Below, piece by piece: positions 1 to 64,000 of a stretch of 64,000 nucleotides of DNA; position 1 is the first letter of the stretch, and each line of letters begins with the position of its first letter. The DNA lies in assembly GCF_021190955.1 (NCBI RefSeq), contig NZ_JAIOAO010000007.1, positions 1 through 64,000 on the forward strand, written 5' to 3'. The notes beneath the pieces were generated by a model. It worked only from the letters and a program-made list of their open reading frames with translations, made no database searches and was not told the origin of the DNA. A program made the position numbers and the translations under genes. The stretch comes from Parachryseolinea silvisoli (GTDB lineage: Bacteria; Bacteroidota; Bacteroidia; Cytophagales; Cyclobacteriaceae).

Positions 1-14
1 ATATACCTGTACGT

Positions 15-464
15 TCAGATATGCAACGGATCAAACACATAGCTAGGCTTGGGATATGATTCTATATAAAGAGAAATCCGTGAATTAATAAACCTCCCTA
101 ATTCTTGCATAAAATCGAACAAAGGGGCAGCCTCATCATGATTTAAGTGAATAATTGAATTAGTATAAAATTCCATTTCCTCAACCGAATTAAGGTAATA
201 GTGCAATTCACAAGTCAACAAATCAACAATCACCTCTTTACTCTCACCATTTAAGAAGGCTTCGGAATCAACCGCTGACGGCAACTTCGTCTCGTTCCCT
301 GCATAAAAATACCTCGCATTATAATTTTTAATATGAAGAAAATTAAAAAAAGCGTTTTGTTTATCCATATTAACATCTTCTACCCTTACTTCGAGAACTA
401 TATCATCTCCTTCCATGTCTCGAATAATTTCAGCCCACTTTTCCGATAAGAATATTCTGCTCAT
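15..464 (-). CDS. Candidate immunity protein of the Rhs toxin locus
   Basis: A 149-aa soluble, acidic protein with no signal peptide or membrane segment. I do not recognise a family. Its ATG overlaps the stop of the preceding Rhs gene by 4 bp (ATGA), so the two are translationally coupled. It is the last gene of the minus-strand train that I can see. A small cytosolic protein placed directly after a polymorphic-toxin tail is the usual position of the cognate immunity gene, so that role is inferred from context only. It is rich in Asp, Glu and aromatic residues, which fits an inhibitor that binds a basic toxin domain. It could instead be an unrelated small gene. Confidence 0.6.
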   Translation of the reverse strand: MSRIFLSEKWAEIIRDMEGDDIVLEVRVEDVNMDKQNAFFNFLHIKNYNARYFYAGNETKLPSAVDSEAFLNGESKEVIVDLLTCELHYYLNSVEEMEFYTNSIIHLNHDEAAPLFDFMQELGRFINSRISLYIESYPKPSYVFDPLHI

Positions 465-3400
465 AATCCTCTGCCTAAAAATCCAATAAATTCATTAGTA
501 ACCGCATTGAACCTTGCACCTAAACCGTCAGCCATTTTATACTCTATCACTGTACCAAAGGTCGCGTGCGGTTTAACCGATTGAGTTCCATTTCTCATAA
601 TAAACTTTAATGCTTCTTTACCAGCGGCATGTCGAGCTGCGTCCTTGGTCAAGTTTGTCGTTATACCGACCACCCTGGCAATATTGGGATGTTTTTGTAA
701 CGCCCGTGCAACTAACGATATACCACCCTTACCTGCAGACAATGCACTTCGATAACCCCTTATTGCACTAAATCCCGCTCCGCCAGGCGTTGCCCACGTA
801 GCCGCACTTGACGACCCGCCCTGTTGAGTTCGTTGCAGTGTTCCTCCCGCAAAAATATTAGTGGGTTGGTTCCAGTACATATCCCACAATGCATCAGCGC
901 TTAGCCCATCATAACTTATATTCTTGTTATAAAAAGAAGCATATCCATCTATAAAATCTTGAGTATAACCATCCGGAAGGAGCGTGCTAGCATTGTCAAT
1001 TACAAATGCATAGTCCAACGCTGTCTGAAAATCACCTTCTCCCACCACTATCGTTCTTTCTATACCATCTTTTACTTCTACCTCTTCGCCGGTATTTGCA
1101 TTTTTATAGATAGTAAAAGCTCCATCCGGATCGGTACCACTAATCGGATTGTTACCCAGACCTATATAGGGAGAATAATATTGCCCAGCAGGATCAATAG
1201 TTGTCCACCTTCCAATCACCGGATCAAACTCCCTCAATTCAAAATGATTCCAGCCCGTCTCTTCATCGCGTTCTGCAAATTGACCCTGATACTGGTACCG
1301 GTATCCGCGATTAACCGGCTGCAATACTTGATCTATCTGCTCCGGCGAAGCGCCTTCCGCCAGCAACCGGATCTCCGAGCCGCTCAGCGCCTTGTCAAAG
1401 ATATGCACTTCATCAATTGATCCATTCATTGGCAATTGAATATTCGTCGCCGTAGTCCGCGATGCACCTATCAGGATGTCGCCTGCCGATGGACCCGAGC
1501 TAAAAAAACTAAACGCAGTACTGTAACCATCAGGTTGACCGTCAATGTAAAAACGGAATGTGCTGCCGTCGCCCACAACCGCCACGTGGTGCCATTCCGT
1601 ATCATTGATGGCATAGTCCGTACCGGTACCCAGATTTACCGAAGAACCGTCTCCTCGCGTCGAACTGAAACGCAATGCATGCGTGCCAAAGGCACCACTG
1701 TAGGTATCAAACACAAACGCAAATCCTTTCTGGCTGCCGCTTGCCGTGCTCGACACAATCGCGCTCCGGGCATTGAGATCGTTCAGCTTGATATAGGCGG
1801 CAATCGTAAACACACCTGTGTTCTGGACAAACGACAGCTTGTCCGTAGACCCCTCCAGTTTGACATAACTATTGACACCGTTAAAGCTGTAGGCCTTGTT
1901 CGCCTCGCCATCGACACCCGTGGTGAGCACTGCGCCACTCACCGTACCATTCAGACCATTACCACTTTGATCCTGCGCATTACCTGAAAACGCGTATTGG
2001 CCTTTCAGGTTTTTCCGGAGCAGCGCTGCCGGTGCAGGTTCTGAAGAAATGGTACGCAGCACATCTCCCCACACACCGTAATCCGTCGCTTGCGAAACAT
2101 AGCTTGTCGTGTGGGTCACACTAATATCATCAAACCATACCCGCGCCTCCGGACTTTCGTTCGAAACCCAAACATAAATATACTTACCTCCGGCTGGTAT
2201 AATCACAGGTTGTGGCAGGTAAACACGCTCATGCGCGTCATCCAACACTTCTTCACCCGGGGCAAAGCCTGCCTCCGCCGGGATCGGCTGGCGGTACCCG
2301 CCGATACGCACCATGTTCTCGTCAAAGATAATGTAGCTCAGGTAGGCATTGGGACGTTCTTCCTCATCTGCATAGTTCAAAAAGCCGGGCGCCGACAACG
2401 CACCGTTAAACCATTCCGATACCCGAACAGGTGTTGCACCGTCAACGCCCCCTGCAAAAGCAAACGTATTGCCTAACATAGTCGATAATAAAGACAGCGT
2501 AATACCCGTGTGGCTATACGAGGTCTTCTCTTCGAAGCGTACATAGGCTTCTGCCCGGACCGTGTCGCCCGGTTGTACCGTCAGCGCAATAGCCGGTCCT
2601 GTCGACTTCTGCGACATCAGCGTACCTGGGGTGTCGTTCCAATACAGGTAGGCCGACCGCGATGGGTTTGGTACCTCGCGGGTGCCAGCTGTATGATTCA
2701 TATGCATGTCTCCCGGCTCGGTCACAGTCTCCCAAATGTTCTGGAAGTATTGAGTTTCTTCTATGCGTGGATTACGAATACTTTCTTCTTCGCTATCCTC
2801 CATCGTCGCAGTGTATGTCTTTACATCCTCTCGTACCAGCGCACGCACGTTGCCCAAATGATCGGTCAGCTCATACGCCAGGCTACCATCCTGCGCAGGA
2901 TAATAGGTACCGACTTTTCCGGCGGCATACACAGGCATTTCTATCTTCGTGACCGGATTAGTATTCGTTGAATCTTGATTTCCCTCCTGATCGTATACAT
3001 TCAGAATATTTCCAGAAGCATCGCGGATGTACCATGTCGTACGATTTAGCGCATAGTTGACCTTCGCCATCCGGAAGCCGCGATCGTCATACAGGTACTC
3101 TACCTGCTTATCTTCAGGCCGTTTCTCGCTTGTGGGATATACAGCAATGACTTTACCCGTCACATCGTAGTCAACGTATTGATCATCACCTTCGGTTTTA
3201 TCGATTTTGGTAGTACGACCGATTTCATCATACGCATACGCCTGCGCGTACCCATCGATCGACGTCAGTTGGTTCGTATTGTTTTTATAGTGATACTGGA
3301 ACGTATGCTGCTGCCGTGACTGATCATTGTACCGATTCAGTTTCTGAATATTCCCATTCGCGTCGTACTCCATACCCGTCAGGCGGAAACGGTTCCCTCC

Positions 3401-5629
3401 CCAGCTATACGTGTTCAGGGTATTATTAGCTTCCGCCCAGCTGGCATCCTTCACCTGATACTTGTCATCATATTCATACACATACATTCCCGTCAGATCG
3501 CCGCCCGTGGCGCCACGCGCTTTGGTCGTACGCCAACGCGCCGCGGAGATCAGGCCATTGTACAAGGCAACGCCGCGATCGCCCGTTTGTTTTACCGCCT
3601 CCACCACACGCACCTCGATCTCTACGCTTTGCAGCGTCGCGTTTGTAAGCTTCGTGTTGCTCGCCGTCCACCGGTAAATACCCGCCACAGCGGCGGTAAC
3701 ATTCGGCACCCGGTAGGTTTGCTGGCTGTTGTCGGCATTCGTGCTGCTTATATTCGTCCAGGTGCCATTAGCATTCTTCTTTTCCCAAACAATTGTTCCA
3801 TACGTACCTTTGGAAGTGGCCGGTAACTCCAGCGTATTCCCCAACGGAACATCTACCTGGCGTACCTGGTCGAAGATTTTTTGCGGCGCATACGTCAGTG
3901 ATTTCGTGATGATCGCACCCGTAGTTGGATTGACCAATGGTTCCAGCATCGTATAGCCCAGATAGTTCAACGAAACCGACATCGACAAAGAGCCATTATT
4001 GGCATAACCGACAAAATTAGGAATCGACGTAAGGGCGTTGTTTGAGACATTGATGGTATTCACTTTCGTATTCGTCAGTAAAACCTGAGGAACCGAGGTA
4101 AACTTGTTGTTCATCACCCGAAACAAGACTAGCGACGTACAGTTCCCGATACTCACCGGGAAGGCACCCGTAAAATAATTATCACTCAGGTTCATGTCCA
4201 CCAGCTTGGTCCAGTTTGTTCCAAACCACGCAGGCAGATCGCCCGACAGCCTGTTGTTATACAGGTATAGCTCGGTCAGCTCGGTCAGCGTCTGATACGA
4301 TTCAGGAATCCCGCCCGTGAAATCATTCCTGTATAAGTACAACGTTTTCAGCTTGGTCAATCCGTCCAGCGACGGCAGCGGCCCTGAAAAATGGTTCTCA
4401 AATAATTGCAGCGTGGTCAGCTGACGAAGGGCCGAAAAGGCAGCCGGGATTTCTCCGGACAGCTTATTCTTGCTCAGATACAGCGTTTGTAACAACGTCA
4501 GGTTACCGAGCGATACGGGAATCTCGCCGCTCAATTGGTTCGACGCAAGGTTGAACCCGACCATCTCCACCAGGTTCCCTATGTTGATAGGGATACCACC
4601 CGTGAGTCTATTCGTATTAAAATCAAGCACCTGCAGTTTTACAAGTTCTGTAACAGAGGCGGGGATAGAACCTGTCAGCGCATTGCCGTTCAGCCGCAGT
4701 TCCGTTAGCTTGGTAAGATTACCGATCTGCTGCGGAATCTCTCCGCTCAACTGGTTATTGTTCATCCGGAGGGTCACCAAACTGGTCAACTCCGAAATGC
4801 CTGCGGGAATAGGGCCCGTAAGGCCGGCCTGCGAAAGATTCAGTAATGTCAGCTTCTCCAAATTGGAGATGCTCGTCGGGATACTCCCCGACAAGGAGTT
4901 GCTCTGAAGTTCGAGCACCTCCAGGTTCGACAGATTACCAATGTCAGTGGGAATAGTGCCCGTCAACGCGCATATTTCGATCGAGAGCGTCTTCAGATTG
5001 ACCAGCGAACATATACTTGTCGGGATAGAACCGCCTAAAGTACGGTTGGCTGTCAGCGAAAGAATGGTCAGGTTCGTGGCGTTGCCTACATTCGACGGAA
5101 TACCGCCAGTCAACGCATTGGATTGCAGGTCCAGTGTCCTGAGCGCCGGCAAATCGAAAAGCCCCGACGGGATCGCCCCGGTAAGACCGCAATTCGACAG
5201 GTTCAAGTCTAGTAGGGTCTGGATTGTCGTCAACGATGTTGGAATGGTTCCGCCCATCGCCGCGTTGTTATAGATCACCAGTAATCTGAGCTTCTGCAGG
5301 TTACCAATTACCGCAGGAAGTGGCCCCGTGAGCTTATTGTTCGTCATGCTGATCTCCACGATGTCACCATTCTCCACTTTGATCCCATACCAGGTACCAA
5401 ATTGCGCGCTGGTGGCCGAGGCCGGCCAGGCACCCGCCGCAGGCCAGTTGGTTTTCTTCGTCCAGGCAATGCCGCCCATATTGTCATACAATGACTTTAA
5501 TACAGCGAACTCCACGTCGTCCGATACTACGTTCGTCTGTCCGAACGAGTGAATACTCACCAACAGGGACGTCAGAAGAAAGATCCAGAAAAGCCGGCCG
5601 GCTTGTATACGTTTTATCATACTGGACAT
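461..5629 (-). CDS. Secreted LRR-Rhs-LamG protein with variable C-terminal (toxin-like) tail
   Basis: A 1722-aa exported protein. In order: a signal peptide (about 1-31), a leucine-rich-repeat block (about 50-560) of the LxGxIP type usual in plant receptor kinases, an Ig-like segment, YD/Rhs repeats (about 690-900), a carbohydrate-binding-like region, a LamG/concanavalin-like domain (about 1240-1420), and the Rhs-associated core near 1490 (GRWTTIDPAGQYYSPYIGLG). After the core comes a tail of about 205 aa ending in NEFIGFLGRGL that I cannot assign. In polymorphic toxins this tail is the effector and the Rhs shell encloses it. The Rhs section starts at LYNGLISAARW, the point that normally continues the Rhs segment found at the end of the upstream protein. 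The gene begins 3 bp after that protein's stop and overlaps the small downstream gene by 4 bp. No type IX sorting domain is seen. Confidence 0.85.
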   Translation of the reverse strand: MSSMIKRIQAGRLFWIFLLTSLLVSIHSFGQTNVVSDDVEFAVLKSLYDNMGGIAWTKKTNWPAAGAWPASATSAQFGTWYGIKVENGDIVEISMTNNKLTGPLPAVIGNLQKLRLLVIYNNAAMGGTIPTSLTTIQTLLDLNLSNCGLTGAIPSGLFDLPALRTLDLQSNALTGGIPSNVGNATNLTILSLTANRTLGGSIPTSICSLVNLKTLSIEICALTGTIPTDIGNLSNLEVLELQSNSLSGSIPTSISNLEKLTLLNLSQAGLTGPIPAGISELTSLVTLRMNNNQLSGEIPQQIGNLTKLTELRLNGNALTGSIPASVTELVKLQVLDFNTNRLTGGIPINIGNLVEMVGFNLASNQLSGEIPVSLGNLTLLQTLYLSKNKLSGEIPAAFSALRQLTTLQLFENHFSGPLPSLDGLTKLKTLYLYRNDFTGGIPESYQTLTELTELYLYNNRLSGDLPAWFGTNWTKLVDMNLSDNYFTGAFPVSIGNCTSLVLFRVMNNKFTSVPQVLLTNTKVNTINVSNNALTSIPNFVGYANNGSLSMSVSLNYLGYTMLEPLVNPTTGAIITKSLTYAPQKIFDQVRQVDVPLGNTLELPATSKGTYGTIVWEKKNANGTWTNISSTNADNSQQTYRVPNVTAAVAGIYRWTASNTKLTNATLQSVEIEVRVVEAVKQTGDRGVALYNGLISAARWRTTKARGATGGDLTGMYVYEYDDKYQVKDASWAEANNTLNTYSWGGNRFRLTGMEYDANGNIQKLNRYNDQSRQQHTFQYHYKNNTNQLTSIDGYAQAYAYDEIGRTTKIDKTEGDDQYVDYDVTGKVIAVYPTSEKRPEDKQVEYLYDDRGFRMAKVNYALNRTTWYIRDASGNILNVYDQEGNQDSTNTNPVTKIEMPVYAAGKVGTYYPAQDGSLAYELTDHLGNVRALVREDVKTYTATMEDSEEESIRNPRIEETQYFQNIWETVTEPGDMHMNHTAGTREVPNPSRSAYLYWNDTPGTLMSQKSTGPAIALTVQPGDTVRAEAYVRFEEKTSYSHTGITLSLLSTMLGNTFAFAGGVDGATPVRVSEWFNGALSAPGFLNYADEEERPNAYLSYIIFDENMVRIGGYRQPIPAEAGFAPGEEVLDDAHERVYLPQPVIIPAGGKYIYVWVSNESPEARVWFDDISVTHTTSYVSQATDYGVWGDVLRTISSEPAPAALLRKNLKGQYAFSGNAQDQSGNGLNGTVSGAVLTTGVDGEANKAYSFNGVNSYVKLEGSTDKLSFVQNTGVFTIAAYIKLNDLNARSAIVSSTASGSQKGFAFVFDTYSGAFGTHALRFSSTRGDGSSVNLGTGTDYAINDTEWHHVAVVGDGSTFRFYIDGQPDGYSTAFSFFSSGPSAGDILIGASRTTATNIQLPMNGSIDEVHIFDKALSGSEIRLLAEGASPEQIDQVLQPVNRGYRYQYQGQFAERDEETGWNHFELREFDPVIGRWTTIDPAGQYYSPYIGLGNNPISGTDPDGAFTIYKNANTGEEVEVKDGIERTIVVGEGDFQTALDYAFVIDNASTLLPDGYTQDFIDGYASFYNKNISYDGLSADALWDMYWNQPTNIFAGGTLQRTQQGGSSSAATWATPGGAGFSAIRGYRSALSAGKGGISLVARALQKHPNIARVVGITTNLTKDAARHAAGKEALKFIMRNGTQSVKPHATFGTVIEYKMADGLGARFNAVTNEFIGFLGRGL

Positions 5630-5632
5630 ATG

Positions 5633-8600
5633 TTAACGGTTTGCAGGGTTTAGGGTCGAGTGTTGCAACATTCGCTGGTATACCGGACTGTCAGCACTAT
5701 ACTGTTGGAGTGAAGGAATCTCCGTGCCGGATCCCACGGGCGGCTCCGGTAAAAAGCGAAGCAAGGGTGCGTGTGTCATCGTCGTTGCACGCAACGCCTC
5801 CGGCACAGCGTGACTCCGATAAGGGTCAACTACACCTGCTGTCGGAATCAGATTATTCATATCGCTCTCGTAGTAGTCCAGCACCATCCCAAAGGCATCG
5901 TTCCCGTCCGCACCCGGGTCTTGTAGCGGATCCGGGTGGTTGATCTGTCGCAGCCAGCCTTGAATGTTATATACGAAGTCTACACCCTGCGTTTTGTTAC
6001 CTAGCTCAATGCGCTTCAACGGGCCGTGCAGGTAATACTCGTAACGGGCACGGAGAAATTTCTCGCCTGTTGCCGTCGTGCTGGTGTAGGCCTTGCTTAA
6101 CCGTTTGTCGGCATCGTATTCATAATGATGATAAAACTCCTCTAGCGGTTTATTCGATCCGGCGCCCGGAGCACCCGGCGCTGCATAAGTCAGGTTTGAT
6201 ACCATCAGTACATTCCCAAGGAAGTTGTAGCGGTAGCGCACCACAAATATCATCGGCAATTTCGCCGGCTTCTGCGCCATCCAGACTACGCGTCCCAGCT
6301 CGTCGTAGCTATACCAGGTCATCATGTTTTGATTTTCGCTTCGTGACACAGCACCCCGGACATAGCGTTGTGTGTATTCAGATTCGGGCAACGCCGTTGT
6401 GTTTCGGAAATTCCCGTCAGGAACATCATAGGTTGTTCTCACCCAGCTTCTTTTAGCCGTTGCTGGCCAACTGATTTCATGCGACAATTTCTCTAACTGC
6501 CCTTCCATCGGCGATCCACGGAATGCAGGGTCATTCATGGCCACAAAATCCAGCGTGCTGGCGACATCAATATATTCTCCCGACTCCACCGCTCTGCTCA
6601 GCATATCGTAATGGGTATACGAGAAATAGCCTTTCGCTCGCTGCACGGCGTTCTGAGAAAACCTTATCTGACCATCTTTACGATAGACATACCGTGTCGT
6701 ACCAGCATCCGGCTCGGTCATCTCCAAAAGCCTTCCCTGAAAATCATATATGTATGTGGTTTTATCGATCGCTGGATATTTGACCGTCAGGTCGGCGTCA
6801 GAAAACCATTCCAGCATGCCATTGGGCGACACCGCCGAAACCAATCGCCCAGCATCGTCGTAAAAGTTGTAGACAACATCTTTATAGGCCTTTATATCCA
6901 CCAGGCCTTCCTCGCCATCTCCGTGCGCTGTTACCAGCACTCTGCCGGATAGGTCTGCCCAGCTATAGACGAACCTGCCCTGCTCATCTTTTACCATTGA
7001 CCTAACCACGCCACTATCCAGCTTATTTTTAATTCTGTGGTCCGTTAATCCCAACGTACGTCTTCTTTTCAAATAGTCATCAAGCAACCCTCGTGTTGCC
7101 CCTTTGTATTCCGTCTGGTCGTGCCCCGTACCCAAGTGGTGCTGATCGCCAGGACCTGCACTCTGTCGGATTTTTCCATCCGCCATATTGGGAAACTCGA
7201 CTGTGCGTGCGTATGGATAGTTTGTACGAGGAGTGTTTGGTTCCAGTGTGTTCTGCGCGCTGTAGTACCATCCCAACGAGCCCTCACCGCTGCCGGCCAT
7301 CCCAAGTGGTTCGAGCATGGTTCCCGCGCCGGCTGTACCCTCCCGATCGAAGTCCTTATACCCATAGGCGCCTCCGGTAGAAGACAACGCGAAGAGGCTA
7401 CTGTACGAAAACGCATTGTATTTGATCGGCGCAGCCAGGGTTTGCCCCGCCGGCTTGTCAAAGCGATCGTACAATGGCTGGCTGGCTAGTATCCGCCCCG
7501 TAGTAAGGTTACGCGTCTGCGTTTGCAGCGGACCGCCGTCTCTACGAAAATAAGCCTTTGATTCACCAGCAACATGGAAGACAGTATCATTGCCATTTTT
7601 ATGCCACGTACCGTCATAGGCTGTCGTCTGTATCCAATTCAGCTCGCCATCAGCTATACGTACACTTGCCTGTATCACCAGCGTTGGCCCCCACGTGCCG
7701 GTGCCGTTATCTCTCCCCTTTAAATAATACGTACCACTTCTGTCCAGATCACTACCCACGATCGTCACTCCGTTATTAAAAGGTCGGTCTATTTCCGGCG
7801 CGTCGCTGGCATCTTTCACCCAATAATAGGTGGCAAACTTGAGCAAGTGCGTTTTGTCACCGTTTGCCAAAATGATAGTATTATATCCTGGCTTTTGAAC
7901 CTGAATGATCGATGCCACCGGAGGTACATAGTCGATCACCACATGTGCAGGCGTCGTAGCCGTCGACCAACAATCAAGGGATGCCGTGTACTTACGCACG
8001 TAATAATCTCCCGGCTCGAACACTACCCTGGCGGTATTTCCCATCGGAATAGACAAGTCCCTACCATCGGGTGTACGTTGCCAGTAATGGAATGCAGCAC
8101 CGGAACTCGTCGTAAGCGTTGTTTTGCGATACACCGACGATAATACCGAAGGTGTGGCAGCCGTTGTTTCGACCGTGACAGTCTTAGACGTCTCGCTGCT
8201 GACGCAAGAACCACTTCTTCCCTGTACATAAAAGGTCGTAGTGCGCGTGAGATTGCTAAACGACGCGGTCGTGCCGCTGGCCGAATATCCAGCGGGGACA
8301 GAACGCCATGTATAGTTCACGCCCGCCAACGGGTTGGTAATTGCCAACGATACGTTCCCTACACTGCAAAATTGAGTAGTCGCTACAGGGCCGAGCGTAA
8401 TCGGTGCCACGGCGCCAATGTCCACATTTCTTTTAATAACCTTAAGCTCATCTGTAGGGCAGTTTAAATTTGATGTACAGCCGACCTCCATCTTTACCTC
8501 ATACGTACCCCCCGCGGGAAAGACGTAGCTAAATGAGGGGCTATGATTGGGCGGCTGTCCTGATCCTGATACATAGGGAAATGTCTGTTCGTATTCTCGT

Positions 8601-8794
8601 ACGCCATTTACATACCATGTAAACACATTATAATGTGCCGTACAAGCTGAACGAAATGTAAGCTGCACACCCACGCAACCTGACCTGGGCCAGGTCTCTG
8701 TGCAACTGGGTTCGGACTGTGCATAAGCAATCTTATTCAGCCCTATAGCAGCTATCACCAACAAAAAGAAGCGCAAGAAAAATAAACGTATCAT
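5633..8794 (-). CDS. Secreted Ig/PKD-like and Rhs-repeat protein (DUF6443-like)
   Basis: An exported protein of about 1053 aa with Cys-rich Ig/PKD-like domains in the first 350 residues and YD/Rhs repeats in the second half (for example DFQGRLLEMTEPDAGTTRYV and YSYDELGRVVW). It resembles the Bacteroidota Rhs proteins annotated with DUF6443. I chose the ATG at 8794 because it gives a compact signal peptide (MIRLFFLRFFLLVIAAIG, then AYAQ). Upstream in-frame starts reach 8851, which would overlap the preceding gene by 23 bp. The Rhs repeats stop soon after FVYNIQGWLRQINHPDP and FGMVLDYY, a point where related single-chain proteins continue. That continuation is encoded in the next gene, 3 bp downstream. 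It probably works with its two large neighbours as one shell. Confidence 0.82.
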   Translation of the reverse strand: MIRLFFLRFFLLVIAAIGLNKIAYAQSEPSCTETWPRSGCVGVQLTFRSACTAHYNVFTWYVNGVREYEQTFPYVSGSGQPPNHSPSFSYVFPAGGTYEVKMEVGCTSNLNCPTDELKVIKRNVDIGAVAPITLGPVATTQFCSVGNVSLAITNPLAGVNYTWRSVPAGYSASGTTASFSNLTRTTTFYVQGRSGSCVSSETSKTVTVETTAATPSVLSSVYRKTTLTTSSGAAFHYWQRTPDGRDLSIPMGNTARVVFEPGDYYVRKYTASLDCWSTATTPAHVVIDYVPPVASIIQVQKPGYNTIILANGDKTHLLKFATYYWVKDASDAPEIDRPFNNGVTIVGSDLDRSGTYYLKGRDNGTGTWGPTLVIQASVRIADGELNWIQTTAYDGTWHKNGNDTVFHVAGESKAYFRRDGGPLQTQTRNLTTGRILASQPLYDRFDKPAGQTLAAPIKYNAFSYSSLFALSSTGGAYGYKDFDREGTAGAGTMLEPLGMAGSGEGSLGWYYSAQNTLEPNTPRTNYPYARTVEFPNMADGKIRQSAGPGDQHHLGTGHDQTEYKGATRGLLDDYLKRRRTLGLTDHRIKNKLDSGVVRSMVKDEQGRFVYSWADLSGRVLVTAHGDGEEGLVDIKAYKDVVYNFYDDAGRLVSAVSPNGMLEWFSDADLTVKYPAIDKTTYIYDFQGRLLEMTEPDAGTTRYVYRKDGQIRFSQNAVQRAKGYFSYTHYDMLSRAVESGEYIDVASTLDFVAMNDPAFRGSPMEGQLEKLSHEISWPATAKRSWVRTTYDVPDGNFRNTTALPESEYTQRYVRGAVSRSENQNMMTWYSYDELGRVVWMAQKPAKLPMIFVVRYRYNFLGNVLMVSNLTYAAPGAPGAGSNKPLEEFYHHYEYDADKRLSKAYTSTTATGEKFLRARYEYYLHGPLKRIELGNKTQGVDFVYNIQGWLRQINHPDPLQDPGADGNDAFGMVLDYYESDMNNLIPTAGVVDPYRSHAVPEALRATTMTHAPLLRFLPEPPVGSGTEIPSLQQYSADSPVYQRMLQHSTLNPANR

Positions 8795-8828
8795 AGGAAG
8801 ACAAGTCATCATAGTTGCCAAATAGTTG

Positions 8829-11800
8829 TCAATCTTTATCGGATAAATCATAACATCCGCAACCAGCGCCAGCCGGGCTTAGCGTACAGCAATTATCAAT
8901 CGCCAAACTCTGCAGATTAGCCGGTATATAGCCTTTTTGCATTGCCGTATTCCACTCGATCGGCTCGCCACAGTCATCCAGGTAAGTCCAGTTCCAGAAT
9001 CCCTCGTAGCAGTATCGCCCGTTGCCATAATCCGATTTGGCACATTCCACGCGACCAAGCGTACTGTTGACCGCAAAGGAGGTCCGAATGCTGTGCGAGC
9101 TTTGAATATTAGAAACCGTAATGATGTTACCCGTCCGCTTAATGACGGTTCCATCCAGAAGCGTCGTCGGTTGTGTGAGGCTTATGCTTTTACCATCCAC
9201 CCACAAGCCACTGAATTTAGAGGGTGAGCATGCGTCTATCAGCTCAAACGTCTGTTCACCGTTCTGTGCCACCTCTACCGATCCCAACGGCCGCACGCTT
9301 CCGGTACTTCCCTCATTAGAAGCCGTCAGAGTAACCTTAAATAGATCGTCTTCTCCGTAGTGATAGACCACCTGATTCAACTTCACAACACCGGTACCGC
9401 CAAAGTCACGTTGGAACGTCTCTTTTCTGGTCGACGTCAATCGGCCAATAGCGTCGTAGTCGTAGCGTGTATAGAGATTGTTGTTGTCAAGAATGTGCGT
9501 CACACTGCCCCAGGTATTATATACATACGTGGTCATGCCCGTGCGGATGGAGTGAACCCGCAAATCATCGACATATATCGGTGAGCCGCCACTATTATGC
9601 ACTTGGCTGACAAATGTCAACAACGGTTTGCCGCTATTGGTCGGAACAGAAATGTCCGCTTCACACAGATACCAGTCGCCGGCATATTCCGTCTTTGTTA
9701 GGTCAAATTCCACAACCTCGTCTTCTTGTACGGGGCCCGCTCCACCCGCCGCAAACTGGTACAAAAGCTCTACCTTCGAGGCCGTGGGCTTGTGCACCCA
9801 GAAACTCACATGCATCTGGTTGCCGACAGCCGTGCTCGCCTGCACGTTGGCGTACAGCCCCTGGGTGCCGGAGGCGATCCGCGCGCTGGCCCGGCCGGTA
9901 TGCTTATATGCGTAGTCTACAACACCGCCCATCAGCATCACACCACCGCCTGAAACACCTGCTTTGATATCTTCCATTCCTGTACAGGCAAATTCATTGT
10001 ATCGAGCATTTGTCGCAGCCCCCAGCACACCCTGCTGGCCTGAGCTGAGTTTTACCGCAGCATAACGTTCATACACATCTTTCGCTTCCAATGGACGGGA
10101 ATAAGGATCATATAGTGTCGTTTCACCGGTCTTTAACCAGGGCGAGCCTGCAGGTAGCTTTTCATTATTCCACGCTGCAAACGGTGTGGCGAAGGCCATC
10201 TTGTACAGGCCATCTTCGAGCGCTGCATCACTTGCACCGACAAAAGAATAACCTGCCCGCTTCCGCCAAATACCGAATTGCTTGAAATTGTTAACATTTC
10301 TTTCGGGGTCGGAAACATTTATACTGTCGCTCCAGGTCGTAACAGAGGCTGCCAATAAGCCCAACTTCATCGGTGTGTTGCCAGTAGCCTCCACCCGGTA
10401 GGTGTAGGAAGCAGCCTCCTGTGTGAGCATATTCTTGCCACCGGTCGACGCCTGACCCATGGCCGGGTACAGCCGGTAGGCCGGCGTTATATCGGTCTGA
10501 TAGCGATTGCCATAGCTATCGATCTCCCGGCTTGAAATAACCTGCCCGGAGTAGTAATCGAATGCCACAGTAGATTTATTCGTCACAACTTCGGTCCGGT
10601 AGTTGATAACCGTCTGACCGATCTGAATAGACGGAAACTGCTCACGTTTGGTGATCACGCCCAGTTGTACAAAGTCATCATCCGGCCGTTTGTAGAACCG
10701 CCCCTCGGTAAAGGTCTCTTCCATCACTCCCTGCCCCTTGAAGTCGCGCTCCAGCCACCGTTCATAGAGCTTCCAGTTGCGCTCAAAATCATCATCGAGC
10801 GATCGATTATTGTCAAAATCCTGAGAGGCCGTTTGGTCGTTCAGGTAATGATTAATGGTTTCCGTCATGACCCGCCCCTGGTCGTCATATAACTTCACAC
10901 CCCGCAGTGTTCCAACACGACTACTGTAATCTTTCAAGTAGACCTTTCGTGTTTGGATGTCGCTATAACCAATGTAATTTTCATACTTCTTCTGTGATGG
11001 AAGTGCGGTGTTGTATTGCCATTGGTAATCCACTCCCACAGTGCCCGTCGTAAACGGCTGGAAATGATATTCTGTCTTCTGAGGTACCACAAACGTCTCC
11101 CCATGCTGCACCACTTCCTCGGAAACAGTGACATATTCATACATTACCCCGGGCGCAGGAATTTCCCGCGCTACCGCTAACAGATTATGCCCATTCGACG
11201 CGCGGTTATCGTTCCAATTTTCAGCATTGTCCAGAAATGCCTTTGCCGTTAAGCTGGGCTCATACGATGTCGATCCGGAAGATCTGCCGTCGTGTGAGTA
11301 ATTATACCGCGTAATCCGCTTGCGCTGACCGTCCGCCAAATCCACGGATGCCACCTTGACACCGCCACCAACCTTATTGATCGGATAAAAATGCCCATAG
11401 TAAAACGCCGCGGCTCTACTCGCCGCCAGTGGGGAATTAGCAATAAGCGTATGATAAAAGTCCTTGATATCATCATCGCCGTCACGAATGAATTGTTGAA
11501 TCGTGCCTACCGCATCGACAGCATTGTTGGCATTCGGATTATTGCGGTCACCTGATAAGAAAACGATGGCCACTTCCGCTCCCGGTAAAAGCGTTTTCGT
11601 GAGTGTGGCCGATTCCATCCAGGTAGGAAACTTTATCTCGACCGTGCCGTCGGCAAGACGCTTCATCTTATTGATCTGAAAATCGTAGTTCGAAGATATC
11701 ACTGCCTCTTTATAGTCATCGCTCTCGTAACCGAAGGACAGCTTGGCTCCCGTGGGTAGCCACACATTCCTTAGAGACCAGGCATCCAGGCTCTTTCCAG

Positions 11801-14800
11801 AAATGTCGGTAACCAAATGATCAAACAAAGGCTCGTCTGTATCTATATAGTCGGATTTATACAACCCCCACATATCCAACGCATCCTTATCATAGGGCGG
11901 GTTCTTTGTCGTGCGAAAGGTAATGCCGCCAGGAACGGCTCCACCGTTCAGGGCTTTTACAGTATATAAATTCCCGTCCTGATACGCGGTGATCACCACG
12001 TAATATGTTCTTCCACTATTGCTATACGCCAGAATATCGCCCGGCGAAAGCTGTGTCGATGTCTGCAGCATCAATGTACTCGCATTCCAGCTCAGTGTGC
12101 CGGCACCTAACACGGGTTGATCCAGGTCGTAAGAAAACTGCATTGGGGGTAATACATCGGCCCCTTTAACGCCGTCAAAGTGTAGTGCATTGAGGGTAAG
12201 CTTACCCATGCGCGGATAACTGCTCGGATTGGTCGATACTGAGCCTGCATGCAACGGTGCATAATCAAAGCTATTGGCTGTACCCGGCGAAAGTGAATAG
12301 TCCGTATCGAACCGCACGCGACGAATCGTTTTCTCAGTTAAAGCGGTCTCCACCTGCGCCAGATCATACTTATCGAGCACGTTCTCCCCGTGATGGGGAA
12401 TCAATATCATATTCGAAAAATCGCATTGCTCCCGCGCAGCGGGCATACCGTTACTGCTTACCGTCCAGCCAAAAGCATAATTCTGACTATAGTCACCCAG
12501 TGCCTTTGAAAGTGGAATTTCTTTCAAATCTTCATTCTTTATCAGGATGATCGAATTCAATTTCATCGAGCTGGTGGGCATCGCGATATAATCAAGCCGG
12601 CCGTTGTCTCCCCCCATAAAGTTATTCTCGTGCTGGTCATTCGTTTCCCAATACTCAACCTGACACGTACAACTAGCCGATGTAGGTATAAAGCCACCCG
12701 TCTTTGACTGCGCTATTATTGTTCTTTGGGGCTGTTTATCCCTACTCACTCCCCAGACCGTAGCAAGTCTTCGCTTGTAGTTCCGCTCAAAATAAACGCT
12801 CCCCTTCGCATCATGGCGAATGTCCTTAAAGAAAAGTGCCGTATGGGTCTTTGTCTTTATGGCATCCAGGTAATATAACTCTTTCCGGCCTTCTGAAAAG
12901 TTCTGAAAATCTCCGTCCACATCGTCACTCATAGCTTCTGAAGGATTTCTCCAAGCATACGAATCCGACCACTTGCCATATTCGAAGTTCACCCAATATC
13001 CCCAGTCGTATTCATTCAACACGCCGTCAGCCGCCCCGCTAGGTCCACGATCGACATAATCCGGGCCCGTGATAGCTGTCAGGTACCATGTGTATGCATA
13101 AGGCTCATCCTTGTGAAAATCATTGAAAGTCTCGACTCCCGTTTTTTTCCCGGAGTACATGTACTCATCGTATGAATAGGCTGGTAAAGCAAAATGATAC
13201 TTCATACCACTTTCATTGATGATGGTGTAACCACCGATCTGTTTAGCTTTAGAAGCATTCGCAGCAGCATCGCGATCATACCCTGTTGAGGTCGTCTCTA
13301 TAAAACCAGCGTTCCGAACACGTTCTGCCTTTTGAATAATCTCTTCGTTTGTAAACCATAAGACGCTGCGCGATCCCTGGATCTGGTTAGATGTATAGGG
13401 CTCGGTTCCAAACTCCCCGATTTTCGTCGTACCACTGTTAAAACTATACTGCATGTCGGTAGCAATCGGCTGTTCAGTGGGTTCAAGTTTTGCCGGATCA
13501 TACTCAAACCGGTTAGAAAAGTCGTTCAAGAACCGAAACTCAGCGCGCTTATCTTCCGGATCATGCGATCTGTTGAGGTCGTACTGAATCATCGTGTATT
13601 GATAATCATTGTCATCGTCTACCCGGTAGTTGTTGCGTTTATACAAATGCTTCTGAAAATAATACGGACGCATCATGCCTGCTAATCCCTGGGCATTTAC
13701 ATAATAGTGATCGAAATTTGGGAACGTCCCCCCCTGGGCAGCGTCCGGATTGGAGCCCATAAAATTTGGATCTGGAGTTGAGTACGTATCAAAATTATTG
13801 TGATCAAAATAATGCGTAGAAAACACATTATCCGGATCGGGTGTGGGATAATACAGCGCGCCGCTTACATTCGTTTGATCCACCTGGTCGATCCAATACC
13901 GGTGGTATTTGTAACCCAGGTTGACGAAGACACCATAATAGACGGGAATCGCCAGCGAAAAGCCAGTGCTGCTTTGCGACATCCGCCCGCTTCGGGAGTT
14001 GCTCGAATACGTAGCTCCTGCTATCGCCGCTCCTGCCGAAGTACCCTGACCAGACGCCATGGAGACACCCACTGAGCTCGACCAGCCGTTGAGCAAAGAT
14101 CCAACCTGGGTGCTACCGGAAATCTGGTTAAAATTGGTCGAGAGTCCAACGTCCGCACTCATACCGTATGCTTCCTTTTCCGACTTCCTGATAGAAACCC
14201 CGATGCCTGCGCCGACATAGGTGCCGCCATAGGGATCTACCGACACCGAGGCATTTATGTCAAAGGGACTTTTTTTTCCCCCCACTCCCATTCCAAAGCC
14301 CATGGACGAGCCGTAGCCCACGCCCCGGTACGTATCTTGCGAATATGAAAGCCCGAACGATACAGAGGCCGGTGTACCGGCCGCGCCGACCGTCACACCC
14401 ACGGAGTAGGTACTGGTACTGCCGCCTGCCCAGAAATAGCGTGAGGCATTAGCCACGCTCTGATGATCGTCCGCAAAGCCGTTCACGTTCCGCGTGATTG
14501 CTCCCGGGTTCAACGTCCAGCCCAGGCCGGTCCAACTGGCATCTTCGTTCGGCTGAATGCCCGCGTGGTAGGATAGCGAGAGCGGATACCCTCCCGAAGG
14601 ACCCGGCACCTCCAGCAACGGGAGGTTGTACGCCAGGTCACCGGTATTAAGGTTCACCATATCGGTGGTATCTACCGGCTCAAAACTCGTGGCCTCGGGG
14701 GCCGTCGGCCCCGATGTCAACGCCCAGGATACGGCCGGGGCGACGGCGCTGGTGATAATTTCCAGCAAAAAGAACACGGCAAATGCTTTCAGCAAGATTC

Positions 14801-14819
14801 GTTTACGGATCAGCTTCAT
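8829..14819 (-). CDS. Giant secreted Rhs/SpvB-like shell protein
   Basis: About 1996 aa. The ATG at 14819 gives the signal peptide MKLIRKRILLKAFAVFFLLE; a GTG at 14831 is the longer alternative. The mature N-terminus (TDMVNLNTGDLAYNLPLLEV, then YHAGIQPNEDASWTGLGW) is the conserved start of Bacteroidota Rhs/SpvB-like proteins related to Tc-toxin B shells. A Gly/Ser-rich stretch (about 100-290) follows, then a long beta-rich region, a carbohydrate-binding-like segment near 1620-1760, a few YD repeats (TRYDYDAIGRLTSTRKE) and a Cys-rich end (CCTLSPAGAGCGC). It is the first of three consecutive Rhs genes and lacks an Rhs core or toxin tail. I infer it forms the first part of a surface Rhs assembly completed by the next two proteins. 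Confidence 0.82.
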   Translation of the reverse strand: MKLIRKRILLKAFAVFFLLEIITSAVAPAVSWALTSGPTAPEATSFEPVDTTDMVNLNTGDLAYNLPLLEVPGPSGGYPLSLSYHAGIQPNEDASWTGLGWTLNPGAITRNVNGFADDHQSVANASRYFWAGGSTSTYSVGVTVGAAGTPASVSFGLSYSQDTYRGVGYGSSMGFGMGVGGKKSPFDINASVSVDPYGGTYVGAGIGVSIRKSEKEAYGMSADVGLSTNFNQISGSTQVGSLLNGWSSSVGVSMASGQGTSAGAAIAGATYSSNSRSGRMSQSSTGFSLAIPVYYGVFVNLGYKYHRYWIDQVDQTNVSGALYYPTPDPDNVFSTHYFDHNNFDTYSTPDPNFMGSNPDAAQGGTFPNFDHYYVNAQGLAGMMRPYYFQKHLYKRNNYRVDDDNDYQYTMIQYDLNRSHDPEDKRAEFRFLNDFSNRFEYDPAKLEPTEQPIATDMQYSFNSGTTKIGEFGTEPYTSNQIQGSRSVLWFTNEEIIQKAERVRNAGFIETTSTGYDRDAAANASKAKQIGGYTIINESGMKYHFALPAYSYDEYMYSGKKTGVETFNDFHKDEPYAYTWYLTAITGPDYVDRGPSGAADGVLNEYDWGYWVNFEYGKWSDSYAWRNPSEAMSDDVDGDFQNFSEGRKELYYLDAIKTKTHTALFFKDIRHDAKGSVYFERNYKRRLATVWGVSRDKQPQRTIIAQSKTGGFIPTSASCTCQVEYWETNDQHENNFMGGDNGRLDYIAMPTSSMKLNSIILIKNEDLKEIPLSKALGDYSQNYAFGWTVSSNGMPAAREQCDFSNMILIPHHGENVLDKYDLAQVETALTEKTIRRVRFDTDYSLSPGTANSFDYAPLHAGSVSTNPSSYPRMGKLTLNALHFDGVKGADVLPPMQFSYDLDQPVLGAGTLSWNASTLMLQTSTQLSPGDILAYSNSGRTYYVVITAYQDGNLYTVKALNGGAVPGGITFRTTKNPPYDKDALDMWGLYKSDYIDTDEPLFDHLVTDISGKSLDAWSLRNVWLPTGAKLSFGYESDDYKEAVISSNYDFQINKMKRLADGTVEIKFPTWMESATLTKTLLPGAEVAIVFLSGDRNNPNANNAVDAVGTIQQFIRDGDDDIKDFYHTLIANSPLAASRAAAFYYGHFYPINKVGGGVKVASVDLADGQRKRITRYNYSHDGRSSGSTSYEPSLTAKAFLDNAENWNDNRASNGHNLLAVAREIPAPGVMYEYVTVSEEVVQHGETFVVPQKTEYHFQPFTTGTVGVDYQWQYNTALPSQKKYENYIGYSDIQTRKVYLKDYSSRVGTLRGVKLYDDQGRVMTETINHYLNDQTASQDFDNNRSLDDDFERNWKLYERWLERDFKGQGVMEETFTEGRFYKRPDDDFVQLGVITKREQFPSIQIGQTVINYRTEVVTNKSTVAFDYYSGQVISSREIDSYGNRYQTDITPAYRLYPAMGQASTGGKNMLTQEAASYTYRVEATGNTPMKLGLLAASVTTWSDSINVSDPERNVNNFKQFGIWRKRAGYSFVGASDAALEDGLYKMAFATPFAAWNNEKLPAGSPWLKTGETTLYDPYSRPLEAKDVYERYAAVKLSSGQQGVLGAATNARYNEFACTGMEDIKAGVSGGGVMLMGGVVDYAYKHTGRASARIASGTQGLYANVQASTAVGNQMHVSFWVHKPTASKVELLYQFAAGGAGPVQEDEVVEFDLTKTEYAGDWYLCEADISVPTNSGKPLLTFVSQVHNSGGSPIYVDDLRVHSIRTGMTTYVYNTWGSVTHILDNNNLYTRYDYDAIGRLTSTRKETFQRDFGGTGVVKLNQVVYHYGEDDLFKVTLTASNEGSTGSVRPLGSVEVAQNGEQTFELIDACSPSKFSGLWVDGKSISLTQPTTLLDGTVIKRTGNIITVSNIQSSHSIRTSFAVNSTLGRVECAKSDYGNGRYCYEGFWNWTYLDDCGEPIEWNTAMQKGYIPANLQSLAIDNCCTLSPAGAGCGCYDLSDKD

Positions 14820-14956
14820 ACTCAGGGGCACACGCAGGCGCCTATTTTAAAGGTATAGATAGATATATCGGCTACTTTTTACAGTAGACTGTTAAATGCG
14901 ACTACATTGAAAAAGACACACGCTGGCACCAACGCGGCGCTATGCGCGCACCTTCG

Positions 14957-15556
14957 TTAAAACGCCAGTGCCGGCACAGCTTCCAGGTCGCTGCGCTTAA
15001 AGCGGAAGCGTTGGTTGCCGATGCCCAATCCGAATTCGTTCAGATTGAACTGCACCCATTCCTGGTCAGTGACCTTTTCACGAGAGAAAACAAACAGCAC
15101 CTCCGTGGCACTGCTCATGCCATAGGTACGGTTGAGCATAAAGTCGCCGACAGGAATCGTATCCTGGGCGGCCGTTGTCAACGTGACGTACTCGGGCATG
15201 CGAAAAGACAAAGTCTGTACCAGCTCACTGTATTGACCAAACCCCTCGTCCACCTGGTGAAGAGCTTCTTTATTGTTGCGGGAGAGACTTAATATGAAAT
15301 AATAATAATGATCGTACTTTTTGCGCAGCGAATCGACCTGAGACGGTCGTGGCGTTTCACCATTCAACTCTTGCGCTACCCACAGGTCTGTGGGACGGTA
15401 TTGTACATCTACCACCGTTTTGCCCAGGGTCGCGGAGTGCATTACGCCATTTTCCTCGTCGCGGATGTATTCGACAAGCTCGTCTTTCGACAACTGGCTT
15501 GGCGCGCAAGCGATTGCCGCACAGGCCAGGCATACCAATAACATTCGGACTAACAT
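14957..15556 (-). CDS. Lipoprotein of unknown function in the Rhs operon
   Basis: A 199-aa protein with a short hydrophobic leader and a lipobox ending at Cys17 (AIAC), so it is a predicted lipoprotein. An in-frame ATG at 15544 (M5) would give a shorter leader and the same lipobox. The mature part has a Lys/Asp/Tyr-rich helix (about 70-95) followed by beta-rich sequence. I recognise no family. It lies 21 bp after the OmpH-like gene and 137 bp before the first Rhs gene, on the same strand, so co-transcription with the Rhs genes is likely. A role in holding or exporting the large Rhs proteins is an inference from position. Confidence 0.7.
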   Translation of the reverse strand: MLVRMLLVCLACAAIACAPSQLSKDELVEYIRDEENGVMHSATLGKTVVDVQYRPTDLWVAQELNGETPRPSQVDSLRKKYDHYYYFILSLSRNNKEALHQVDEGFGQYSELVQTLSFRMPEYVTLTTAAQDTIPVGDFMLNRTYGMSSATEVLFVFSREKVTDQEWVQFNLNEFGLGIGNQRFRFKRSDLEAVPALAF

Positions 15557-15577
15557 CGTAGCGGTGTTAAAGATGAA

Positions 15578-16114
15578 TTATTTGCCTGCGTACTCTTTGT
15601 TCAACCCTTCCAGTACCTGTTCGGTAATGTCGAGCCCTTCGTCCGCATAGGCAATGTTGCCGTATTCGGTTGCGGCGAGAATGACCTTGTAGCCATGGGC
15701 TTCGCCATACTTTTTGAGGTAGGCGTTCACCTGTGTCACTACGTCTCCGGTCATTTTTGCATCTTCCTGCTGGGCCTGTGTGTTCATGGCCTGCTGGTAG
15801 TCGCCAAATTGCTTTTGCTTGGTACGGATCAGCTCCTGGGAAAGCTGGCGCTCTTTGGGGCTCATGCCAGGACTTTCTTTTTCGTAGACAAAGATTTGCT
15901 TTTGCACTTCTGAAGCCAGCGTGTCAATATTGGCTTTCCAGGCACCGGCTTTTTGCTGATAGGCGGCCCTCGCATCTTGCATGCCTTTGTAGCCATTCAT
16001 CAGTTTGGCGGAATCGACATACACCACATGCTGGTTTCTGAAAAACAGAATACCCAGAAAAATGGCAAACAATAGATTGAGCACACAAAGGCCCACAAAA
16101 ATACGCTGCAACAT
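15578..16114 (-). CDS. OmpH/Skp-family periplasmic chaperone-like protein
   Basis: A 178-aa protein with an N-terminal membrane anchor or uncleaved leader (residues 5-26), then the typical Skp start with the VVYVDSAKLMNGYKGM strand and a long charged, Gln-rich coiled coil (about 45-140), closing with a short beta region (GYKVILAATEYGNIAYAD). Size and layout match the OmpH/Skp family, whose members hold unfolded outer-membrane or secreted proteins in the periplasm. It appears to be the first gene of the minus-strand train leading into the lipoprotein and three exported Rhs proteins, so a dedicated chaperone role for those clients is plausible though not shown. The anchor instead of a clear cleavable signal is a small deviation from classic Skp. 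Confidence 0.8.
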   Translation of the reverse strand: MLQRIFVGLCVLNLLFAIFLGILFFRNQHVVYVDSAKLMNGYKGMQDARAAYQQKAGAWKANIDTLASEVQKQIFVYEKESPGMSPKERQLSQELIRTKQKQFGDYQQAMNTQAQQEDAKMTGDVVTQVNAYLKKYGEAHGYKVILAATEYGNIAYADEGLDITEQVLEGLNKEYAGK

Positions 16115-16486
16115 ATTACGTTAGATTTTTTTGCTTAGTCAGGTTATAGAGGAGCATGCAGATCGTCGATCTTCACACAACTTATTCGCGCCGAACGAGT
16201 TAAATTCGGCTGCCAACGTGTTTTATCATCGATGAACTGAAATCGTGAGCAAGTTATTACACATTTTTGGACAAAACAACAGACAATACTGGTATTAACT
16301 GACGCCTGCATGGAACATGGCAAAACAATCGTTCCCGCAAATAGACAAAGCGTTTGCACCGGAATGTTGCAGATCGCAACCGCATCACTAGGGGCCATCT
16401 TCGCGATGCTATTTCCCCGGCTCCCACATCCCGGCAGTAACGACGTAGCCATCTGCAGTATTGAACCCACTCGACGTTAAGGCTAT
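16115..16486. other. Intergenic region, no gene seen
   Basis: 372 bp upstream of the OmpH-like gene and downstream of a lipoprotein gene. A 108-codon minus-strand frame (16144-16470) fills much of it, but its predicted protein is Cys-rich and low-quality with no leader or family resemblance, so I do not call it. The promoter of the OmpH/Rhs train should lie here. I found no good TAnnTTTG box and no tRNA-like fold. Confidence 0.4.
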
Positions 16487-17233
16487 CTACTCATCTGCCT
16501 CCCAGGCACCCGTGGCATCTACGCCGCCACCGGCATTGTATCGGATCCAGCTGCCGCTGCCCCGTGCATCCCAGGTAACGTCGTATATATGTCGTTCATC
16601 CTGCCAATGGTTTACCGTACCCGCACCGGTCTTTTCATCGATGTTCATGTGCAGCGCGTGATATTTAGCGGCAGGATATTTCAGTATGAGGTTAAACCTA
16701 TCATCGCGTCGCTCCCAGGTGCCTTCGGTAATTATGTCGTCTGTTGCCCGGCTGTAAACTTTCATGAGCCCACGGCTGCGGTTCGGGTATTCTTCGGCAT
16801 ACATCACTGGCTTCCACGCTTCGCCTTTCCTGACAAACCCTTCGAAAACATAACGACCACGCTGTTGACTTACCTGGTAAGCATATTCGTTGTCGTTGTA
16901 AATAAACCACGTGCGCGTCCTGTACTTCACACCTGGCTCGGCGGCTACTGGCTGCTCGACAAGAACTTCCGTCCACTGCGACGGAGTAAGATAGCGTTGC
17001 ACGTACATGATCATGACATTGTTAGCAAACGCGACATAATCCAGCGCCTGGCTGGCGTGATCATCGCGGGACCAAAGCCCCAGCGGCGGAGCATGGTGAA
17101 TATAATAAAGCGAGTCGGCGAAGCTTAGCGCGACGTCTTCCAGCGGCACATCGGGTGCATCGTCATCGCTGCTACACGAGCAGCAGCATGTAAACACCAA
17201 CATGCTAAACAGTAAAGTTCGGATTGAGAGCAT
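16487..17233 (-). CDS. Lipoprotein of unknown function
   Basis: A 248-aa predicted lipoprotein. The leader is rich in Cys and ends at about Cys20, followed by SSDDD, resembling the acidic export signal seen on surface-exposed Bacteroidota lipoproteins. The mature chain is Trp/Tyr-rich and beta-rich, with repeated GTW/GSW turns near the end (EGTWERRDD, GSGSWIRYN), which suggests a small beta-barrel or lipocalin-like fold. I cannot name a family. It stands alone between a gap of about 370 bp and another minus-strand gene 126 bp upstream. Confidence 0.72.
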   Translation of the reverse strand: MLSIRTLLFSMLVFTCCCSCSSDDDAPDVPLEDVALSFADSLYYIHHAPPLGLWSRDDHASQALDYVAFANNVMIMYVQRYLTPSQWTEVLVEQPVAAEPGVKYRTRTWFIYNDNEYAYQVSQQRGRYVFEGFVRKGEAWKPVMYAEEYPNRSRGLMKVYSRATDDIITEGTWERRDDRFNLILKYPAAKYHALHMNIDEKTGAGTVNHWQDERHIYDVTWDARGSGSWIRYNAGGGVDATGAWEADE

Positions 17234-17359
17234 TTTTGGGCCGTTATTTAGAGCGATTGGCGCAATATACGAATTGCACGATGGCCGCGACTACGTCTTC
17301 CAACAACTCTTTCAACGTGTTACCACCTAAAATACTGCTGTCTGCACCACAGCAGCCGG

Positions 17360-18469
17360 TTACTGTACGCCATAGGACCAACCGCTATGGTACAAGCCCA
17401 TCGCTCCGATCTCAAAGATCCGTTCTCGCCTGGTATCAGGCGGGTCGATCGCGCTGCTCGCGCTCGAAGTATAGGTGTACGTAACCTTCCACGCCCCGGC
17501 CGGCGGTTCCCGGAATACCTTTGGCGCCTCCCGCATTTCCGTCGCAGCGCTGGACACCGTGGGCATCTCTTTCTGTGAATCCTCCGCTAAAAATGTTTCT
17601 GGCAAAAAGGCCTCGATATCCGAAGATGGTTTTACAATAGGCATTGTTTTGCCTGCTGATTCGTCGCCCGCAATTGCCAGAATTTTCGCGGCGCCTGTGC
17701 GCTTAACTTGTTTCACCATGCCATTGTCGTGGAGCGCGCCAAACTGCACCCCTACCGTTACTTGCAGGCTGTATCCTGCGTCTGGGGGGATAGGGTTATT
17801 CAGCACGACTTCCAGCGTCTGGGCGGGCGAGCCTTTGAGTGACGAGTACCAGGGCGTTTCAGCAATGGCCATGCCCTGCATCGTGTCGTACCATTTCGGC
17901 GCGGCATATTTACCGGTGGTGCTATTGAAGGTAAAATCCGGTACAACGCCCAGGCATACCATAATGCTATAGGCCGGGTGTTGACTGTTGGGAAAGAAAT
18001 TGATGTCGCGTACCAATTGGGGGATGTTGATGCGTGCGGAACCGGTGGCACGGTCGATGGTACACGTAACGGCGGTACGAACCATCGAATCAAACGTTGT
18101 ATATTTATTCAGCGAGAAGCCTTGCAATAGCTCCGGATATTGCGAGAGGCGAATGGCACGGCGGCCGAGCGCACTGACACCGTCCAGTTTTTGGATTTGT
18201 TTTAGCGCTTTGTTGACGAAACCGCTAAAGTTATAGTCAGCGAGCGCTTTCATGGGACTCATCATAAAGCGCACTTCTTTTCCCATGGTCGAGCAGCCGC
18301 CAAACTCGGTCATCCATAGCCGTGCCGTGGCAAACCGACGGGAGGTACGAATGGTTTCTTTGCTGGCGCCGCCTTTGCGGCGGATGACGGTCTTGTCTGT
18401 GCCGCGCATTTTGTACGCGGTGAAGTCGCCGAGACTTCCGCTAAATTTTAATTCGGTTAGATAGGCCAT
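17360..18469 (-). CDS. DUF6266-like hypothetical protein
   Basis: A 369-aa protein without leader or membrane segments. Its start (LKFSGSLGDFTAYKMRGTDK, then TVIRRKGG) resembles the GxxGxxxxYxxxGxxVxR opening of the DUF6266 family common in Bacteroidota. The rest matches the beta-rich layout of that family only loosely. The middle holds beta-rich segments with repeated Pro/Gly turns (NNPIPPDAGYSLQVTVG). Function is unknown for the family. The gene has its own upstream gap of 310 bp and no obvious partner. The family assignment is tentative. Confidence 0.7.
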   Translation of the reverse strand: MAYLTELKFSGSLGDFTAYKMRGTDKTVIRRKGGASKETIRTSRRFATARLWMTEFGGCSTMGKEVRFMMSPMKALADYNFSGFVNKALKQIQKLDGVSALGRRAIRLSQYPELLQGFSLNKYTTFDSMVRTAVTCTIDRATGSARINIPQLVRDINFFPNSQHPAYSIMVCLGVVPDFTFNSTTGKYAAPKWYDTMQGMAIAETPWYSSLKGSPAQTLEVVLNNPIPPDAGYSLQVTVGVQFGALHDNGMVKQVKRTGAAKILAIAGDESAGKTMPIVKPSSDIEAFLPETFLAEDSQKEMPTVSSAATEMREAPKVFREPPAGAWKVTYTYTSSASSAIDPPDTRRERIFEIGAMGLYHSGWSYGVQ

Positions 18470-18779
18470 ACAAGTTGGTTAAACGGTTATAACGAGTTTA
18501 CTATACGAACGCCGCGAGGGTTCAAACGGTATCCGCGAACAATATAACAACTTCCTATCTTACGAAGATATACCTGATGCTTAATTTATTTTTCACAAGA
18601 AGATAACCCAGATCTTATAAGGTGTAGGTATACAGTATCCCAGGAATAGTTTACTTCTGGATCAAAACTGGATTATCTTGACTTATAGTATACTTTTTGG
18701 GGAAATATGAAGGACCCGACGTCTATACTTGTGCATACAATGTGAATAACGCTGTGGATAACTCGATGCGTTATCGCCA
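18470..18779. other. AT-richer intergenic region, no gene seen
   Basis: 310 bp between two minus-strand genes. It is more AT-rich than its surroundings and contains a short inverted repeat (ATCTT-ACG-AAGAT, near 18558-18570) and several TATA-like stretches near 18680-18695. No reading frame, tRNA or convincing terminator is visible. It should contain the promoter of the DUF6266-like gene and the 3' end of the next unit. Confidence 0.35.
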
Positions 18780-19385
18780 TTATTCCCCCTCAGCAAGGTC
18801 CTGATTATACCGCTCCATCGCGGCGCCGATCTTTCTCTTGCGCAGTAACGCCAGGGCGGCTTCATTTTCCACCATCACTTCACGCAAGCGCTGGATGTCG
18901 GCCACTTCTATCGGACCGTTGGGCTCAAGCTGCATATAGACCACGCGGCTCAGCGTCTCCTCCGGGTACGGCGAATACCCCCGAACGGCACCCGTCACAA
19001 TACGAAACACCCAACTACCCTTGTATGGCACGCCCTCTAATTTCCGGCGATTGCTCACAATGCGGTTCATGCATACGGTACTATCGGGTTTGATGATGTC
19101 ATAGTTATGACTCCCGCCGATCACGAAGATATCGCCCCGCCTATATTTCTCGATACGGCCGGCTTTCTGGAAGGTGCTGTCGCCTTTCAGCCGGACTTCA
19201 TACCGGTGCCGCCGGATTACGCTCTTCTTCGTAAGTGGCTCACAGGGGCCCATCAAAAATTGGACGGCACGCATGCGGCGAATGCTGGCCAGCGTGTACT
19301 GGTCCTGGTCCAACGTGGCAGGCGATTGCGCAAAAGCGCCCAGGGCAAAAAATACGGCAATTGCCGGCAGAAAAAATCGGATCAT
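18780..19385 (-). CDS. Small secreted protein of unknown function
   Basis: The ATG at 19385 opens a 201-aa protein with a clear signal peptide (MIRFFLPAIAVFFALGAFAQ). A longer frame reaches 19541, but its extra 52 residues are Arg-rich, non-coding in character and would bury the signal peptide. The mature part contains Lys/Arg-rich beta segments (RRHRYEVRLKGDSTFQKAGR, then YRRGDIFVIGG) and a charged C-terminal helix. I do not recognise a family. It sits back to back with smc, separated by about 337 bp. Confidence 0.68.
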   Translation of the reverse strand: MIRFFLPAIAVFFALGAFAQSPATLDQDQYTLASIRRMRAVQFLMGPCEPLTKKSVIRRHRYEVRLKGDSTFQKAGRIEKYRRGDIFVIGGSHNYDIIKPDSTVCMNRIVSNRRKLEGVPYKGSWVFRIVTGAVRGYSPYPEETLSRVVYMQLEPNGPIEVADIQRLREVMVENEAALALLRKRKIGAAMERYNQDLAEGE

Positions 19386-19722
19386 GCGGGAAAAGATTAG
19401 ATAATCAAATATCCGAACGGCGCGGGGCCCGTGCCTTTGACAGCGATCAAAAAAAGCACATGGGTGCCAAATCTCCGGCCTGCGCGGCGACCGTCGAATT
19501 TCGGTTCGTTTTCGGGCTGATGGTCGTGAAAAAGACCTCAAAACGTCGTTTTTGACGTCCTGGCGGTCTCACAATTTTAATTTTGAATTGCCCGATGCGG
19601 TAACTTATCTTTGCCGACTTCCCTCTTTCCTGACGGGCCGTTACCACCAGGTTACATCACCCTCGGATCAGGATGGGAGGCGGATACAGCGGTTTTTAAC
19701 AATCTATAACAATCGATAGAGC
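19386..19722. other. Divergent intergenic region carrying the smc promoter
   Basis: 337 bp between the start of a small secreted protein (minus) and smc (plus). It contains a strong Bacteroidota-type promoter for smc (listed separately) and an ACGTC-GTTTTT-GACGT inverted repeat near 19540-19555. Otherwise I see nothing that codes. Confidence 0.5.
19582..19613 (+). promoter_or_regulatory. Bacteroidota-type promoter of smc
   Basis: TTTG at 19582-19585, a 20-nt spacer, then TATCTTTG at 19606-19613, a full match to the -33 TTTG and -7 TAnnTTTG consensus. Transcription would start near 19620, leaving a leader of about 100 nt before the smc ATG. Confidence 0.65.
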
Positions 19723-22700
19723 ATGCAATTAGCGAAACTGGAGATCAAAGGCTTCAAGAGTTTTGCCGACAAGGTCGTTATCAATTTTGATGAAGGGATC
19801 ACCGGCATTGTCGGGCCGAATGGGTGTGGGAAATCGAACGTCGTTGACTCGATCCGGTGGGTGCTGGGGGAACAGAAAACCAGCGCGCTACGCTCGGAGA
19901 AGATGGAGAACGTAATCTTCAACGGCACCAGCGGCCGCGGCGCCCAGCAAATGGCGGAAGTGGCGCTGACCATTAACAATACCAAGAACATTCTGCCGAC
20001 AGAATATTCGCAGATCACGATTACCCGGCGCCTCTACCGCACCGGTGAAAGCGAGTACCTGCTGAACGGCGTGACATGCCGTCTCAAAGACATCACCAAC
20101 TTGTTCCTCGATACCGGTGTGGCCTCGAACAGCTACGCCATCATCCAGCTGGGCATGGTCGACGACCTGCTCAACGACAAGGATCACTCCCGCCGCATGC
20201 TGTTTGAAGAAGCGGCCGGGATCTCGAAGTTTAAGAAACGCAAGAAGGAGACGCTCAAGAAGCTCGAAGACACCGACGCCGACCTGGAGCGCGTGGCCGA
20301 CTTGCAATTCGAGATCGAGAAGAACATGAAGAGCCTGGAGAAACAGGCCAAGCAAACGGAGACATACTACCGCGTCAAGGACGAGTATAAGGCCAAGAGC
20401 ATTACCCTGGCCAAGGTGGTGGTCAACAGACAAAAGGACAAGTTCGACGCCATCAGCAAACAAGTACAGGCGGAGAACGACCGCAAGATCGGTATGGCTG
20501 CCGATGTCGCGGAGAAGGAAGCTTCCATTGAAAAAGAAAAAGCCGACCTGGTGCTCAAGGAAAAGACCCTGAGCTCGCGCCAGAAGGCGATCAACGAGTT
20601 TGTGTCGAAGATCCGCCAATACGAAAGCGAAAAGCAGATCAAGAACGAACGCCTCAAATACCTCAACGACCGGGCGAACGGCCTGCGCGATCAGATTGAG
20701 CAAGATAAGAAAAGCAACGAGCGTGCGCGCTTCAGCGTGCAAAGCCTCGAGGGCGAGCGTGGTTCCGCCGAAGGCATTCTCGAAGAGATCACCCAAAAGC
20801 TGGAACGCCTGAAGGGTGAGTACGAAGATCAGAAACGCGTCACCACCGAGCTGCAAACGCAGACCGACTCGCTGCGCCGTGTGCAACGCGAGAAGCAGGA
20901 AGAGAGCTTCCAGATAAACAAGTCGGTAGAGATCCGCGAGATCCAGGTATCATCATTCAAACAGGAGCTGGAGAAGACCGCCTCGGATACGTCGCTGCAA
21001 AACGCCAGCCTGGTGGAGTTCGAGAATAAGCTGAAGGTCTTACAGGAAGAGCTTGACAAAGGCAATGCGCAGCAGGACCGCCTGAAGAAGGAGGAAGAAG
21101 AAGTACAGAGCCGCATCACCGCGATGGAAAAAACCATCGAAATGATCCGCGAGGAGATGAACGTGACCGGCCGTAAGCTCGACGCCCGTCAGAACGAATA
21201 TAATCTGACCAAGTCACTGGTCGAGAACCTGGAAGGTTTCCCCGAGGCCATCAAGTTCCTCAAGAAAAAAGTAGGCAAGAATGCTCCCCTCCTGTCGGAT
21301 ATCCTGACAACGTCGGAAGAGTATCGCGTGGCGATCGAGAACTACCTCGAGCAATACCTCAACTACTATATCGTCGAGCATGAGTCGGAGGCATACGAGG
21401 CCATCAACATCCTGAGCGACGCGGCGAAAGGTAAAGCGCACTTCTTTATACTCGATTCGTTCGAGAAGTTCGAACCCACACCGGGTCGCATTTACGACAA
21501 CGCCTTCCCGGCAACGGAGATTATCGAGTACGACCAGAAGTATCGTAAACTGATGGCGTACATCCTCGACAAGGTATATATCATCGAGGGTGACATGAAG
21601 CAATTGCCCGTGAGCGATGACAATACGTTCATTACCAAGAACGGCAAGCTCACCAAGCGCAAGTTCAGCATCTCCGGTGGTTCGGTAGGTCTCTTCGAAG
21701 GTAAGAAGATCGGCCGCGCCAAGAACATGGAAAAGCTGGAGAAGGAGATCAAGGAGCTGACCGCCAAGCTGGACGACATCCGTCACAGCCTGCTGGAAAA
21801 ACAAGCCGATCTCGAGAAACTGCGCAACAACAAGATCCGCCAGCAGATCGACGAGGTGCAAAACACCCTCCGCCAGGTAAACGAAGAGTATGTCTCCTTC
21901 CGCACGAAGCGCGAGCAGTTCGCCGACATGCTGAACAGCGCCGACCTGCGCCGCGAAGACATTCTCGAGAAGATCGATACCCTGCGCCAGGAGCTGGAAG
22001 ACCTGCGGCCCAAAGCACAACAAATACAACGCGACTACGAAGCACAGGAAGAGCGCCTCGCGGATATCGCACAGGATCTGGCCAGCAACAACGAGCTGCT
22101 GACGCAGAAGTCTGCCGCCTATAACGAGCAGAATATTTTCTTCCACCAGCAGGACAACCGCGTGAAGAGCATCGATCAGGAGATCCGCTTTAAGCAGGAG
22201 TCGATGGAGCAAAGCGCCGGGCGTATCGACGTCAACGTCGAAGAGCTGAAGAAAAATGAAGAGGAAGTAAAACGCATCATCGAAAACACCGAGAGCAACG
22301 ACGACGAGCTCCTGGGCATGTACGAGGAAAAAGAGGCCATGGAAAAAGGCCTGGCCGAAGCGGAGAAAGAGTATTACGAAGCCCGCGGCGCCATCGACAA
22401 AGTGGAGAAGTCACTGCGCGAAATTCAGCATCAGCGTCAGGCGATCGACAATACGTTGATCGAGCTGCAAGGCCAGCTGAACGAAAGCAAGATGCACCTC
22501 AACTCGGTGAAAGAGCGTCTGTCGGTCGAGTTCAATGTGGACCTGGATACTGTTGTAGGAGAAGCTACGCCCGAAGAGGCGGAGCAACTGAGCGCCATGG
22601 ACGAGGTCAAGATCCGCGAGGAAGTGCAGAAGATCCGCAACCGCCTCGACAACATGGGTCCCATCAACCCAATGGCGATGGAAGCCTATACGGAGATCAA

Positions 22701-23259
22701 ACAACGCAACGACTTCATCATGGCGCAGAAGGACGACCTTGTCAAAGCCAAGGAATCGCTGATGAGCACGATCGGCGAGATCGAAGGCGTGGCGAGCGCA
22801 ACCTTCATGGAGTCGTTCAACAAGATCAAGGAGCACTTTGTACGTGTATTCCGGTCGTTGTTTACGGAAGACGACCAGTGCGATCTGCGCCTGGTAGACC
22901 CGAACAACCCGCTGGAGTCGGAGATCGATATTATCGCGAAGCCGAAAGGCAAGCGCCCGCTGACGATCAACCAGCTGTCGGGTGGTGAGAAAACGCTGAC
23001 GGCTACGGCCCTGCTGTTCTCCATGTACCTGCTTAAGCCGGCACCGTTCTGTATTTTCGATGAGGTGGACGCTCCGTTGGACGACGCCAACATCGATAAG
23101 TTCAACAACATTATCCGGACCTTTAGCAAGGACTCGCAGTTTGTGATCGTTACGCACAATAAGCGTACGATGACTTCCACGGACGTGATCTATGGTATCA
23201 CGATGGTGGAGAAAGGCGTGTCGCGCGTGGTGCCGGTGGATTTGAGAGAAATGGTATAA
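19723..23259 (+). CDS. smc: Chromosome segregation ATPase SMC
   Basis: 1178 aa, the normal length for bacterial SMC. The N-terminal ATPase head has Walker A GPNGCGKSN (residues 31-39). It is followed by a coiled coil, a hinge domain (about 505-680), the returning coiled coil, then the signature LSGGEKTLTATALLFSMYLL (about 1085) and Walker B FCIFDEVDAPLDD (about 1108). SMC forms a dimer that, with ScpA and ScpB, loads on DNA and compacts and resolves sister chromosomes. All motifs are intact. Two 332-codon frames on the opposite strand within this gene are shadows produced by its charged coiled-coil codon pattern. It is transcribed alone and ends in a hairpin-rich convergent junction. Confidence 0.98.
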   Translation: MQLAKLEIKGFKSFADKVVINFDEGITGIVGPNGCGKSNVVDSIRWVLGEQKTSALRSEKMENVIFNGTSGRGAQQMAEVALTINNTKNILPTEYSQITITRRLYRTGESEYLLNGVTCRLKDITNLFLDTGVASNSYAIIQLGMVDDLLNDKDHSRRMLFEEAAGISKFKKRKKETLKKLEDTDADLERVADLQFEIEKNMKSLEKQAKQTETYYRVKDEYKAKSITLAKVVVNRQKDKFDAISKQVQAENDRKIGMAADVAEKEASIEKEKADLVLKEKTLSSRQKAINEFVSKIRQYESEKQIKNERLKYLNDRANGLRDQIEQDKKSNERARFSVQSLEGERGSAEGILEEITQKLERLKGEYEDQKRVTTELQTQTDSLRRVQREKQEESFQINKSVEIREIQVSSFKQELEKTASDTSLQNASLVEFENKLKVLQEELDKGNAQQDRLKKEEEEVQSRITAMEKTIEMIREEMNVTGRKLDARQNEYNLTKSLVENLEGFPEAIKFLKKKVGKNAPLLSDILTTSEEYRVAIENYLEQYLNYYIVEHESEAYEAINILSDAAKGKAHFFILDSFEKFEPTPGRIYDNAFPATEIIEYDQKYRKLMAYILDKVYIIEGDMKQLPVSDDNTFITKNGKLTKRKFSISGGSVGLFEGKKIGRAKNMEKLEKEIKELTAKLDDIRHSLLEKQADLEKLRNNKIRQQIDEVQNTLRQVNEEYVSFRTKREQFADMLNSADLRREDILEKIDTLRQELEDLRPKAQQIQRDYEAQEERLADIAQDLASNNELLTQKSAAYNEQNIFFHQQDNRVKSIDQEIRFKQESMEQSAGRIDVNVEELKKNEEEVKRIIENTESNDDELLGMYEEKEAMEKGLAEAEKEYYEARGAIDKVEKSLREIQHQRQAIDNTLIELQGQLNESKMHLNSVKERLSVEFNVDLDTVVGEATPEEAEQLSAMDEVKIREEVQKIRNRLDNMGPINPMAMEAYTEIKQRNDFIMAQKDDLVKAKESLMSTIGEIEGVASATFMESFNKIKEHFVRVFRSLFTEDDQCDLRLVDPNNPLESEIDIIAKPKGKRPLTINQLSGGEKTLTATALLFSMYLLKPAPFCIFDEVDAPLDDANIDKFNNIIRTFSKDSQFVIVTHNKRTMTSTDVIYGITMVEKGVSRVVPVDLREMV

Positions 23260-23410
23260 GACAGCGTGAGTGTGAGCGCGAGAGCGAAGAAAAACAACGT
23301 TCTCTAAGACTAATGCTCAAGTATATAGAAAGGCCTGCTGGTGTGAACTGGTAGGCCTTTTTTTAATAGCGTGAGCGTAGTCGCTCCCGCTCTCACACTC
23401 ACACTGTCTT
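23258..23410. repeat. 30-bp imperfect inverted repeat flanking the smc terminator
   Basis: Arms at 23258-23287 and 23381-23410 match at 27 of 30 positions when one is reverse-complemented. They begin in the smc stop codon and end in the last codons of the convergent methyltransferase gene. The smc terminator hairpin lies between them. Confidence 0.75.
23329..23364 (+). terminator. Rho-independent terminator of smc
   Basis: AAAGGCCT (23329-23336) pairs with AGGCCTTT (23353-23360), extended by two more pairs including one G-U, with a loop of about 12 nt, followed by a T run to 23364. It lies 70 bp after the smc stop. Confidence 0.85.
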
Positions 23411-24139
23411 CTGGCGTGCCAGGTTATCGCAGATGATGGCGGTGGCGATGGCGGCGTTGAGGGACTCGGCCTGGCCGTAGCGGGGGATGGTGACTTTATG
23501 GGTGACCGACGGCGCCAGCGCATCGCTGATGCCGCGGGACTCATTGCCGATCAGGACGATGCCATTAGGCCCGAAACGGGTGGTGTGTACGTTGGAGCCG
23601 TTGAGGAAGGCGCCGAAGATGGGGCAGCCTGCTGTGGGCAGGTAGGTCTCGAGGTCGGTGTAGTAAACCTGCACGCGGGTGAAGGAGCCCATGGTGGCGC
23701 TGATCACTTTGGCGTTATAGAAGTCGGCGGTTTCGGAAGAGGCAATGATCTTGCGGATGCCGTACCAGTCCGCGGTTCGTAAAATAGTGCCCAGGTTGCC
23801 GGGGTCGCGGATGTCGTCGAGGGCGAGGGCAAACTCGGCGGGGCCGACGGTAAGCAGGTTGTTAGGCTTCAGGCGGGCCACGGCCAGGGCAGCGTCGTTG
23901 GATTGGAACTCGCCAAGCTCTTCCAGGGCTTTGGGGGTCACTTCCAACACTTCAGCCTTGCCGGTGGGTGGACACGTGGCCAGAAACTCGGGAGTGCCCA
24001 GTACGGTCAGGGTCTCGAAGTCAGAATGCAATAATTCCTGAACACTCTTGGCGCCCTGGACCACAAAACATTGTTCCTGTTTGCGGTATTTCTTTAATTG
24101 CAATGATTTGATGAACTTGATTCTGGCTTTTGACAGCAT
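23399..24139 (-). CDS. TrmH/SpoU-family RNA 2'-O-methyltransferase
   Basis: A 246-aa SAM-dependent RNA ribose methyltransferase of the SPOUT class. It has a substrate-binding N-domain (about 1-95), then the three knot motifs: DIRDPGNLGTILRTADWYGI (motif 1, with the conserved Asn and Arg), IVLIGNESRGIS (motif 2) and IPRYGQAESLNAAIATAI (motif 3). Family members methylate 2'-OH groups in 23S rRNA or tRNA; the exact target cannot be read from the sequence. It is divergent from tamL, a pairing I recall as common in Bacteroidota, with only 9 bp between the two start codons. It is convergent with smc. Confidence 0.93.
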   Translation of the reverse strand: MLSKARIKFIKSLQLKKYRKQEQCFVVQGAKSVQELLHSDFETLTVLGTPEFLATCPPTGKAEVLEVTPKALEELGEFQSNDAALAVARLKPNNLLTVGPAEFALALDDIRDPGNLGTILRTADWYGIRKIIASSETADFYNAKVISATMGSFTRVQVYYTDLETYLPTAGCPIFGAFLNGSNVHTTRFGPNGIVLIGNESRGISDALAPSVTHKVTIPRYGQAESLNAAIATAIICDNLARQKTV

Positions 24140-24148
24140 GGTTGACGC

Positions 24149-26725
24149 GTGAGAACTTCGAAAGGTAAATATTTTCTTTTTATCACTCTCATCCCGCTGC
24201 TGTCAGGCTGCCTGGGCATCAAGCATCTCAAGGACAACGAGAAGCTGTTGTACCAGCAGCGCATCGACGCTCCCCGCGAAATTGACCGGGACGAGCTGGG
24301 CAACTTCTACGCCCAGGAGTCCAACCGCAAGATGCTGGGCCTGCCTATCGCCCCCCTCGTGGGCATTTATTACCTCGGCTACCGGTCGTACGATCAGGAG
24401 AAGATGATCAAACGCAAGGAGAAGGCCGAGAAGAAGTTTGACGCCAAGATCGCCGCGGCTACCAAGCCCCGTAAGATCAACAACTTGCAGTTCCGCAAAC
24501 AACAGAAGCTCGAGAAGTTCGACAAAAAGATCGACGAGGGTAACACCGTCATGCAATGGGGCGAGCCCGTCGCGGTGTTCGACAGCTCGCTGGTGAGCAT
24601 TACCGAAGGGCGCTTCCGCGGATATTTGTTTTCCAAAGGCTATTTCGTCAACAAGGTGCACGCCCGCATTGATACATCGCGCATTTTGCGCAAGCGGGTA
24701 AAAGTATTGTATATCGTTCAGCCCGGCGCCGCCTACCACCTCGACTCGATTTTTTACCAGATTTCCGATACGGCCATTCTTCGCACCGTTATTGAGAACG
24801 AGCGGGCCAGCTTCTTAAAAAAGGGCGAACGCTACGACGAGGACAACCTGACACGTGAGCGTGAGCGCCTGGATATCCTTTTAAAAGATAATGGTTACTA
24901 CGATTTCAGCCGTCAGTACGTCGAGTTTAAGATGGACACCGCGTATGAAAGCCCCAACCGACGCATTGCCATTATGGTACAGATTCATGAGCCGGCGAAG
25001 CGCGAGGCTCACAAACGCTTTACCATTGACGAGGTAAATTTCACGACCGATGCCAGTACCAGCCGCTTCCGCCGCGAGCGCCGGGAACGTTCGTATCGCG
25101 ACATTCATTTCCGGTACTACGAAGACAATTACAACCTCAAGATCCTCTCCCAACGCGTCTTTCTGAAACCGGGCGACCAGTACAGCCGTGCATTAACGCT
25201 CAACACCCAACGCCAGCTGGCCAACATCGACGCTTTTAAGTTTGTCAATATCAACTATGACACTACCGGCGGCAGGTTTGTCGCCAATATCTTTACCAGT
25301 CCGCTGGCGCGGTACGAGTGGAGCAACGAAGCCGGTGTGAACGTAACGCAAGGTTACCCGGGTCCTTTCTATAATATCTCTTTTAAGAAGCGCAATGTCT
25401 TTAAGGGCATGGAGACATTTGACCTGAACGGCCGGTTTGGTTTCGAAGGCGTGGCGTCTGCTACGAGTGATCAGAACTTTTACAAGAGCACAGAAGCAGG
25501 TGTGAACGCGTCGTTTACGTTTCCGCAGTTTATCTGGCCTTTTCGGGACCGTACACGGTTCCGGCATGCGGCGTATAACCCGAAGACGAAGTTTACGGCG
25601 GGTTATGCGTACACGGATCGTCCGGAGTACCGGCGTACGGCAGTATCGGTCGTCGGCAGCTATACCTGGCAAAACAATAAGGGCCGCTCCTATCAGCTGA
25701 CGCCGGTCAACCTCAGCGTGATCGACACGGCGAACCTGTCGGGTGAATTCAAAGATCTGCTTTTAGAGCAGGCTGAACAGGGTAACTTCAGTCTGATCAA
25801 TTCCTTCCGTCCGTCGTTTGTAAACAGCATCATCTTTGGCGTGACGTGGAATTACAAAAACTACGGTAACACTGAGCGCAGCTCGGGTTTTATCCGCGCG
25901 CAAGTGGAAAGCGGCGGTACGATCTGGAACTTTCTCGATCCGAAAATCGTGACGCAGTACGACCTGAACTACTTCAAGTATTTTCGCTTTAGCCTCGACA
26001 TGCGGCGCATCAACGTGCTGCACAAAAATACCACGGTAGCCTACCGGTTTAATTCGGGGCTGGCATACTCGTATGGCGATGGCAGGAGTCTTCCCTACGA
26101 AAAATTCTTCTTTGCGGGCGGTAGTAACAGTATCCGCGCCTGGCGGCCGCGCCGTCTGGGGCCCGGCTCCTTCAAACCGCGTACGACGGAGGAAATAGAC
26201 ATTCGTGGCGACGTCAACGGCAATCCACGCAACGACGGATTATTTGACTATAGCATCGAGCAACCCGCCGAGATCCTATTGGAGGCAAGCCTGGAGGTAC
26301 GCCAGAAGCTGTTCGGTTTTGTAAGCGGCGCGGTCTTTATCGACGCCGGTAACACCTGGACGTTTCAGCGCCGGTTTAAAACAGTGTATACCCTGATACC
26401 ACCGGAACAACAAATAGAAGGCGGACCGAAGACAATCGCGACGGTGGTCAACGATGGTACAGAGGGCAACTCGCAGTTTAAGGCTGATCAGTTCTATAAA
26501 GAGATTGCTGTGGGAACGGGATTTGGCCTTCGCTTTGACTTTACGTTCCTGATTCTGCGATTGGACGTAGGGATGAAGGTGTGGGACCCTGCGCGGGAAG
26601 AAGGCGATAAGTTTGTATTTGATAAAGTGCGGTTCTTTAAGCCGTATGCGACAAAGACGGCCGATGGTTGGACGAATTATCGCGAGCCGGTTATTTATAA
26701 TGTTGGTATTGGTTATCCTTTCTGA
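24149..26725 (+). CDS. tamL: TamL, lipoprotein TamA/BamA-family outer-membrane protein
   Basis: 858 aa starting at GTG; a stop codon lies two codons upstream, so no longer start exists. The leader ends in a lipobox at Cys21 (LLSGC). POTRA-like modules follow (about 150-370), then a C-terminal beta-barrel (about 390-858) of the Omp85 family with barrel strands rich in Tyr/Phe, a GSNSIRAWRPRRLGPGSF motif (the conserved family segment near 655) and a terminal aromatic residue (IGYPF). TamL replaces TamA in Bacteroidota and probably works with TamB-like proteins in outer-membrane biogenesis. A lipid-modified N-terminus is the mark of TamL versus BamA. The gene is monocistronic here. Confidence 0.92.
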   Translation: MRTSKGKYFLFITLIPLLSGCLGIKHLKDNEKLLYQQRIDAPREIDRDELGNFYAQESNRKMLGLPIAPLVGIYYLGYRSYDQEKMIKRKEKAEKKFDAKIAAATKPRKINNLQFRKQQKLEKFDKKIDEGNTVMQWGEPVAVFDSSLVSITEGRFRGYLFSKGYFVNKVHARIDTSRILRKRVKVLYIVQPGAAYHLDSIFYQISDTAILRTVIENERASFLKKGERYDEDNLTRERERLDILLKDNGYYDFSRQYVEFKMDTAYESPNRRIAIMVQIHEPAKREAHKRFTIDEVNFTTDASTSRFRRERRERSYRDIHFRYYEDNYNLKILSQRVFLKPGDQYSRALTLNTQRQLANIDAFKFVNINYDTTGGRFVANIFTSPLARYEWSNEAGVNVTQGYPGPFYNISFKKRNVFKGMETFDLNGRFGFEGVASATSDQNFYKSTEAGVNASFTFPQFIWPFRDRTRFRHAAYNPKTKFTAGYAYTDRPEYRRTAVSVVGSYTWQNNKGRSYQLTPVNLSVIDTANLSGEFKDLLLEQAEQGNFSLINSFRPSFVNSIIFGVTWNYKNYGNTERSSGFIRAQVESGGTIWNFLDPKIVTQYDLNYFKYFRFSLDMRRINVLHKNTTVAYRFNSGLAYSYGDGRSLPYEKFFFAGGSNSIRAWRPRRLGPGSFKPRTTEEIDIRGDVNGNPRNDGLFDYSIEQPAEILLEASLEVRQKLFGFVSGAVFIDAGNTWTFQRRFKTVYTLIPPEQQIEGGPKTIATVVNDGTEGNSQFKADQFYKEIAVGTGFGLRFDFTFLILRLDVGMKVWDPAREEGDKFVFDKVRFFKPYATKTADGWTNYREPVIYNVGIGYPF

Positions 26726-26783
26726 TATAGTATAGCTTCAACCACCGGAAATTATTTGTTACAGGCTTCACAACGAACCGTTT

Positions 26784-26848
26784 GGCAGTCGGAGACTGCC
26801 ACCATACTGGGCACGAGTCTTCGCCCGAGACGGGCTAAGACTCGCGCC
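26784..26848. repeat. Intergenic double palindrome (REP-like element)
   Basis: Two hairpins lie in tandem between tamL and the E1 gene. The first is a perfect 7-bp stem GGCAGTC/GACTGCC with a 3-nt loop (26784-26800). The second spans 26810-26848, pairing GGC-A-CGAGTCTT with AAGACTCG-C-GCC around a CCCG-AGAC-GGG core. Neither has a T run. The layout resembles mobile REP/BIME palindromes. Confidence 0.5.
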
Positions 26849-26876
26849 AGTTACGCGTTTGACACTCGCCCTACAG

Positions 26877-28973
26877 TTAATATCGTAATAGTTCCCCCAA
26901 CGCTTTTGCTACTTTCTCTGCGCTCGGCAACATCATCTTTTCCAGGTCTACATTCAACGCTACCGCGGGTAGGTCGGCTGCGCCGATGGTCCATACCGGA
27001 GCATCCAGGTGCTTGAAACATTCTTTGCTGATGCGGCCGGCGAGCGATTCGGCGAAGGAGTTTAGCAGGGGCTCTTCGGTGACGATGCACGTGCGGCCGT
27101 GGCGTTGTACGGCGGTGATGACGGCTTGCCAGTCGAGGGGGTTTAGGGTGCGCAGGTCTATAATTTCCACGCGGCCTTCGTAGGCGCGGGCGGCTTCTTT
27201 GGTCCAGTAGACGCCCATGCCGTAGGTGATGACGACGCAGGATTCGCCAGCGGCGATTTTGTCTGCGTTGGCTTGCTGTACCGTGGCGGCCCTGCCGAGT
27301 GGGATGATATAGTCGTGGTCGGGTTCGGGGGTCTTGGCGTCGGTGGTGCCGGGGACTTTGGACCAGTAGAGGCCTTTGTGCTCTAACAATACAACCGGGT
27401 TGGGGTCGTAGAAGGCGGCTTTGAGCAGGCCTTTCATGTCGGCGGCATTGCTGGGGTATACGATCTTAATGCCGCGGATGGTGAGGAGCGTTGACTCCAC
27501 ACTGCCCGAGTGATAGGGTCCACCCCCACCATAGGCGCCGATGGGTACACGGATGAGCGCCTGAATCGGGAACTTGCCGTTGGAAAGGTAGCAGCTTTTC
27601 GAAAGCTCCTCTACTAACTGATTCATGGCGGGCCAGATATAGTCGGCAAATTGGATTTCGACAATAGGCTTCGCTCCTACCGCAGACATACCGGCGGTTG
27701 AACCTACGATATAGGCTTCCTGGATCGGCGTATTGAAGACGCGCGCATCGCCGTATTTGCCGGCAAGGGTAGCGGCTTCGCGGAAGACTCCGCCGAGGCG
27801 ACCGCCAACGTCCTGGCCATAGAACAGTGCTTCGGGATGGTCTTTTAGTATTTCTTCGACCGCGTGCAGAGCAGCATCTACCATCACCACTTTGGTGGCG
27901 TCGGCCGGTATACGGCGGCCGCGCTCTTCCGTTATGGGTGTTGGTGCAAACTCGTGGGTGTCGAACGTAGCGGGATCGGGATCAGCGGCCGCCAGGGCTT
28001 TTTGGAAGTCGGCCGCTACACGGGCCGTTGCGCGTGTGCGCAGGGTGTCGAGTGTTGCTTCGGTTTCACCGTGGGCCAACAGGTAGGCTTCGAGGTGCGC
28101 GAGCGGGTCGCGCTGCTGATGGATGGACAGGTCGTCGCCCCGGTACCACTCGCGGCGTACGCCGGAGGTATGGTGGCCTAACAGCGGGCAGCGGGCGTGC
28201 ACCAGTATAGGGCCTTTACGGCTGCGAACGTGGGCAATTGCTTTTTGCATGCCGGTATAGGACTCGACGAAGTCCGCGCCGTTGAGGGTCATGCGTTCGA
28301 GGCCCTTGAAGCCTGCGGCATATTCGTAGGCATCCATGGCGCGCATCTCGGCGCCGGTGGCCGATATACCCCAGTCGTTGTCTTGTACAAGGTAGACTAT
28401 CGGTAGCTTTTTGAGCACGGCCATCTGGAAGGCTTCCGCGACTTCCCCTTCGGTAACGGAGCCATCGCCGAGCGAGCAGAGTACCGCGGGCGGCGCCGGC
28501 CAGGAAGCCAGGCCTTGTGACTCGAGGTAGGCAATGCCGTGGGCCATGCCGGTGGCCGGTATAGCCTGCATGCCGGTGGCAGAGCTTTGGTGCGGTATGG
28601 TTGGGAAGCCGGGGCGTCGTAATGATGGGTGGCCATAGTACGTGCGGCCGCCGGAGAAGGGGTCGTCGCGTTTCGCCATAAGCTGCAGCATCAGCTCGTA
28701 CGGCTCCAGGCCCATGCCCAGGAGCATGGACTCGTCGCGGTAATACAGAGCGGCGTAGTCGTGGGGCGCCAGCTGCATGCCGGCGGCAAGCTGAATGGCC
28801 TCGTGGCCACGGGAAGTGCTGTGCACATACTTGCTGCACACCTCGCGGTGTTCATCGTACAGATCGGCCATCCGCCGGGCCGTGCACAGGTGGGTATAAG
28901 CGTCGAGAAGAATGGTACGGTCAACATCCGACCGGAGCATCTTTCTGGCTCTTGCGGTCTCTTCAACAGCCAT
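26877..28973 (-). CDS. Fused E1 alpha/beta 2-oxoacid dehydrogenase
   Basis: 698 aa from the ATG at 28973 (MAVEETARARK); a longer frame to 29045 adds 24 unlikely residues. The N-terminal half is E1-alpha with the thiamine diphosphate motif (SLGDGSVTEGEVAEAFQMAV, closing with DNDWGIS). The C-terminal half, from about 360, is E1-beta (GGVFREA, YIVGSTAGMSAVGAKPIVEI, GAYGGGGPYHSGSVESTLLT). Together they form the decarboxylating E1 of a pyruvate or branched-chain 2-oxoacid dehydrogenase complex; fusion of both chains is common in Bacteroidota. I cannot tell the preferred substrate, though the alpha part looks closer to the branched-chain type. No E2 or E3 gene is nearby. It is divergent from hemF. 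Confidence 0.93.
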   Translation of the reverse strand: MAVEETARARKMLRSDVDRTILLDAYTHLCTARRMADLYDEHREVCSKYVHSTSRGHEAIQLAAGMQLAPHDYAALYYRDESMLLGMGLEPYELMLQLMAKRDDPFSGGRTYYGHPSLRRPGFPTIPHQSSATGMQAIPATGMAHGIAYLESQGLASWPAPPAVLCSLGDGSVTEGEVAEAFQMAVLKKLPIVYLVQDNDWGISATGAEMRAMDAYEYAAGFKGLERMTLNGADFVESYTGMQKAIAHVRSRKGPILVHARCPLLGHHTSGVRREWYRGDDLSIHQQRDPLAHLEAYLLAHGETEATLDTLRTRATARVAADFQKALAAADPDPATFDTHEFAPTPITEERGRRIPADATKVVMVDAALHAVEEILKDHPEALFYGQDVGGRLGGVFREAATLAGKYGDARVFNTPIQEAYIVGSTAGMSAVGAKPIVEIQFADYIWPAMNQLVEELSKSCYLSNGKFPIQALIRVPIGAYGGGGPYHSGSVESTLLTIRGIKIVYPSNAADMKGLLKAAFYDPNPVVLLEHKGLYWSKVPGTTDAKTPEPDHDYIIPLGRAATVQQANADKIAAGESCVVITYGMGVYWTKEAARAYEGRVEIIDLRTLNPLDWQAVITAVQRHGRTCIVTEEPLLNSFAESLAGRISKECFKHLDAPVWTIGAADLPAVALNVDLEKMMLPSAEKVAKALGELLRY

Positions 28974-28996
28974 GATGGTAACAATTGGTCTCGGGA

Positions 28997-29025
28997 TAAA
29001 GATACACGATTTCGACCGATTCAAA
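28997..29025 (-). promoter_or_regulatory. Candidate promoter of the E1 gene
   Basis: On the minus strand TTTG (29022-29025), a 17-nt spacer and TATCTTTA (28997-29004), 7 of 8 matches to TAnnTTTG. It lies about 24 bp before the chosen ATG, which supports the start at 28973 rather than 29045. Confidence 0.4.
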
Positions 29026-29124
29026 CGATTTCGATTGCATTTCATCTAATTCCGCAGGGTTTCCGGAAGGCAATGCCACCGCAAGAAGGATTTAGGATTA
29101 ACTTTACATCCGATTTTGAACACG

Positions 29125-30030
29125 ATGCCTACAAGAGACTCTATCCGCGACTGGTTCTCGACCCTCCAGCAGGATATCTGCACACAGTTGGAAGCAGCCG
29201 ATGGCACCGGCACCTTTATCTCCGACGCCTGGGAACGTCCCGGTGGCGGCGGTGGCGTAAGTCGGGTGATCACGGATGGCAAGATCCTCGAAAAGGGTGG
29301 CGTCAATTTCTCAGCGGTGTGGGGTCCTGCGCCCGAGCACGTACTACACTCCCTTAAAATTCCGGCCAACGAGTCGCTGGAGTTCTTTGCTACGGGTGTA
29401 TCGATCGTGCTGCATCCGCATAGCCCACTGGTGCCCATCATTCACATGAACACGCGTTACTTTGAAATGAGCAACGGCGCGTGGTGGTTTGGTGGTGGCA
29501 TCGACCTGACGCCACACTACGTGGATGAAGCCGATGCGCGACATTTCCATCATCAACTGAAGGCCGTCTGCGATCAGCATCATCCCTCCTATTACCCGGA
29601 GTTCAAGAAGTGGGCCGATGACTACTTCTACATCAAACACCGGCAGGAGACGCGCGGCATTGGCGGTATTTTCTTTGACTACCTCAAAGACAACGAAGGT
29701 TTTACAAAAGCGTCACGCTTTGAGTTCATCCGTGCGGTGGGGTCAGCGTTCGCGCCGTTGTATATTCATTATATGCAGAACAATCACAACAAGTCGTATA
29801 CGGAACGGCAAAAGGAATGGCAATACCTGCGCCGGGGCCGTTACGTGGAGTTTAACCTCGTATGGGATCGCGGCACGAAGTTCGGGCTCGATACCGACGG
29901 GCGCACCGAATCCATTCTGATGAGCCTTCCCCCCCAGGCTCGGTGGGAATACAACCACCACCCCGCGCCGGACTCGCCCGAGCAACGCACGCTCGACCTG
30001 TTGAAAAAAGACATTGACTGGATAGCCTAA
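29125..30030 (+). CDS. hemF: Oxygen-dependent coproporphyrinogen III oxidase
   Basis: 301 aa. HemF converts coproporphyrinogen III to protoporphyrinogen IX using O2 in heme synthesis, in the cytoplasm. Diagnostic blocks are present: ERPGGGGGVSRV, HPHSPLVPIIHMNTRYFE with the catalytic-region His and Asp-binding residues, WWFGGGIDLTPHYV, RGIGGIFFD, and near the end RYVEFNLVWDRGTKFGL and the SLPPQARWEY segment. I prefer the ATG at 29125; a TTG three codons upstream (29116) is possible. The length matches the family. A histidine kinase gene follows after 21 bp. The enzyme implies an aerobic lifestyle. Confidence 0.97.
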   Translation: MPTRDSIRDWFSTLQQDICTQLEAADGTGTFISDAWERPGGGGGVSRVITDGKILEKGGVNFSAVWGPAPEHVLHSLKIPANESLEFFATGVSIVLHPHSPLVPIIHMNTRYFEMSNGAWWFGGGIDLTPHYVDEADARHFHHQLKAVCDQHHPSYYPEFKKWADDYFYIKHRQETRGIGGIFFDYLKDNEGFTKASRFEFIRAVGSAFAPLYIHYMQNNHNKSYTERQKEWQYLRRGRYVEFNLVWDRGTKFGLDTDGRTESILMSLPPQARWEYNHHPAPDSPEQRTLDLLKKDIDWIA

Positions 30031-30051
30031 GCACAGGCCGGCACAACCTAT

Positions 30052-31605
30052 ATGAGATCATCTGTTCGGAATAACTTCATCCAAACGGGCGTCACCGCGG
30101 ACATGCCTACACTGCATGCCCGGGCGATCATCCTGACGAATATCATCGCCCTGATCTCGGCGATCCTTACTTCTGTCTACCTGGTATACCTTCTGCCGCG
30201 TGGGTGGGGCTTTTCATCCAAGGTGCTTTCGGCAACGGTACTCGTACTCTGCAGCGTCCCCATACTGAACCGCGCCAGGCAGGTGCACCTCGCCCGCGTG
30301 CTGCTGGCCCTCGCCATTCCGCTGGCGTCGCTTACGATCCTCTTCCTGAACCGCATACAACATCCCGACCTATATGACTACTACCGCTCGCCGGGCATCT
30401 ATTCGGTATTGATGGCAACCTCCATCATTCCCGCATTGATCTTTACCCGTTCGGAAAAGCTGATGATGTTTGCGTGTATGATGGTGCATGCGCTGGTCTT
30501 CGCGACGGTCGATATCTTCCTACGTTATTTCAGTAACCTGCACGCGCTGCCTACCGCGAAGCAATACCTGGCGGATAATCTTTCGTTGCTTACCTCGTAT
30601 ATTCTATTGACCAGTTGTGCGCTGTCGCTCAAGAGCGTACTCGATCGCTTTGAAGCGCGGAACGAATTACTGATCGCGCGCCTCAATCTGAAAAATCTCG
30701 AGCTGGAGTCTACCAACCGCGAGCTGCACGAGCTCAACAAAAACATCGAGACGCAGAACGAAGAAATCCAGGCGCAAAGCGAAGAGCTGATTCAAAGTCA
30801 GGAAAGTTTGATCCTTGCCAGCAACGAGATCGAGCGTCAGAAGAACACGCTACAGGAGCAGAACCGCTTCCTCGAAAAGTCGCTTGACGAGAAGAGCCTC
30901 GACTTGCTGCACACAAACCAACAGCTGGTGCAGCAGAACAATGAGCTGCAACAGTTCTCCTATACGGTATCGCACAACCTGCGGGGCCCTGTCGCAAGCA
31001 TGATGGGCTTGATGAATATTCACCGCCTGGCGGATACCTACGAGGAGAAAGCGAACATTATGCAGCTGATCGAGCAGTCGGCGCTGTCGCTGGAGACAAT
31101 CATTCGCGATCTGAACAAGATCATCGATATACGGCATGATAAGTTCTCGGCATTGGAAGACGTTCGTTTTAAGGATGAGCTGGATCTGATCAAACAGTCG
31201 CTGAAGTCGTTCCTGCGGGAAAACGATGTGCAGGTCGATGCGCGGTTTTCGTGCGAGCGGATTGTGTCGATCAAGGCATACGTTAATAGTATTTTATATA
31301 ACCTGGTGAGTAACGCGATCCAATATCGTTCGCCAGATCGCAAGCCGTTCATACGAATCTCGTCGCACGATACGGCGGAGTATGCGGTGCTGGAGGTGGC
31401 GGATAACGGCCTGGGTATTGACTTGACACGGTTTGGCGGTGATATATTTAAGTTATATAAACGATTTCATACGCATACCGAAGGCAAAGGGCTGGGTCTG
31501 TACCTGGTGCGACAGCAGGTGGAGAAGCTCAATGGGAGGATTGAAGTGGAGAGTGTCGTGGATGCGGGGGCGACATTCCGAGTTTTCTTCCCGGTGCGGA
31601 AATAG
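30052..31605 (+). CDS. Membrane sensor histidine kinase
   Basis: 517 aa. About five or six hydrophobic segments lie between residues 20 and 205. They are followed by a long Gln/Glu-rich coiled coil (about 205-295), a phosphoacceptor region FSYTVSHNLRGPVASMMGL with His308, and an ATPase domain with N box LYNLVSNAIQYRSP, G1 DNGLGIDL and G2 GKGLGLYLVRQQVE. It should autophosphorylate in response to an unknown membrane signal. No response regulator is next to it, so it is an orphan kinase. It may be co-transcribed with hemF (21-bp gap). An internal Met at codon 18 is a possible shorter start. The gene ends 9 bp before a convergent permease gene with no visible terminator. Confidence 0.92.
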   Translation: MRSSVRNNFIQTGVTADMPTLHARAIILTNIIALISAILTSVYLVYLLPRGWGFSSKVLSATVLVLCSVPILNRARQVHLARVLLALAIPLASLTILFLNRIQHPDLYDYYRSPGIYSVLMATSIIPALIFTRSEKLMMFACMMVHALVFATVDIFLRYFSNLHALPTAKQYLADNLSLLTSYILLTSCALSLKSVLDRFEARNELLIARLNLKNLELESTNRELHELNKNIETQNEEIQAQSEELIQSQESLILASNEIERQKNTLQEQNRFLEKSLDEKSLDLLHTNQQLVQQNNELQQFSYTVSHNLRGPVASMMGLMNIHRLADTYEEKANIMQLIEQSALSLETIIRDLNKIIDIRHDKFSALEDVRFKDELDLIKQSLKSFLRENDVQVDARFSCERIVSIKAYVNSILYNLVSNAIQYRSPDRKPFIRISSHDTAEYAVLEVADNGLGIDLTRFGGDIFKLYKRFHTHTEGKGLGLYLVRQQVEKLNGRIEVESVVDAGATFRVFFPVRK

Positions 31606-31614
31606 CGTTATATC

Positions 31615-34131
31615 TTATTCACTTTTTAGGTGATCGACCGGATTTCGTGTTACCACGTTCATGATTTGCATACCCGAAAGAACAGCGACGGCGGATACAA
31701 CCACCAGCAGTGGAATGGCAAAGATCCAGGGCGATAGCTGGGTGTGTGCGGGGTATGAGGATAGCCATCGATCCGCGCCGTACCAGACGACCGGAATGGC
31801 TACCAGGCAAGAAATGATAATACAGCGCGCCTGATCATTTAAGAGCAACGCCAGCAGGTGCGCTACGGACGCTCCCAGTACTTTTCGTATGCTGATCTCT
31901 TTCAGGCGGGCATTGGTTTCAAACAACGCCATTCCCAGAATGCCAAGGCAGGCGATGAAGACCGCGATGCCTGAAAAGGCGGAGAACACCTGACTAAATT
32001 GTCTTTCTGATTTGAACTGCAGGTCATAGTATTCGTCCATGAAGAAATACTCAAACGGCTGTCCTGGAAATACTTCTTTCCAGGCTTGTTCGATTTCGCT
32101 GAGTGTTTGTTGCGGTCTACTTCCGGGGTTGAACCGTATGGAATAGTATACTTGCTGATAGCTGTTGTAGTTCAGCTTCAGGATCATCGGATAGATCACA
32201 TTTTTTACCGCTTCATGGTGATAGTCTTCCATCACACCAATGATCTCGTGATCTTCAAAATCATCAAAGGCCTGAAATTTGACCGTCTTGTTCACGGCGT
32301 CTTCCGGTGATTTGAATCCAAGTGCCTTCATGGCGCTTTCGTTCAGGATGATCTTTAGCCAGTCTTTTCTTTCCCAGGGCTCCCTCCATTCGTTGATTTC
32401 TTCCGCTTCAAAATTTCGCCCCGCCAATAATTTAATCTTATACAATGGAATAAAGTTTTCCCCTATAAACATTGTCTTGTAGCGGGTTGGATCGTAGGGA
32501 TCGTTCAAGCTTCTTTTTATGAGATCCACATAGGTAAAGCCGATCTCCGTTCCGGGTATGGCGGACGATGTCGATACCATTTCTACCGATGCACGCTGCA
32601 ACAGTTTGTCACGAAGTAGCTTATAGTTGTTGTATTTTTCGATTACTTCCTGGTTGGAATACGCCACCGGATTTCTGACGGCCACCACGCTCCCCACGTC
32701 AACGCCTTTGTTTGTCAACTGCATGTACTTCAGCTGTCCGTTGATCACCAGCAGAAATGCTATCAGTATGATCGAGACGCTGAATTGCACCACCAGCAAC
32801 GGCTTGCGAATAAAGCCGCGACTTTTTTGCGGGCTAAAGGTTCCTTTCAACGCGTGCGCCGCATTTAGTTTTAGGAGGTAAAGTCCCGGATAAATGCCGG
32901 TGATGATCGAGCCCGCAGCAAAAAATAAGAACGCGATCAGCCAAAGCTCCGGCGTGTTCCGATACGCCAGCTCGACGGGGATACCACTGACATTTTCAAA
33001 ATAGGGCGCCAACGTCATCGCCAACATACCGGCAATGGCCAGGGCCAACAGATTGGCGCAACCAAATTCAACTAAAAACTGAAGCCCGAGGTCTACTTTT
33101 GATGAACCTATGATACGCCTCACCCCTACCTCCTTTGCCCTTCTTAAAAAGCGCGCTGTTTCGACATTGATGTAGTTAATCCAGCCCATGATGATAATGA
33201 CAACGCCGATTGCAATAAGAAGGTAAACCAGTGTCGCGCTGCCATTCGCTTCGTACTCATCCTTTATATTTGATTGAAGGTGTATGTCTTTGAGCGGTTG
33301 AAGAAATACCGACGTGCCTTTGATTTTGGGTATTCCCTTTGACTTTTGCGCGAGCATTTGATTTAGCCTGGATTTAACTGCGCCGGGGTCTGTATGTTCT
33401 TTTAACAACGCATAGTTAAAAATGAGAGAGGATAGCCAGTCGTCTTCCAAAACTTCCGGCCATACGTCTTCGAGCTTTGAAACAAACCTTGCATGAAAGT
33501 GCGCGTTTTTTGGAATGTCTCTCATGACTCCCGTCACGATCAGCGGAGCGTCGCCGTTTTCCTCTACGCGGTCGAGCCGTTGTCCCAGCACATCGGTGTT
33601 TCCAAAGACCTTCCTGGCGACGGACTCGGAGATCACAATGCTGTTGGCATTTTTTAGCGCGGTTGCCGCATTTCCTTTTACCAGTAAAGTTGGGAACACT
33701 TTAAAGAAGTTGGAGTCGGCGTTGATGTGTCCGCCGGATTCATTAAACATCTTGCTGTCATGTCCGAATAAAAAGCCGGTATTAGCCGGGATTTTCACAA
33801 AGCGCGTGGCTGTCTCCACGTCGGAAAGCTCCTGCAGGAAATTGTAAATGCCCGGGTAACTTTTTACTGAGCTACCGGCGTCTGATCCAACCTCCTGTCC
33901 GTTGAGCGCAATCCTGTAAATACGGTCCTTATTCGCGTGGAGATCATCGTAGCTCATCTCAAACGATGCATAGACCACAATGAAAAAGAACGACGTGATG
34001 GCGACGGCAAGGCCCAGAATATTGATCAGGGAGAAGCCTTTGTTTTTCATCAGATGCCTACCCGCCAATCTGAAATGGTTTTTTAGTAACCCGGCGGCAC
34101 GAAGGTTGTTTCCCAGAAGATCCTTAGCCAT
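31615..34131 (-). CDS. FtsX/MacB-type ABC transporter permease
   Basis: 838 aa. One membrane span near residue 32-58 is followed by a periplasmic MacB-like domain (about 60-295), then three spans (about 297-420) with the VGVRRIIGSS coupling helix, a span near 445-465, a second periplasmic domain (about 470-710) and three final spans with SIRKVLGASVAHLLALLL. This is the duplicated FtsX layout typical of large Bacteroidota permeases. Such proteins usually pair with a separate ATPase for lipoprotein, peptide or drug export, but no ATPase gene is present here. The N-terminus also carries a short pre-span extension (MAKDLLGNNLRAAGLLKNHF). It is divergent from a paralogous permease. Confidence 0.92.
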   Translation of the reverse strand: MAKDLLGNNLRAAGLLKNHFRLAGRHLMKNKGFSLINILGLAVAITSFFFIVVYASFEMSYDDLHANKDRIYRIALNGQEVGSDAGSSVKSYPGIYNFLQELSDVETATRFVKIPANTGFLFGHDSKMFNESGGHINADSNFFKVFPTLLVKGNAATALKNANSIVISESVARKVFGNTDVLGQRLDRVEENGDAPLIVTGVMRDIPKNAHFHARFVSKLEDVWPEVLEDDWLSSLIFNYALLKEHTDPGAVKSRLNQMLAQKSKGIPKIKGTSVFLQPLKDIHLQSNIKDEYEANGSATLVYLLIAIGVVIIIMGWINYINVETARFLRRAKEVGVRRIIGSSKVDLGLQFLVEFGCANLLALAIAGMLAMTLAPYFENVSGIPVELAYRNTPELWLIAFLFFAAGSIITGIYPGLYLLKLNAAHALKGTFSPQKSRGFIRKPLLVVQFSVSIILIAFLLVINGQLKYMQLTNKGVDVGSVVAVRNPVAYSNQEVIEKYNNYKLLRDKLLQRASVEMVSTSSAIPGTEIGFTYVDLIKRSLNDPYDPTRYKTMFIGENFIPLYKIKLLAGRNFEAEEINEWREPWERKDWLKIILNESAMKALGFKSPEDAVNKTVKFQAFDDFEDHEIIGVMEDYHHEAVKNVIYPMILKLNYNSYQQVYYSIRFNPGSRPQQTLSEIEQAWKEVFPGQPFEYFFMDEYYDLQFKSERQFSQVFSAFSGIAVFIACLGILGMALFETNARLKEISIRKVLGASVAHLLALLLNDQARCIIISCLVAIPVVWYGADRWLSSYPAHTQLSPWIFAIPLLVVVSAVAVLSGMQIMNVVTRNPVDHLKSE

Positions 34132-34256
34132 TTACCCCTATTTTGTTTAAGTAAAGAAAGCGAGAGTTTTTAAGAATTGCCAGTGCGCCATGATTATCAG
34201 ACTATAAATTGTACGAATGGGAACATCCCGGAGACACCGTTATTGCGTTATCGGCG

Positions 34257-34300
34257 TTTGCCTTATATCAATTATAATTATACATTTAGTTATACGTTTG
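34257..34300 (+). promoter_or_regulatory. Candidate promoter(s) of the plus-strand permease
   Basis: TTTG at 34257-34260, a 20-nt spacer and TACATTTA at 34281-34288 fit the Bacteroidota promoter. A second, perfect TACGTTTG box lies at 34293-34300 but without a well-spaced TTTG. Confidence 0.45.
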
Positions 34301-34322
34301 AGTCAACGAAACTTATACCCCT

Positions 34323-36767
34323 ATGCTGCGTAACTATCTGATCATTGCCTTTCGGAATGTACTCAAGAACAAGGTATTCTCTGGTATCAATATTTTGGGG
34401 CTTGGCATCGGACTGGCGGCGTGTCTTCTTATTTTTCAATTCGTTCGCTACGAATTGAGCTACGATACATTTCATACCAAGATCGATCGCATCTACCGTG
34501 TCACCAACGACCGTTTCCAGCACGGCAAGCTGATACAGCATGGCACGATCACGTACCCGGCGGTCGGGCCCGCGATGGTCCGGGACTTTCCGGAGATAGA
34601 AGAATATACCCGCCTGATGCCGGCAGGGACCCTGAATATCCGAATCGACGACCAATACATCCGGAGCGGCCAGTCTCATTTTGCAGATGAACATTTCTTT
34701 TCCGTGTTTTCATTTCCGATGTTGGCGGGCGATCGTCTTACGGCGCTGAAAGAGCCGCTCTCGGCGGTACTGACGGAGCATGCAGCCAAACAATTCTTCC
34801 CCGCACAGGGGACCGACTATGCGTCCATGATTGGGAAAACATTTTACTGGGGAACAGACAAGGAGCCGTACACGGTAAAGGCAATATGCCGGGACATTCC
34901 TGCTAATTCTCATATCCAGTTTGACGTGCTGATATCCTATGCCACCCTGATCCGGGCCACCCAGATGGAGGCTGACAACAGCTGGACATGGTCGGATATG
35001 CGGCATTATCTGGTGCTAAAACCCGGCGTGGACTATACGCAACTGGAAGCCAAGTTTCCTGCCTTCAGCGATCGTCATTTCCAGGGCGATAAGGTTTCGG
35101 GCAGCGTGGAAAAATTCTACCTGCAGCCTCTGCGCGATGCACACCTTTATTCTCAGTATGAATACGATATTGCCAAAGTAGCGAGCGGCAAGGCCGTATG
35201 GGCGATGTTGATTGTGGCCCTCTTCATCCTATTGATCGCGTGGATCAACTATATCAACCTCACGACCTCGCGCGCACTCGACCGTGCCAAGGAAGTCGGG
35301 CTCCGCAAAGTGATGGGCGCATTCAAAACACAACTCATCAAGCAGTTCATTTTGGAATCGTTTATTCTTACAGGCCTGGCCTTTGTGGTCGCCATGATGA
35401 TGGCGCAGCTGCTGCAAGCGCCGTTTAACAAAATTACCGGTAATGATTTATCCCTGTGGCAGGTCATTCAAACAACGGATCCGAGAACCCTCCTCGGTGT
35501 AGCGGCGTTGTTGCTCCTGGGCGCACTGGTGTCTGGGTTTTATCCGGCGCTGGTTCTCTCTTCCTACCAGCCCATTACGGTGCTTAAAGGAAAATTTCAA
35601 CGCTCCGCCCGGGGTAATTTTCTCCGGAAGGCCCTGGTCATTGTTCAGTTCACGTCTTCAGCGGCGTTGATCACGGGCACCATCATTGTGTCCAAACAAT
35701 TGAATTTTATAAACGACGCTGACCTCGGTATGGTTATCGACAATACCGTCGTTGTCAACGCGCCGGAGCTGTCTGCGTGGGACTCTAGTTTCATGCAGCG
35801 CGTGGAAAGCTATAAACATGCGCTGCTACAACTTCCCGGGGTGGAGCGTGTTGCCACATCCTCTAACTTGCCTGGCGACCGGCTGGCGCGAGGCTTTAAC
35901 CTGCACCTGAAAGAGCAAACTTCTTCCAAATATACCATCAGCTATCTCGGGGTCGATCATCATTTTATGGGTGCTTACAACATGTCGCTGGTAGCAGGCC
36001 GTGGATTTTTACCGACGGATCATCAGGCGGACTACGACAAGATCCGATCGATCATCCTCAATGTCAATGCCACCAGGCTTTTGGGGATCAGCACACCGGA
36101 AGATGCCATCGGAAAAGAATTAACGGACGATAAGCACACCTGGACCATTATCGGGGTGATCCGGGACTTTCACCAGGAATCGCTGAAGTCACCCATGGAG
36201 CCTACCCTGCTGATGCCCACCTATAGTACCTATGCGGCTACATCCATCAAAATAAAAACAGACGATACAAAAAGCATGCTGGCGTCCATCGAGGATACCT
36301 ATAAAAAGTATTTTCCCGGAAACGCCTTCGAATATTTCTTTATGAAAGATCGCTACAACCGCCAGTATAACGATGACATGCGTTTTGGAAAGATCATCAG
36401 TATCTTTACCGGACTTGCCATTGTCGTGGCGTGTTTAGGGCTTATTGGATTGTCGTCGTATACGGCCACACAGCGCACGAAGGAAATCGGCATCCGCAAG
36501 GTATTGGGTGCTTCGGTAGTCCATATCATTTCGCTGCTTTCTGTTGACCTGGTCAGGCTGGTGGCCGTTGCGGCCGCGCTGTCGATACCGATCGCGTATT
36601 TCAGCATGCAGCACTGCCTGCAGGGATATGCCTACCGCGTTACACCAGGGTGGGTACAATTTGTCGCGCCGTTACTGCTGGTGTTGCTGATTGCTGCCTT
36701 CACCATCAGTTTCCAGGTGTTGAAAGCTGCCATGAAAAATCCGATTGATACGCTGAAGCAGGAATGA
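34323..36767 (+). CDS. FtsX/MacB-type ABC transporter permease
   Basis: 814 aa with the same layout as the divergent neighbour: a first span near 18-38, a periplasmic MacB-like domain, three spans with the coupling segment AKEVGLRKVMGAFKTQLI (near 320), a second periplasmic domain, and three C-terminal spans with KEIGIRKVLGASVVHIISLL. The two permeases are paralogs encoded head to head with 191 bp between them. No ATP-binding subunit is adjacent, so the motor must be encoded elsewhere. Substrate is unknown. Confidence 0.93.
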   Translation: MLRNYLIIAFRNVLKNKVFSGINILGLGIGLAACLLIFQFVRYELSYDTFHTKIDRIYRVTNDRFQHGKLIQHGTITYPAVGPAMVRDFPEIEEYTRLMPAGTLNIRIDDQYIRSGQSHFADEHFFSVFSFPMLAGDRLTALKEPLSAVLTEHAAKQFFPAQGTDYASMIGKTFYWGTDKEPYTVKAICRDIPANSHIQFDVLISYATLIRATQMEADNSWTWSDMRHYLVLKPGVDYTQLEAKFPAFSDRHFQGDKVSGSVEKFYLQPLRDAHLYSQYEYDIAKVASGKAVWAMLIVALFILLIAWINYINLTTSRALDRAKEVGLRKVMGAFKTQLIKQFILESFILTGLAFVVAMMMAQLLQAPFNKITGNDLSLWQVIQTTDPRTLLGVAALLLLGALVSGFYPALVLSSYQPITVLKGKFQRSARGNFLRKALVIVQFTSSAALITGTIIVSKQLNFINDADLGMVIDNTVVVNAPELSAWDSSFMQRVESYKHALLQLPGVERVATSSNLPGDRLARGFNLHLKEQTSSKYTISYLGVDHHFMGAYNMSLVAGRGFLPTDHQADYDKIRSIILNVNATRLLGISTPEDAIGKELTDDKHTWTIIGVIRDFHQESLKSPMEPTLLMPTYSTYAATSIKIKTDDTKSMLASIEDTYKKYFPGNAFEYFFMKDRYNRQYNDDMRFGKIISIFTGLAIVVACLGLIGLSSYTATQRTKEIGIRKVLGASVVHIISLLSVDLVRLVAVAAALSIPIAYFSMQHCLQGYAYRVTPGWVQFVAPLLLVLLIAAFTISFQVLKAAMKNPIDTLKQE

Positions 36768-36832
36768 GCCAGTAGTGTAACGTTATAGGAGGATAGGACT
36801 GCCGTAAAATTGTTTTTAGTTGAAAAACTTAC

Positions 36833-36865
36833 TTTGGTTTCCGTTTTTGGCCGGTACTATCTTTC
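36833..36865 (+). promoter_or_regulatory. Candidate promoter of the DUF2167 gene
   Basis: TTTG at 36833-36836, a 21-nt spacer and TATCTTTC (36858-36865; 7 of 8 matches), 33 bp before the chosen ATG at 36899. Confidence 0.4.
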
Positions 36866-36898
36866 TTCGATGTGCAATATCAACATCAACCTAACGAT

Positions 36899-37828
36899 AT
36901 GAGAAAACTCCTACTGACCTTCCTGGCGGGCATTTTCATGATGCCTGCTTTCGCAGCGTTTATCGGTGAAAACGATAGTACCAACACGTTTTTAGACAGC
37001 CTGGAAGCATCCTTCCAGTACCAAACAGGCGACATTCAACTGGGCGATGACATCGGTACATTAAAAGTGCCGAAAGGATTTCGCTATCTCGATCCCAAGC
37101 AGGCGCAGTTTGTTATACATGACTTGTGGGGCAACCCGGGTGGCGACGGCACCCTGGGCATGATCGTGCCTGAAAATATGGCGATCACCAACGATGCGTG
37201 GGCGTTCATCATTACGTACGATGAAATGGGATACGTGAAAGACGACGATGCCGACGAGATCGACTACGACGAGATGCTCGAAGAGATACAGAAGGAGGAG
37301 ACGGCCATAAATGAAGAACGTGTTAAAGAAGGTTATGAGGCGATTCACATGGTGGGATGGGCCGCAAAGCCATATTATGACGCCGACAAAAAAGTACTGC
37401 ACTGGGCGAAGGAGCTCCAGTTTGGCGATAGCGCGGAAGTTGAACACACACTGAACTACAACGTGCGGATACTGGGCCGGAAGGGCGTGCTGGTGCTGAA
37501 CGCTGTAGCCCTGGTGCATGAGCTGCCCGACGTACAAGCTAACATCGACCCTGTACTCTCGTCGTTTACCTATGCCGATGGCAAAAAGTATGCAGACTTC
37601 GATCCGGATGTCGATGAGGTAGCTGCCTGGACGATTGGTGGCCTCGTTGCCGGTAAGGTACTGGCGAAAGCCGGTTTCTTTGCCATCATTCTGAAGAACA
37701 TCAAGCTCATCGGGCTTGGCATTATGGCACTGTTCACAGGCATCTGGAAATGGGTTAAACGCAAAACCGAACCGCCTACCGTGCGCACTTTCGGCGGTGA
37801 AAATAATAACGATGCGCCGCAAGCTTAA
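36899..37828 (+). CDS. DUF2167 membrane-associated protein
   Basis: 309 aa from the ATG at 36899, which starts a proper signal peptide (MRKLLLTFLAGIFMMPAFAA). A GTG at 36872 would add nine residues before it. The body matches DUF2167: TLKVPKGFRYLDPKQAQFVI, LWGNP, VPENMAITNDAWAFIITYDE and GYVKDDDADEIDYDEML, then GWAAKPYYDADKKVLHWAKE. The C-terminus has a hydrophobic segment (about 255-290). The family is widespread with unknown function. It ends before a strong bidirectional terminator. Confidence 0.9.
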   Translation: MRKLLLTFLAGIFMMPAFAAFIGENDSTNTFLDSLEASFQYQTGDIQLGDDIGTLKVPKGFRYLDPKQAQFVIHDLWGNPGGDGTLGMIVPENMAITNDAWAFIITYDEMGYVKDDDADEIDYDEMLEEIQKEETAINEERVKEGYEAIHMVGWAAKPYYDADKKVLHWAKELQFGDSAEVEHTLNYNVRILGRKGVLVLNAVALVHELPDVQANIDPVLSSFTYADGKKYADFDPDVDEVAAWTIGGLVAGKVLAKAGFFAIILKNIKLIGLGIMALFTGIWKWVKRKTEPPTVRTFGGENNNDAPQA

Positions 37829-37842
37829 TAGCCCGCTGCCAT

Positions 37843-37888
37843 CCTCATTAAAAAAGCCCGCTGTTGACAGCGGGCTTTTTTAATGAGG
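37843..37888. terminator. Bidirectional terminator between convergent genes
   Basis: A perfect 22-bp inverted repeat (37843-37864 with 37867-37888) with a 2-nt loop. It has a GC core (AGCCCGCTGT) and A/T tracts on both sides, so it can end transcription from both the DUF2167 gene and the VOC gene. Confidence 0.92.
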
Positions 37889-37901
37889 GGGGTGAAGATC
37901 G

Positions 37902-38798
37902 CTATGACGGAACGCCGACCTCTCCACTATACGCTCTTTCGAGTTCTGCCAGGTCGAACTTCTTCATCTTCAGAAATGCCTGAGTAACGCGGGCCACGCG
38001 CGCAGAATCGTTGTCGGTCATCATCTTATCCATGGACTCGGGAACGATCTGCCACGAAAGGCCGAACTTGTCTTTTAGCCATCCGCATTGCTCTGCCTCC
38101 GGAACAGCCGACAGTTTTTCCCAATAGTAGTCGATCTCCTTTTGATCCTTGCAATAGACCAACAGGGATATAGCTTCATTAAAGGTAAAGTTGTGTTGCT
38201 GCGCACTGTCCATTACGGCGAGCTGTTGTCCCGCCAGGGTGAATGAAGCATGTGCCACGGTACCTTCGCGGTCGGGCTCCTGGCCTTTGCTATAGCGCAT
38301 AATATCACCGATACGACTGTCTTTGAAGACGGAAGTATAAAAATGCATAGCTTCCTCGGCTTTACCGACGACATCGCCTACAAACATCAGTACCGGCGTG
38401 ATCTTTTGTTTGATCTCCTGGTTGAAATACATAATCTGCCACGAGAGACCATATTTATCTTGTGTCCAACCATACCGTTCACTGAAGGGGTATTGATCCA
38501 GCGGCATCAGTGCCTGGCCACCGTCATTCAGCTTCTTCCATAGCGAATCGACTTCTTCTTTTGTGCTGCACGCTACCAGAAACGAAACCGCGGGTGTGAA
38601 TTTAAAAATCGGCCCGGCGCTAATCGACATGAACGGCTGGCCGGCGAGCTCGAACCAAACAACGTCACAATCGCCGGAGGGCGTATCGTACATGGTTATT
38701 ACACTGTTGATCTTCGACGAAGGGAAAACCGATGTATAAAATTGGGCTGCTTCCTTCGCTTCTTTGTCAAACCATAAATGCGGGGTTATTTTTTGCAT
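37902..38798 (-). CDS. Two-domain PhnB-like VOC protein
   Basis: 298 aa from the ATG at 38798 (MQKITPHLWFDKEAKEA); the frame extends to 38846 but the extra residues are not family-like. Two tandem PhnB/3-demethylubiquinone methyltransferase-like VOC domains (about 1-140 and 145-275) share the pattern FYTSVF, then ISLLV/SFLVAC, then CGWLKDKFGLSWQIVP or YGWTQDKYGLSWQIMY. Proteins of this type are related to glyoxalases but most have unknown substrates. The duplication in one chain is common in this family. Confidence 0.9.
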   Translation of the reverse strand: MQKITPHLWFDKEAKEAAQFYTSVFPSSKINSVITMYDTPSGDCDVVWFELAGQPFMSISAGPIFKFTPAVSFLVACSTKEEVDSLWKKLNDGGQALMPLDQYPFSERYGWTQDKYGLSWQIMYFNQEIKQKITPVLMFVGDVVGKAEEAMHFYTSVFKDSRIGDIMRYSKGQEPDREGTVAHASFTLAGQQLAVMDSAQQHNFTFNEAISLLVYCKDQKEIDYYWEKLSAVPEAEQCGWLKDKFGLSWQIVPESMDKMMTDNDSARVARVTQAFLKMKKFDLAELERAYSGEVGVPS

Positions 38799-38896
38799 AC
38801 GGTGTTGGGTTTTGTATGAATCAAACTTACATACAAAACGACGCACCGAGGGGGTGCGAACGAGACAACGTCGGTGGCTTTTTGTGACGTGAAGGC

Positions 38897-39127
38897 CTAG
38901 TCTTCGACCTCTGCAAAATATTTTTCCGAGAGTTCGTTACGCGACAATACCAGGGGTGACCGGTTCGTGTTTTCGCTGACCATCGGCGTTATTGTCCAGA
39001 TGTCTTCGCCGGATACTTCGTGGCCATGTTTCTGCCTCTCGCCTACTACGAAAAGTTGCCCGGTAGCAATCTCTTTCAATATCATACCGGTTTCGATGTC
39101 GATTTCTGATGTGATGGGTGCGCTCAT
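38897..39127 (-). CDS. Small hypothetical protein
   Basis: 76 aa from the ATG at 39127 (MSAPITSEIDIETGMILKEI). The longer frame to 39235 has an unlikely basic extension. The acidic, soluble sequence has no recognised family. It is a single gene facing away from the small secreted protein gene at 39351. Confidence 0.5.
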   Translation of the reverse strand: MSAPITSEIDIETGMILKEIATGQLFVVGERQKHGHEVSGEDIWTITPMVSENTNRSPLVLSRNELSEKYFAEVED

Positions 39128-39350
39128 GATTGATAGTGCTTTAAAGTTGTTTGTAGCCGCTAAAAAAAGGATGCCTGCCAGCTTTTTGCGCACACGATCT
39201 GAAAGCTTCCTGAAAAATAAAAAACGCTCCCGCAAACGTAAACTTTTGTCAACATTTGGGAAATCTTGTAGGCTACCTTCATGGCGCCGTAAGGATAGCG
39301 CTCACTCTCCACGGTCTCGAAAAAACACTTATTTAATCAACCTGAACGCC

Positions 39351-39677
39351 ATGAAACGTAAAGTCTTGTTTATCATTATCGCTGTGGCCTGTATTAGCCT
39401 GGCCGGTATCGGAAGCTCGCTTGCTTTGCTGTCTCCTACCAGAGATACGGTTCAAATGACGACGGTATGGGTTCGCAAAGATCCTAACTCCAGCGCAATT
39501 CTTATTAACGCCGGAGACTTTGCTCTCACGGAGGGTTTTGAAAATGTCACGATCGATATTACCGACCAGCGTGCCGGACAATCGCAAACGAGAATTGGCT
39601 ATGCACCGGACGGGATTACGCGGTTGAGGCACATCACCATTGCGCACTTTCAGTCTACTGTCACTATATTTCAATAG
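39351..39677 (+). CDS. Small exported hypothetical protein
   Basis: 108 aa. The ATG at 39351 starts a good signal peptide or anchor (MKRKVLFIIIAVACISLAGI). The longer frame from 38967 runs antisense to the neighbouring gene and is rejected. The mature part is short and beta-rich (TVWVRKDPNSSAILINAGDF). No family is recognised. It is convergent with a hypothetical gene 66 bp away, with a GC hairpin between them (39693-39716). Confidence 0.6.
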   Translation: MKRKVLFIIIAVACISLAGIGSSLALLSPTRDTVQMTTVWVRKDPNSSAILINAGDFALTEGFENVTIDITDQRAGQSQTRIGYAPDGITRLRHITIAHFQSTVTIFQ

Positions 39678-39692
39678 CTTCTACGCTTCGCC

Positions 39693-39716
39693 TGGCCCTG
39701 CCGGCGGGCGGGGCCA
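39693..39716. terminator. Possible weak terminator hairpin
   Basis: TGGCCC (39693-39698) pairs with GGGCCA (39711-39716) between two convergent genes. There is no T run, so it may be only structured intergenic sequence. Confidence 0.3.
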
Positions 39717-39743
39717 ACACCTGCGCCAGCAATCGCTTTTGCT

Positions 39744-40052
39744 TTACTCAGACAGGAACTGAATACCCTTCGCACGATTTGTTTCCGCTGTAAGAACGCG
39801 AAAATTATCGTAGGGGATCATACGCTCATCCAGAAAATCATTGACGACATTGTTCCAATCTTCGAGGTGGAAGCGGAACAATACCGTTTCGCCTGTGTCG
39901 GTAATTCTTGGCAACGGCTGGATGGCACATGCAGTCAAGGCAGGAAAAATGGAAAACCGTTTTTCCATGTGACTTTTGTGAATCGTGACCTCGACGACGT
40001 GTTCATTGTTAGAACGTAGTGTTACGCGTGAACCCGATGGATGCGCTTTCAT
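39744..40052 (-). CDS. Small hypothetical protein
   Basis: About 102 aa from the ATG at 40052 (MKAHPSGSRVTLRSNNEHVV); an upstream ATG at 40127 gives 127 aa. It is soluble and mixed alpha/beta, with FRFHLEDWNNVVNDFLDE near the middle. No family is recognised and no partner is nearby. The coding call rests on sensible amino-acid composition only. Confidence 0.5.
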   Translation of the reverse strand: MKAHPSGSRVTLRSNNEHVVEVTIHKSHMEKRFSIFPALTACAIQPLPRITDTGETVLFRFHLEDWNNVVNDFLDERMIPYDNFRVLTAETNRAKGIQFLSE

Positions 40053-40435
40053 ACATTTCAGTTTATTATTGAATGATCGTACTATATTGGTAACGCTGAA
40101 GTCAGCGCGAATGTTTGTCCCGCGCATCGTGGCAGATCATAAGGCAATTCCGTGCTCCGATCCGTTTTCTCCGTGATCGATGGTAAGACTTTAGATCAAG
40201 CTGATGCGGGGATAGAATACGAACATCGTCTACCAATAAGGATAGCCATTTCTCCCTGGATCGCTTGAAAAATACCTCCGCCGGTGCCTATGGGAAATTT
40301 TCATTTTCGAGAAGAAAATTTCTGACGCTGTTCCTCTTGTACCCTTGGGGCATAGTCACGTAAAGCAGGACATTGCCGCGCTTTCCTTGCAGCTGCATTG
40401 AAGTTGTCCTATATTTTGACCATAAAGTATGTAAA
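40053..40435. other. Intergenic region with hairpin and promoter-like box
   Basis: About 380 bp (less if the upstream gene starts at 40127). It contains a perfect 9-bp hairpin GAAATTTTC/GAAAATTTC with an 11-nt loop (40294-40322). A promoter-like TTG (40387-40389), 20-nt spacer and TATATTTTG (40410-40418) lies just before the M81 gene. Nothing else is seen. Confidence 0.4.
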
Positions 40436-42004
40436 ATGAGAATATTCCACGCCTCTTGCATCATTATCATGGTCATGATACTTGCCAGCTGCGGCAAGTC
40501 CGGAAAAAGCGATGTTGCTAAAAAAGACCTTCCCCGGATTGCCATTGCAGGGCTCGGGATTGAGTCGAGCACGTTTTCACCCGCGCAAACCCACGAAGAG
40601 GCTTTTCACGCCAAGACAGGTCAGACGATTTTGGAATCCTATGAATTCCTATCGCCCGACTCGGCTGATTTTAAAAGGGCGACATGGCTTCCCGCCCTGA
40701 TCGGCCGGGCTATCCCGGGTGGGATTGTGACGCGTGAGGCCTACGAGTCACTCATGACCAAAATGCTTGACAGTCTTCGGAAAAATCTTCCGTACGATGG
40801 TCTCTTTTTCGACATACACGGCGCGATGAGTGTTGTGGGTCTCGATGATCCGGAAGGCGACATGATTATCCGGATACGCGAAGTCGTAGGCGCTAAAACC
40901 ATCATCTCTACGTCCATGGACTTGCACGGCAACGTGTCCTGGCGGCTGGCACAGAACAGCGACCTGATCACCTGCTATCGCATGGCGCCCCACGAAGATG
41001 CCGTGCAATCAGACAAACGTGCTGTTGACAACCTGTTGTCGCGTATCGAGAGCGGAAAGGGTAAGCCGCCGTTCAAGGCTTATGTGACCGTACCCATTTT
41101 ACTTCCGGGTGAAAAGACCAGTACACGTGTAGACCCCGGTAAAAGTTTGTACGCACAAGTCGCACCCGCAGCGGATCAACCGGGTGTAGTGGATGCTGCC
41201 ATCTGGATTGGTTATGCCTGGGCCGATGAGCCGCGTAACCATGCTGTAGTGATGGTTGTGGGAGACGACCGGGACAACGTCACGTCGACCGCGGAACGCC
41301 TGGCCAAAAGCTTTTGGGACGTCCGACATCAGTTCGAGTTTATCGCGCCGGTGGCCACGCTGCAGGAAAGTCTTGACAAGGCGCTGAAGAGTGACAAACA
41401 TCCGTTCATGATCAGCGACATGGGTGACAACCCTACCGCTGGTGGCGCGGGTGACGTTACCTGGACACTCAACGAAATACTAAAGCGTCCGGAACTCAAA
41501 ACTGAAAAAGGTCCGTCAGTTATCTATGCCGCCCTACCCGGCCCGGAATTCGTGGAGAAGGCTGTAAAAGCCGGTGTCGGCGGAAAGGTCGAAGGAGTAG
41601 CCGGTGCGGCCGTGGATAACCGGTATGCGCCGCCCGTGCTCTTGCGCGGTACGGTAAAAGCGATCGTGCAAGGCGACGAGCACGCTGAAACGGAAGTGGT
41701 CGTTCAAGTCGGCAGCGTAAACGTGATCGTGACTAAAAAACGAAAGCCCTATCATCATGAGGCCGACTTTACCCGTCTGGGGCTGGATCCGCGCAAGACG
41801 GATATCGTTGTCGTAAAGCTGGGATACCTCGTTCCAGAATTATACGACATGCGCGCAGACTGGATTATGGCATTAACGCCGGGCGGCGTGGACCAGGACC
41901 TGGAACGTCTCACGTTTAAACGTATTCAGCGGCCTATGTTTCCCTTTGACAAGGACATGCCGACGCCGGACTTAACAGCTAAGCTGGTGGAAGTCTCGCA
42001 GTAG
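40436..42004 (+). CDS. M81-family (MlrC-like) metallopeptidase lipoprotein
   Basis: 522 aa from the ATG at 40436, which starts a lipoprotein leader ending at Cys19 (LASC). The longer frame to 40373 is rejected. The M81/MlrC landmarks are visible: IAGLGIESSTFSPA, FFDIHGAMSV, SMDLHGNVSWRLA, CYRMAPHEDA (the likely zinc-binding His/Asp set), and DMGDNPTAGGAGDVTW followed by the C-terminal MlrC domain with GTVKAIVQGDEHAETEV. MlrC cleaves the tetrapeptide left from microcystin. Family members in most genomes have unknown peptide-like substrates, and lipid anchoring suggests work outside the cytoplasm. It precedes the injection-system locus by about 106 bp, but nothing links the two. Confidence 0.9.
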   Translation: MRIFHASCIIIMVMILASCGKSGKSDVAKKDLPRIAIAGLGIESSTFSPAQTHEEAFHAKTGQTILESYEFLSPDSADFKRATWLPALIGRAIPGGIVTREAYESLMTKMLDSLRKNLPYDGLFFDIHGAMSVVGLDDPEGDMIIRIREVVGAKTIISTSMDLHGNVSWRLAQNSDLITCYRMAPHEDAVQSDKRAVDNLLSRIESGKGKPPFKAYVTVPILLPGEKTSTRVDPGKSLYAQVAPAADQPGVVDAAIWIGYAWADEPRNHAVVMVVGDDRDNVTSTAERLAKSFWDVRHQFEFIAPVATLQESLDKALKSDKHPFMISDMGDNPTAGGAGDVTWTLNEILKRPELKTEKGPSVIYAALPGPEFVEKAVKAGVGGKVEGVAGAAVDNRYAPPVLLRGTVKAIVQGDEHAETEVVVQVGSVNVIVTKKRKPYHHEADFTRLGLDPRKTDIVVVKLGYLVPELYDMRADWIMALTPGGVDQDLERLTFKRIQRPMFPFDKDMPTPDLTAKLVEVSQ

Positions 42005-42110
42005 TTATAGGCCGATATACTATTCAACTTGACATCTTCATTTATTCTCAGTAGTTTGTATGCGCTATAGTAGTCACCCGTAAGGTTATCCAATATTAAA
42101 CCCGACCATC

Positions 42111-42710
42111 ATGTCAATCTTTCATCACGAAAAAACCGGATCGGATAAAGCCGCGCAGCGTCGAAGCGTGGCGCAACAGATGAGCTCTCCGGAGAACACT
42201 AAAAAGACACTACAAAAGATGCAGCGGCTGGCAAATACCAGCCCGATGATGGTTGCACAGCGGAAATTACTCGACAAAGTATTGCAACGGGACGAAATCG
42301 CGCCCCTGGAAGATGATGAGCTCGTAAAGCAACCCAAGATGAAAGATAGCGGTGCCACCTCAGGCGCGGCAACGGTAGTGCAGAAAAAAGAAAATAATAC
42401 AGGATTGCCCGATACCTTAAAAGCAGGGACAGAGGCTTTATCCGGTATAGCGATGGATGACGTCCGGGTGCATTACGGTTCCTCCAAACCGGCACAGCTC
42501 AATGCACATGCTTACGCCCAGGGCACGGATATACACGTTGCTCCGGGTCAGGAACAACACCTGCCGCACGAGGCGTGGCACGTCGTGCAGCAAAAACAGG
42601 GACGCGTGGAGCCTACGCTTACAGTAGACGATGTGTCGATCAACGACGATGCCGGACTGGAACGCGAAGCGGACGTGATGGGTGCCAAGGCATTAAGCAC
42701 CGGGATATAG
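42111..42710 (+). CDS. DUF4157 (eCIS core) protein
   Basis: 199 aa, no leader. The N-terminal 90 residues are polar and look disordered. The C-terminal part is the DUF4157 domain: ALSGIAMDDVRVHYGSSKPA, AYAQGTDIHVAPGQE, then LPHEAWHVVQQKQGRV with an HExxH-like HEAWH motif, and DDVSINDDAGLEREADVMG. DUF4157 proteins are strongly associated with eCIS loci, often as the N-terminal part of cargo or as small separate proteins. Here there is no extra C-terminal toxin domain, so it is a short form. It opens the plus-strand eCIS run, 51 bp before the tape-measure gene. Confidence 0.9.
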   Translation: MSIFHHEKTGSDKAAQRRSVAQQMSSPENTKKTLQKMQRLANTSPMMVAQRKLLDKVLQRDEIAPLEDDELVKQPKMKDSGATSGAATVVQKKENNTGLPDTLKAGTEALSGIAMDDVRVHYGSSKPAQLNAHAYAQGTDIHVAPGQEQHLPHEAWHVVQQKQGRVEPTLTVDDVSINDDAGLEREADVMGAKALSTGI

Positions 42711-42761
42711 TCGTTCCGTAATCGTTTAAAATCGTTAGCAACATCTTATGGGTTGACTTGA

Positions 42762-45700
42762 ATGTTTTCCAGGCACCGCATTGAAAAATGTACTTTACAG
42801 ATTGCACTTCCTTCGGAAAATAACCTGGAAGTTGTAAAGCTCCTTGCGCAGGAAAAACCCCGCATTCTGGAAGCGATCCTCGCTGTATTAGACCGGGAGG
42901 TTCCCGAGAACCTACAGATCAGTCTCTCTAAAATTCACCTGGACCTGGGAACGGTATCGCGACAGAATTTTATCCAGACGCTAACCGATCGCCTCATCGC
43001 GTTACTCTCAGCCGAACTGGAACGTCTTGCGAACGATCCGTCGATCCGCGCGTCACGGACCAACCGGGGTGAACCGAACGGTGCAGAAACGCCCTTCAGC
43101 GACATAGATTCTTCAGCCCGCATCAACCCGCTCCCGGATGAATCCTTGCCGGGCCTGCATATGGGGTTATTGCCATACCCTACAGCTATAGCTTCACAAC
43201 GCTGGAAGGCCGTGTCCACGGACACACTACTTGCCGTCATTGCTCAATACTTTCGGACAGGGACGTTTCCGCACACATTTAAAGCCTTGCTACCGACGGA
43301 CGTTAGTATCCTGGTCAACTATCTGGTCGACTCAAAAGCACGCCCCTTCGCCGACTATTTATCGAGGCGCATCGGCATGACCTACTTTCAACTCAAACTC
43401 GCCGAGTGTTTGCCGTATGACACGTTACTCTCCATCGCCCGCCTTTTGCCTGCCTTGAATACTTCGTTACCTGCCTGGTTAACCTGGATCGAGAAAGTAC
43501 ATACCGAAGACGTTTCCGCCTGGAAGTATACCAGCCGTGCCAGGCGCTTTCTTTTACAATACCTGACGGCGGCTTCTTTGCACGATCGGGAAAAAATCCA
43601 GGAGGAATACCGGCTGGCTGCTGTGGCCGATCGCGACGATACCGTTGTAACCTACACGGTTCAACTCCTTCCGACGCCATTCTTTACTATACCCACGCCG
43701 GAAAACAATAAACTCTACACAAAAAAACGCCTCTTATACCTCCATGATCTATTTCAGACTCATCGCCACTCTCCTGTCGTTCGTCATAGCATTGCAGAAG
43801 GGTTAACCTTGCTGGAGTTGCGTGCCGTTGTACAATCCCTGGGGCTTGCGCACGGCAGCTATGCGTACTGGTTGGTCTTTGTTCGAAAAATAAAAGATCT
43901 TTATACGGCCGAGCATGCTGTTTTATCCGACAGCGTAAAGCGAACCATGTATCGACGATACATTGACCTGATCAGTACGCAACACAAAAGCAGTGTCACG
44001 TTTGCGCGTCTCGAACAGTTTTTGCTGCTGGAGCTACAGCTTCTCCCCACCTGGCCGCAAGCTGTATCACACCCTGCGACAAGTACGTTCGGGGCCGCGA
44101 TACCCGCTGGTGAAACGGTCGCGATTACCCTCGGGAGCAGTGCACTCGGCCAGGCAAAACAACCCGATGTGCACGCTTTTGCCATTGTACGGTTTTATTA
44201 TCGTTACGGGTACTTTCCGACGGCGGCACAGCACCTTCAAGCAGCTGATCTCGAGGCATTGATACTATATCTTCTGGCCTGGAACCCGGCACGGTTGACA
44301 CAGTATGTTTTAACGCTGGCCGGAAACGTTACATGTACAGCACGTCTTGCCGACACGCTTTCTGCGAATACACTGAAAACAATTCTATCGGCGTCGGGCC
44401 GCGTTTCCGATATGTTGGCGGAATGGAATCTTTGGGAGCAGATACTGGAATCACTGATCGCAAAAACTACCTTCCTGTCCTTTGCCGACAAGTTCACGTT
44501 GTTCCAGTACGTCAGTGCGCCTTCGGGGTCCATTCGTGGAAAAATTATACACGAGTATATTTTATCCCTGTATACCCTGAAGAAGTTGCCCATTGCGCCG
44601 CATACAATCATGCGCGAGTTGCTTCGGTGTAATTGCGACGATGACACCCAGGCTGCAGCACTTGAGAGAATAGTAACCATCTGGGATCCCTTCCGTGAAG
44701 CGTACGAAGATGCGCTGGCGGCGTTGCGGGAAGACCTGGCGAATGTAGACACGTCTGTTACCCAGGAAACACGCCGTCATCCGTCCTACGCTTACTGGAT
44801 CGCTTTTCAAACCCGCGTGCATGAGCTGCTAACGGAACTTGGTGTTCAGGCGCGTGATGAGATTCTACGGGAGCTTCAGTACTATTACCGGGAGTCTCTG
44901 CATCAGGATAGTGACGAGCTTTTGTCGCCTGAAACGCTCCCGCGGCATCTGCTGCAACGTGCAAAACCGCTGCTGGCCGCAGCGATGCCTGAAGGGGATA
45001 CAATGCTCCTGCGCATGCAGTTCGATGCGTCGGTAACAGGCGCGACGCTGCACTGGCGATCAGTGCTAAAAGGGATGATTCGCTATGGCATTCGCCACGT
45101 CGTATCTAATGCGCCGGCACTCCAGCAATTGGCAGCCATCGATGCGCTGTGGGATACCGCGCTGGCTGACGAGGCTGCGGTCTTTTCGTTATTTCACGCA
45201 GCAGATGTAACGCCTTCATTCTGGTCTGAGCTCAGTGAAATACTTTCGCTCGACCGGCTTCATCGGCTGTTGAGCATCCTTGCACCATTTCAATATCAGG
45301 GCCTTGCCGAAACCGGCGTTATGAAAGAGGACCGCCCCACAACACGCAAAATGTTCTCCCTCGCTTTTACGACGTTACATGACACGCGCTTCGCGATTTC
45401 GACCGAAAAACTTATCGATCGTATCTTCCACCTGGCATCCATTTCTATTCCCGGCGATGCATTAACATCTCTACCGATACCGGCCGCATCCGGTTCACCC
45501 GATGCTCCGACGCCCCTTGCGCCGTTACTACCTGCCGATAACGTGGCCGCCCGCCTGTTAACCATGCTTGCCGAAGATATCTCCCTGCGCCGCACCACTT
45601 CTGCGCGAGAGCGTTGGAGACTACTCTACCGCAACTACCCTAGTGCGTTGGTACTTTATGCGCGAATGCAATGGTCGTGGACGGCCTGGCGCGACAGCCT

Positions 45701-48700
45701 GGCCCTGGATGCCGACCTGGACATATTGATCGGCCTCACGGCTTCATTGTGGCGTGACGAGCCTTCTTATAACGTCTGGCAAAACTTTACAGTCCCCTAC
45801 AAGCATCATGAACGCTCGTTGCGAGCGATGCATCGATACTATTTTGATTTCCTGACAAGTACTCACCAGGATTATGCTTCGGCAGTCTTTACCCGATCGC
45901 TTGCAGATTTTGCGAAAACGCTGGACGCACAACCCGACGCCACATTTGAAAGCCTGGCGGGAATACATATTAAACACGAACCGGTAGCGAATCCTGACGA
46001 CGTTCAGGATACAAAGCATGACAATGCGGAAGCTCTTGTTGAACCCATATCAACAGCTGATGTTGTCCCCCCTTCAGGTATAGAGAAAAATCTTTCGACT
46101 GACTATCCGGGGGCAAACACGAACGAAGCTCCATCGGTCGAGCATGACCAGGACTATGGCAATGGTATCGAAGAAGAGCCGGCACGCTATAACAGTACTA
46201 CCGAAATACGAGGGGCACTGAACGATGGCGTCCACGAATTATTCGCTGCGCTTTATATTGCCACGACTGACCGGGCCACATCGGCAACAATGCTATGGCG
46301 ATCCCTCTATGCCGACCATCGACGGGAACTGGTGCAATACATCCGAACGCACAGGCATCCGGAGCCAATCCTGGATAGTCTGGCGCTGGATGCAGGTGTT
46401 GATATCTTACTCCGTCTTTCAGCCATCTTGTATCAGGACGATACAAGTTATTCCCCCTGGGTAGCTTTTACCAAACGTTTTGGTCATGATGTTGTATTGC
46501 TACGGCAAGGCTACCAGCATTATTTTAGATTTTTACGAGGTATCGGACATGGACCGCAATCACCTCAACCTTTCAGCGTATGGTTAAACAGCCTTGGCGA
46601 CACGCTCAATATCCCGGCAACACGCGCGCAGACTCCTGAGTTACCGCCAGTAGCCTCCCTTAACGCGCCCGAAGGAGGACATAGTGTCGCAGATATCATT
46701 GTTTATTACCTAAAGACCGGACTATTTATACCCGGTGGCGGTGCAGCCGATACAGCCGCATTGACAAAAATAACAACGCGATACTTTTCAGAAGTATCTC
46801 CGAACGATAACCGCATCATGGCCATTGCACATGACAATCCAGAGGCCTACCGTCGTCTAAAACCACTGCTCTCATCCGCGGCGTTGTCATTGTTACAAGA
46901 GTCCGGTTCGACGATTAAAGCTTTGCCACCACACTATACAACAAGTCGGATCAAGACGTTACAACAAATTGAAGCTACTCTTCATTACTGGCTGTACGAA
47001 CAATGGCCCTGGTGGTATATTTCCACCATGCCGCCGATGGACACTGCGACCGCTACCGCTACCCTGGAGAAGCACCTGGAATTGTTCACGGAAAGATTGA
47101 AGGCATCCGGGCACGAGGTAGCCATTATACAAAAGATTGCATCCCGGCTCCCGCAAGCGTTCTTTCTGGAGATGATCGGCATCCGATTCCCGACGGTTGC
47201 CGGCTTTGTTACACGTGTCCTTTTGCTCGTCGAGAAAATGTCATTGGAAGAAGAAAATACCCCCACGTTTCCGCTACATGCAACGTTCGCGGTGGTATAT
47301 GACCATCTGGCTCATCACATCGACCCGTTTTCGGCGCTCCAATTTCTTTCCGTCCTGGCCAGACACAGTGCGACGCTGATCAACCTATCTGAGCCGACGT
47401 GGATCGCCCGCATGGCAGACCTTGCCGCGATGCAAGGGGAGAATTCTCCCTATTGGTCGCTGCATACATTGTTGGTTTCCCTGGACGACGCGTCCAGGGA
47501 AACCTCCCTGATCGCGGATACGCTACAGTCCCCGGCCATGGACGGAACCTCTGCATTACTCGCCCCTCCCACGGTCGAGGCCGACCGTGGGTTCACGGAC
47601 AGCCTATCGCCCACGTTCAAGGAGGCCTTTGTCGCCTATCTCCGCTTGGGGATTATACCGGTCCACACCCAGGAAAGCGGAGGTGGCAACCCGGCATTTA
47701 CACGGCAGCTGCAAGTCGTCGCATTACAAGAACACACCTGGCTCACAACGACGCTGAAAAATCTTTTTAAGAATACCGACACCCTGGATGCGTACCTGTT
47801 GCGTTCGGATCCTTCCATTACGACCAGCATTATCGGCTCCCTGGCGGGTACCCGACAGCAGGAGTTTAGCCAATGGGCGCGCATGATGGAAAATTTCCTC
47901 GATACATTGTCTGAAAAATCCGATGGGGCCATTCCCGGCCCGTTTCAAGCTTCGCTGCTGGCCGCCCGCTCGCTCCTTCTTTTGCTGTTGCAACGGCCGG
48001 CTTTTAACATCACGGCCATTCAGTACGCGCAAGCTGTATTGGACTATAGCACACAGCATTCCCTAACGAAAGGGCCCGACACGCTGCTGAAGAAAATTCA
48101 ACAGTTGAAGGCGTCTCCTCCTATATCTGAACACTTTGTCATTTCCCTGGAGGTGGCACATGCCCAGTTGACCGCGCACGCCCGATCGTTACTCTTACAG
48201 TCGCTGACGAGCCCGAACGTAAAAGTTGAACGAACGACCCCAGCACTTGAGAAGGGTGTCCGCATTCCGGTTGAGGGTGCAGGCATCGTACTCATTGCGC
48301 CTTTCTTCTATATGTATTTCAACCGGCTGGAGATGATAGAGAACAACAGCTTCAAATCCAATGCTCACGCGGTGCGGGCGGTTCACCTGTTACATTACCT
48401 GGTCAGCGGCCACACGGAAGCTCCACGACAGTCGCTGCTGTATAATCTGCTGTGCGGCGCAGATCTTTTCCTCCCGCTTGAAGATACGATTGAACTAACA
48501 GACCATGAAATACAAGTATCCGAAAGCTTGTTGCAAGGCGTGCTGCAAAACTGGACGTCGCTCCAATCCAAATCGATCGATGCGTTGCGGGAAACCTTCT
48601 TGCAGCGTGCTGGTCATATAGAAGAAAATGAAATAGGCTGGAACCTCACGGTAGATCGAAAATCCGTGGATATATTAGTAGACTGGATCCCCTGGTCGTT

Positions 48701-48794
48701 CAGTCTTATTAAACTCTCGTGGATGGAAAAGAGTCTTGCCGTACACTGGCAATCGGACCAATACAGAGACCTCATGCCAATGAATAATAGATGA
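42762..48794 (+). CDS. Contractile injection system tape-measure protein (Afp14-like)
   Basis: 2010 aa. The N-terminus (IEKCTLQIALP, then ISLSKIHLDLGTV) matches the CIS_TMP family, which sets tail length in Afp/PVC-like particles. A motif of the form IxxYxxTGxxP recurs at about residues 155 (VIAQYFRTGTFP), 470 (IVRFYYRYGYFP), 1309 (IIVYYLKTGLFIP) and 1620 (FVAYLRLGIIP). A longer internal duplication pairs about 950-1050 with 1177-1280 (RWRLLYRNYP and LWRSLYADHR, each followed by DSLALDA). The protein is helical, without membrane spans except a hydrophobic stretch near 1845. It is much larger than the Afp14 type I know. Its stop overlaps the ATPase start by 4 bp. Confidence 0.9.
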   Translation: MFSRHRIEKCTLQIALPSENNLEVVKLLAQEKPRILEAILAVLDREVPENLQISLSKIHLDLGTVSRQNFIQTLTDRLIALLSAELERLANDPSIRASRTNRGEPNGAETPFSDIDSSARINPLPDESLPGLHMGLLPYPTAIASQRWKAVSTDTLLAVIAQYFRTGTFPHTFKALLPTDVSILVNYLVDSKARPFADYLSRRIGMTYFQLKLAECLPYDTLLSIARLLPALNTSLPAWLTWIEKVHTEDVSAWKYTSRARRFLLQYLTAASLHDREKIQEEYRLAAVADRDDTVVTYTVQLLPTPFFTIPTPENNKLYTKKRLLYLHDLFQTHRHSPVVRHSIAEGLTLLELRAVVQSLGLAHGSYAYWLVFVRKIKDLYTAEHAVLSDSVKRTMYRRYIDLISTQHKSSVTFARLEQFLLLELQLLPTWPQAVSHPATSTFGAAIPAGETVAITLGSSALGQAKQPDVHAFAIVRFYYRYGYFPTAAQHLQAADLEALILYLLAWNPARLTQYVLTLAGNVTCTARLADTLSANTLKTILSASGRVSDMLAEWNLWEQILESLIAKTTFLSFADKFTLFQYVSAPSGSIRGKIIHEYILSLYTLKKLPIAPHTIMRELLRCNCDDDTQAAALERIVTIWDPFREAYEDALAALREDLANVDTSVTQETRRHPSYAYWIAFQTRVHELLTELGVQARDEILRELQYYYRESLHQDSDELLSPETLPRHLLQRAKPLLAAAMPEGDTMLLRMQFDASVTGATLHWRSVLKGMIRYGIRHVVSNAPALQQLAAIDALWDTALADEAAVFSLFHAADVTPSFWSELSEILSLDRLHRLLSILAPFQYQGLAETGVMKEDRPTTRKMFSLAFTTLHDTRFAISTEKLIDRIFHLASISIPGDALTSLPIPAASGSPDAPTPLAPLLPADNVAARLLTMLAEDISLRRTTSARERWRLLYRNYPSALVLYARMQWSWTAWRDSLALDADLDILIGLTASLWRDEPSYNVWQNFTVPYKHHERSLRAMHRYYFDFLTSTHQDYASAVFTRSLADFAKTLDAQPDATFESLAGIHIKHEPVANPDDVQDTKHDNAEALVEPISTADVVPPSGIEKNLSTDYPGANTNEAPSVEHDQDYGNGIEEEPARYNSTTEIRGALNDGVHELFAALYIATTDRATSATMLWRSLYADHRRELVQYIRTHRHPEPILDSLALDAGVDILLRLSAILYQDDTSYSPWVAFTKRFGHDVVLLRQGYQHYFRFLRGIGHGPQSPQPFSVWLNSLGDTLNIPATRAQTPELPPVASLNAPEGGHSVADIIVYYLKTGLFIPGGGAADTAALTKITTRYFSEVSPNDNRIMAIAHDNPEAYRRLKPLLSSAALSLLQESGSTIKALPPHYTTSRIKTLQQIEATLHYWLYEQWPWWYISTMPPMDTATATATLEKHLELFTERLKASGHEVAIIQKIASRLPQAFFLEMIGIRFPTVAGFVTRVLLLVEKMSLEEENTPTFPLHATFAVVYDHLAHHIDPFSALQFLSVLARHSATLINLSEPTWIARMADLAAMQGENSPYWSLHTLLVSLDDASRETSLIADTLQSPAMDGTSALLAPPTVEADRGFTDSLSPTFKEAFVAYLRLGIIPVHTQESGGGNPAFTRQLQVVALQEHTWLTTTLKNLFKNTDTLDAYLLRSDPSITTSIIGSLAGTRQQEFSQWARMMENFLDTLSEKSDGAIPGPFQASLLAARSLLLLLLQRPAFNITAIQYAQAVLDYSTQHSLTKGPDTLLKKIQQLKASPPISEHFVISLEVAHAQLTAHARSLLLQSLTSPNVKVERTTPALEKGVRIPVEGAGIVLIAPFFYMYFNRLEMIENNSFKSNAHAVRAVHLLHYLVSGHTEAPRQSLLYNLLCGADLFLPLEDTIELTDHEIQVSESLLQGVLQNWTSLQSKSIDALRETFLQRAGHIEENEIGWNLTVDRKSVDILVDWIPWSFSLIKLSWMEKSLAVHWQSDQYRDLMPMNNR

Positions 48795-50161
48795 ACAGCG
48801 CTCCCTTTCAATTCAGCCCCGATGGCGGTATTACCGGCCACAGCCTGGGCACGATACGGGCGGATCTTTCGTGGCTCACCAAAGTCATCGAGTTCCGGTT
48901 GCAACAACACTTCAGTGGTGTTGACGACGACGATTTTATGACCGGCCTGCCGCCACCGGATTTATCCGGTAACGATTCGTTTTATGCCTACATGATCCAG
49001 AAGTATAACTTCAGCACAACGGAAAGGGTAATCCTGCTGACGGCGCTTGCGGTGCATGTGGCGCCGGTATGCTTTGATATCTTCTTTCTGAAGAACGAGA
49101 ACCTCAACCGCGGGTATACCGAGTTTGGGGGCATTATTGGCACGGCGCATAGCGGGTTTATCCCGACGGGAGAAACACTTTCGTTTCTGCTGTGTGGCCG
49201 GAATCTGGAAAAGCGGTTCCAGCTCATGGAGTATTTCTCCGATTATCATCCGTTCTATAGCCAGAATATCCTGCATCTTTCCGACGTAAAAGACGGTGAT
49301 CCGATTTTCAGCGGCGCGGTGACCATCAGCAAAGAATACCTGACCCTGCTTACACAGGGGCGCCCATATTATCCACACTATACCTCTTCGTTTCCTGCCA
49401 AACGTATCACCACTCCCCTAACCTTTGCCGATGCCGTGTATGACGAACACACGGCACATGCGTTGGACGATGTACGCGGTTGGATAAAACACGGTCAGTC
49501 GATTATGGCCGATACACACCTGCGAATGTTCCTGAAACAAGGTTATCGCGTATTGTTTTACGGCCCGCCCGGGACGGGAAAGACGATGACGGCCGCGATG
49601 CTGGGAAAAGAATCCGGCCTGGATGTATACCAGATCGACCTTTCGGCGGTCGTTTCGAAATACATTGGCGAAACAGAAAAGAATCTCGCCAGCTTATTTA
49701 ATATGGCCGAGAACAAACAATGGATACTCTTTTTTGATGAGGCAGATGCGCTTTTTGGCAAACGTACGCAAACACAAAGTAGTAACGACCAGTACGCAAA
49801 CCAGCAAGTCAGTTATCTGTTGCAACGCATTGAAGATTTCAACGGCACGGTGGTCCTGGCCACCAACTTCAAGGACAACATCGACACCGCCTTCTTGCGT
49901 CGGTTTCAATCCATCGTCTTCTTTCCAAAGCCGAAAACAGAACAGCGGCTGGCGTTGTGGCGAAAATATTTTTCTGCCTTTGAGGTCGACGCCGACCTGG
50001 AGTCTATTGCCAATGAATTCGAATTGTCCGGCGGCAGTATGATCAATGTGCTACGGTATTGTTCCATCGTTGCCCAACGCCGTGGCACTACCGTCGTCAC
50101 CGCGGAAGATATCTATAAAGGGATTACTAAAGAGTATCAAAAAGAAGGGATCACCATATAA
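48791..50161 (+). CDS. eCIS AAA+ ATPase (Afp15-like)
   Basis: 456 aa. A variable N-terminal half (1-220) is followed by one AAA+ module with Walker A FYGPPGTGKTMT (about 257), Walker B ILFFDEADALFGKRT (about 312), sensor-1 VLATNFKDN and an arginine-finger segment FLRRFQSIVFFPKP. Afp15/Pvc15-type ATPases are needed for assembly of these particles and are a hallmark of eCIS; unlike ClpV of T6SS they are not sheath-recycling Hsp100 proteins. The ATGA overlap with the tape-measure gene shows coupling. A gap of about 100 bp with a promoter-like site follows. Confidence 0.94.
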   Translation: MNSAPFQFSPDGGITGHSLGTIRADLSWLTKVIEFRLQQHFSGVDDDDFMTGLPPPDLSGNDSFYAYMIQKYNFSTTERVILLTALAVHVAPVCFDIFFLKNENLNRGYTEFGGIIGTAHSGFIPTGETLSFLLCGRNLEKRFQLMEYFSDYHPFYSQNILHLSDVKDGDPIFSGAVTISKEYLTLLTQGRPYYPHYTSSFPAKRITTPLTFADAVYDEHTAHALDDVRGWIKHGQSIMADTHLRMFLKQGYRVLFYGPPGTGKTMTAAMLGKESGLDVYQIDLSAVVSKYIGETEKNLASLFNMAENKQWILFFDEADALFGKRTQTQSSNDQYANQQVSYLLQRIEDFNGTVVLATNFKDNIDTAFLRRFQSIVFFPKPKTEQRLALWRKYFSAFEVDADLESIANEFELSGGSMINVLRYCSIVAQRRGTTVVTAEDIYKGITKEYQKEGITI

Positions 50162-50220
50162 ACCATCCGGACACTTCCACCAAAAGATATACCACCCATA
50201 CAATTGACACCTTCAACTTC

Positions 50221-50248
50221 TTGACAAAATGGAATTTCTTACTATATT
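50221..50248 (+). promoter_or_regulatory. Possible internal promoter before the membrane block
   Basis: TTGACA (50221-50226), a 16-nt spacer and TATATT (50243-50248), then G. It reads like a sigma-70 box, and TATATTG is also close to the Bacteroidota -7 box. It lies 20 bp before the 50268 ATG and 29 bp before the 50277 ATG, in the only gap over 90 bp between the ATPase and DUF4255 genes. Confidence 0.4.
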
Positions 50249-50276
50249 GTAAGCCTCTAACCCAGCGATGTGTGCT

Positions 50277-51488
50277 ATGTACAACGCGAATGATCTTTTG
50301 CGGCAAATTTCCGCGTGTAAGCAAGTCATCCAAGTTCACGTCAATACAGCGATCGACACAGCGTTATTAGACGCCTGCATTCAGCAACAGGAAAAGGGAC
50401 TGGCCGTAGTGTTGGTTATGAGTGAACTCAATCGTCCCCATCTGGAAAACAATCCCTTTCTTTTAAACCGGTGCCTTCAATTGCGCAAAAAGGGCGCTGC
50501 GTTATACATAACAGACACCTATCCGGATACTCTATTATATGTATGTATCTCCGACTACAGACAAGTAAGTCATTTTCACGGTTCAGACACCATTCATACT
50601 GCAGAGGCGTGCGACGCTGTACGAAAAGCGGTGTATCGTTTTAATGCGCTCATCCGCAACAGCCTCCCCTTCCATGTTCCGACCGATGGCATCCAGATAA
50701 CCCTGGATGTGTCGGAAGACCTCGTACTGCGAGGTTCCTATGTAAACCTGACGTGGCAAGTGTACGGAGCGGACACGGTAATTATTGAAGGGCTTGGTGA
50801 GGTGGAGCACGCCGGACAGCGGCAGGTATTGCTGACGGAGACCACTCTTTTTAAGGTTGGCGCCTACAACAACAGAGATGTGTCTGTTGCAGCTACAAAC
50901 GTGTGGGTGACACAGAAAACTATTATTGACTACGATATCGGTTTTGTCAGCGCGCAAACCAATGTATTTTACAGTTTGGTAAAAGCGGAGAAAGGCAGCG
51001 ACACTTATGGCACCGTTGCGGGCAACTGCATTTGTCTGCGCTGGCGTGTACTGCATGCGGCCCATGTACACATTCTTCCGTTTAACATAACCGCGCACGA
51101 AGGGGAGCATACCTTCTCCTCATCCACCTCCCTCGATATTTCCATCACGGCACACGTAGACCAACAAGCACTCACACGAAAAATAACCCTGCTCGCGTTT
51201 CCCATCCCGGTATTTCGGGACAAGCTTCTTTCCCTGGCGTCACGCACACCACTACCAACGCTCACCGCGGATGCCGTACAGATGCTAACCCTCACGTTAC
51301 GCGATTCGGAAAAGCGCTATCACAACCTTGTTAAAAAGATACATCGCTACACGTTTCACCAGGCGAGCAAAAAGCCCACGCTGGAGAAGTTGAATGCCTT
51401 TGTTTTTCGCTACCTGAAACGGATGAATGCCGGAAAAGAAGGCGTGCGCAAAACGATCGAATCTATTGAGCACTACTATGAGCGCTAA
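50277..51488 (+). CDS. Ig-like-domain protein of the eCIS membrane block
   Basis: 403 aa from ATG 50277 (406 from 50268). There is no leader or membrane span. Residues 1-130 form a mixed alpha/beta domain, with strands LAVVLVMSEL and GAALYITDTYPDTLLYVCIS, that I cannot assign. Residues about 140-220 read as an Ig-like domain of the form VxLxWxVxGAxxVxIxGxGxV, then TTxFxVxAxN (VNLTWQVYGADTVIIEGLGE). A second beta domain follows, then a basic helical C-terminus (about 345-403). The stop overlaps the DUF4407 gene by 11 bp. A cytosolic adaptor between the particle and the membrane protein next door is one reading; there is no direct evidence. Confidence 0.75.
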   Translation: MYNANDLLRQISACKQVIQVHVNTAIDTALLDACIQQQEKGLAVVLVMSELNRPHLENNPFLLNRCLQLRKKGAALYITDTYPDTLLYVCISDYRQVSHFHGSDTIHTAEACDAVRKAVYRFNALIRNSLPFHVPTDGIQITLDVSEDLVLRGSYVNLTWQVYGADTVIIEGLGEVEHAGQRQVLLTETTLFKVGAYNNRDVSVAATNVWVTQKTIIDYDIGFVSAQTNVFYSLVKAEKGSDTYGTVAGNCICLRWRVLHAAHVHILPFNITAHEGEHTFSSSTSLDISITAHVDQQALTRKITLLAFPIPVFRDKLLSLASRTPLPTLTADAVQMLTLTLRDSEKRYHNLVKKIHRYTFHQASKKPTLEKLNAFVFRYLKRMNAGKEGVRKTIESIEHYYER

Positions 51489-52653
51489 ACCTGTGGATGC
51501 CACACCGCCCCCACGCGCGCTCGGCCGCGTGATGACGTTCTTTATTTTCTGCTCGGCAGCGAATAAAGAGATCTTACAGCGCTGCCCGCTGTCAGAGTAT
51601 CACAAGTATGCCAGCATCGGCGCCACCATCTTCTTTACCGGCATCCTCGCCGGCCTGTCCGGCGGCTATGCGCTTTATACAGTGTTCGATAGCGTGGCCG
51701 TGGCGGTCACGCTTGGGATTTTTTGGGGCATATTGATCTTCAACCTCGATCGGTTTATTGTGAGCACGATAAAGAAGGGTTCCACACGGTATAGCCAGGT
51801 ATTACAGATCATCCCCCGCACGCTGCTGGCGGTATTCCTGGCGATCGTCATTTCGAAACCTCTGGAGCTTCGCATTTTTAAAGAGGAAATTGACGAAGCC
51901 CTGCACCTCGCCTGCCTTGCGCGGCTGGAGACGGTGAACAACGACTACAACGCCAAAATCGAACACTGGCGCCAGCAGCAGCAACAGATGAAAGAAAAGG
52001 CGGAGCAACGCTATGCCGTCCGTGAAAAATACTACGAAGAATATCGTTGCGAATGCGACGGTTCATGCGGAACGGGCGCGCGCGGCATCGGGTCGGAATG
52101 TTTACGGAAAGAAAAGAAATATAACAACGCCAACAAGGAGTACCAAGAGGTCATCACCGAGCAACAAGCTATGACCGCACAGGCCGCGCAGGCGATCGGC
52201 GCTTTAAACCAGGAGCGTAAAACGCACGAGGCGTCGCTCCGGAACACCTTCGCCACCGGGTTGCTGGCCCAGCTGGAAGCGCTGCACCAATTACCGCAAG
52301 GACCTTCCCTGGCCATTATATTCCTGCTCATCTTTATAGAGGTATCGCCCATCCTGGCCAAACTGCTTTCTCCCGCGGGGCCATACGACCATGTGCTGAA
52401 AACCCTGGAGTACGACTACGAAATAGAAGAGCTTTCGTCCATCAACATCCGCAACCAAAAGCTCAACAATCAGCTGACGTTGCTGGCTAGCGTGGAACAA
52501 CAGCAGGTGGAGCAGCAGCTTAAGCACAACCGGGAAACCATCAACCTGATCGAAAAAGCGCATCAGGAGTTGGTCCGTGAGCAACTGTCGCTATGGGTGG
52601 AGCAGGAAAAGATCAAGCTCAGAGAAAACGCATTTAGTCAACAAGAAGCCTAA
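51478..52653 (+). CDS. DUF4407 membrane protein with long coiled coil
   Basis: 391 aa from the ATG at 51478; a longer frame from 51427 overlaps the upstream gene in full. Predicted spans lie near 45-68, 71-89, 109-126 and 275-297. The long stretch between spans three and four (about 135-265) is a charged, Gln-rich coiled coil with a CECDGSCGTGARGIGSEC Cys cluster near 190. The C-terminal 90 residues are again helical and charged. This is the DUF4407 family, whose function is unknown. It is an integral inner-membrane protein inside an otherwise particle-building locus, which is unusual for an extracellular system. It overlaps the Ig-like gene and is followed after 16 bp by a secreted protein gene. 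Confidence 0.88.
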   Translation: MSAKPVDATPPPRALGRVMTFFIFCSAANKEILQRCPLSEYHKYASIGATIFFTGILAGLSGGYALYTVFDSVAVAVTLGIFWGILIFNLDRFIVSTIKKGSTRYSQVLQIIPRTLLAVFLAIVISKPLELRIFKEEIDEALHLACLARLETVNNDYNAKIEHWRQQQQQMKEKAEQRYAVREKYYEEYRCECDGSCGTGARGIGSECLRKEKKYNNANKEYQEVITEQQAMTAQAAQAIGALNQERKTHEASLRNTFATGLLAQLEALHQLPQGPSLAIIFLLIFIEVSPILAKLLSPAGPYDHVLKTLEYDYEIEELSSINIRNQKLNNQLTLLASVEQQQVEQQLKHNRETINLIEKAHQELVREQLSLWVEQEKIKLRENAFSQQEA

Positions 52654-52669
52654 CCCACGGGCAGCACGC

Positions 52670-53443
52670 ATGAAAGCGATACTCCTTCTTCTGACAATCT
52701 TTGTGACGGCGCCGCCAGGCCAGTGCCTGCAAGGCGACTCCCTGGTATGTGCGAAAGAATTTAGTAATGTGCTCACGGCGAACTACAAAACGTTTCTCAA
52801 GCGCGATGTTACCGGCACATTTGCCGTAAAAGATGGTGACAGCATTCAATATGTATTGTTTCAGGAGAATTTATACGGAGCTACTTTTTTCCTATACGAC
52901 CCGGCCGGAAAAGAAATCGTAAAAACGCACGCCAAAGAAAAAGTACTTTCCGGCAGATTAAAAGGCCCTGTGCCGGGCAATTATTACTACAAGATCCGGT
53001 CCGGGCGCCCGTTTCCAAATTCGTTTATCCTGATGTTGAACGTACGCACATGCCTGCCCTACACGCCCGAGCCAACCCACGACAGCACAAATTCCGCCGT
53101 CGAAATGGACACCGTTACCACGGTAAAAATTGACTCTACCCTTTATCTGGCCAGTACACTTAATTTAAAAAATAAACAAAGTATCCGCATCGAGGTCGAT
53201 TCTTTGCACGGATTTCTGCAATACGAAATTCAGTCCACGGGCGGCCCCATAAAATATACGTTTTCCAATGGGGCAGCAAAGACTGTAAAAAATGGGATGG
53301 GAATATACCACACCGGAACACTACCTTTTAAACACTCCTTTTACACTTTGTGGTTGGAGAACGACGACCCGGTGGCCGGTAAACATGTGCGCGTGACGAT
53401 TGTCCAGTATGAACGAAAACGCAAACCATCCCTCGTAAAATGA
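52670..53443 (+). CDS. Secreted two-domain beta protein of the eCIS block
   Basis: 257 aa from the ATG at 52670 with a signal peptide (MKAILLLLTIFVTAPPGQC); a longer frame from 52577 is rejected. The mature protein appears to hold two similar beta-sandwich units. Residues about 35-125 contain GTFAVKDGDSIQYVLF and PGNYYYKIRSGRP, like a pre-peptidase C-terminal domain. Residues about 150-250 contain KNKQSIRIEVDSLHG and GIYHTGTLPFKHSFYTLWLE. I know no named family for the whole. It overlaps the GH18-like gene by 4 bp (ATGA), so the two are coupled and probably act together outside the inner membrane. Confidence 0.72.
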   Translation: MKAILLLLTIFVTAPPGQCLQGDSLVCAKEFSNVLTANYKTFLKRDVTGTFAVKDGDSIQYVLFQENLYGATFFLYDPAGKEIVKTHAKEKVLSGRLKGPVPGNYYYKIRSGRPFPNSFILMLNVRTCLPYTPEPTHDSTNSAVEMDTVTTVKIDSTLYLASTLNLKNKQSIRIEVDSLHGFLQYEIQSTGGPIKYTFSNGAAKTVKNGMGIYHTGTLPFKHSFYTLWLENDDPVAGKHVRVTIVQYERKRKPSLVK

Positions 53444-55089
53444 AAGAGCTGCTACATGATATGATCCTGCGTGGCGGTCTGCTTGTATTGCTTTACTGCA
53501 GCCTGCACGTTGCCGCCATCGCCCAGCAATCGCATATGATAGATCCGGCGAATGCTACTGACACGGTGGCCTGGAAAAAAGAAAGGGAGTTCAGGCCCGG
53601 CAGCACATTAAATAAGTACAGCAAGGTCTTTAAGACACTTCATGGCAAGAGTCGCAAAATCTACTTCCGCAAAACAGAGGGACTGCAAGAGATTGCGTAC
53701 AACGACAAAAGCCAAACGTATTATGGAAAAAATAGCACCCGCGCGCGGCCGGCGGATAGCACGGAAGTGATGGGCTGGCACCTGCACTGGATGGAAGCGG
53801 AGTGTCCTTACTATCCGTACAAACTTTTTTCTACCATCGGCTTTTTTGCGTATGACATCGACGCTCACAGCGGCGCGTGTACCGATGTCGACGCCATCCG
53901 GCAATGGCTAACGTCACCCGTACACGACTCGGCCCGTGTTCACCACACGAAGATGTTGCTGACATTAACCAGCTACAGTACGGAACGCAATAATACATTT
54001 TTGAACAATCCCCCTGCGTGGATGCTCTTGAGTGACAGTGTCCGGTCGCTGATCCGAATAAAAAAAGCCCACGGAATTGATCTCGACTTTAACGGCTTGC
54101 AACCGGCTATGAAATCCCGCTTCACCGAATTTATCCGATTCATTCGCAATAAACTGGGCGACAGTACTATCATCACCTTGCAAATACCATATAACGCCGC
54201 CCTGGGAGCCTATGATCTGAATGAGCTGAAACCGTTGATCAATACCTTTACGGTGCAGGGCTTTGATTATGAAAATCCCACGTGTGGTGGTGCCCCCCTG
54301 CCGATGGCGCCACTGCAATCTGGCGGCGAATGCCCCAGCCTCGAAAAAACAGTGAATGCGCTTCTACAGACCTTGCCGCCGGAAGACATCATTATCGGTT
54401 TCCCACTCTACGGCACTCGTTGGCAACGCAAGGCCTCTGGCTGGACTTCATTGGACAATATGCCCTACGAAAATATACGTGCGCAGTACAATGTGAACCG
54501 CGAAGAATATATCGAAACATACAGTGGCAGCAGTATGGTGCGCGACGGAAATGCCATACCCTATGAGGTGGTATGGTATGAAGGACACGAAAGCTTGAAT
54601 CGCAAGTTTTCCTGGATAAAAGAAAAAGGCCTTAAAGGAGCCGGACTTTGGGGCCTTGGTTACGATGGCAGCCACCCGGAAATATGGCATGCGGTCGAGT
54701 CTCATTTTGCGGCATCCCCCTGGCAAAAAATAGAGCCCATCGGCTATGACAACGGGCGATCGTATTCCCTAGTAGCGACCCTTTACCGCTACCGGAAATT
54801 TATCGGCGTATCGATCTTCATTATCATTGGATTCTTTCTGTTGGGCCTGCTCCTCTCGCTGCTGGACTGGCGTGTGCGCGGCGTATTTTTTCACAGTGGC
54901 GCTTACCGTGGTCTTTTTGCCTGTGGATTGATCGTGGTCGCGGTACTGGCCGTGTACCTCCTCTCGGACGAGACAAGCTCCTCCGGCAACAGCGGCTTGA
55001 GCATGTTTGCGTATGGTATACTATCCGGAGCGGTACTGGTCTATATCACCAGCACGGCATACCTGCGGTACAAAAACAAACTTCCGTAA
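53440..55089 (+). CDS. GH18 chitinase-fold protein lacking the catalytic Glu, membrane-anchored
   Basis: 549 aa: a signal peptide (about 1-29), a short domain, then a GH18 TIM-barrel (about 105-425) with MGWHLHWMEAE, KMLLTLTSYS, TVQGFDYENP, IIGFPLYGTRW and GLKGAGLWGLGYDG. In the GH18 active-site motif DGxDxDxE this protein has HGIDLDFN: His211 replaces the first Asp and Asn218 replaces the proton-donor Glu, while Asp214 and Asp216 remain. It is therefore probably a binding protein, not a chitinase. The C-terminus has three membrane spans (about 448-470, 490-506, 522-540). Co-located with DUF4407 and secreted partners, it may bind glycan while tied to the membrane. A sequence error at codon 218 cannot be excluded from one genome. 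Confidence 0.85.
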   Translation: MKELLHDMILRGGLLVLLYCSLHVAAIAQQSHMIDPANATDTVAWKKEREFRPGSTLNKYSKVFKTLHGKSRKIYFRKTEGLQEIAYNDKSQTYYGKNSTRARPADSTEVMGWHLHWMEAECPYYPYKLFSTIGFFAYDIDAHSGACTDVDAIRQWLTSPVHDSARVHHTKMLLTLTSYSTERNNTFLNNPPAWMLLSDSVRSLIRIKKAHGIDLDFNGLQPAMKSRFTEFIRFIRNKLGDSTIITLQIPYNAALGAYDLNELKPLINTFTVQGFDYENPTCGGAPLPMAPLQSGGECPSLEKTVNALLQTLPPEDIIIGFPLYGTRWQRKASGWTSLDNMPYENIRAQYNVNREEYIETYSGSSMVRDGNAIPYEVVWYEGHESLNRKFSWIKEKGLKGAGLWGLGYDGSHPEIWHAVESHFAASPWQKIEPIGYDNGRSYSLVATLYRYRKFIGVSIFIIIGFFLLGLLLSLLDWRVRGVFFHSGAYRGLFACGLIVVAVLAVYLLSDETSSSGNSGLSMFAYGILSGAVLVYITSTAYLRYKNKLP

Positions 55090-55092
55090 CGC

Positions 55093-55326
55093 ATGAAAGA
55101 CATTCTGGCAAAAGAGTTTTTATACTTATTTTTCGCGATTATCACCGCGATACCGGTGGCCTTTCTCTTCTTATATATGCTTCAACTGGATCCAGGCCAT
55201 ACGAGCGTCGCTGGCGACGAGCAGGTATTGGAAGTCGATATGATGCTCATTGGTGGAATATTGGGCTTTTTGGGAGTTTACCTGATCCGCCTGACGGTCT
55301 GGGCAGTGAAACAATTCGTTCAATAA
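55093..55326 (+). CDS. Small two-span membrane protein
   Basis: 77 aa with two hydrophobic segments (about 8-31 and 50-72) around a short acidic loop. It starts 3 bp after the GH18-like stop and 20 bp before the DUF4255 gene. No family is recognised. It closes the five-gene membrane block. Confidence 0.65.
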   Translation: MKDILAKEFLYLFFAIITAIPVAFLFLYMLQLDPGHTSVAGDEQVLEVDMMLIGGILGFLGVYLIRLTVWAVKQFVQ

Positions 55327-55346
55327 CAACCTGAAATAGACGCACC

Positions 55347-55919
55347 ATGATACAACATGTGTTACCGGTCATTATCGACGAGCTTAACGAATACCTAAAA
55401 TCACAGTTCAATGCTGTCGAAGATAAGGCTATACTTTCCGGCATTGTAGAGCAAGATGGCAGCCTGGCCCTCGAAAGCGGAAACAAGGTCGTGGCAACAT
55501 TGATTTTTATCGACAAAGAAACAACCTATAAAAGCGGACCGGGAACAACCTCTTCGGGTTTCGAGATCCTTCAATACTCTCCGCCGTTGAACATAAACCT
55601 CACCATTCTGTTTTCAGCGCTTTTTAGCAGAAATCACTATGTCGAATCCCTACGCTACATATCGGGTGTCATCTATTTCTTTCAATACAAGTCCCTGTTC
55701 ACGGGGCAAAATACGCCAAAGCTCGCCAAAGGCGTGGACAAGATTTATTTCGACCTGCTCTCTGTGTCACCCAGCGATATGATGAACTACTATTCGATGC
55801 TCGGCATAAAATACGTTCCCTCGGTCGTATACAAAGTACGAATGTTAACTTTTTCGCAAGACAACGTGGTGGCCGATTTACCAGCAATCCGTGGAATGGA
55901 TACAGGAACACAACACTAA
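55347..55919 (+). CDS. DUF4255 tail terminator (Afp16/Pvc16-like)
   Basis: 190 aa, soluble. It has the DUF4255/Pvc16 pattern: MIQHVLPVIIDELNEYL, SGFEILQYSPPLNINLTILF, then YVESLRYISGVIYFFQ and a C-terminal MMNYYSMLGIKYVPSVVYKV segment. In Afp and PVC this protein caps the distal end of the tube and sheath and stops their growth. The family is specific to contractile tails of this kind. It follows the membrane block by 20 bp and precedes a gap of about 130 bp. Confidence 0.9.
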   Translation: MIQHVLPVIIDELNEYLKSQFNAVEDKAILSGIVEQDGSLALESGNKVVATLIFIDKETTYKSGPGTTSSGFEILQYSPPLNINLTILFSALFSRNHYVESLRYISGVIYFFQYKSLFTGQNTPKLAKGVDKIYFDLLSVSPSDMMNYYSMLGIKYVPSVVYKVRMLTFSQDNVVADLPAIRGMDTGTQH

Positions 55920-56048
55920 TAATTGATCAACTGACACCAAAACGATACAAAACAAATATATTCTAAAAAAAGGTATATATACCCTATTTTCATTTGCATA
56001 TTCCTATTACATTAGAGCAAGTTTCGTTACCATCTACTACCTGAACCT
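55920..56048. other. Short gap with palindrome, possible start of the structural operon
   Basis: 129 AT-rich bp with a 12-bp perfect palindrome GGTATATATACC (55972-55983) and a TTCATTTG box (55989-55996, one mismatch to TAnnTTTG) but no well-placed TTTG partner. Transcription of the sheath-tube-baseplate genes may start here. Confidence 0.3.
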
Positions 56049-57083
56049 ATGTTACGCTTTAAGCAGTTGTGGCAAGTCGATTTTATTCACCAATATTATA
56101 CTGTCCGGTCGTATCAGCCGTTCAGGGTTATCCCTACCCCTGCCACCGCACGGCAAATGCAAGCCTATGGACTTCTTATGAAAGATTCCGCTCGTGGTTT
56201 TTTCATCGCATCGAAAGCACAGGACGCTGTCACAGACTTGCAATACCTTCTGTACAAACCTGTTAAGCTGGTGTTTACGATAACGTGTGATGACCCGCTC
56301 TTATTAAATTACTCCAGTCTTTCCATTGAAGATGTCGCGCAAAGCTTTCTACTCAGCAATCAGTACGAGGCAACCGACGGGACCACGTACCTTCATATGG
56401 GCGTGCAGCTTTCCGAGGCGGACCTCATTATACCGGTCACCGGCTACAACGACCTGGATGCCTACTTCAACCCTGAAGACGCTATATCGTGTTACCTTAT
56501 AAATAAGGTAAACTCCAGTACTCCGTTCTTTACGGGCACCTATGAAGCGTTTAAAGCTGCGCAGACATTTGATACACTACTGGACATGCCTCATTTTACT
56601 ATCCGCCATTCCGGCACGTCTGATGTATTGAATTTTTATGCCTGGGCGAACCGGTTAAGGAACGTTTTCGCGGTCCTGGAAATGACCCTTACGCCGCCGA
56701 TGGCGACGGCACCAAACCCCACTCGTTATGTAGTTACCATTGGAGCCCGGGCTATCTCCTGGCGGTATAATATTATAGAGAAGCCCCAACGGTCATTCAG
56801 TGATTTTATTCTGTACGCCGGCAAACAGCCGTTGTCGCTAAAACCGATCACGACACGTACACTGGCCGACGGCTCGACTGCGGTTATTCTGGAACCGGTC
56901 GATCCCATTCTGCTTTCAGAGACATATGACGCACCGTTTGAAATAGAATTTAACCAAACAGACAGTAAAGCCGGGAAGCTAAGCTCACGCCGCAGGTTAG
57001 GGCTTCCGATTCCCGATATCGAACGAATCAAGATAAGCGCGCACCATGCCAGCGCCTATTCTGACATGTATATACACATCTAA
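56049..57083 (+). CDS. Unassigned eCIS-locus protein upstream of the sheath
   Basis: 344 aa, soluble, no leader. The sequence is mixed alpha/beta with beta-rich segments (FTITCDDPLLLNYSSLSIED, RYVVTIGARAISWRYNIIEK) and ends in an exposed basic tail (SKAGKLSSRRRLGLPIPDIE). I recognise no family. It lies between the terminator and the single sheath gene (18-bp gap), so a cap adaptor, sheath partner or locus-specific structural protein is plausible. AlgoCIS-type particles are known to have extra cap-adaptor parts, which makes this worth comparing. Function is unproven. Confidence 0.8.
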   Translation: MLRFKQLWQVDFIHQYYTVRSYQPFRVIPTPATARQMQAYGLLMKDSARGFFIASKAQDAVTDLQYLLYKPVKLVFTITCDDPLLLNYSSLSIEDVAQSFLLSNQYEATDGTTYLHMGVQLSEADLIIPVTGYNDLDAYFNPEDAISCYLINKVNSSTPFFTGTYEAFKAAQTFDTLLDMPHFTIRHSGTSDVLNFYAWANRLRNVFAVLEMTLTPPMATAPNPTRYVVTIGARAISWRYNIIEKPQRSFSDFILYAGKQPLSLKPITTRTLADGSTAVILEPVDPILLSETYDAPFEIEFNQTDSKAGKLSSRRRLGLPIPDIERIKISAHHASAYSDMYIHI

Positions 57084-57101
57084 TCACCTAATCTCACGAT
57101 T

Positions 57102-58592
57102 ATGCCACAAGTTTATGCCACCCCAGGGGTGTACATTGAAGAAAAGAGCGCATTTGCCAGCTCGGCTGTGCCCGTCGCGACAGCGGTACCCGCGTTTATC
57201 GGGTACACGGAGAAAGCGATCCGAAATAACAAATCCATCATCAACGTTCCAACCCGTCTCACGTCGCTGAACGAGTATCATGAGATCTTTGGCGGCGCGC
57301 CAAAAATTCAGTTCGATTTGCTGGACGGTGAGAATGGAGAACCTTTTAAGGTTGAGGTGAAGCGTGAAACTAACTTTTATCTCTACAACACGCTGCGCTT
57401 GTTCTTCTCCAATGGCGGGTCCACCTGCTACATCATTGCCGTGGGAACCTATGACTACACCAAAGGCGTAGAGACGGCCACGCTTAATCCGGCGGAAAAT
57501 GACAAGGGTCTGAAAACGTTGTTAAAGGAATTTGAACCTACTATGGTGGTGATTCCCGATGCCGTACTGCTCGGCGAAGCAGACTGTTTCAGCCTGCAAC
57601 AGGCGATGGTCATGCATTGCGGCTTTGACATGCGCAATCGGGTTGCTTTGCTGGATGTGTACAATGGCTATTTATCCAGAACCATGGCCGATGACGATGT
57701 GATCACCAAGTTTCGCGAAGGCATCGGCATCAATCACCTGCAATGGGCGGCGGCGTATTATCCATGGGTGGAAAGCACCGTGGTACCGCTCACCGAAATA
57801 GACCTGGCGAACTTTGCAAACCCCGACGTCTTAAAGACCAAGCTGACCGAGTCGCTGAGCAAGGACAAGGCCGATGAAAAAAAGACTGCCGCCATCGCAC
57901 TGGAGATCGAAAAGATCGGCGCGGCCGATACCGATGTCGTGGCACTTCATCAAACACTGTTCACAGCCGTGCCGCTATATAAAGCTATCCTCACGGAAGT
58001 CAGGCAAAAAATAAATATACTTCCTCCCAGTGGTGCCATGGCCGGCGTACTGACGATGGTCGACAACGCCGTAGGGGTAGCCAAATCGCCCGCCAACGTA
58101 TCGATGGGATCGGTGGTGAAACCCACTGTCAATATCACCAACGCCATTCAGGAAGACCTGAACCTGCCGCTCAACGGCAAGGCGGTGAACGCCATTCGTA
58201 GTTTTCCCGGTAAAGGTGTGCTGGTATGGGGCGCGCGTACCCTGGACGGTAACAGCCAGGACTGGCGATACCTCAGCGTGCGCCGCACGGTCATTATGAT
58301 CGAACAGTCGCTCAAGATTGCCGCGGAAGCGTATGTATTCGAGCCCAACGTATCGAACACCTGGGTGACTGTAAAAGGTATGATGAGCAACTTCCTGACC
58401 GATCAATGGAAGCGCGGCTCGCTGGCCGGCGCCATACCCGAGGATGCCTTCAGCGTCGATATCGGCCTGGGCGTAACGATGACTCCTACGGATGTTCTGG
58501 ATGGTATCATGCGAATCACGGTGCGGCTTGCCGTCGTAAGACCAGCCGAATTTATCGTGATCACGTTCCAGCAACAAATGCAAAAATCATAA
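57102..58592 (+). CDS. Contractile sheath protein (Afp2-4-like)
   Basis: 496 aa, soluble. Its start (PQVYATPGVYIEEKSAFAS, then VPAFIGYTE) and end (KAVNAIRSFPGKGVLVWGAR, then WRYLSVRRTVIMIEQSLK) match the phage-tail-sheath family. These conserved N- and C-terminal handshake regions link neighbouring subunits. It is the only sheath gene visible, whereas Afp and PVC carry three; a single sheath type agrees with simpler systems such as AlgoCIS. The sheath contracts to drive the tube through the target membrane. Confidence 0.96.
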   Translation: MPQVYATPGVYIEEKSAFASSAVPVATAVPAFIGYTEKAIRNNKSIINVPTRLTSLNEYHEIFGGAPKIQFDLLDGENGEPFKVEVKRETNFYLYNTLRLFFSNGGSTCYIIAVGTYDYTKGVETATLNPAENDKGLKTLLKEFEPTMVVIPDAVLLGEADCFSLQQAMVMHCGFDMRNRVALLDVYNGYLSRTMADDDVITKFREGIGINHLQWAAAYYPWVESTVVPLTEIDLANFANPDVLKTKLTESLSKDKADEKKTAAIALEIEKIGAADTDVVALHQTLFTAVPLYKAILTEVRQKINILPPSGAMAGVLTMVDNAVGVAKSPANVSMGSVVKPTVNITNAIQEDLNLPLNGKAVNAIRSFPGKGVLVWGARTLDGNSQDWRYLSVRRTVIMIEQSLKIAAEAYVFEPNVSNTWVTVKGMMSNFLTDQWKRGSLAGAIPEDAFSVDIGLGVTMTPTDVLDGIMRITVRLAVVRPAEFIVITFQQQMQKS

Positions 58593-58622
58593 CCCTAACA
58601 TCTCTCCTTAAACTCAATAATT

Positions 58623-59075
58623 ATGGCAGGCGAAAAACAGGACAATGTATGGCCCTTACCGAAATTCTATTTCAGTGTGGAAGTAGAGGGTGGTATGACG
58701 GCTTCCTTTCAAGAAGTATCGGGCCTCGATGCTGAAGTTGATGTGTTCGAATACCGGCACGGTGACAGTAAAGACTTTACCAAGATTAAAATGCCGGGAC
58801 TAAAAAAATATAGCGACGTCACGCTGAAGAAGGGCCATTTTACCGGCGACATTCAGTTCTTTGAATGGTTCAGTAAAAACCAGTTAAACACCATCGAGCG
58901 CAAGGGTGTAACGATCAAGTTACTCAACGAAGGCGGAAACACAGAAATTGTCTGGACGCTCACCAACGCGTTCCCGAAATCGGTTAAATCGACTGATCTC
59001 AACTCGGGCAGTAGTGACGCGGCCATCGAGCAATTGGTGTTGGCGCATGAGGGCCTGGTGATCGCGAAAGGCTGA
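58623..59075 (+). CDS. Inner tube protein (Afp1/5-like)
   Basis: 150 aa of the gp19/Hcp-like tube family: LPKFYFSVEVEGGMTASFQE, VSGLDAEVDVFEYRHG, then LKKYSDVTLKKGHFTGD and the C-terminal WTLTNAFPKSV strand. Stacked hexamers of this protein form the tube inside the sheath. It sits 30 bp after the sheath gene and 9 bp before a second tube gene. Confidence 0.95.
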   Translation: MAGEKQDNVWPLPKFYFSVEVEGGMTASFQEVSGLDAEVDVFEYRHGDSKDFTKIKMPGLKKYSDVTLKKGHFTGDIQFFEWFSKNQLNTIERKGVTIKLLNEGGNTEIVWTLTNAFPKSVKSTDLNSGSSDAAIEQLVLAHEGLVIAKG

Positions 59076-59084
59076 TCCTAACCT

Positions 59085-59561
59085 ATGGCAGTAACCCAAA
59101 CGACCGGAGAACCCTACCCGCTGGTAGGGTTCTACTTTAGTGTTTCATTCAGCGGCATCAACGATACAAACGATGTAAAATTCAAAGAAATATCGGGTAT
59201 TAGTATGTCGCTGGAAGTGCAAAATATAGCACAGGGTGGTGACAGTGGTTTCGTTGTGACGCTGCCGCAGAAAACAACTTTCAGCGACCTGGAATTAAAA
59301 AGAGGCTTGTTATCGGCATCGTCTGCCGTAACCGCGTGGTGCTACAGCTGGCTCCTGAACGACTATTCTCAACCAATAGAGAAGAAAACGGTATCGCTGA
59401 AGTTGCTCAATAAAGATGGCGCAGCCGTTATGACCTGGCAGTTTAACGAAGCCTACCCCGTGAAACTTGATATCAGTAGCTTCAGCTCCACCGCCTCGGG
59501 CGACGCCGCCCTGGTGGTTGAAAGCATCAAGCTGAAGTATAGCACCATCAAAATTATATAA
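59085..59561 (+). CDS. Second tube protein (tube initiator-like)
   Basis: 158 aa, paralog of the preceding tube protein: YPLVGFYFSVSFSGIN, FKEISGISMSLEVQNIAQGG, TTFSDLELKRGLLS and WQFNEAYPVKL. In Afp and PVC a second, less abundant tube protein forms the layer joining spike hub and main tube. Similar length and order support the same role here. Confidence 0.92.
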   Translation: MAVTQTTGEPYPLVGFYFSVSFSGINDTNDVKFKEISGISMSLEVQNIAQGGDSGFVVTLPQKTTFSDLELKRGLLSASSAVTAWCYSWLLNDYSQPIEKKTVSLKLLNKDGAAVMTWQFNEAYPVKLDISSFSSTASGDAALVVESIKLKYSTIKII

Positions 59562-59563
59562 TC

Positions 59564-59734
59564 ATGCCGCTGGATGTCAAAGAATTTATCATACAGGCAA
59601 AGTTTGAGGACGAAGCGGAAAGTCCCGCGGCCGTGCAACAGCAGGCTACCGATTACAGAACGATGAAAGAAGAGATCATCAGTGACTGCCTCGAAAAGAT
59701 AGAGGAGCTTTTACGTAAACGTGACCGGCGATAA
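59564..59734 (+). CDS. DUF5908 small protein
   Basis: A 56-aa protein, ATG 59564 to TAA 59734, starting MPLDVKEFIIQAKFEDEAES and ending in a charged helix (LEKIEELLRKRDRR). Start pattern, length and place between tube and LysM adaptor match DUF5908, a short family seen in Bacteroidota contractile-system loci. It starts 2 bp after the tube stop and ends 2 bp before the next gene. Function unknown; a chaperone or hub-associated role is a guess. Confidence 0.8.
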   Translation: MPLDVKEFIIQAKFEDEAESPAAVQQQATDYRTMKEEIISDCLEKIEELLRKRDRR

Positions 59735-59736
59735 TC

Positions 59737-60414
59737 ATGGCCACTAGTGGGAAGCGGGAAAAAATGGTGATTGAGGGCTACGAAGCGCCGGACTTTACAG
59801 CCAAGGTGGCTGATGATTATATTTTTCAGATCAATCCTGAAAAGTATGATCGCACGCAGGAGTCCTCTGTGAAAGAAGACACCCGGCGATTGGCCAATGG
59901 AGATAGTATCCCCTCGAATAAATCCGTCGACCAGGAGTACCTGACACTGGACTTCTATATAGACTCTACCGGAGCCGTCGGCGGCTGCGACGATGTGGAA
60001 GCTAATATCAAAGCCTTGAAAAAACTGTGTGTGGATGTGAATGGGAAAATACACCGGGCGAACTACCTCAAGGTACGCTGGGGAACCGATTTTACATTCC
60101 CCTGTGAGATGACTGAGCTGAAAACGGATTTTGTCTTATTCAAGCCCGATGGAACGCCGGTACGGGCCAAGGTGATGGCGAAGTTGCGGCAATTTATCGA
60201 CGCCGACGCTAAGGCAAAACAAAATAACCTCAGCTCGCCAGACCTATCTCATATCAAAACGGTTGTGGATGGCGACACGCTGCCCATGCTTTGCCACAAC
60301 GTATACGGAGATCCTAAATATTATATACAGGTTGCCGCTTATAACCATCTGATCAATTTCAACGTCCTTACCCCCGGGCAAAGGATAATTTTTCCCCGTT
60401 TAACCGATGATTAA
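59737..60414 (+). CDS. LysM hub adaptor (Afp7-like)
   Basis: 225 aa. The N-terminal part has the phage gp53-like fold signature FQINPEKYDRTQESSVKED and TLDFYIDSTGAVGG. The C-terminus is a LysM motif (VVDGDTLPMLCHNVYGDPKY, then LTPGQRIIFPRL). In Afp and PVC this protein joins the tube initiator to the spike hub within the baseplate. Its stop overlaps the VgrG-like gene by 8 bp. Confidence 0.93.
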   Translation: MATSGKREKMVIEGYEAPDFTAKVADDYIFQINPEKYDRTQESSVKEDTRRLANGDSIPSNKSVDQEYLTLDFYIDSTGAVGGCDDVEANIKALKKLCVDVNGKIHRANYLKVRWGTDFTFPCEMTELKTDFVLFKPDGTPVRAKVMAKLRQFIDADAKAKQNNLSSPDLSHIKTVVDGDTLPMLCHNVYGDPKYYIQVAAYNHLINFNVLTPGQRIIFPRLTDD

Positions 60415-62200
60415 GTCCCCCTTAAACGCCAAGAGCGATCTGCCTACATATACCATCCTGATCGACGGCACCGCGATTAAGGACACATACCTCGTGCTGA
60501 GCATTTCCGTCACGAAAGCCATCAACAGTATCAATGAGGCAAAGGTTGTGTTGCTGGACGGCGACACGACCACAGGAACGTTTGAGGCAAGCGAATCCGA
60601 TGACTTTGTGCCGGGCAAAAAAATCGAGATCAGCCTGGGCTACCACAGCACGAACGAAACGGTATTCAAAGGCATTATCACGGCACAAAGCATAAAAGTT
60701 CGAAGTCGTGTCAACCAGCTCGTTTCACAGCTGACGTTGCAATGTATGGACGAAGCTGTTAAGCTTACTGTCGGGAGAAAGAGCAAATATTTTAAAGACA
60801 AGAAGGACAGCGAGATTATCAGCTCCATCCTGACAGAAGCAGGCATCACCAAAAAAGTAGATGCCACGACGTTTGCATACAAGAAGATGGTTCAATACGA
60901 CTGCACGGATTGGGACTTCATTGTTTCGCGCGCGGATGTCAATGGATTTATTGCGATCTGCAACGACGGCACACTGGAAGTGACGGCGCCGGTCCTCAGC
61001 GGAACCGCCGACCTGGCGGTGACCTACGGCATCGACATCATCGATTTTGCGGCCGACCTCGATGCACAATATCAAATTGACAGTGTGTCGTCCACCGCCT
61101 GGGATGGCACCATGCTCCAGGTAACCACCGGGACATCCGCCGAGCCCAGTGTGAATGCCCACGGAAACATCACGGGTAAAAAGCTTTCGGAAGTACTGGG
61201 CTCGAAAGTATATACATTACAATCTGCCGTGCCGGAAGATGCGTCTGTACTCAAAGGCTGGGCAAATGCCAAGTTGCAACAAATGCGACTGGCAAAAATA
61301 CAGGGGTATGTAACGTTCCCCGGCAATGCCGCGCCCAAACTGGGCAAGCTACTTCAGCTCAACAGCTTCGGCACACGCTTTAACGGCGACGCGTTTATTT
61401 CCGGTGTACACCATACTTTGGAAGAGGGCACCTGGGTCACACGCGTGAACTTTGGTCTTGAGCCGGCATTCTTTACCGAAACCAAAAAGATCCTCGCTCC
61501 TGCGGCCGCTGGCGCATTGCCTGCAGCACCAGGGTTACAGATCGGCACGGTAAAACAAATCGACCAGGATACCGACGGCGAATACAGAATTCTGGTGGAT
61601 CTACCCATGGTGGAAGCCACCGGCATCGGCATCTGGGCACGACTGTCCCATCCCTACGCCACCGACGGTGCGGGCTTCTATTTTCTGCCCGAGGTAAGCG
61701 ACGAGGTGGTGCTGGGATTTCTGAATGAAGACCCGCGCTTCCCCGTGATCATTGGCTCCTTGTACGGGAAAAAGAAAAAACCACCTTATACACCCGAAAG
61801 TAAAAACAACACGAAGGGCTTCGTGAGTAAAAGCAAGCTGAAGCTCACCTTCGACGAAGAAAAGAAAAGTATCACGCTGGAAACACCGGGAGGAAATAAG
61901 GTCATTCTGGATGACGATGGAAAATCGCTTACGATCCAGGATCAAAACAAGAACAAGATCACACTCTCTGCCGACGGCATTGTCTTCGACAGCGCGAAGG
62001 ACGTCAAGTTCACCGCGAAGGGTAATTTTTCGATCGACGCGATAGATCTCGTCGCCAACGCCAAGGGCGATGTGAACCTGGCCGGAAACAACATCAACGC
62101 CAAGGCTAAGCTAGCGCTGTTGGCGCAGGGAACGGCACAGGCCACCTTGAAGGCTTCCGGGCAGGTGGAAGTAAAAGGTGGCATGGTCATGATTAACTAA
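60407..62200 (+). CDS. VgrG-like spike protein (Afp8-like)
   Basis: 597 aa. The N-terminal hub (about 10-365) resembles gp27, the OB-fold follows (QIGTVKQIDQDTDGEYRILV, about 382; DEVVLGFLNEDPRFPVIIGS, about 443), and the C-terminus (about 480-597) is a repetitive gp5-type beta-prism (LETPGGNKVILDDDGKSLTI, KDVKFTAKGNFSID). A trimer should form the spike that carries the PAAR tip. No extra C-terminal effector domain is present. It ends 10 bp before the PAAR gene. Confidence 0.94.
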   Translation: MIKSPLNAKSDLPTYTILIDGTAIKDTYLVLSISVTKAINSINEAKVVLLDGDTTTGTFEASESDDFVPGKKIEISLGYHSTNETVFKGIITAQSIKVRSRVNQLVSQLTLQCMDEAVKLTVGRKSKYFKDKKDSEIISSILTEAGITKKVDATTFAYKKMVQYDCTDWDFIVSRADVNGFIAICNDGTLEVTAPVLSGTADLAVTYGIDIIDFAADLDAQYQIDSVSSTAWDGTMLQVTTGTSAEPSVNAHGNITGKKLSEVLGSKVYTLQSAVPEDASVLKGWANAKLQQMRLAKIQGYVTFPGNAAPKLGKLLQLNSFGTRFNGDAFISGVHHTLEEGTWVTRVNFGLEPAFFTETKKILAPAAAGALPAAPGLQIGTVKQIDQDTDGEYRILVDLPMVEATGIGIWARLSHPYATDGAGFYFLPEVSDEVVLGFLNEDPRFPVIIGSLYGKKKKPPYTPESKNNTKGFVSKSKLKLTFDEEKKSITLETPGGNKVILDDDGKSLTIQDQNKNKITLSADGIVFDSAKDVKFTAKGNFSIDAIDLVANAKGDVNLAGNNINAKAKLALLAQGTAQATLKASGQVEVKGGMVMIN

Positions 62201-62210
62201 TATTTCGCGT

Positions 62211-62510
62211 ATGCCATTTGCTGCAAGAATAACCGATCTGCATGTGTGTCCCATGGTCACACCCGGTCTTCCGCCCATCCCGCATGTTGGAGGTCCGGTG
62301 ATTGGTCCCGGCGCACCGACGGTACTCATCGGGAAACTTCCCGCCGCTGTGCTGGGAGATTCCTGCGTGTGCACCGGTCCGCCCGATTCCATTATGAAGG
62401 GATCGGCCACGGTGATGATTGGCGGTAAACCAGCGGCGCGCATGGGCGACACCACCGCCCACGGCGGACAGATTGCATTGGGATGTCCCACAGTAATGAT
62501 CGGCGGATAG
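62211..62510 (+). CDS. PAAR spike-tip protein (Afp10-like)
   Basis: 99 aa, a bare PAAR domain: ARITDLHVCPM, PPIPHVGGPVIGPGAPTVLI, AAVLGDSCVC, VMIGGKPAARMGDTTAHGG and GCPTVMIGG. The His and Cys residues at the expected places suggest a metal-bound tip sharpening the spike. There is no toxin extension, so cargo must travel by another route, such as the tube lumen. Confidence 0.95.
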   Translation: MPFAARITDLHVCPMVTPGLPPIPHVGGPVIGPGAPTVLIGKLPAAVLGDSCVCTGPPDSIMKGSATVMIGGKPAARMGDTTAHGGQIALGCPTVMIGG

Positions 62511-62529
62511 ACACAAAACGATACGGGGT

Positions 62530-62946
62530 ATGCAAGACAATACATTCCTGGGCAGAGGCTGGTCGTTCCCACCGCGGTTCGACTTTGTACGCAACGCGGT
62601 AGTGATGGTAGAAGAAGACGAAGACATCGCCGAGAGCCTGCGACTGATCCTTTCTACCATGCAAGGCGAACGGATCATGGACCCGAAATTCGGGAGCACG
62701 CTGGCTACGTTCGTCTTCGACAGCATCGACAGCCTGTTTATCAACCGCATCAAAGACAGCATCCGTACGGCGATCCTTCACCACGAGCCCCGCGTCACCC
62801 TGGATGAGATCACGGTAAACACAACGCAGGCCAGCGAGGGCGTAGTGTATGCAACGTTATTCTACACCATTCGAAAAATAAATGTACGGAGTAATATGGT
62901 ATACCCATTTTACTTTAAAGAAGGAACAAACATACAGCACCCTTAA
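62530..62946 (+). CDS. gp25-like baseplate protein (Afp9-like)
   Basis: 138 aa of the GPW/gp25 family: FLGRGWSFPPRF, VVMVEEDEDIAESLRLILST, QGERIMDPKFGSTLATFVFD and HEPRVTLDEITVN. It forms part of the baseplate wedge that starts sheath assembly. It begins 19 bp after the PAAR gene and ends 12 bp before the Afp11-like gene. Confidence 0.94.
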   Translation: MQDNTFLGRGWSFPPRFDFVRNAVVMVEEDEDIAESLRLILSTMQGERIMDPKFGSTLATFVFDSIDSLFINRIKDSIRTAILHHEPRVTLDEITVNTTQASEGVVYATLFYTIRKINVRSNMVYPFYFKEGTNIQHP

Positions 62947-62958
62947 TATTGAACTGCC

Positions 62959-64000
62959 ATGCGTGCGCCGGATGAGAATGTCGATATACCCTGGGAGGAT
63001 GTGCACGATCCGTACGGTTCGTCGCGCAACCGGCGCTTTGCGGCAGCGCTGCATCCGGAGTACTTTAAAATAGACGAACGAACGCTGGCCGACTTCCTGG
63101 TATTTGCCGAGCAATATGCCGCCTATGTCTATGCCGATGCACCCGATGTATCCGGCGACGCCACCACGTGGCAAAATTTCTTTGGTGGTAGCATTATCGT
63201 CTTTCTGGCCAGGCTGTGTTCTGGCAAGCCGGTTCGCACCGTTACGTATGATATTCTGTCCGGCGCGGCCACGCCACCCCATCATGTTCTGCACAAACTT
63301 AACAACTTTGTGCGCTATGCCGGCAGCCTGCCGGGCGCCCTGCCACCCTCCTTAGAAAAACAAACAAACAGCAAGAAGATCAGCCACCTGCTGTTTCAGC
63401 TTGACGAACTGAAGGCGGCGATGGATCGGGTGATCCAATCCTGCCGGCAAGCCGGCATCGTTATTGACTATGCCACGAAGGATACATCCGCTCCAGCGGA
63501 AGGAGACGATGCCACGCAACAACATACTACTGCTGTAGACGCTTCGCTGGACATGTTCCTGTCGTTATCCCATAAAGTAACAGAGAGTGCGCAAAATCTA
63601 CTGCACGAATTTATCTACGATTACCAGGAGCACGACCCTGCCCTTGCACTCTATGTTTCCTTCCTAAAGCTTTACGCTTACGCCCAGGAAGATCTCAACA
63701 AGATTACGGGCAAGCACCTGGACTATTTTTTCTACGACCTGCTGCAGCAGAAACATAAGCCGTCCGAGCCCGACGAGGTATACGTATGCGTTCGTTTGTC
63801 AGACCACGTCGAAACTGCAGCGATCGAAAGAGGAACATTATTCAACGCCAACCTGGATGAAGAAGGACTGGACTGTCTCTATGCGGCAAAAGACTACGCC
63901 TCGGTAAACCAAACCCAGGTTGTCGCCCTGGGATCCTTTTACCCTGCCCGAAAAGGTGAGATCGGTATTGAGCCGTACTATGAATTCATATCGGCTATTT
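62959..64000 (+). CDS. Baseplate J-like protein, N-terminal part (Afp11-like), cut by the window
   Basis: ATG 62959, open through the end of the window (347 codons seen, 3' end missing). The start (RFAAALHPEYFKIDERTLAD, then FLVFAEQYAAYVY) matches the N-terminal segment of large Afp11-like baseplate proteins of Bacteroidota eCIS. Next come long helical stretches (LLHEFIYDYQEHDPALALYV, YAYAQEDLNKITGKHLDYFF) and a beta region (VCVRLSDHVETAAIERGTLF). The position after gp25 is also as expected. The fold could not be confirmed as gp6/gpJ from this fragment alone. Confidence 0.85.
   Translation, partial: MRAPDENVDIPWEDVHDPYGSSRNRRFAAALHPEYFKIDERTLADFLVFAEQYAAYVYADAPDVSGDATTWQNFFGGSIIVFLARLCSGKPVRTVTYDILSGAATPPHHVLHKLNNFVRYAGSLPGALPPSLEKQTNSKKISHLLFQLDELKAAMDRVIQSCRQAGIVIDYATKDTSAPAEGDDATQQHTTAVDASLDMFLSLSHKVTESAQNLLHEFIYDYQEHDPALALYVSFLKLYAYAQEDLNKITGKHLDYFFYDLLQQKHKPSEPDEVYVCVRLSDHVETAAIERGTLFNANLDEEGLDCLYAAKDYASVNQTQVVALGSFYPARKGEIGIEPYYEFISAI

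Follow-up and report, generated by a model that had tools for sequence, protein, structure and literature searches.

Whether the particles of a contractile injection system (CIS) are released by the cell that makes them or retained in it decides how they act and what they target. The question is raised by a CIS locus of Parachryseolinea silvisoli, in which a block of five genes, referred to here as g1 to g5, lies between the genes for an ATPase and a cap protein. The window analyzed was a stretch of 64,000 nucleotides of the contig NZ_JAIOAO010000007.1, in which the locus includes the following features:

42111..42710, + strand, eCIS_core (DUF4157; PF13699, E 8e-12)
42762..48794, + strand, tape measure (CIS_TMP) of 2010 aa (PF19268, E 2e-74)
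48791..50161, + strand, Afp15-like AAA ATPase (PF00004, E 1e-31), upstream flank of the block
50277..51488, + strand, g1, first block gene, soluble protein of 403 aa without a membrane span by hydropathy
51478..52653, + strand, g2, DUF4407 protein (PF14362, E 1e-76)
52670..53443, + strand, g3, secreted or periplasmic protein, its signal peptide read by eye from the sequence
53440..55089, + strand, g4, GH18 protein (PF00704, E 7e-22) with an N-terminal signal-like stretch and three C-terminal spans
55093..55326, + strand, g5, 77 aa, two membrane spans and both ends inside as predicted by hydropathy
55347..55919, + strand, cap, Pvc16_N / DUF4255 (PF14065, E 1e-24), downstream flank of the block
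56049..57083, + strand, conserved protein after the cap, without a Pfam match and at the same place in many mapped loci, perhaps a cap adaptor
57102..58592, + strand, sheath (PF17482/PF04984)
58623..59075 and 59085..59561, + strand, two tube proteins (PF06841, E 8e-42 and 6e-31)
59737..62200, + strand, CIS tube protein with a LysM-like end and spike/hub (VgrG-like) (PF19266, PF04717, PF05954)
62530..62946, + strand, gp25-like baseplate protein (PF04965)

On the same contig, the locus continues beyond the window with genes for Cis11-like (62959-66669), Cis13-like (66730-67494), and Cis12-like (67497-70223) proteins as well as nSTAND genes. The DUF4255/Pvc16 cap, tape measure, AAA ATPase, eCIS_core, tubes, sheath, LysM tube protein, spike, gp25, and Cis11/Cis12 place the machine in the eCIS lineage, and its sheath was closest to those of 9r9h, AlgoCIS (7adz), and tCIS (7b5h) among the solved structures. 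PADLOC returned weak ATP-site matches alone, for an nSTAND protein of the locus.

Re-reading of the sequence found the five open reading frames where a first-pass annotation had placed them, with the junctions it had described: g1 and g2 overlap by 11 bases, a gap of 16 bases separates g2 from g3, g3 and g4 overlap by 4 bases, and g4 and g5 are 3 bases apart. The Afp15-like ATPase and the Afp16-like cap that it had named as flanks were both recovered by Pfam, and the surrounding CIS_TMP, eCIS_core, sheath, tube, spike, and gp25 genes bear out its description of an eCIS locus. An in-frame ATG at 50268 provides an alternative start for g1, which would extend the protein to 406 aa. A promoter-like match was also noted at 50221-50248 before g1. 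It was set aside, because the number of such matches (11) was close to that in shuffled sequences (mean 7.4, sd 3.0) and the consensus is of the E. coli type.

Hydropathy and charge of the block proteins give one consistent topology. The g1 protein consists of an N-terminal domain, a middle part that is perhaps Ig-like, and a helical-looking tail; it had been called an Ig-domain protein, a label that Pfam did not support, as the only matches up to an E-value of 5 were to two unrelated families at about 0.2. At the cut-offs used, g1 had no match in Pfam, NCBIfam, PADLOC, or PHROGs. The assignment of g2 as a DUF4407 membrane protein was upheld, with 258.6 bits against a Pfam gathering score of 31.3 and four predicted spans; its predicted outside loop of 151 residues carries the motif CECDGSCGTG...EC, and its inside C-terminal tail has 95 residues. 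The g3 family evolves fast, with the consensus DTIP...LDTxxYLGAxRD in alignments, and the g3 protein of the window, which the first-pass annotation had called a beta protein, had no match in Pfam. The GH18 domain of g4 scored 79 bits against a gathering score of 29.6, and hydropathy agreed with the three spans of g4 and the two spans of g5 that had been described earlier.

Recurrence of the block was assessed in a survey of 148 genomes of the family and in a scan of DUF4407 loci on named contigs, which covered the best 80 of 579 relatives and comprised 27 block loci and 53 other DUF4407 loci. The block was found in at least 32 non-redundant loci, nine from the family survey and 23 more from the named contigs; four of the 27 block loci of the scan (L094, L098, L099, and L102) repeated family-survey loci and were left out of the 32. 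The order g1-g2-x-g4 was kept on one strand in 31 of the 32 loci, which rules out chance adjacency of these genes. A profile match at the g3 place was found in 30 of the 32 loci, and g5 adjoined g4 in 23 (22 by profile and one by size and spans), where the profiles used for mapping derive from the loci fetched first and match those by construction. In L103, g5 was present on the opposite strand. Within the fetched loci, to which the search for g5 was confined, it was undetected in 4 of the 28 loci that could be judged (L104, L105, L106, and L117), and four further loci end before its place.

The block was closely associated with CIS. Core CIS genes were within the fetched stretch in 29 of the 32 block loci. 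Among the best 80 of 579 relatives, with flanks of up to 10 kb, they accompanied 24 of the 27 block loci and none of the 53 other DUF4407 loci, one of which (L120) had a weak Cis13-type match that was not counted as core. For two of the remaining three block loci, the genome has a long tape measure on a different contig; the block locus L108 had no tape-measure match. The first-pass annotation had named an occurrence of the genes mostly away from contractile systems as the result that would refute its proposal, and for g1 to g4 these counts show the opposite. Moreover, all 9 genomes with the block in the family survey carried CIS_TMP, compared with 62 of the 148 overall. A match to g1 was found in eight of the 148 genomes, and the ninth (G087:C4) was recognized from its gene map. 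In the scan of the best 80 of 579 relatives, 27 of the 80 loci had g1 immediately before g2, and in the samples of the family and the phylum, full-length g1 was confined to block loci. The 27 block loci of the same scan all had the Cys motif of g2 and the 53 other DUF4407 loci all lacked it, and a single branch of the DUF4407 tree separated 32 block rows from 19 others with a support of 96. DUF4407 itself occurred in 90 of the 148 family genomes, mostly away from CIS loci. Thus, DUF4407 in general was rejected as a marker of CIS, and the linkage holds only for the block-type subfamily with the Cys motif.

The contigs with the block were labelled as Cytophagales, Flavobacteriales, Saprospiraceae, Lewinella, Chitinophagales, and others, and most are metagenome bins. 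Environmental isolates that bear the block include Marivirga aurantiaca (L094) and Belliella aquatica (L113). Pairwise identities of g1 to g4 tracked those of the sheath with r of 0.79-0.94, compared with 0.95 for the cap (120 pairs from 16 loci, with no outside control gene). On a sheath tree of 36 rows, the block and GH18 were each explained by one change, although the block branch had a support of only 74, the tree carried a long-branch warning, and short-tape loci were left out. Given the single change and the broad taxonomic spread, a recent insertion of the block was rejected. The block had also been described as inserted in the eCIS locus; it does lie between the ATPase and the cap in the window, but elsewhere it is found by the cap (many loci) or after the ATPase (others), and its GH18 gene was probably there earlier. 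Together, dedication of the block to CIS is well supported.

The catalytic motif of GH18 enzymes is DxxDxDxE. The corresponding motif of g4 in the window, which is shared with the copy of G143, is GIDLDFN: where active enzymes have DxE, the D is kept and the catalytic E is replaced by N. Thus, the g4 of the window does not belong with the active GH18 enzymes, in agreement with its earlier description as degenerate. The catalytic pair was intact in all eight GH18 controls, which were chosen high-scoring matches from genomes in which no tape measure was matched. Of the copies from CIS operons with GH18 only, 12 of 22 had it intact, as did 4 of the 30 block copies that could be read. The other 26 block copies, including that of the window, had lost one or both residues. 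Of 50 complete CIS GH18 copies, 44 had three C-terminal spans and six had two (hydropathy cut of 1.6; four truncated copies, L093, L101, L108, and L114, were dropped from these counts), while none of the eight controls had any. As read from sequence, the GH18 domain and the spans are retained in block copies and catalysis is lost; an enzymatic role is possible in the four block and 12 GH18-only copies with the catalytic pair. Copies with an intact motif include L095, L096, L100, and L115. The closest solved relatives of g4 were the spore-cortex glycosylases YdhD and YaaH (3cz8 and 4s3k), from which it differs by its missing catalytic Glu and its three C-terminal spans. That the best solved relatives are wall glycosylases and that the controls have no C-terminal span led us to reject g4 as an ordinary chitinase.

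GH18 proteins with spans were also found in CIS operons that lack g1 to g3, and the GH18 protein is probably an older part that joined before the rest of the block. They occurred beside long tape measures only. With a cut of 740 aa between long and short, they were found at 23 of 37 long and none of 36 short places, of which two (G002, 422 aa) are possibly truncated at the end of a contig; six of the 79 places were set aside (five below 400 aa and the broken G098:C1). Fourteen long places had no GH18 on the contig. Seven of them were in fragmented assemblies with a GH18 match on another contig (G038 twice, G101, G098:C13, G027 twice, and G021), and GH18 was absent at the other seven, in six genomes (G023, G033, G053, G054, G065 twice, and G146). 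Stretches of 20 kb surrounding the long tape measures in G317, G347, and G321 likewise showed no GH18. Thus, a long tape measure does not require GH18. In four genomes with both types of CIS, GH18 was with the long one only (G057, G058, G077, and G137), and G054 had both types and no GH18.

A Cis13-like protein was found in 26 of the mapped GH18 loci, and in each of these it was compact, with 244-302 aa; that of the window locus has 254 aa and no predicted span. A compact form was also present in two long-tape loci without GH18 (G023 and G065:C5). In eight of ten mapped short-tape loci, a gene of 881-1421 aa was found between Cis12 and the tape measure, and none of the ten contained block-type genes. 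Among the mapped genes of the window locus, none was recognized as an obvious long fibre gene; long receptor-binding tail fibres are, along with free release by lysis, a trait of eCIS in the strict sense.

We consider it fairly probable that the block specifies a docking complex of the inner membrane that is dedicated to a T6SS-like machine of the eCIS lineage. The gene order, the CIS linkage, the predicted topology, the decay of the active site, and the association with long tape measures and compact Cis13-like proteins were observed. Formation of a complex, binding to the wall, position of the particle at the membrane, and contact-dependent firing are inferred. In the proposed arrangement, the DUF4407 protein g2 and the two-span g5 would build a membrane ring, and g4 would be held in the inner membrane by its C-terminal spans. 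The mostly non-catalytic domain of g4 would bind sugars of the wall in the periplasm, alongside the coil of g2 and the secreted g3. In the cytoplasm, contacts with the baseplate or the cap may be made by g1, which is soluble, and by the tails that g2 and g4 have on this side. The machine would then stay in the producer with its baseplate at the inner membrane; it would not be freed by lysis but, like a T6SS, would fire outward when prompted by contact or by a signal from the envelope. Among the block proteins of the window, none was identified as a lipoprotein or an outer-membrane part. An anchor would fit the predicted topology, the long tape measures, and the published precedents, and also the fact that no long fibre is obvious. 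The first-pass annotation had suggested that these proteins anchor, position, or release the particle at the envelope of the producer; the predicted topology agrees with the first two roles, and release is disfavored by the broken catalytic pair of 26 of the 30 readable block copies.

A lysis cassette that frees the particles, with g5 as a holin-like pore, g4 as a membrane-held wall cutter, and g2 and g3 as spanin-like proteins, would suit the short two-span g5, the kinship of g4 with spore-cortex wall glycosylases, and the GH18-only and block copies that kept the catalytic pair. The same active-site counts, however, speak against it for most block copies, what is retained in g4 is its C-terminal spans, and the ten mapped short-tape CIS, which are presumably released, have no such genes, so that we regard such a cassette as quite unlikely. 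The membrane proteins could also be a trigger and not an anchor, that is, a sensor that responds to damage of the wall or envelope and causes particles free in the cytoplasm to fire, which has been proposed for CisA, with the GH18-like domain as a probe, the Cys-bearing coil of g2 as a transmitter, g1 as a messenger, and perhaps a part for the nSTAND protein of the locus. The Cys motif in 27 of 27 block loci, the d765-type matches that flank 12 of these 27 loci (both among the best 80 of 579 relatives), the nSTAND protein in the window locus, and the precedent of CisA, which was not found in the purified particle (PMC12237407), are consistent with this possibility. But CisA is one bitopic protein, the block has five genes with several membrane parts, and a long tape measure without an obvious long fibre points to standing attachment; a trigger therefore appears unlikely.

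An envelope-maintenance operon that settled by chance in an ancestral CIS locus could account for the many DUF4407 genes elsewhere in the family and for the frequency of GH18 genes in the phylum (109 of 277 genomes sampled). Such a passenger is very improbable, as block loci were the only ones with full-length g1 in the samples of the family and the phylum, g2 with the Cys motif was limited to the block among the 80 loci scanned (the best of 579), and the gene order held in 31 of 32 loci despite rearrangement of the operon around the block. Finally, the GH18 protein or g3 might be an effector or a tail part, with the membrane proteins as its immunity. A "chitinase?" effector is listed for an eCIS of Dickeya (PMC8213781), and residues 110-339 of g4 match the phage minor tail protein family phrog_3432 (E 4e-8). 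However, a signal-like start, several spans, and a conserved gene order are ill-suited to tube cargo, and the active site is mostly broken in block copies, which leaves this explanation with hardly any probability.

The block, with its apparently disabled wall-cutting enzyme, suggests a syringe that is held at the membrane of the producer and not freed, and it points to a way in which an enzyme of the wall may take on a new, structural role. A docking complex would also allow a tentative history, which we put forward as possible: an eCIS lineage of the Bacteroidota may have independently become a cell-bound, T6SS-like weapon by building its own membrane complex stepwise. A membrane-held wall glycosidase would have come first, followed by the DUF4407 ring with periplasmic and cytoplasmic parts; the glycosidase would have become, in the end, an inactive collar that grips the wall, and the length of the tape measure would have grown about fourfold. 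Because it accompanies one CIS lineage and is found in none of the ten mapped short-tape loci, the block offers a gene-level marker to test. In the main-text passages covered by a literature search, DUF4407 or membrane GH18 proteins were never joined to CIS.

Pfam and NCBIfam include models for TssJLM or TssNQOPR, the membrane proteins of T6SS i-iii. None of these models was matched by g1 to g5, and the system was not assigned to T6SS i-iii. TssNQOPR is the membrane complex of T6SSiii in Bacteroidota, in which TssN has five spans and TssR is a lipoprotein (PMC10781749). The block resembles it as a five-gene, CIS-dedicated, putative membrane complex of Bacteroidota, but its machine differs from T6SSiii by the presence of a tape measure, a DUF4255 cap, and an AAA ATPase. 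CisA of the Streptomyces CIS is likewise a membrane protein encoded with an eCIS-lineage system and is proposed to recruit the CIS to the membrane (PMC12237407). Different from the block, it consists of one bitopic protein whose outer domain is solute-binding-like, and it has neither GH18 nor DUF4407. Apart from signal-like starts, no single-span protein was found among g1 to g5, and none corresponds to a CisA-type adaptor.

The tCIS of Anabaena is fixed to the membrane by a span of Cis13 and an extension of Cis12 (PMC8894136; structure 7b5h). The Cis11-like and Cis12-like proteins of the window locus match those of tCIS, and the Cis13-like protein does so over 40 N-terminal residues (E 8e-5). 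However, with no predicted span in Cis13 and a Cis12-like protein of 908 aa, compared with 1335 in tCIS, the window locus does not belong to tCIS. For T6SSiv of Amoebophilus and BIS of gut Bacteroidota, which are relatives of the eCIS lineage, a membrane-linked mode was reported or proposed; these systems are tied there to Aasi_0556 homologs (PMC8894135; PMC12210884). A clade Ib sheath is a further mark of T6SSiv and BIS.

Finally, the Halogeometricum archaeal CIS acts as a T6SS and has a co-conserved membrane protein with six spans, Hbor_38620; this protein was found in 29 of 41 loci, upstream of the core genes, and was missing from CIS-negative genomes (PMC11566945). The membrane-bound mode of the archaeal system was seen by tomography, with one protein and no Gram-negative envelope (PMC11566945), whereas the block has five genes, with periplasmic and glycosidase-like parts. 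Similar to the archaeal T6SS, the block system combines an eCIS-lineage machine with a dedicated membrane component in a subset of loci. The block is a further candidate case of the conversion of an eCIS to a T6SS.

The window covers the first 64 kb of a contig of 292 kb, from a genome of 7.95 Mb, and the contractile injection system (CIS) locus spans contig positions 42111 to about 73400. The locus begins with eCIS_core, a 2010-aa tape measure, an AAA ATPase, a five-gene block and a DUF4255 cap gene. The cap gene is followed by an unknown conserved gene and by genes for the sheath, two tubes, a LysM tube protein, the spike, gp25, Cis11-like (1236 aa), Cis13-like (254 aa) and Cis12-like (908 aa) proteins and an nSTAND NTPase with a span. 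The first-pass annotation had described the block, and its coordinates and junctions were found to be exact on re-check. The features discussed here are:

50277..55326, + strand: block of g1 (soluble), g2 (DUF4407 membrane protein), g3 (secreted/periplasmic), g4 (GH18 domain and three C-terminal spans) and g5 (two spans)
Contig 70220-72517 (L010:10220-12517 of the fetched locus), just beyond the window: nSTAND1 NTPase for which a single span is predicted, continuing the gene run of the CIS locus
Contig 72527-73402 (L010:12527-13402): 291-aa protein without Pfam match

The nSTAND1 NTPase is a possible firing switch. Matches of the d765 type were found in the flanks of 12 of the 27 block loci among the best 80 of 579 g2 relatives. 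The start of the 291-aa protein appears to resemble the leader of DUF4157-linked eCIS cargo, and this protein may be a cargo. The closest solved relatives of the sheath and Cis11 are PDB 9r9h/9rce, whose entry set names "SalCis12"; the literature search found no paper pairing Salinibacter with a contractile injection system and none naming SalCIS. Elsewhere in the window, a strong AT skew at 20001-24000 is attributable to an SMC-like gene (named by eye) at 19723-23259.

The g2 profile was scanned against genome_contigs (one genome per species, 84,980 species), and the analysis covered the best 80 of 579 relatives. In 27 of these 80, g1 was directly upstream of g2, with g4 in the same locus. 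Core CIS genes were present in the fetched stretches of 24 of the 27 block loci (all but L101, L104 and L108) but in none of the other 53 DUF4407 loci, which bears out the co-occurrence with contractile systems expected in the first-pass annotation. Likewise, a four-cysteine motif in the predicted outside loop of g2 was found in 27/27 block loci versus 0/53 others. The genomes of L101 and L104 contain long tape measures on other contigs; a tape-measure search of the L108 genome, whose contig at the locus is 8.7 kb, gave no match.

Combining the family survey and the species scan, minus four repeats, gave 32 non-redundant block loci. Their block order was intact in 31, core CIS genes were found in 29 and a g3 profile match was at the g3 place in 30. 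In L117 this place is occupied by a 412-aa ORF that the g3 model does not match. g5 adjoined g4 in 23 loci and also in L103, where g3, g4, g5 and the cap gene are on the opposite strand; four loci end too early and none was seen in four. In a tree of 51 DUF4407 proteins (32 block proteins and 19 of 54 others), a single branch with a support of 96 separated the block from the rest, with long-branch warnings. Among 277 genomes sampled from the phylum, full-length g1 was found in the window genome only; another 22 had partial matches, spanning about 45 to 200 positions of the model. The block is thus very probably a membrane module dedicated to CIS.

Within the same family (148 genomes), sequence searches matched g1 in 8 genomes; g3 was matched in 2, with one further weak match. 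The top eight g2 hits (49–100% identity) fell in the same eight genomes as those of g1, and a ninth (37%), on contig G087:C4, adjoins a tape measure. All nine genomes carried CIS_TMP and kept the order g1-g2-g3-g4-g5, and the cap gene directly followed the block in 8 of the 9. On G087:C4 the block comes after the ATPase, and its g5 was detected with a profile only. The loci of G039, G045 and G098 carry the tape measure and ATPase at their opposite end.

GH18 proteins with C-terminal spans were also found at the head, tail or middle of CIS operons without g1-g3 (GH18-only loci). Among 79 tape-measure places of the family survey, GH18 was on the same contig in 23 of 37 long places (740 aa or more) versus none of 36 short ones. 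Four genomes with both CIS types (G057, G058, G077 and G137) had GH18 at the long one only, and G054 had both types without GH18. Outside the family, GH18 was beside the long tape measure in G237, G233, G210 and G301; none was seen in the 20 kb fetched around those of G317, G347 and G321. The median tape measure had 500 aa in the short loci (10 mapped), 983 aa in the long loci lacking GH18 (9), 1157 aa in GH18-only loci (20) and 2050 aa in block loci (12). The phage-tail ruler is about 1.5 angstrom per residue as an upper bound, which gives at most roughly 75, 150, 170 and 300 nm, respectively. Tape measures of about 3840 aa were found in G009:C4 (L035) and G027:C189; if fully used as a ruler, such a protein would imply a particle longer than half a micrometre. 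In a sheath tree of 36 rows, with short-tape loci left out, GH18 presence and block presence each required one change, and the block branch (support 74) was nested within GH18. Thus, the GH18 protein probably joined CIS before the rest of the block. A large protein that has roughly ten hydrophobic spans was also observed near the GH18-only loci of G046, G009:C1, G012, G107 and G057 (L071, L037, L042, L040 and L084), in some GH18-only loci adjoining an nSTAND gene.

Among proteins of solved structure, g4 is closest to the spore-cortex glycosylases YdhD and YaaH, and it has a further match to a family of phage minor tail proteins. Both catalytic residues were present in 8/8 GH18 controls, 12/22 GH18-only copies and 4/30 readable block copies (of 32); the last two differ with a Fisher p of 0.002 when related sequences are counted separately. 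Among CIS copies, the catalytic D was replaced by N, E or Y, and the catalytic E by N, S, R, T, A, F, I, Q or Y. Such differing losses suggest repeated decay, by which a wall enzyme may be losing its activity. Moreover, the C-terminal residue was proline in 39 of 50 complete CIS copies versus 0/8 controls, which hints at a conserved cytoplasmic contact. None of the controls (0/8) had a C-terminal span.

A Cis13-like protein was found in 26 of the mapped GH18 loci, in each case a compact one (244–302 aa). The long-tape loci without GH18 of G033 and G054 encode several, of up to about 1000 aa; these genes are in a row (G033:C7, L063 and L088; G054:C75, L064 and L087), and the particles are possibly multi-fibre. 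Among other such loci, that of G146 had a 408-aa protein, those of G065:C5 and G023 had compact ones, and none was seen in the mapped loci of G053, G317 and G347. All 10 mapped short-tape loci were without a Cis13-like match, GH18 and g1-g5. Eight of them had an 881–1421-aa gene between Cis12 and the tape measure, while G069 had a 2437-aa Cis12-like protein and G067 neither large gene; by position, the large genes would encode fibres. No long fibre gene was recognised among the genes mapped in the window's CIS locus. According to a recent fibre catalogue, which omits them, loci without fibre genes may act intracellularly or by unknown means (PMC12923769).

Hydropathy and charge place the g2 coil with its cysteine motif and the GH18 domain of g4 outside the inner membrane; the tails of these two proteins and both g5 ends are predicted to be inside, with a weak charge bias around the g2 C-terminal tail. 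g1 has no span by hydropathy, and g3 has a signal peptide, as read by eye. The most economical reading is a docking complex of block proteins that would hold the baseplate at the membrane and meet the wall layer. We favour, with some reserve, anchoring of the particle among the roles proposed in the first-pass annotation. The same proteins might instead trigger firing, which we consider unlikely, or release the particle, which we consider less likely still. No paper on a g1-g5 membrane module was found in the literature searched. Precedents are the archaeal T6SS with Hbor_38620, CisA, tCIS, T6SSiv and BIS, and TssNQOPR.
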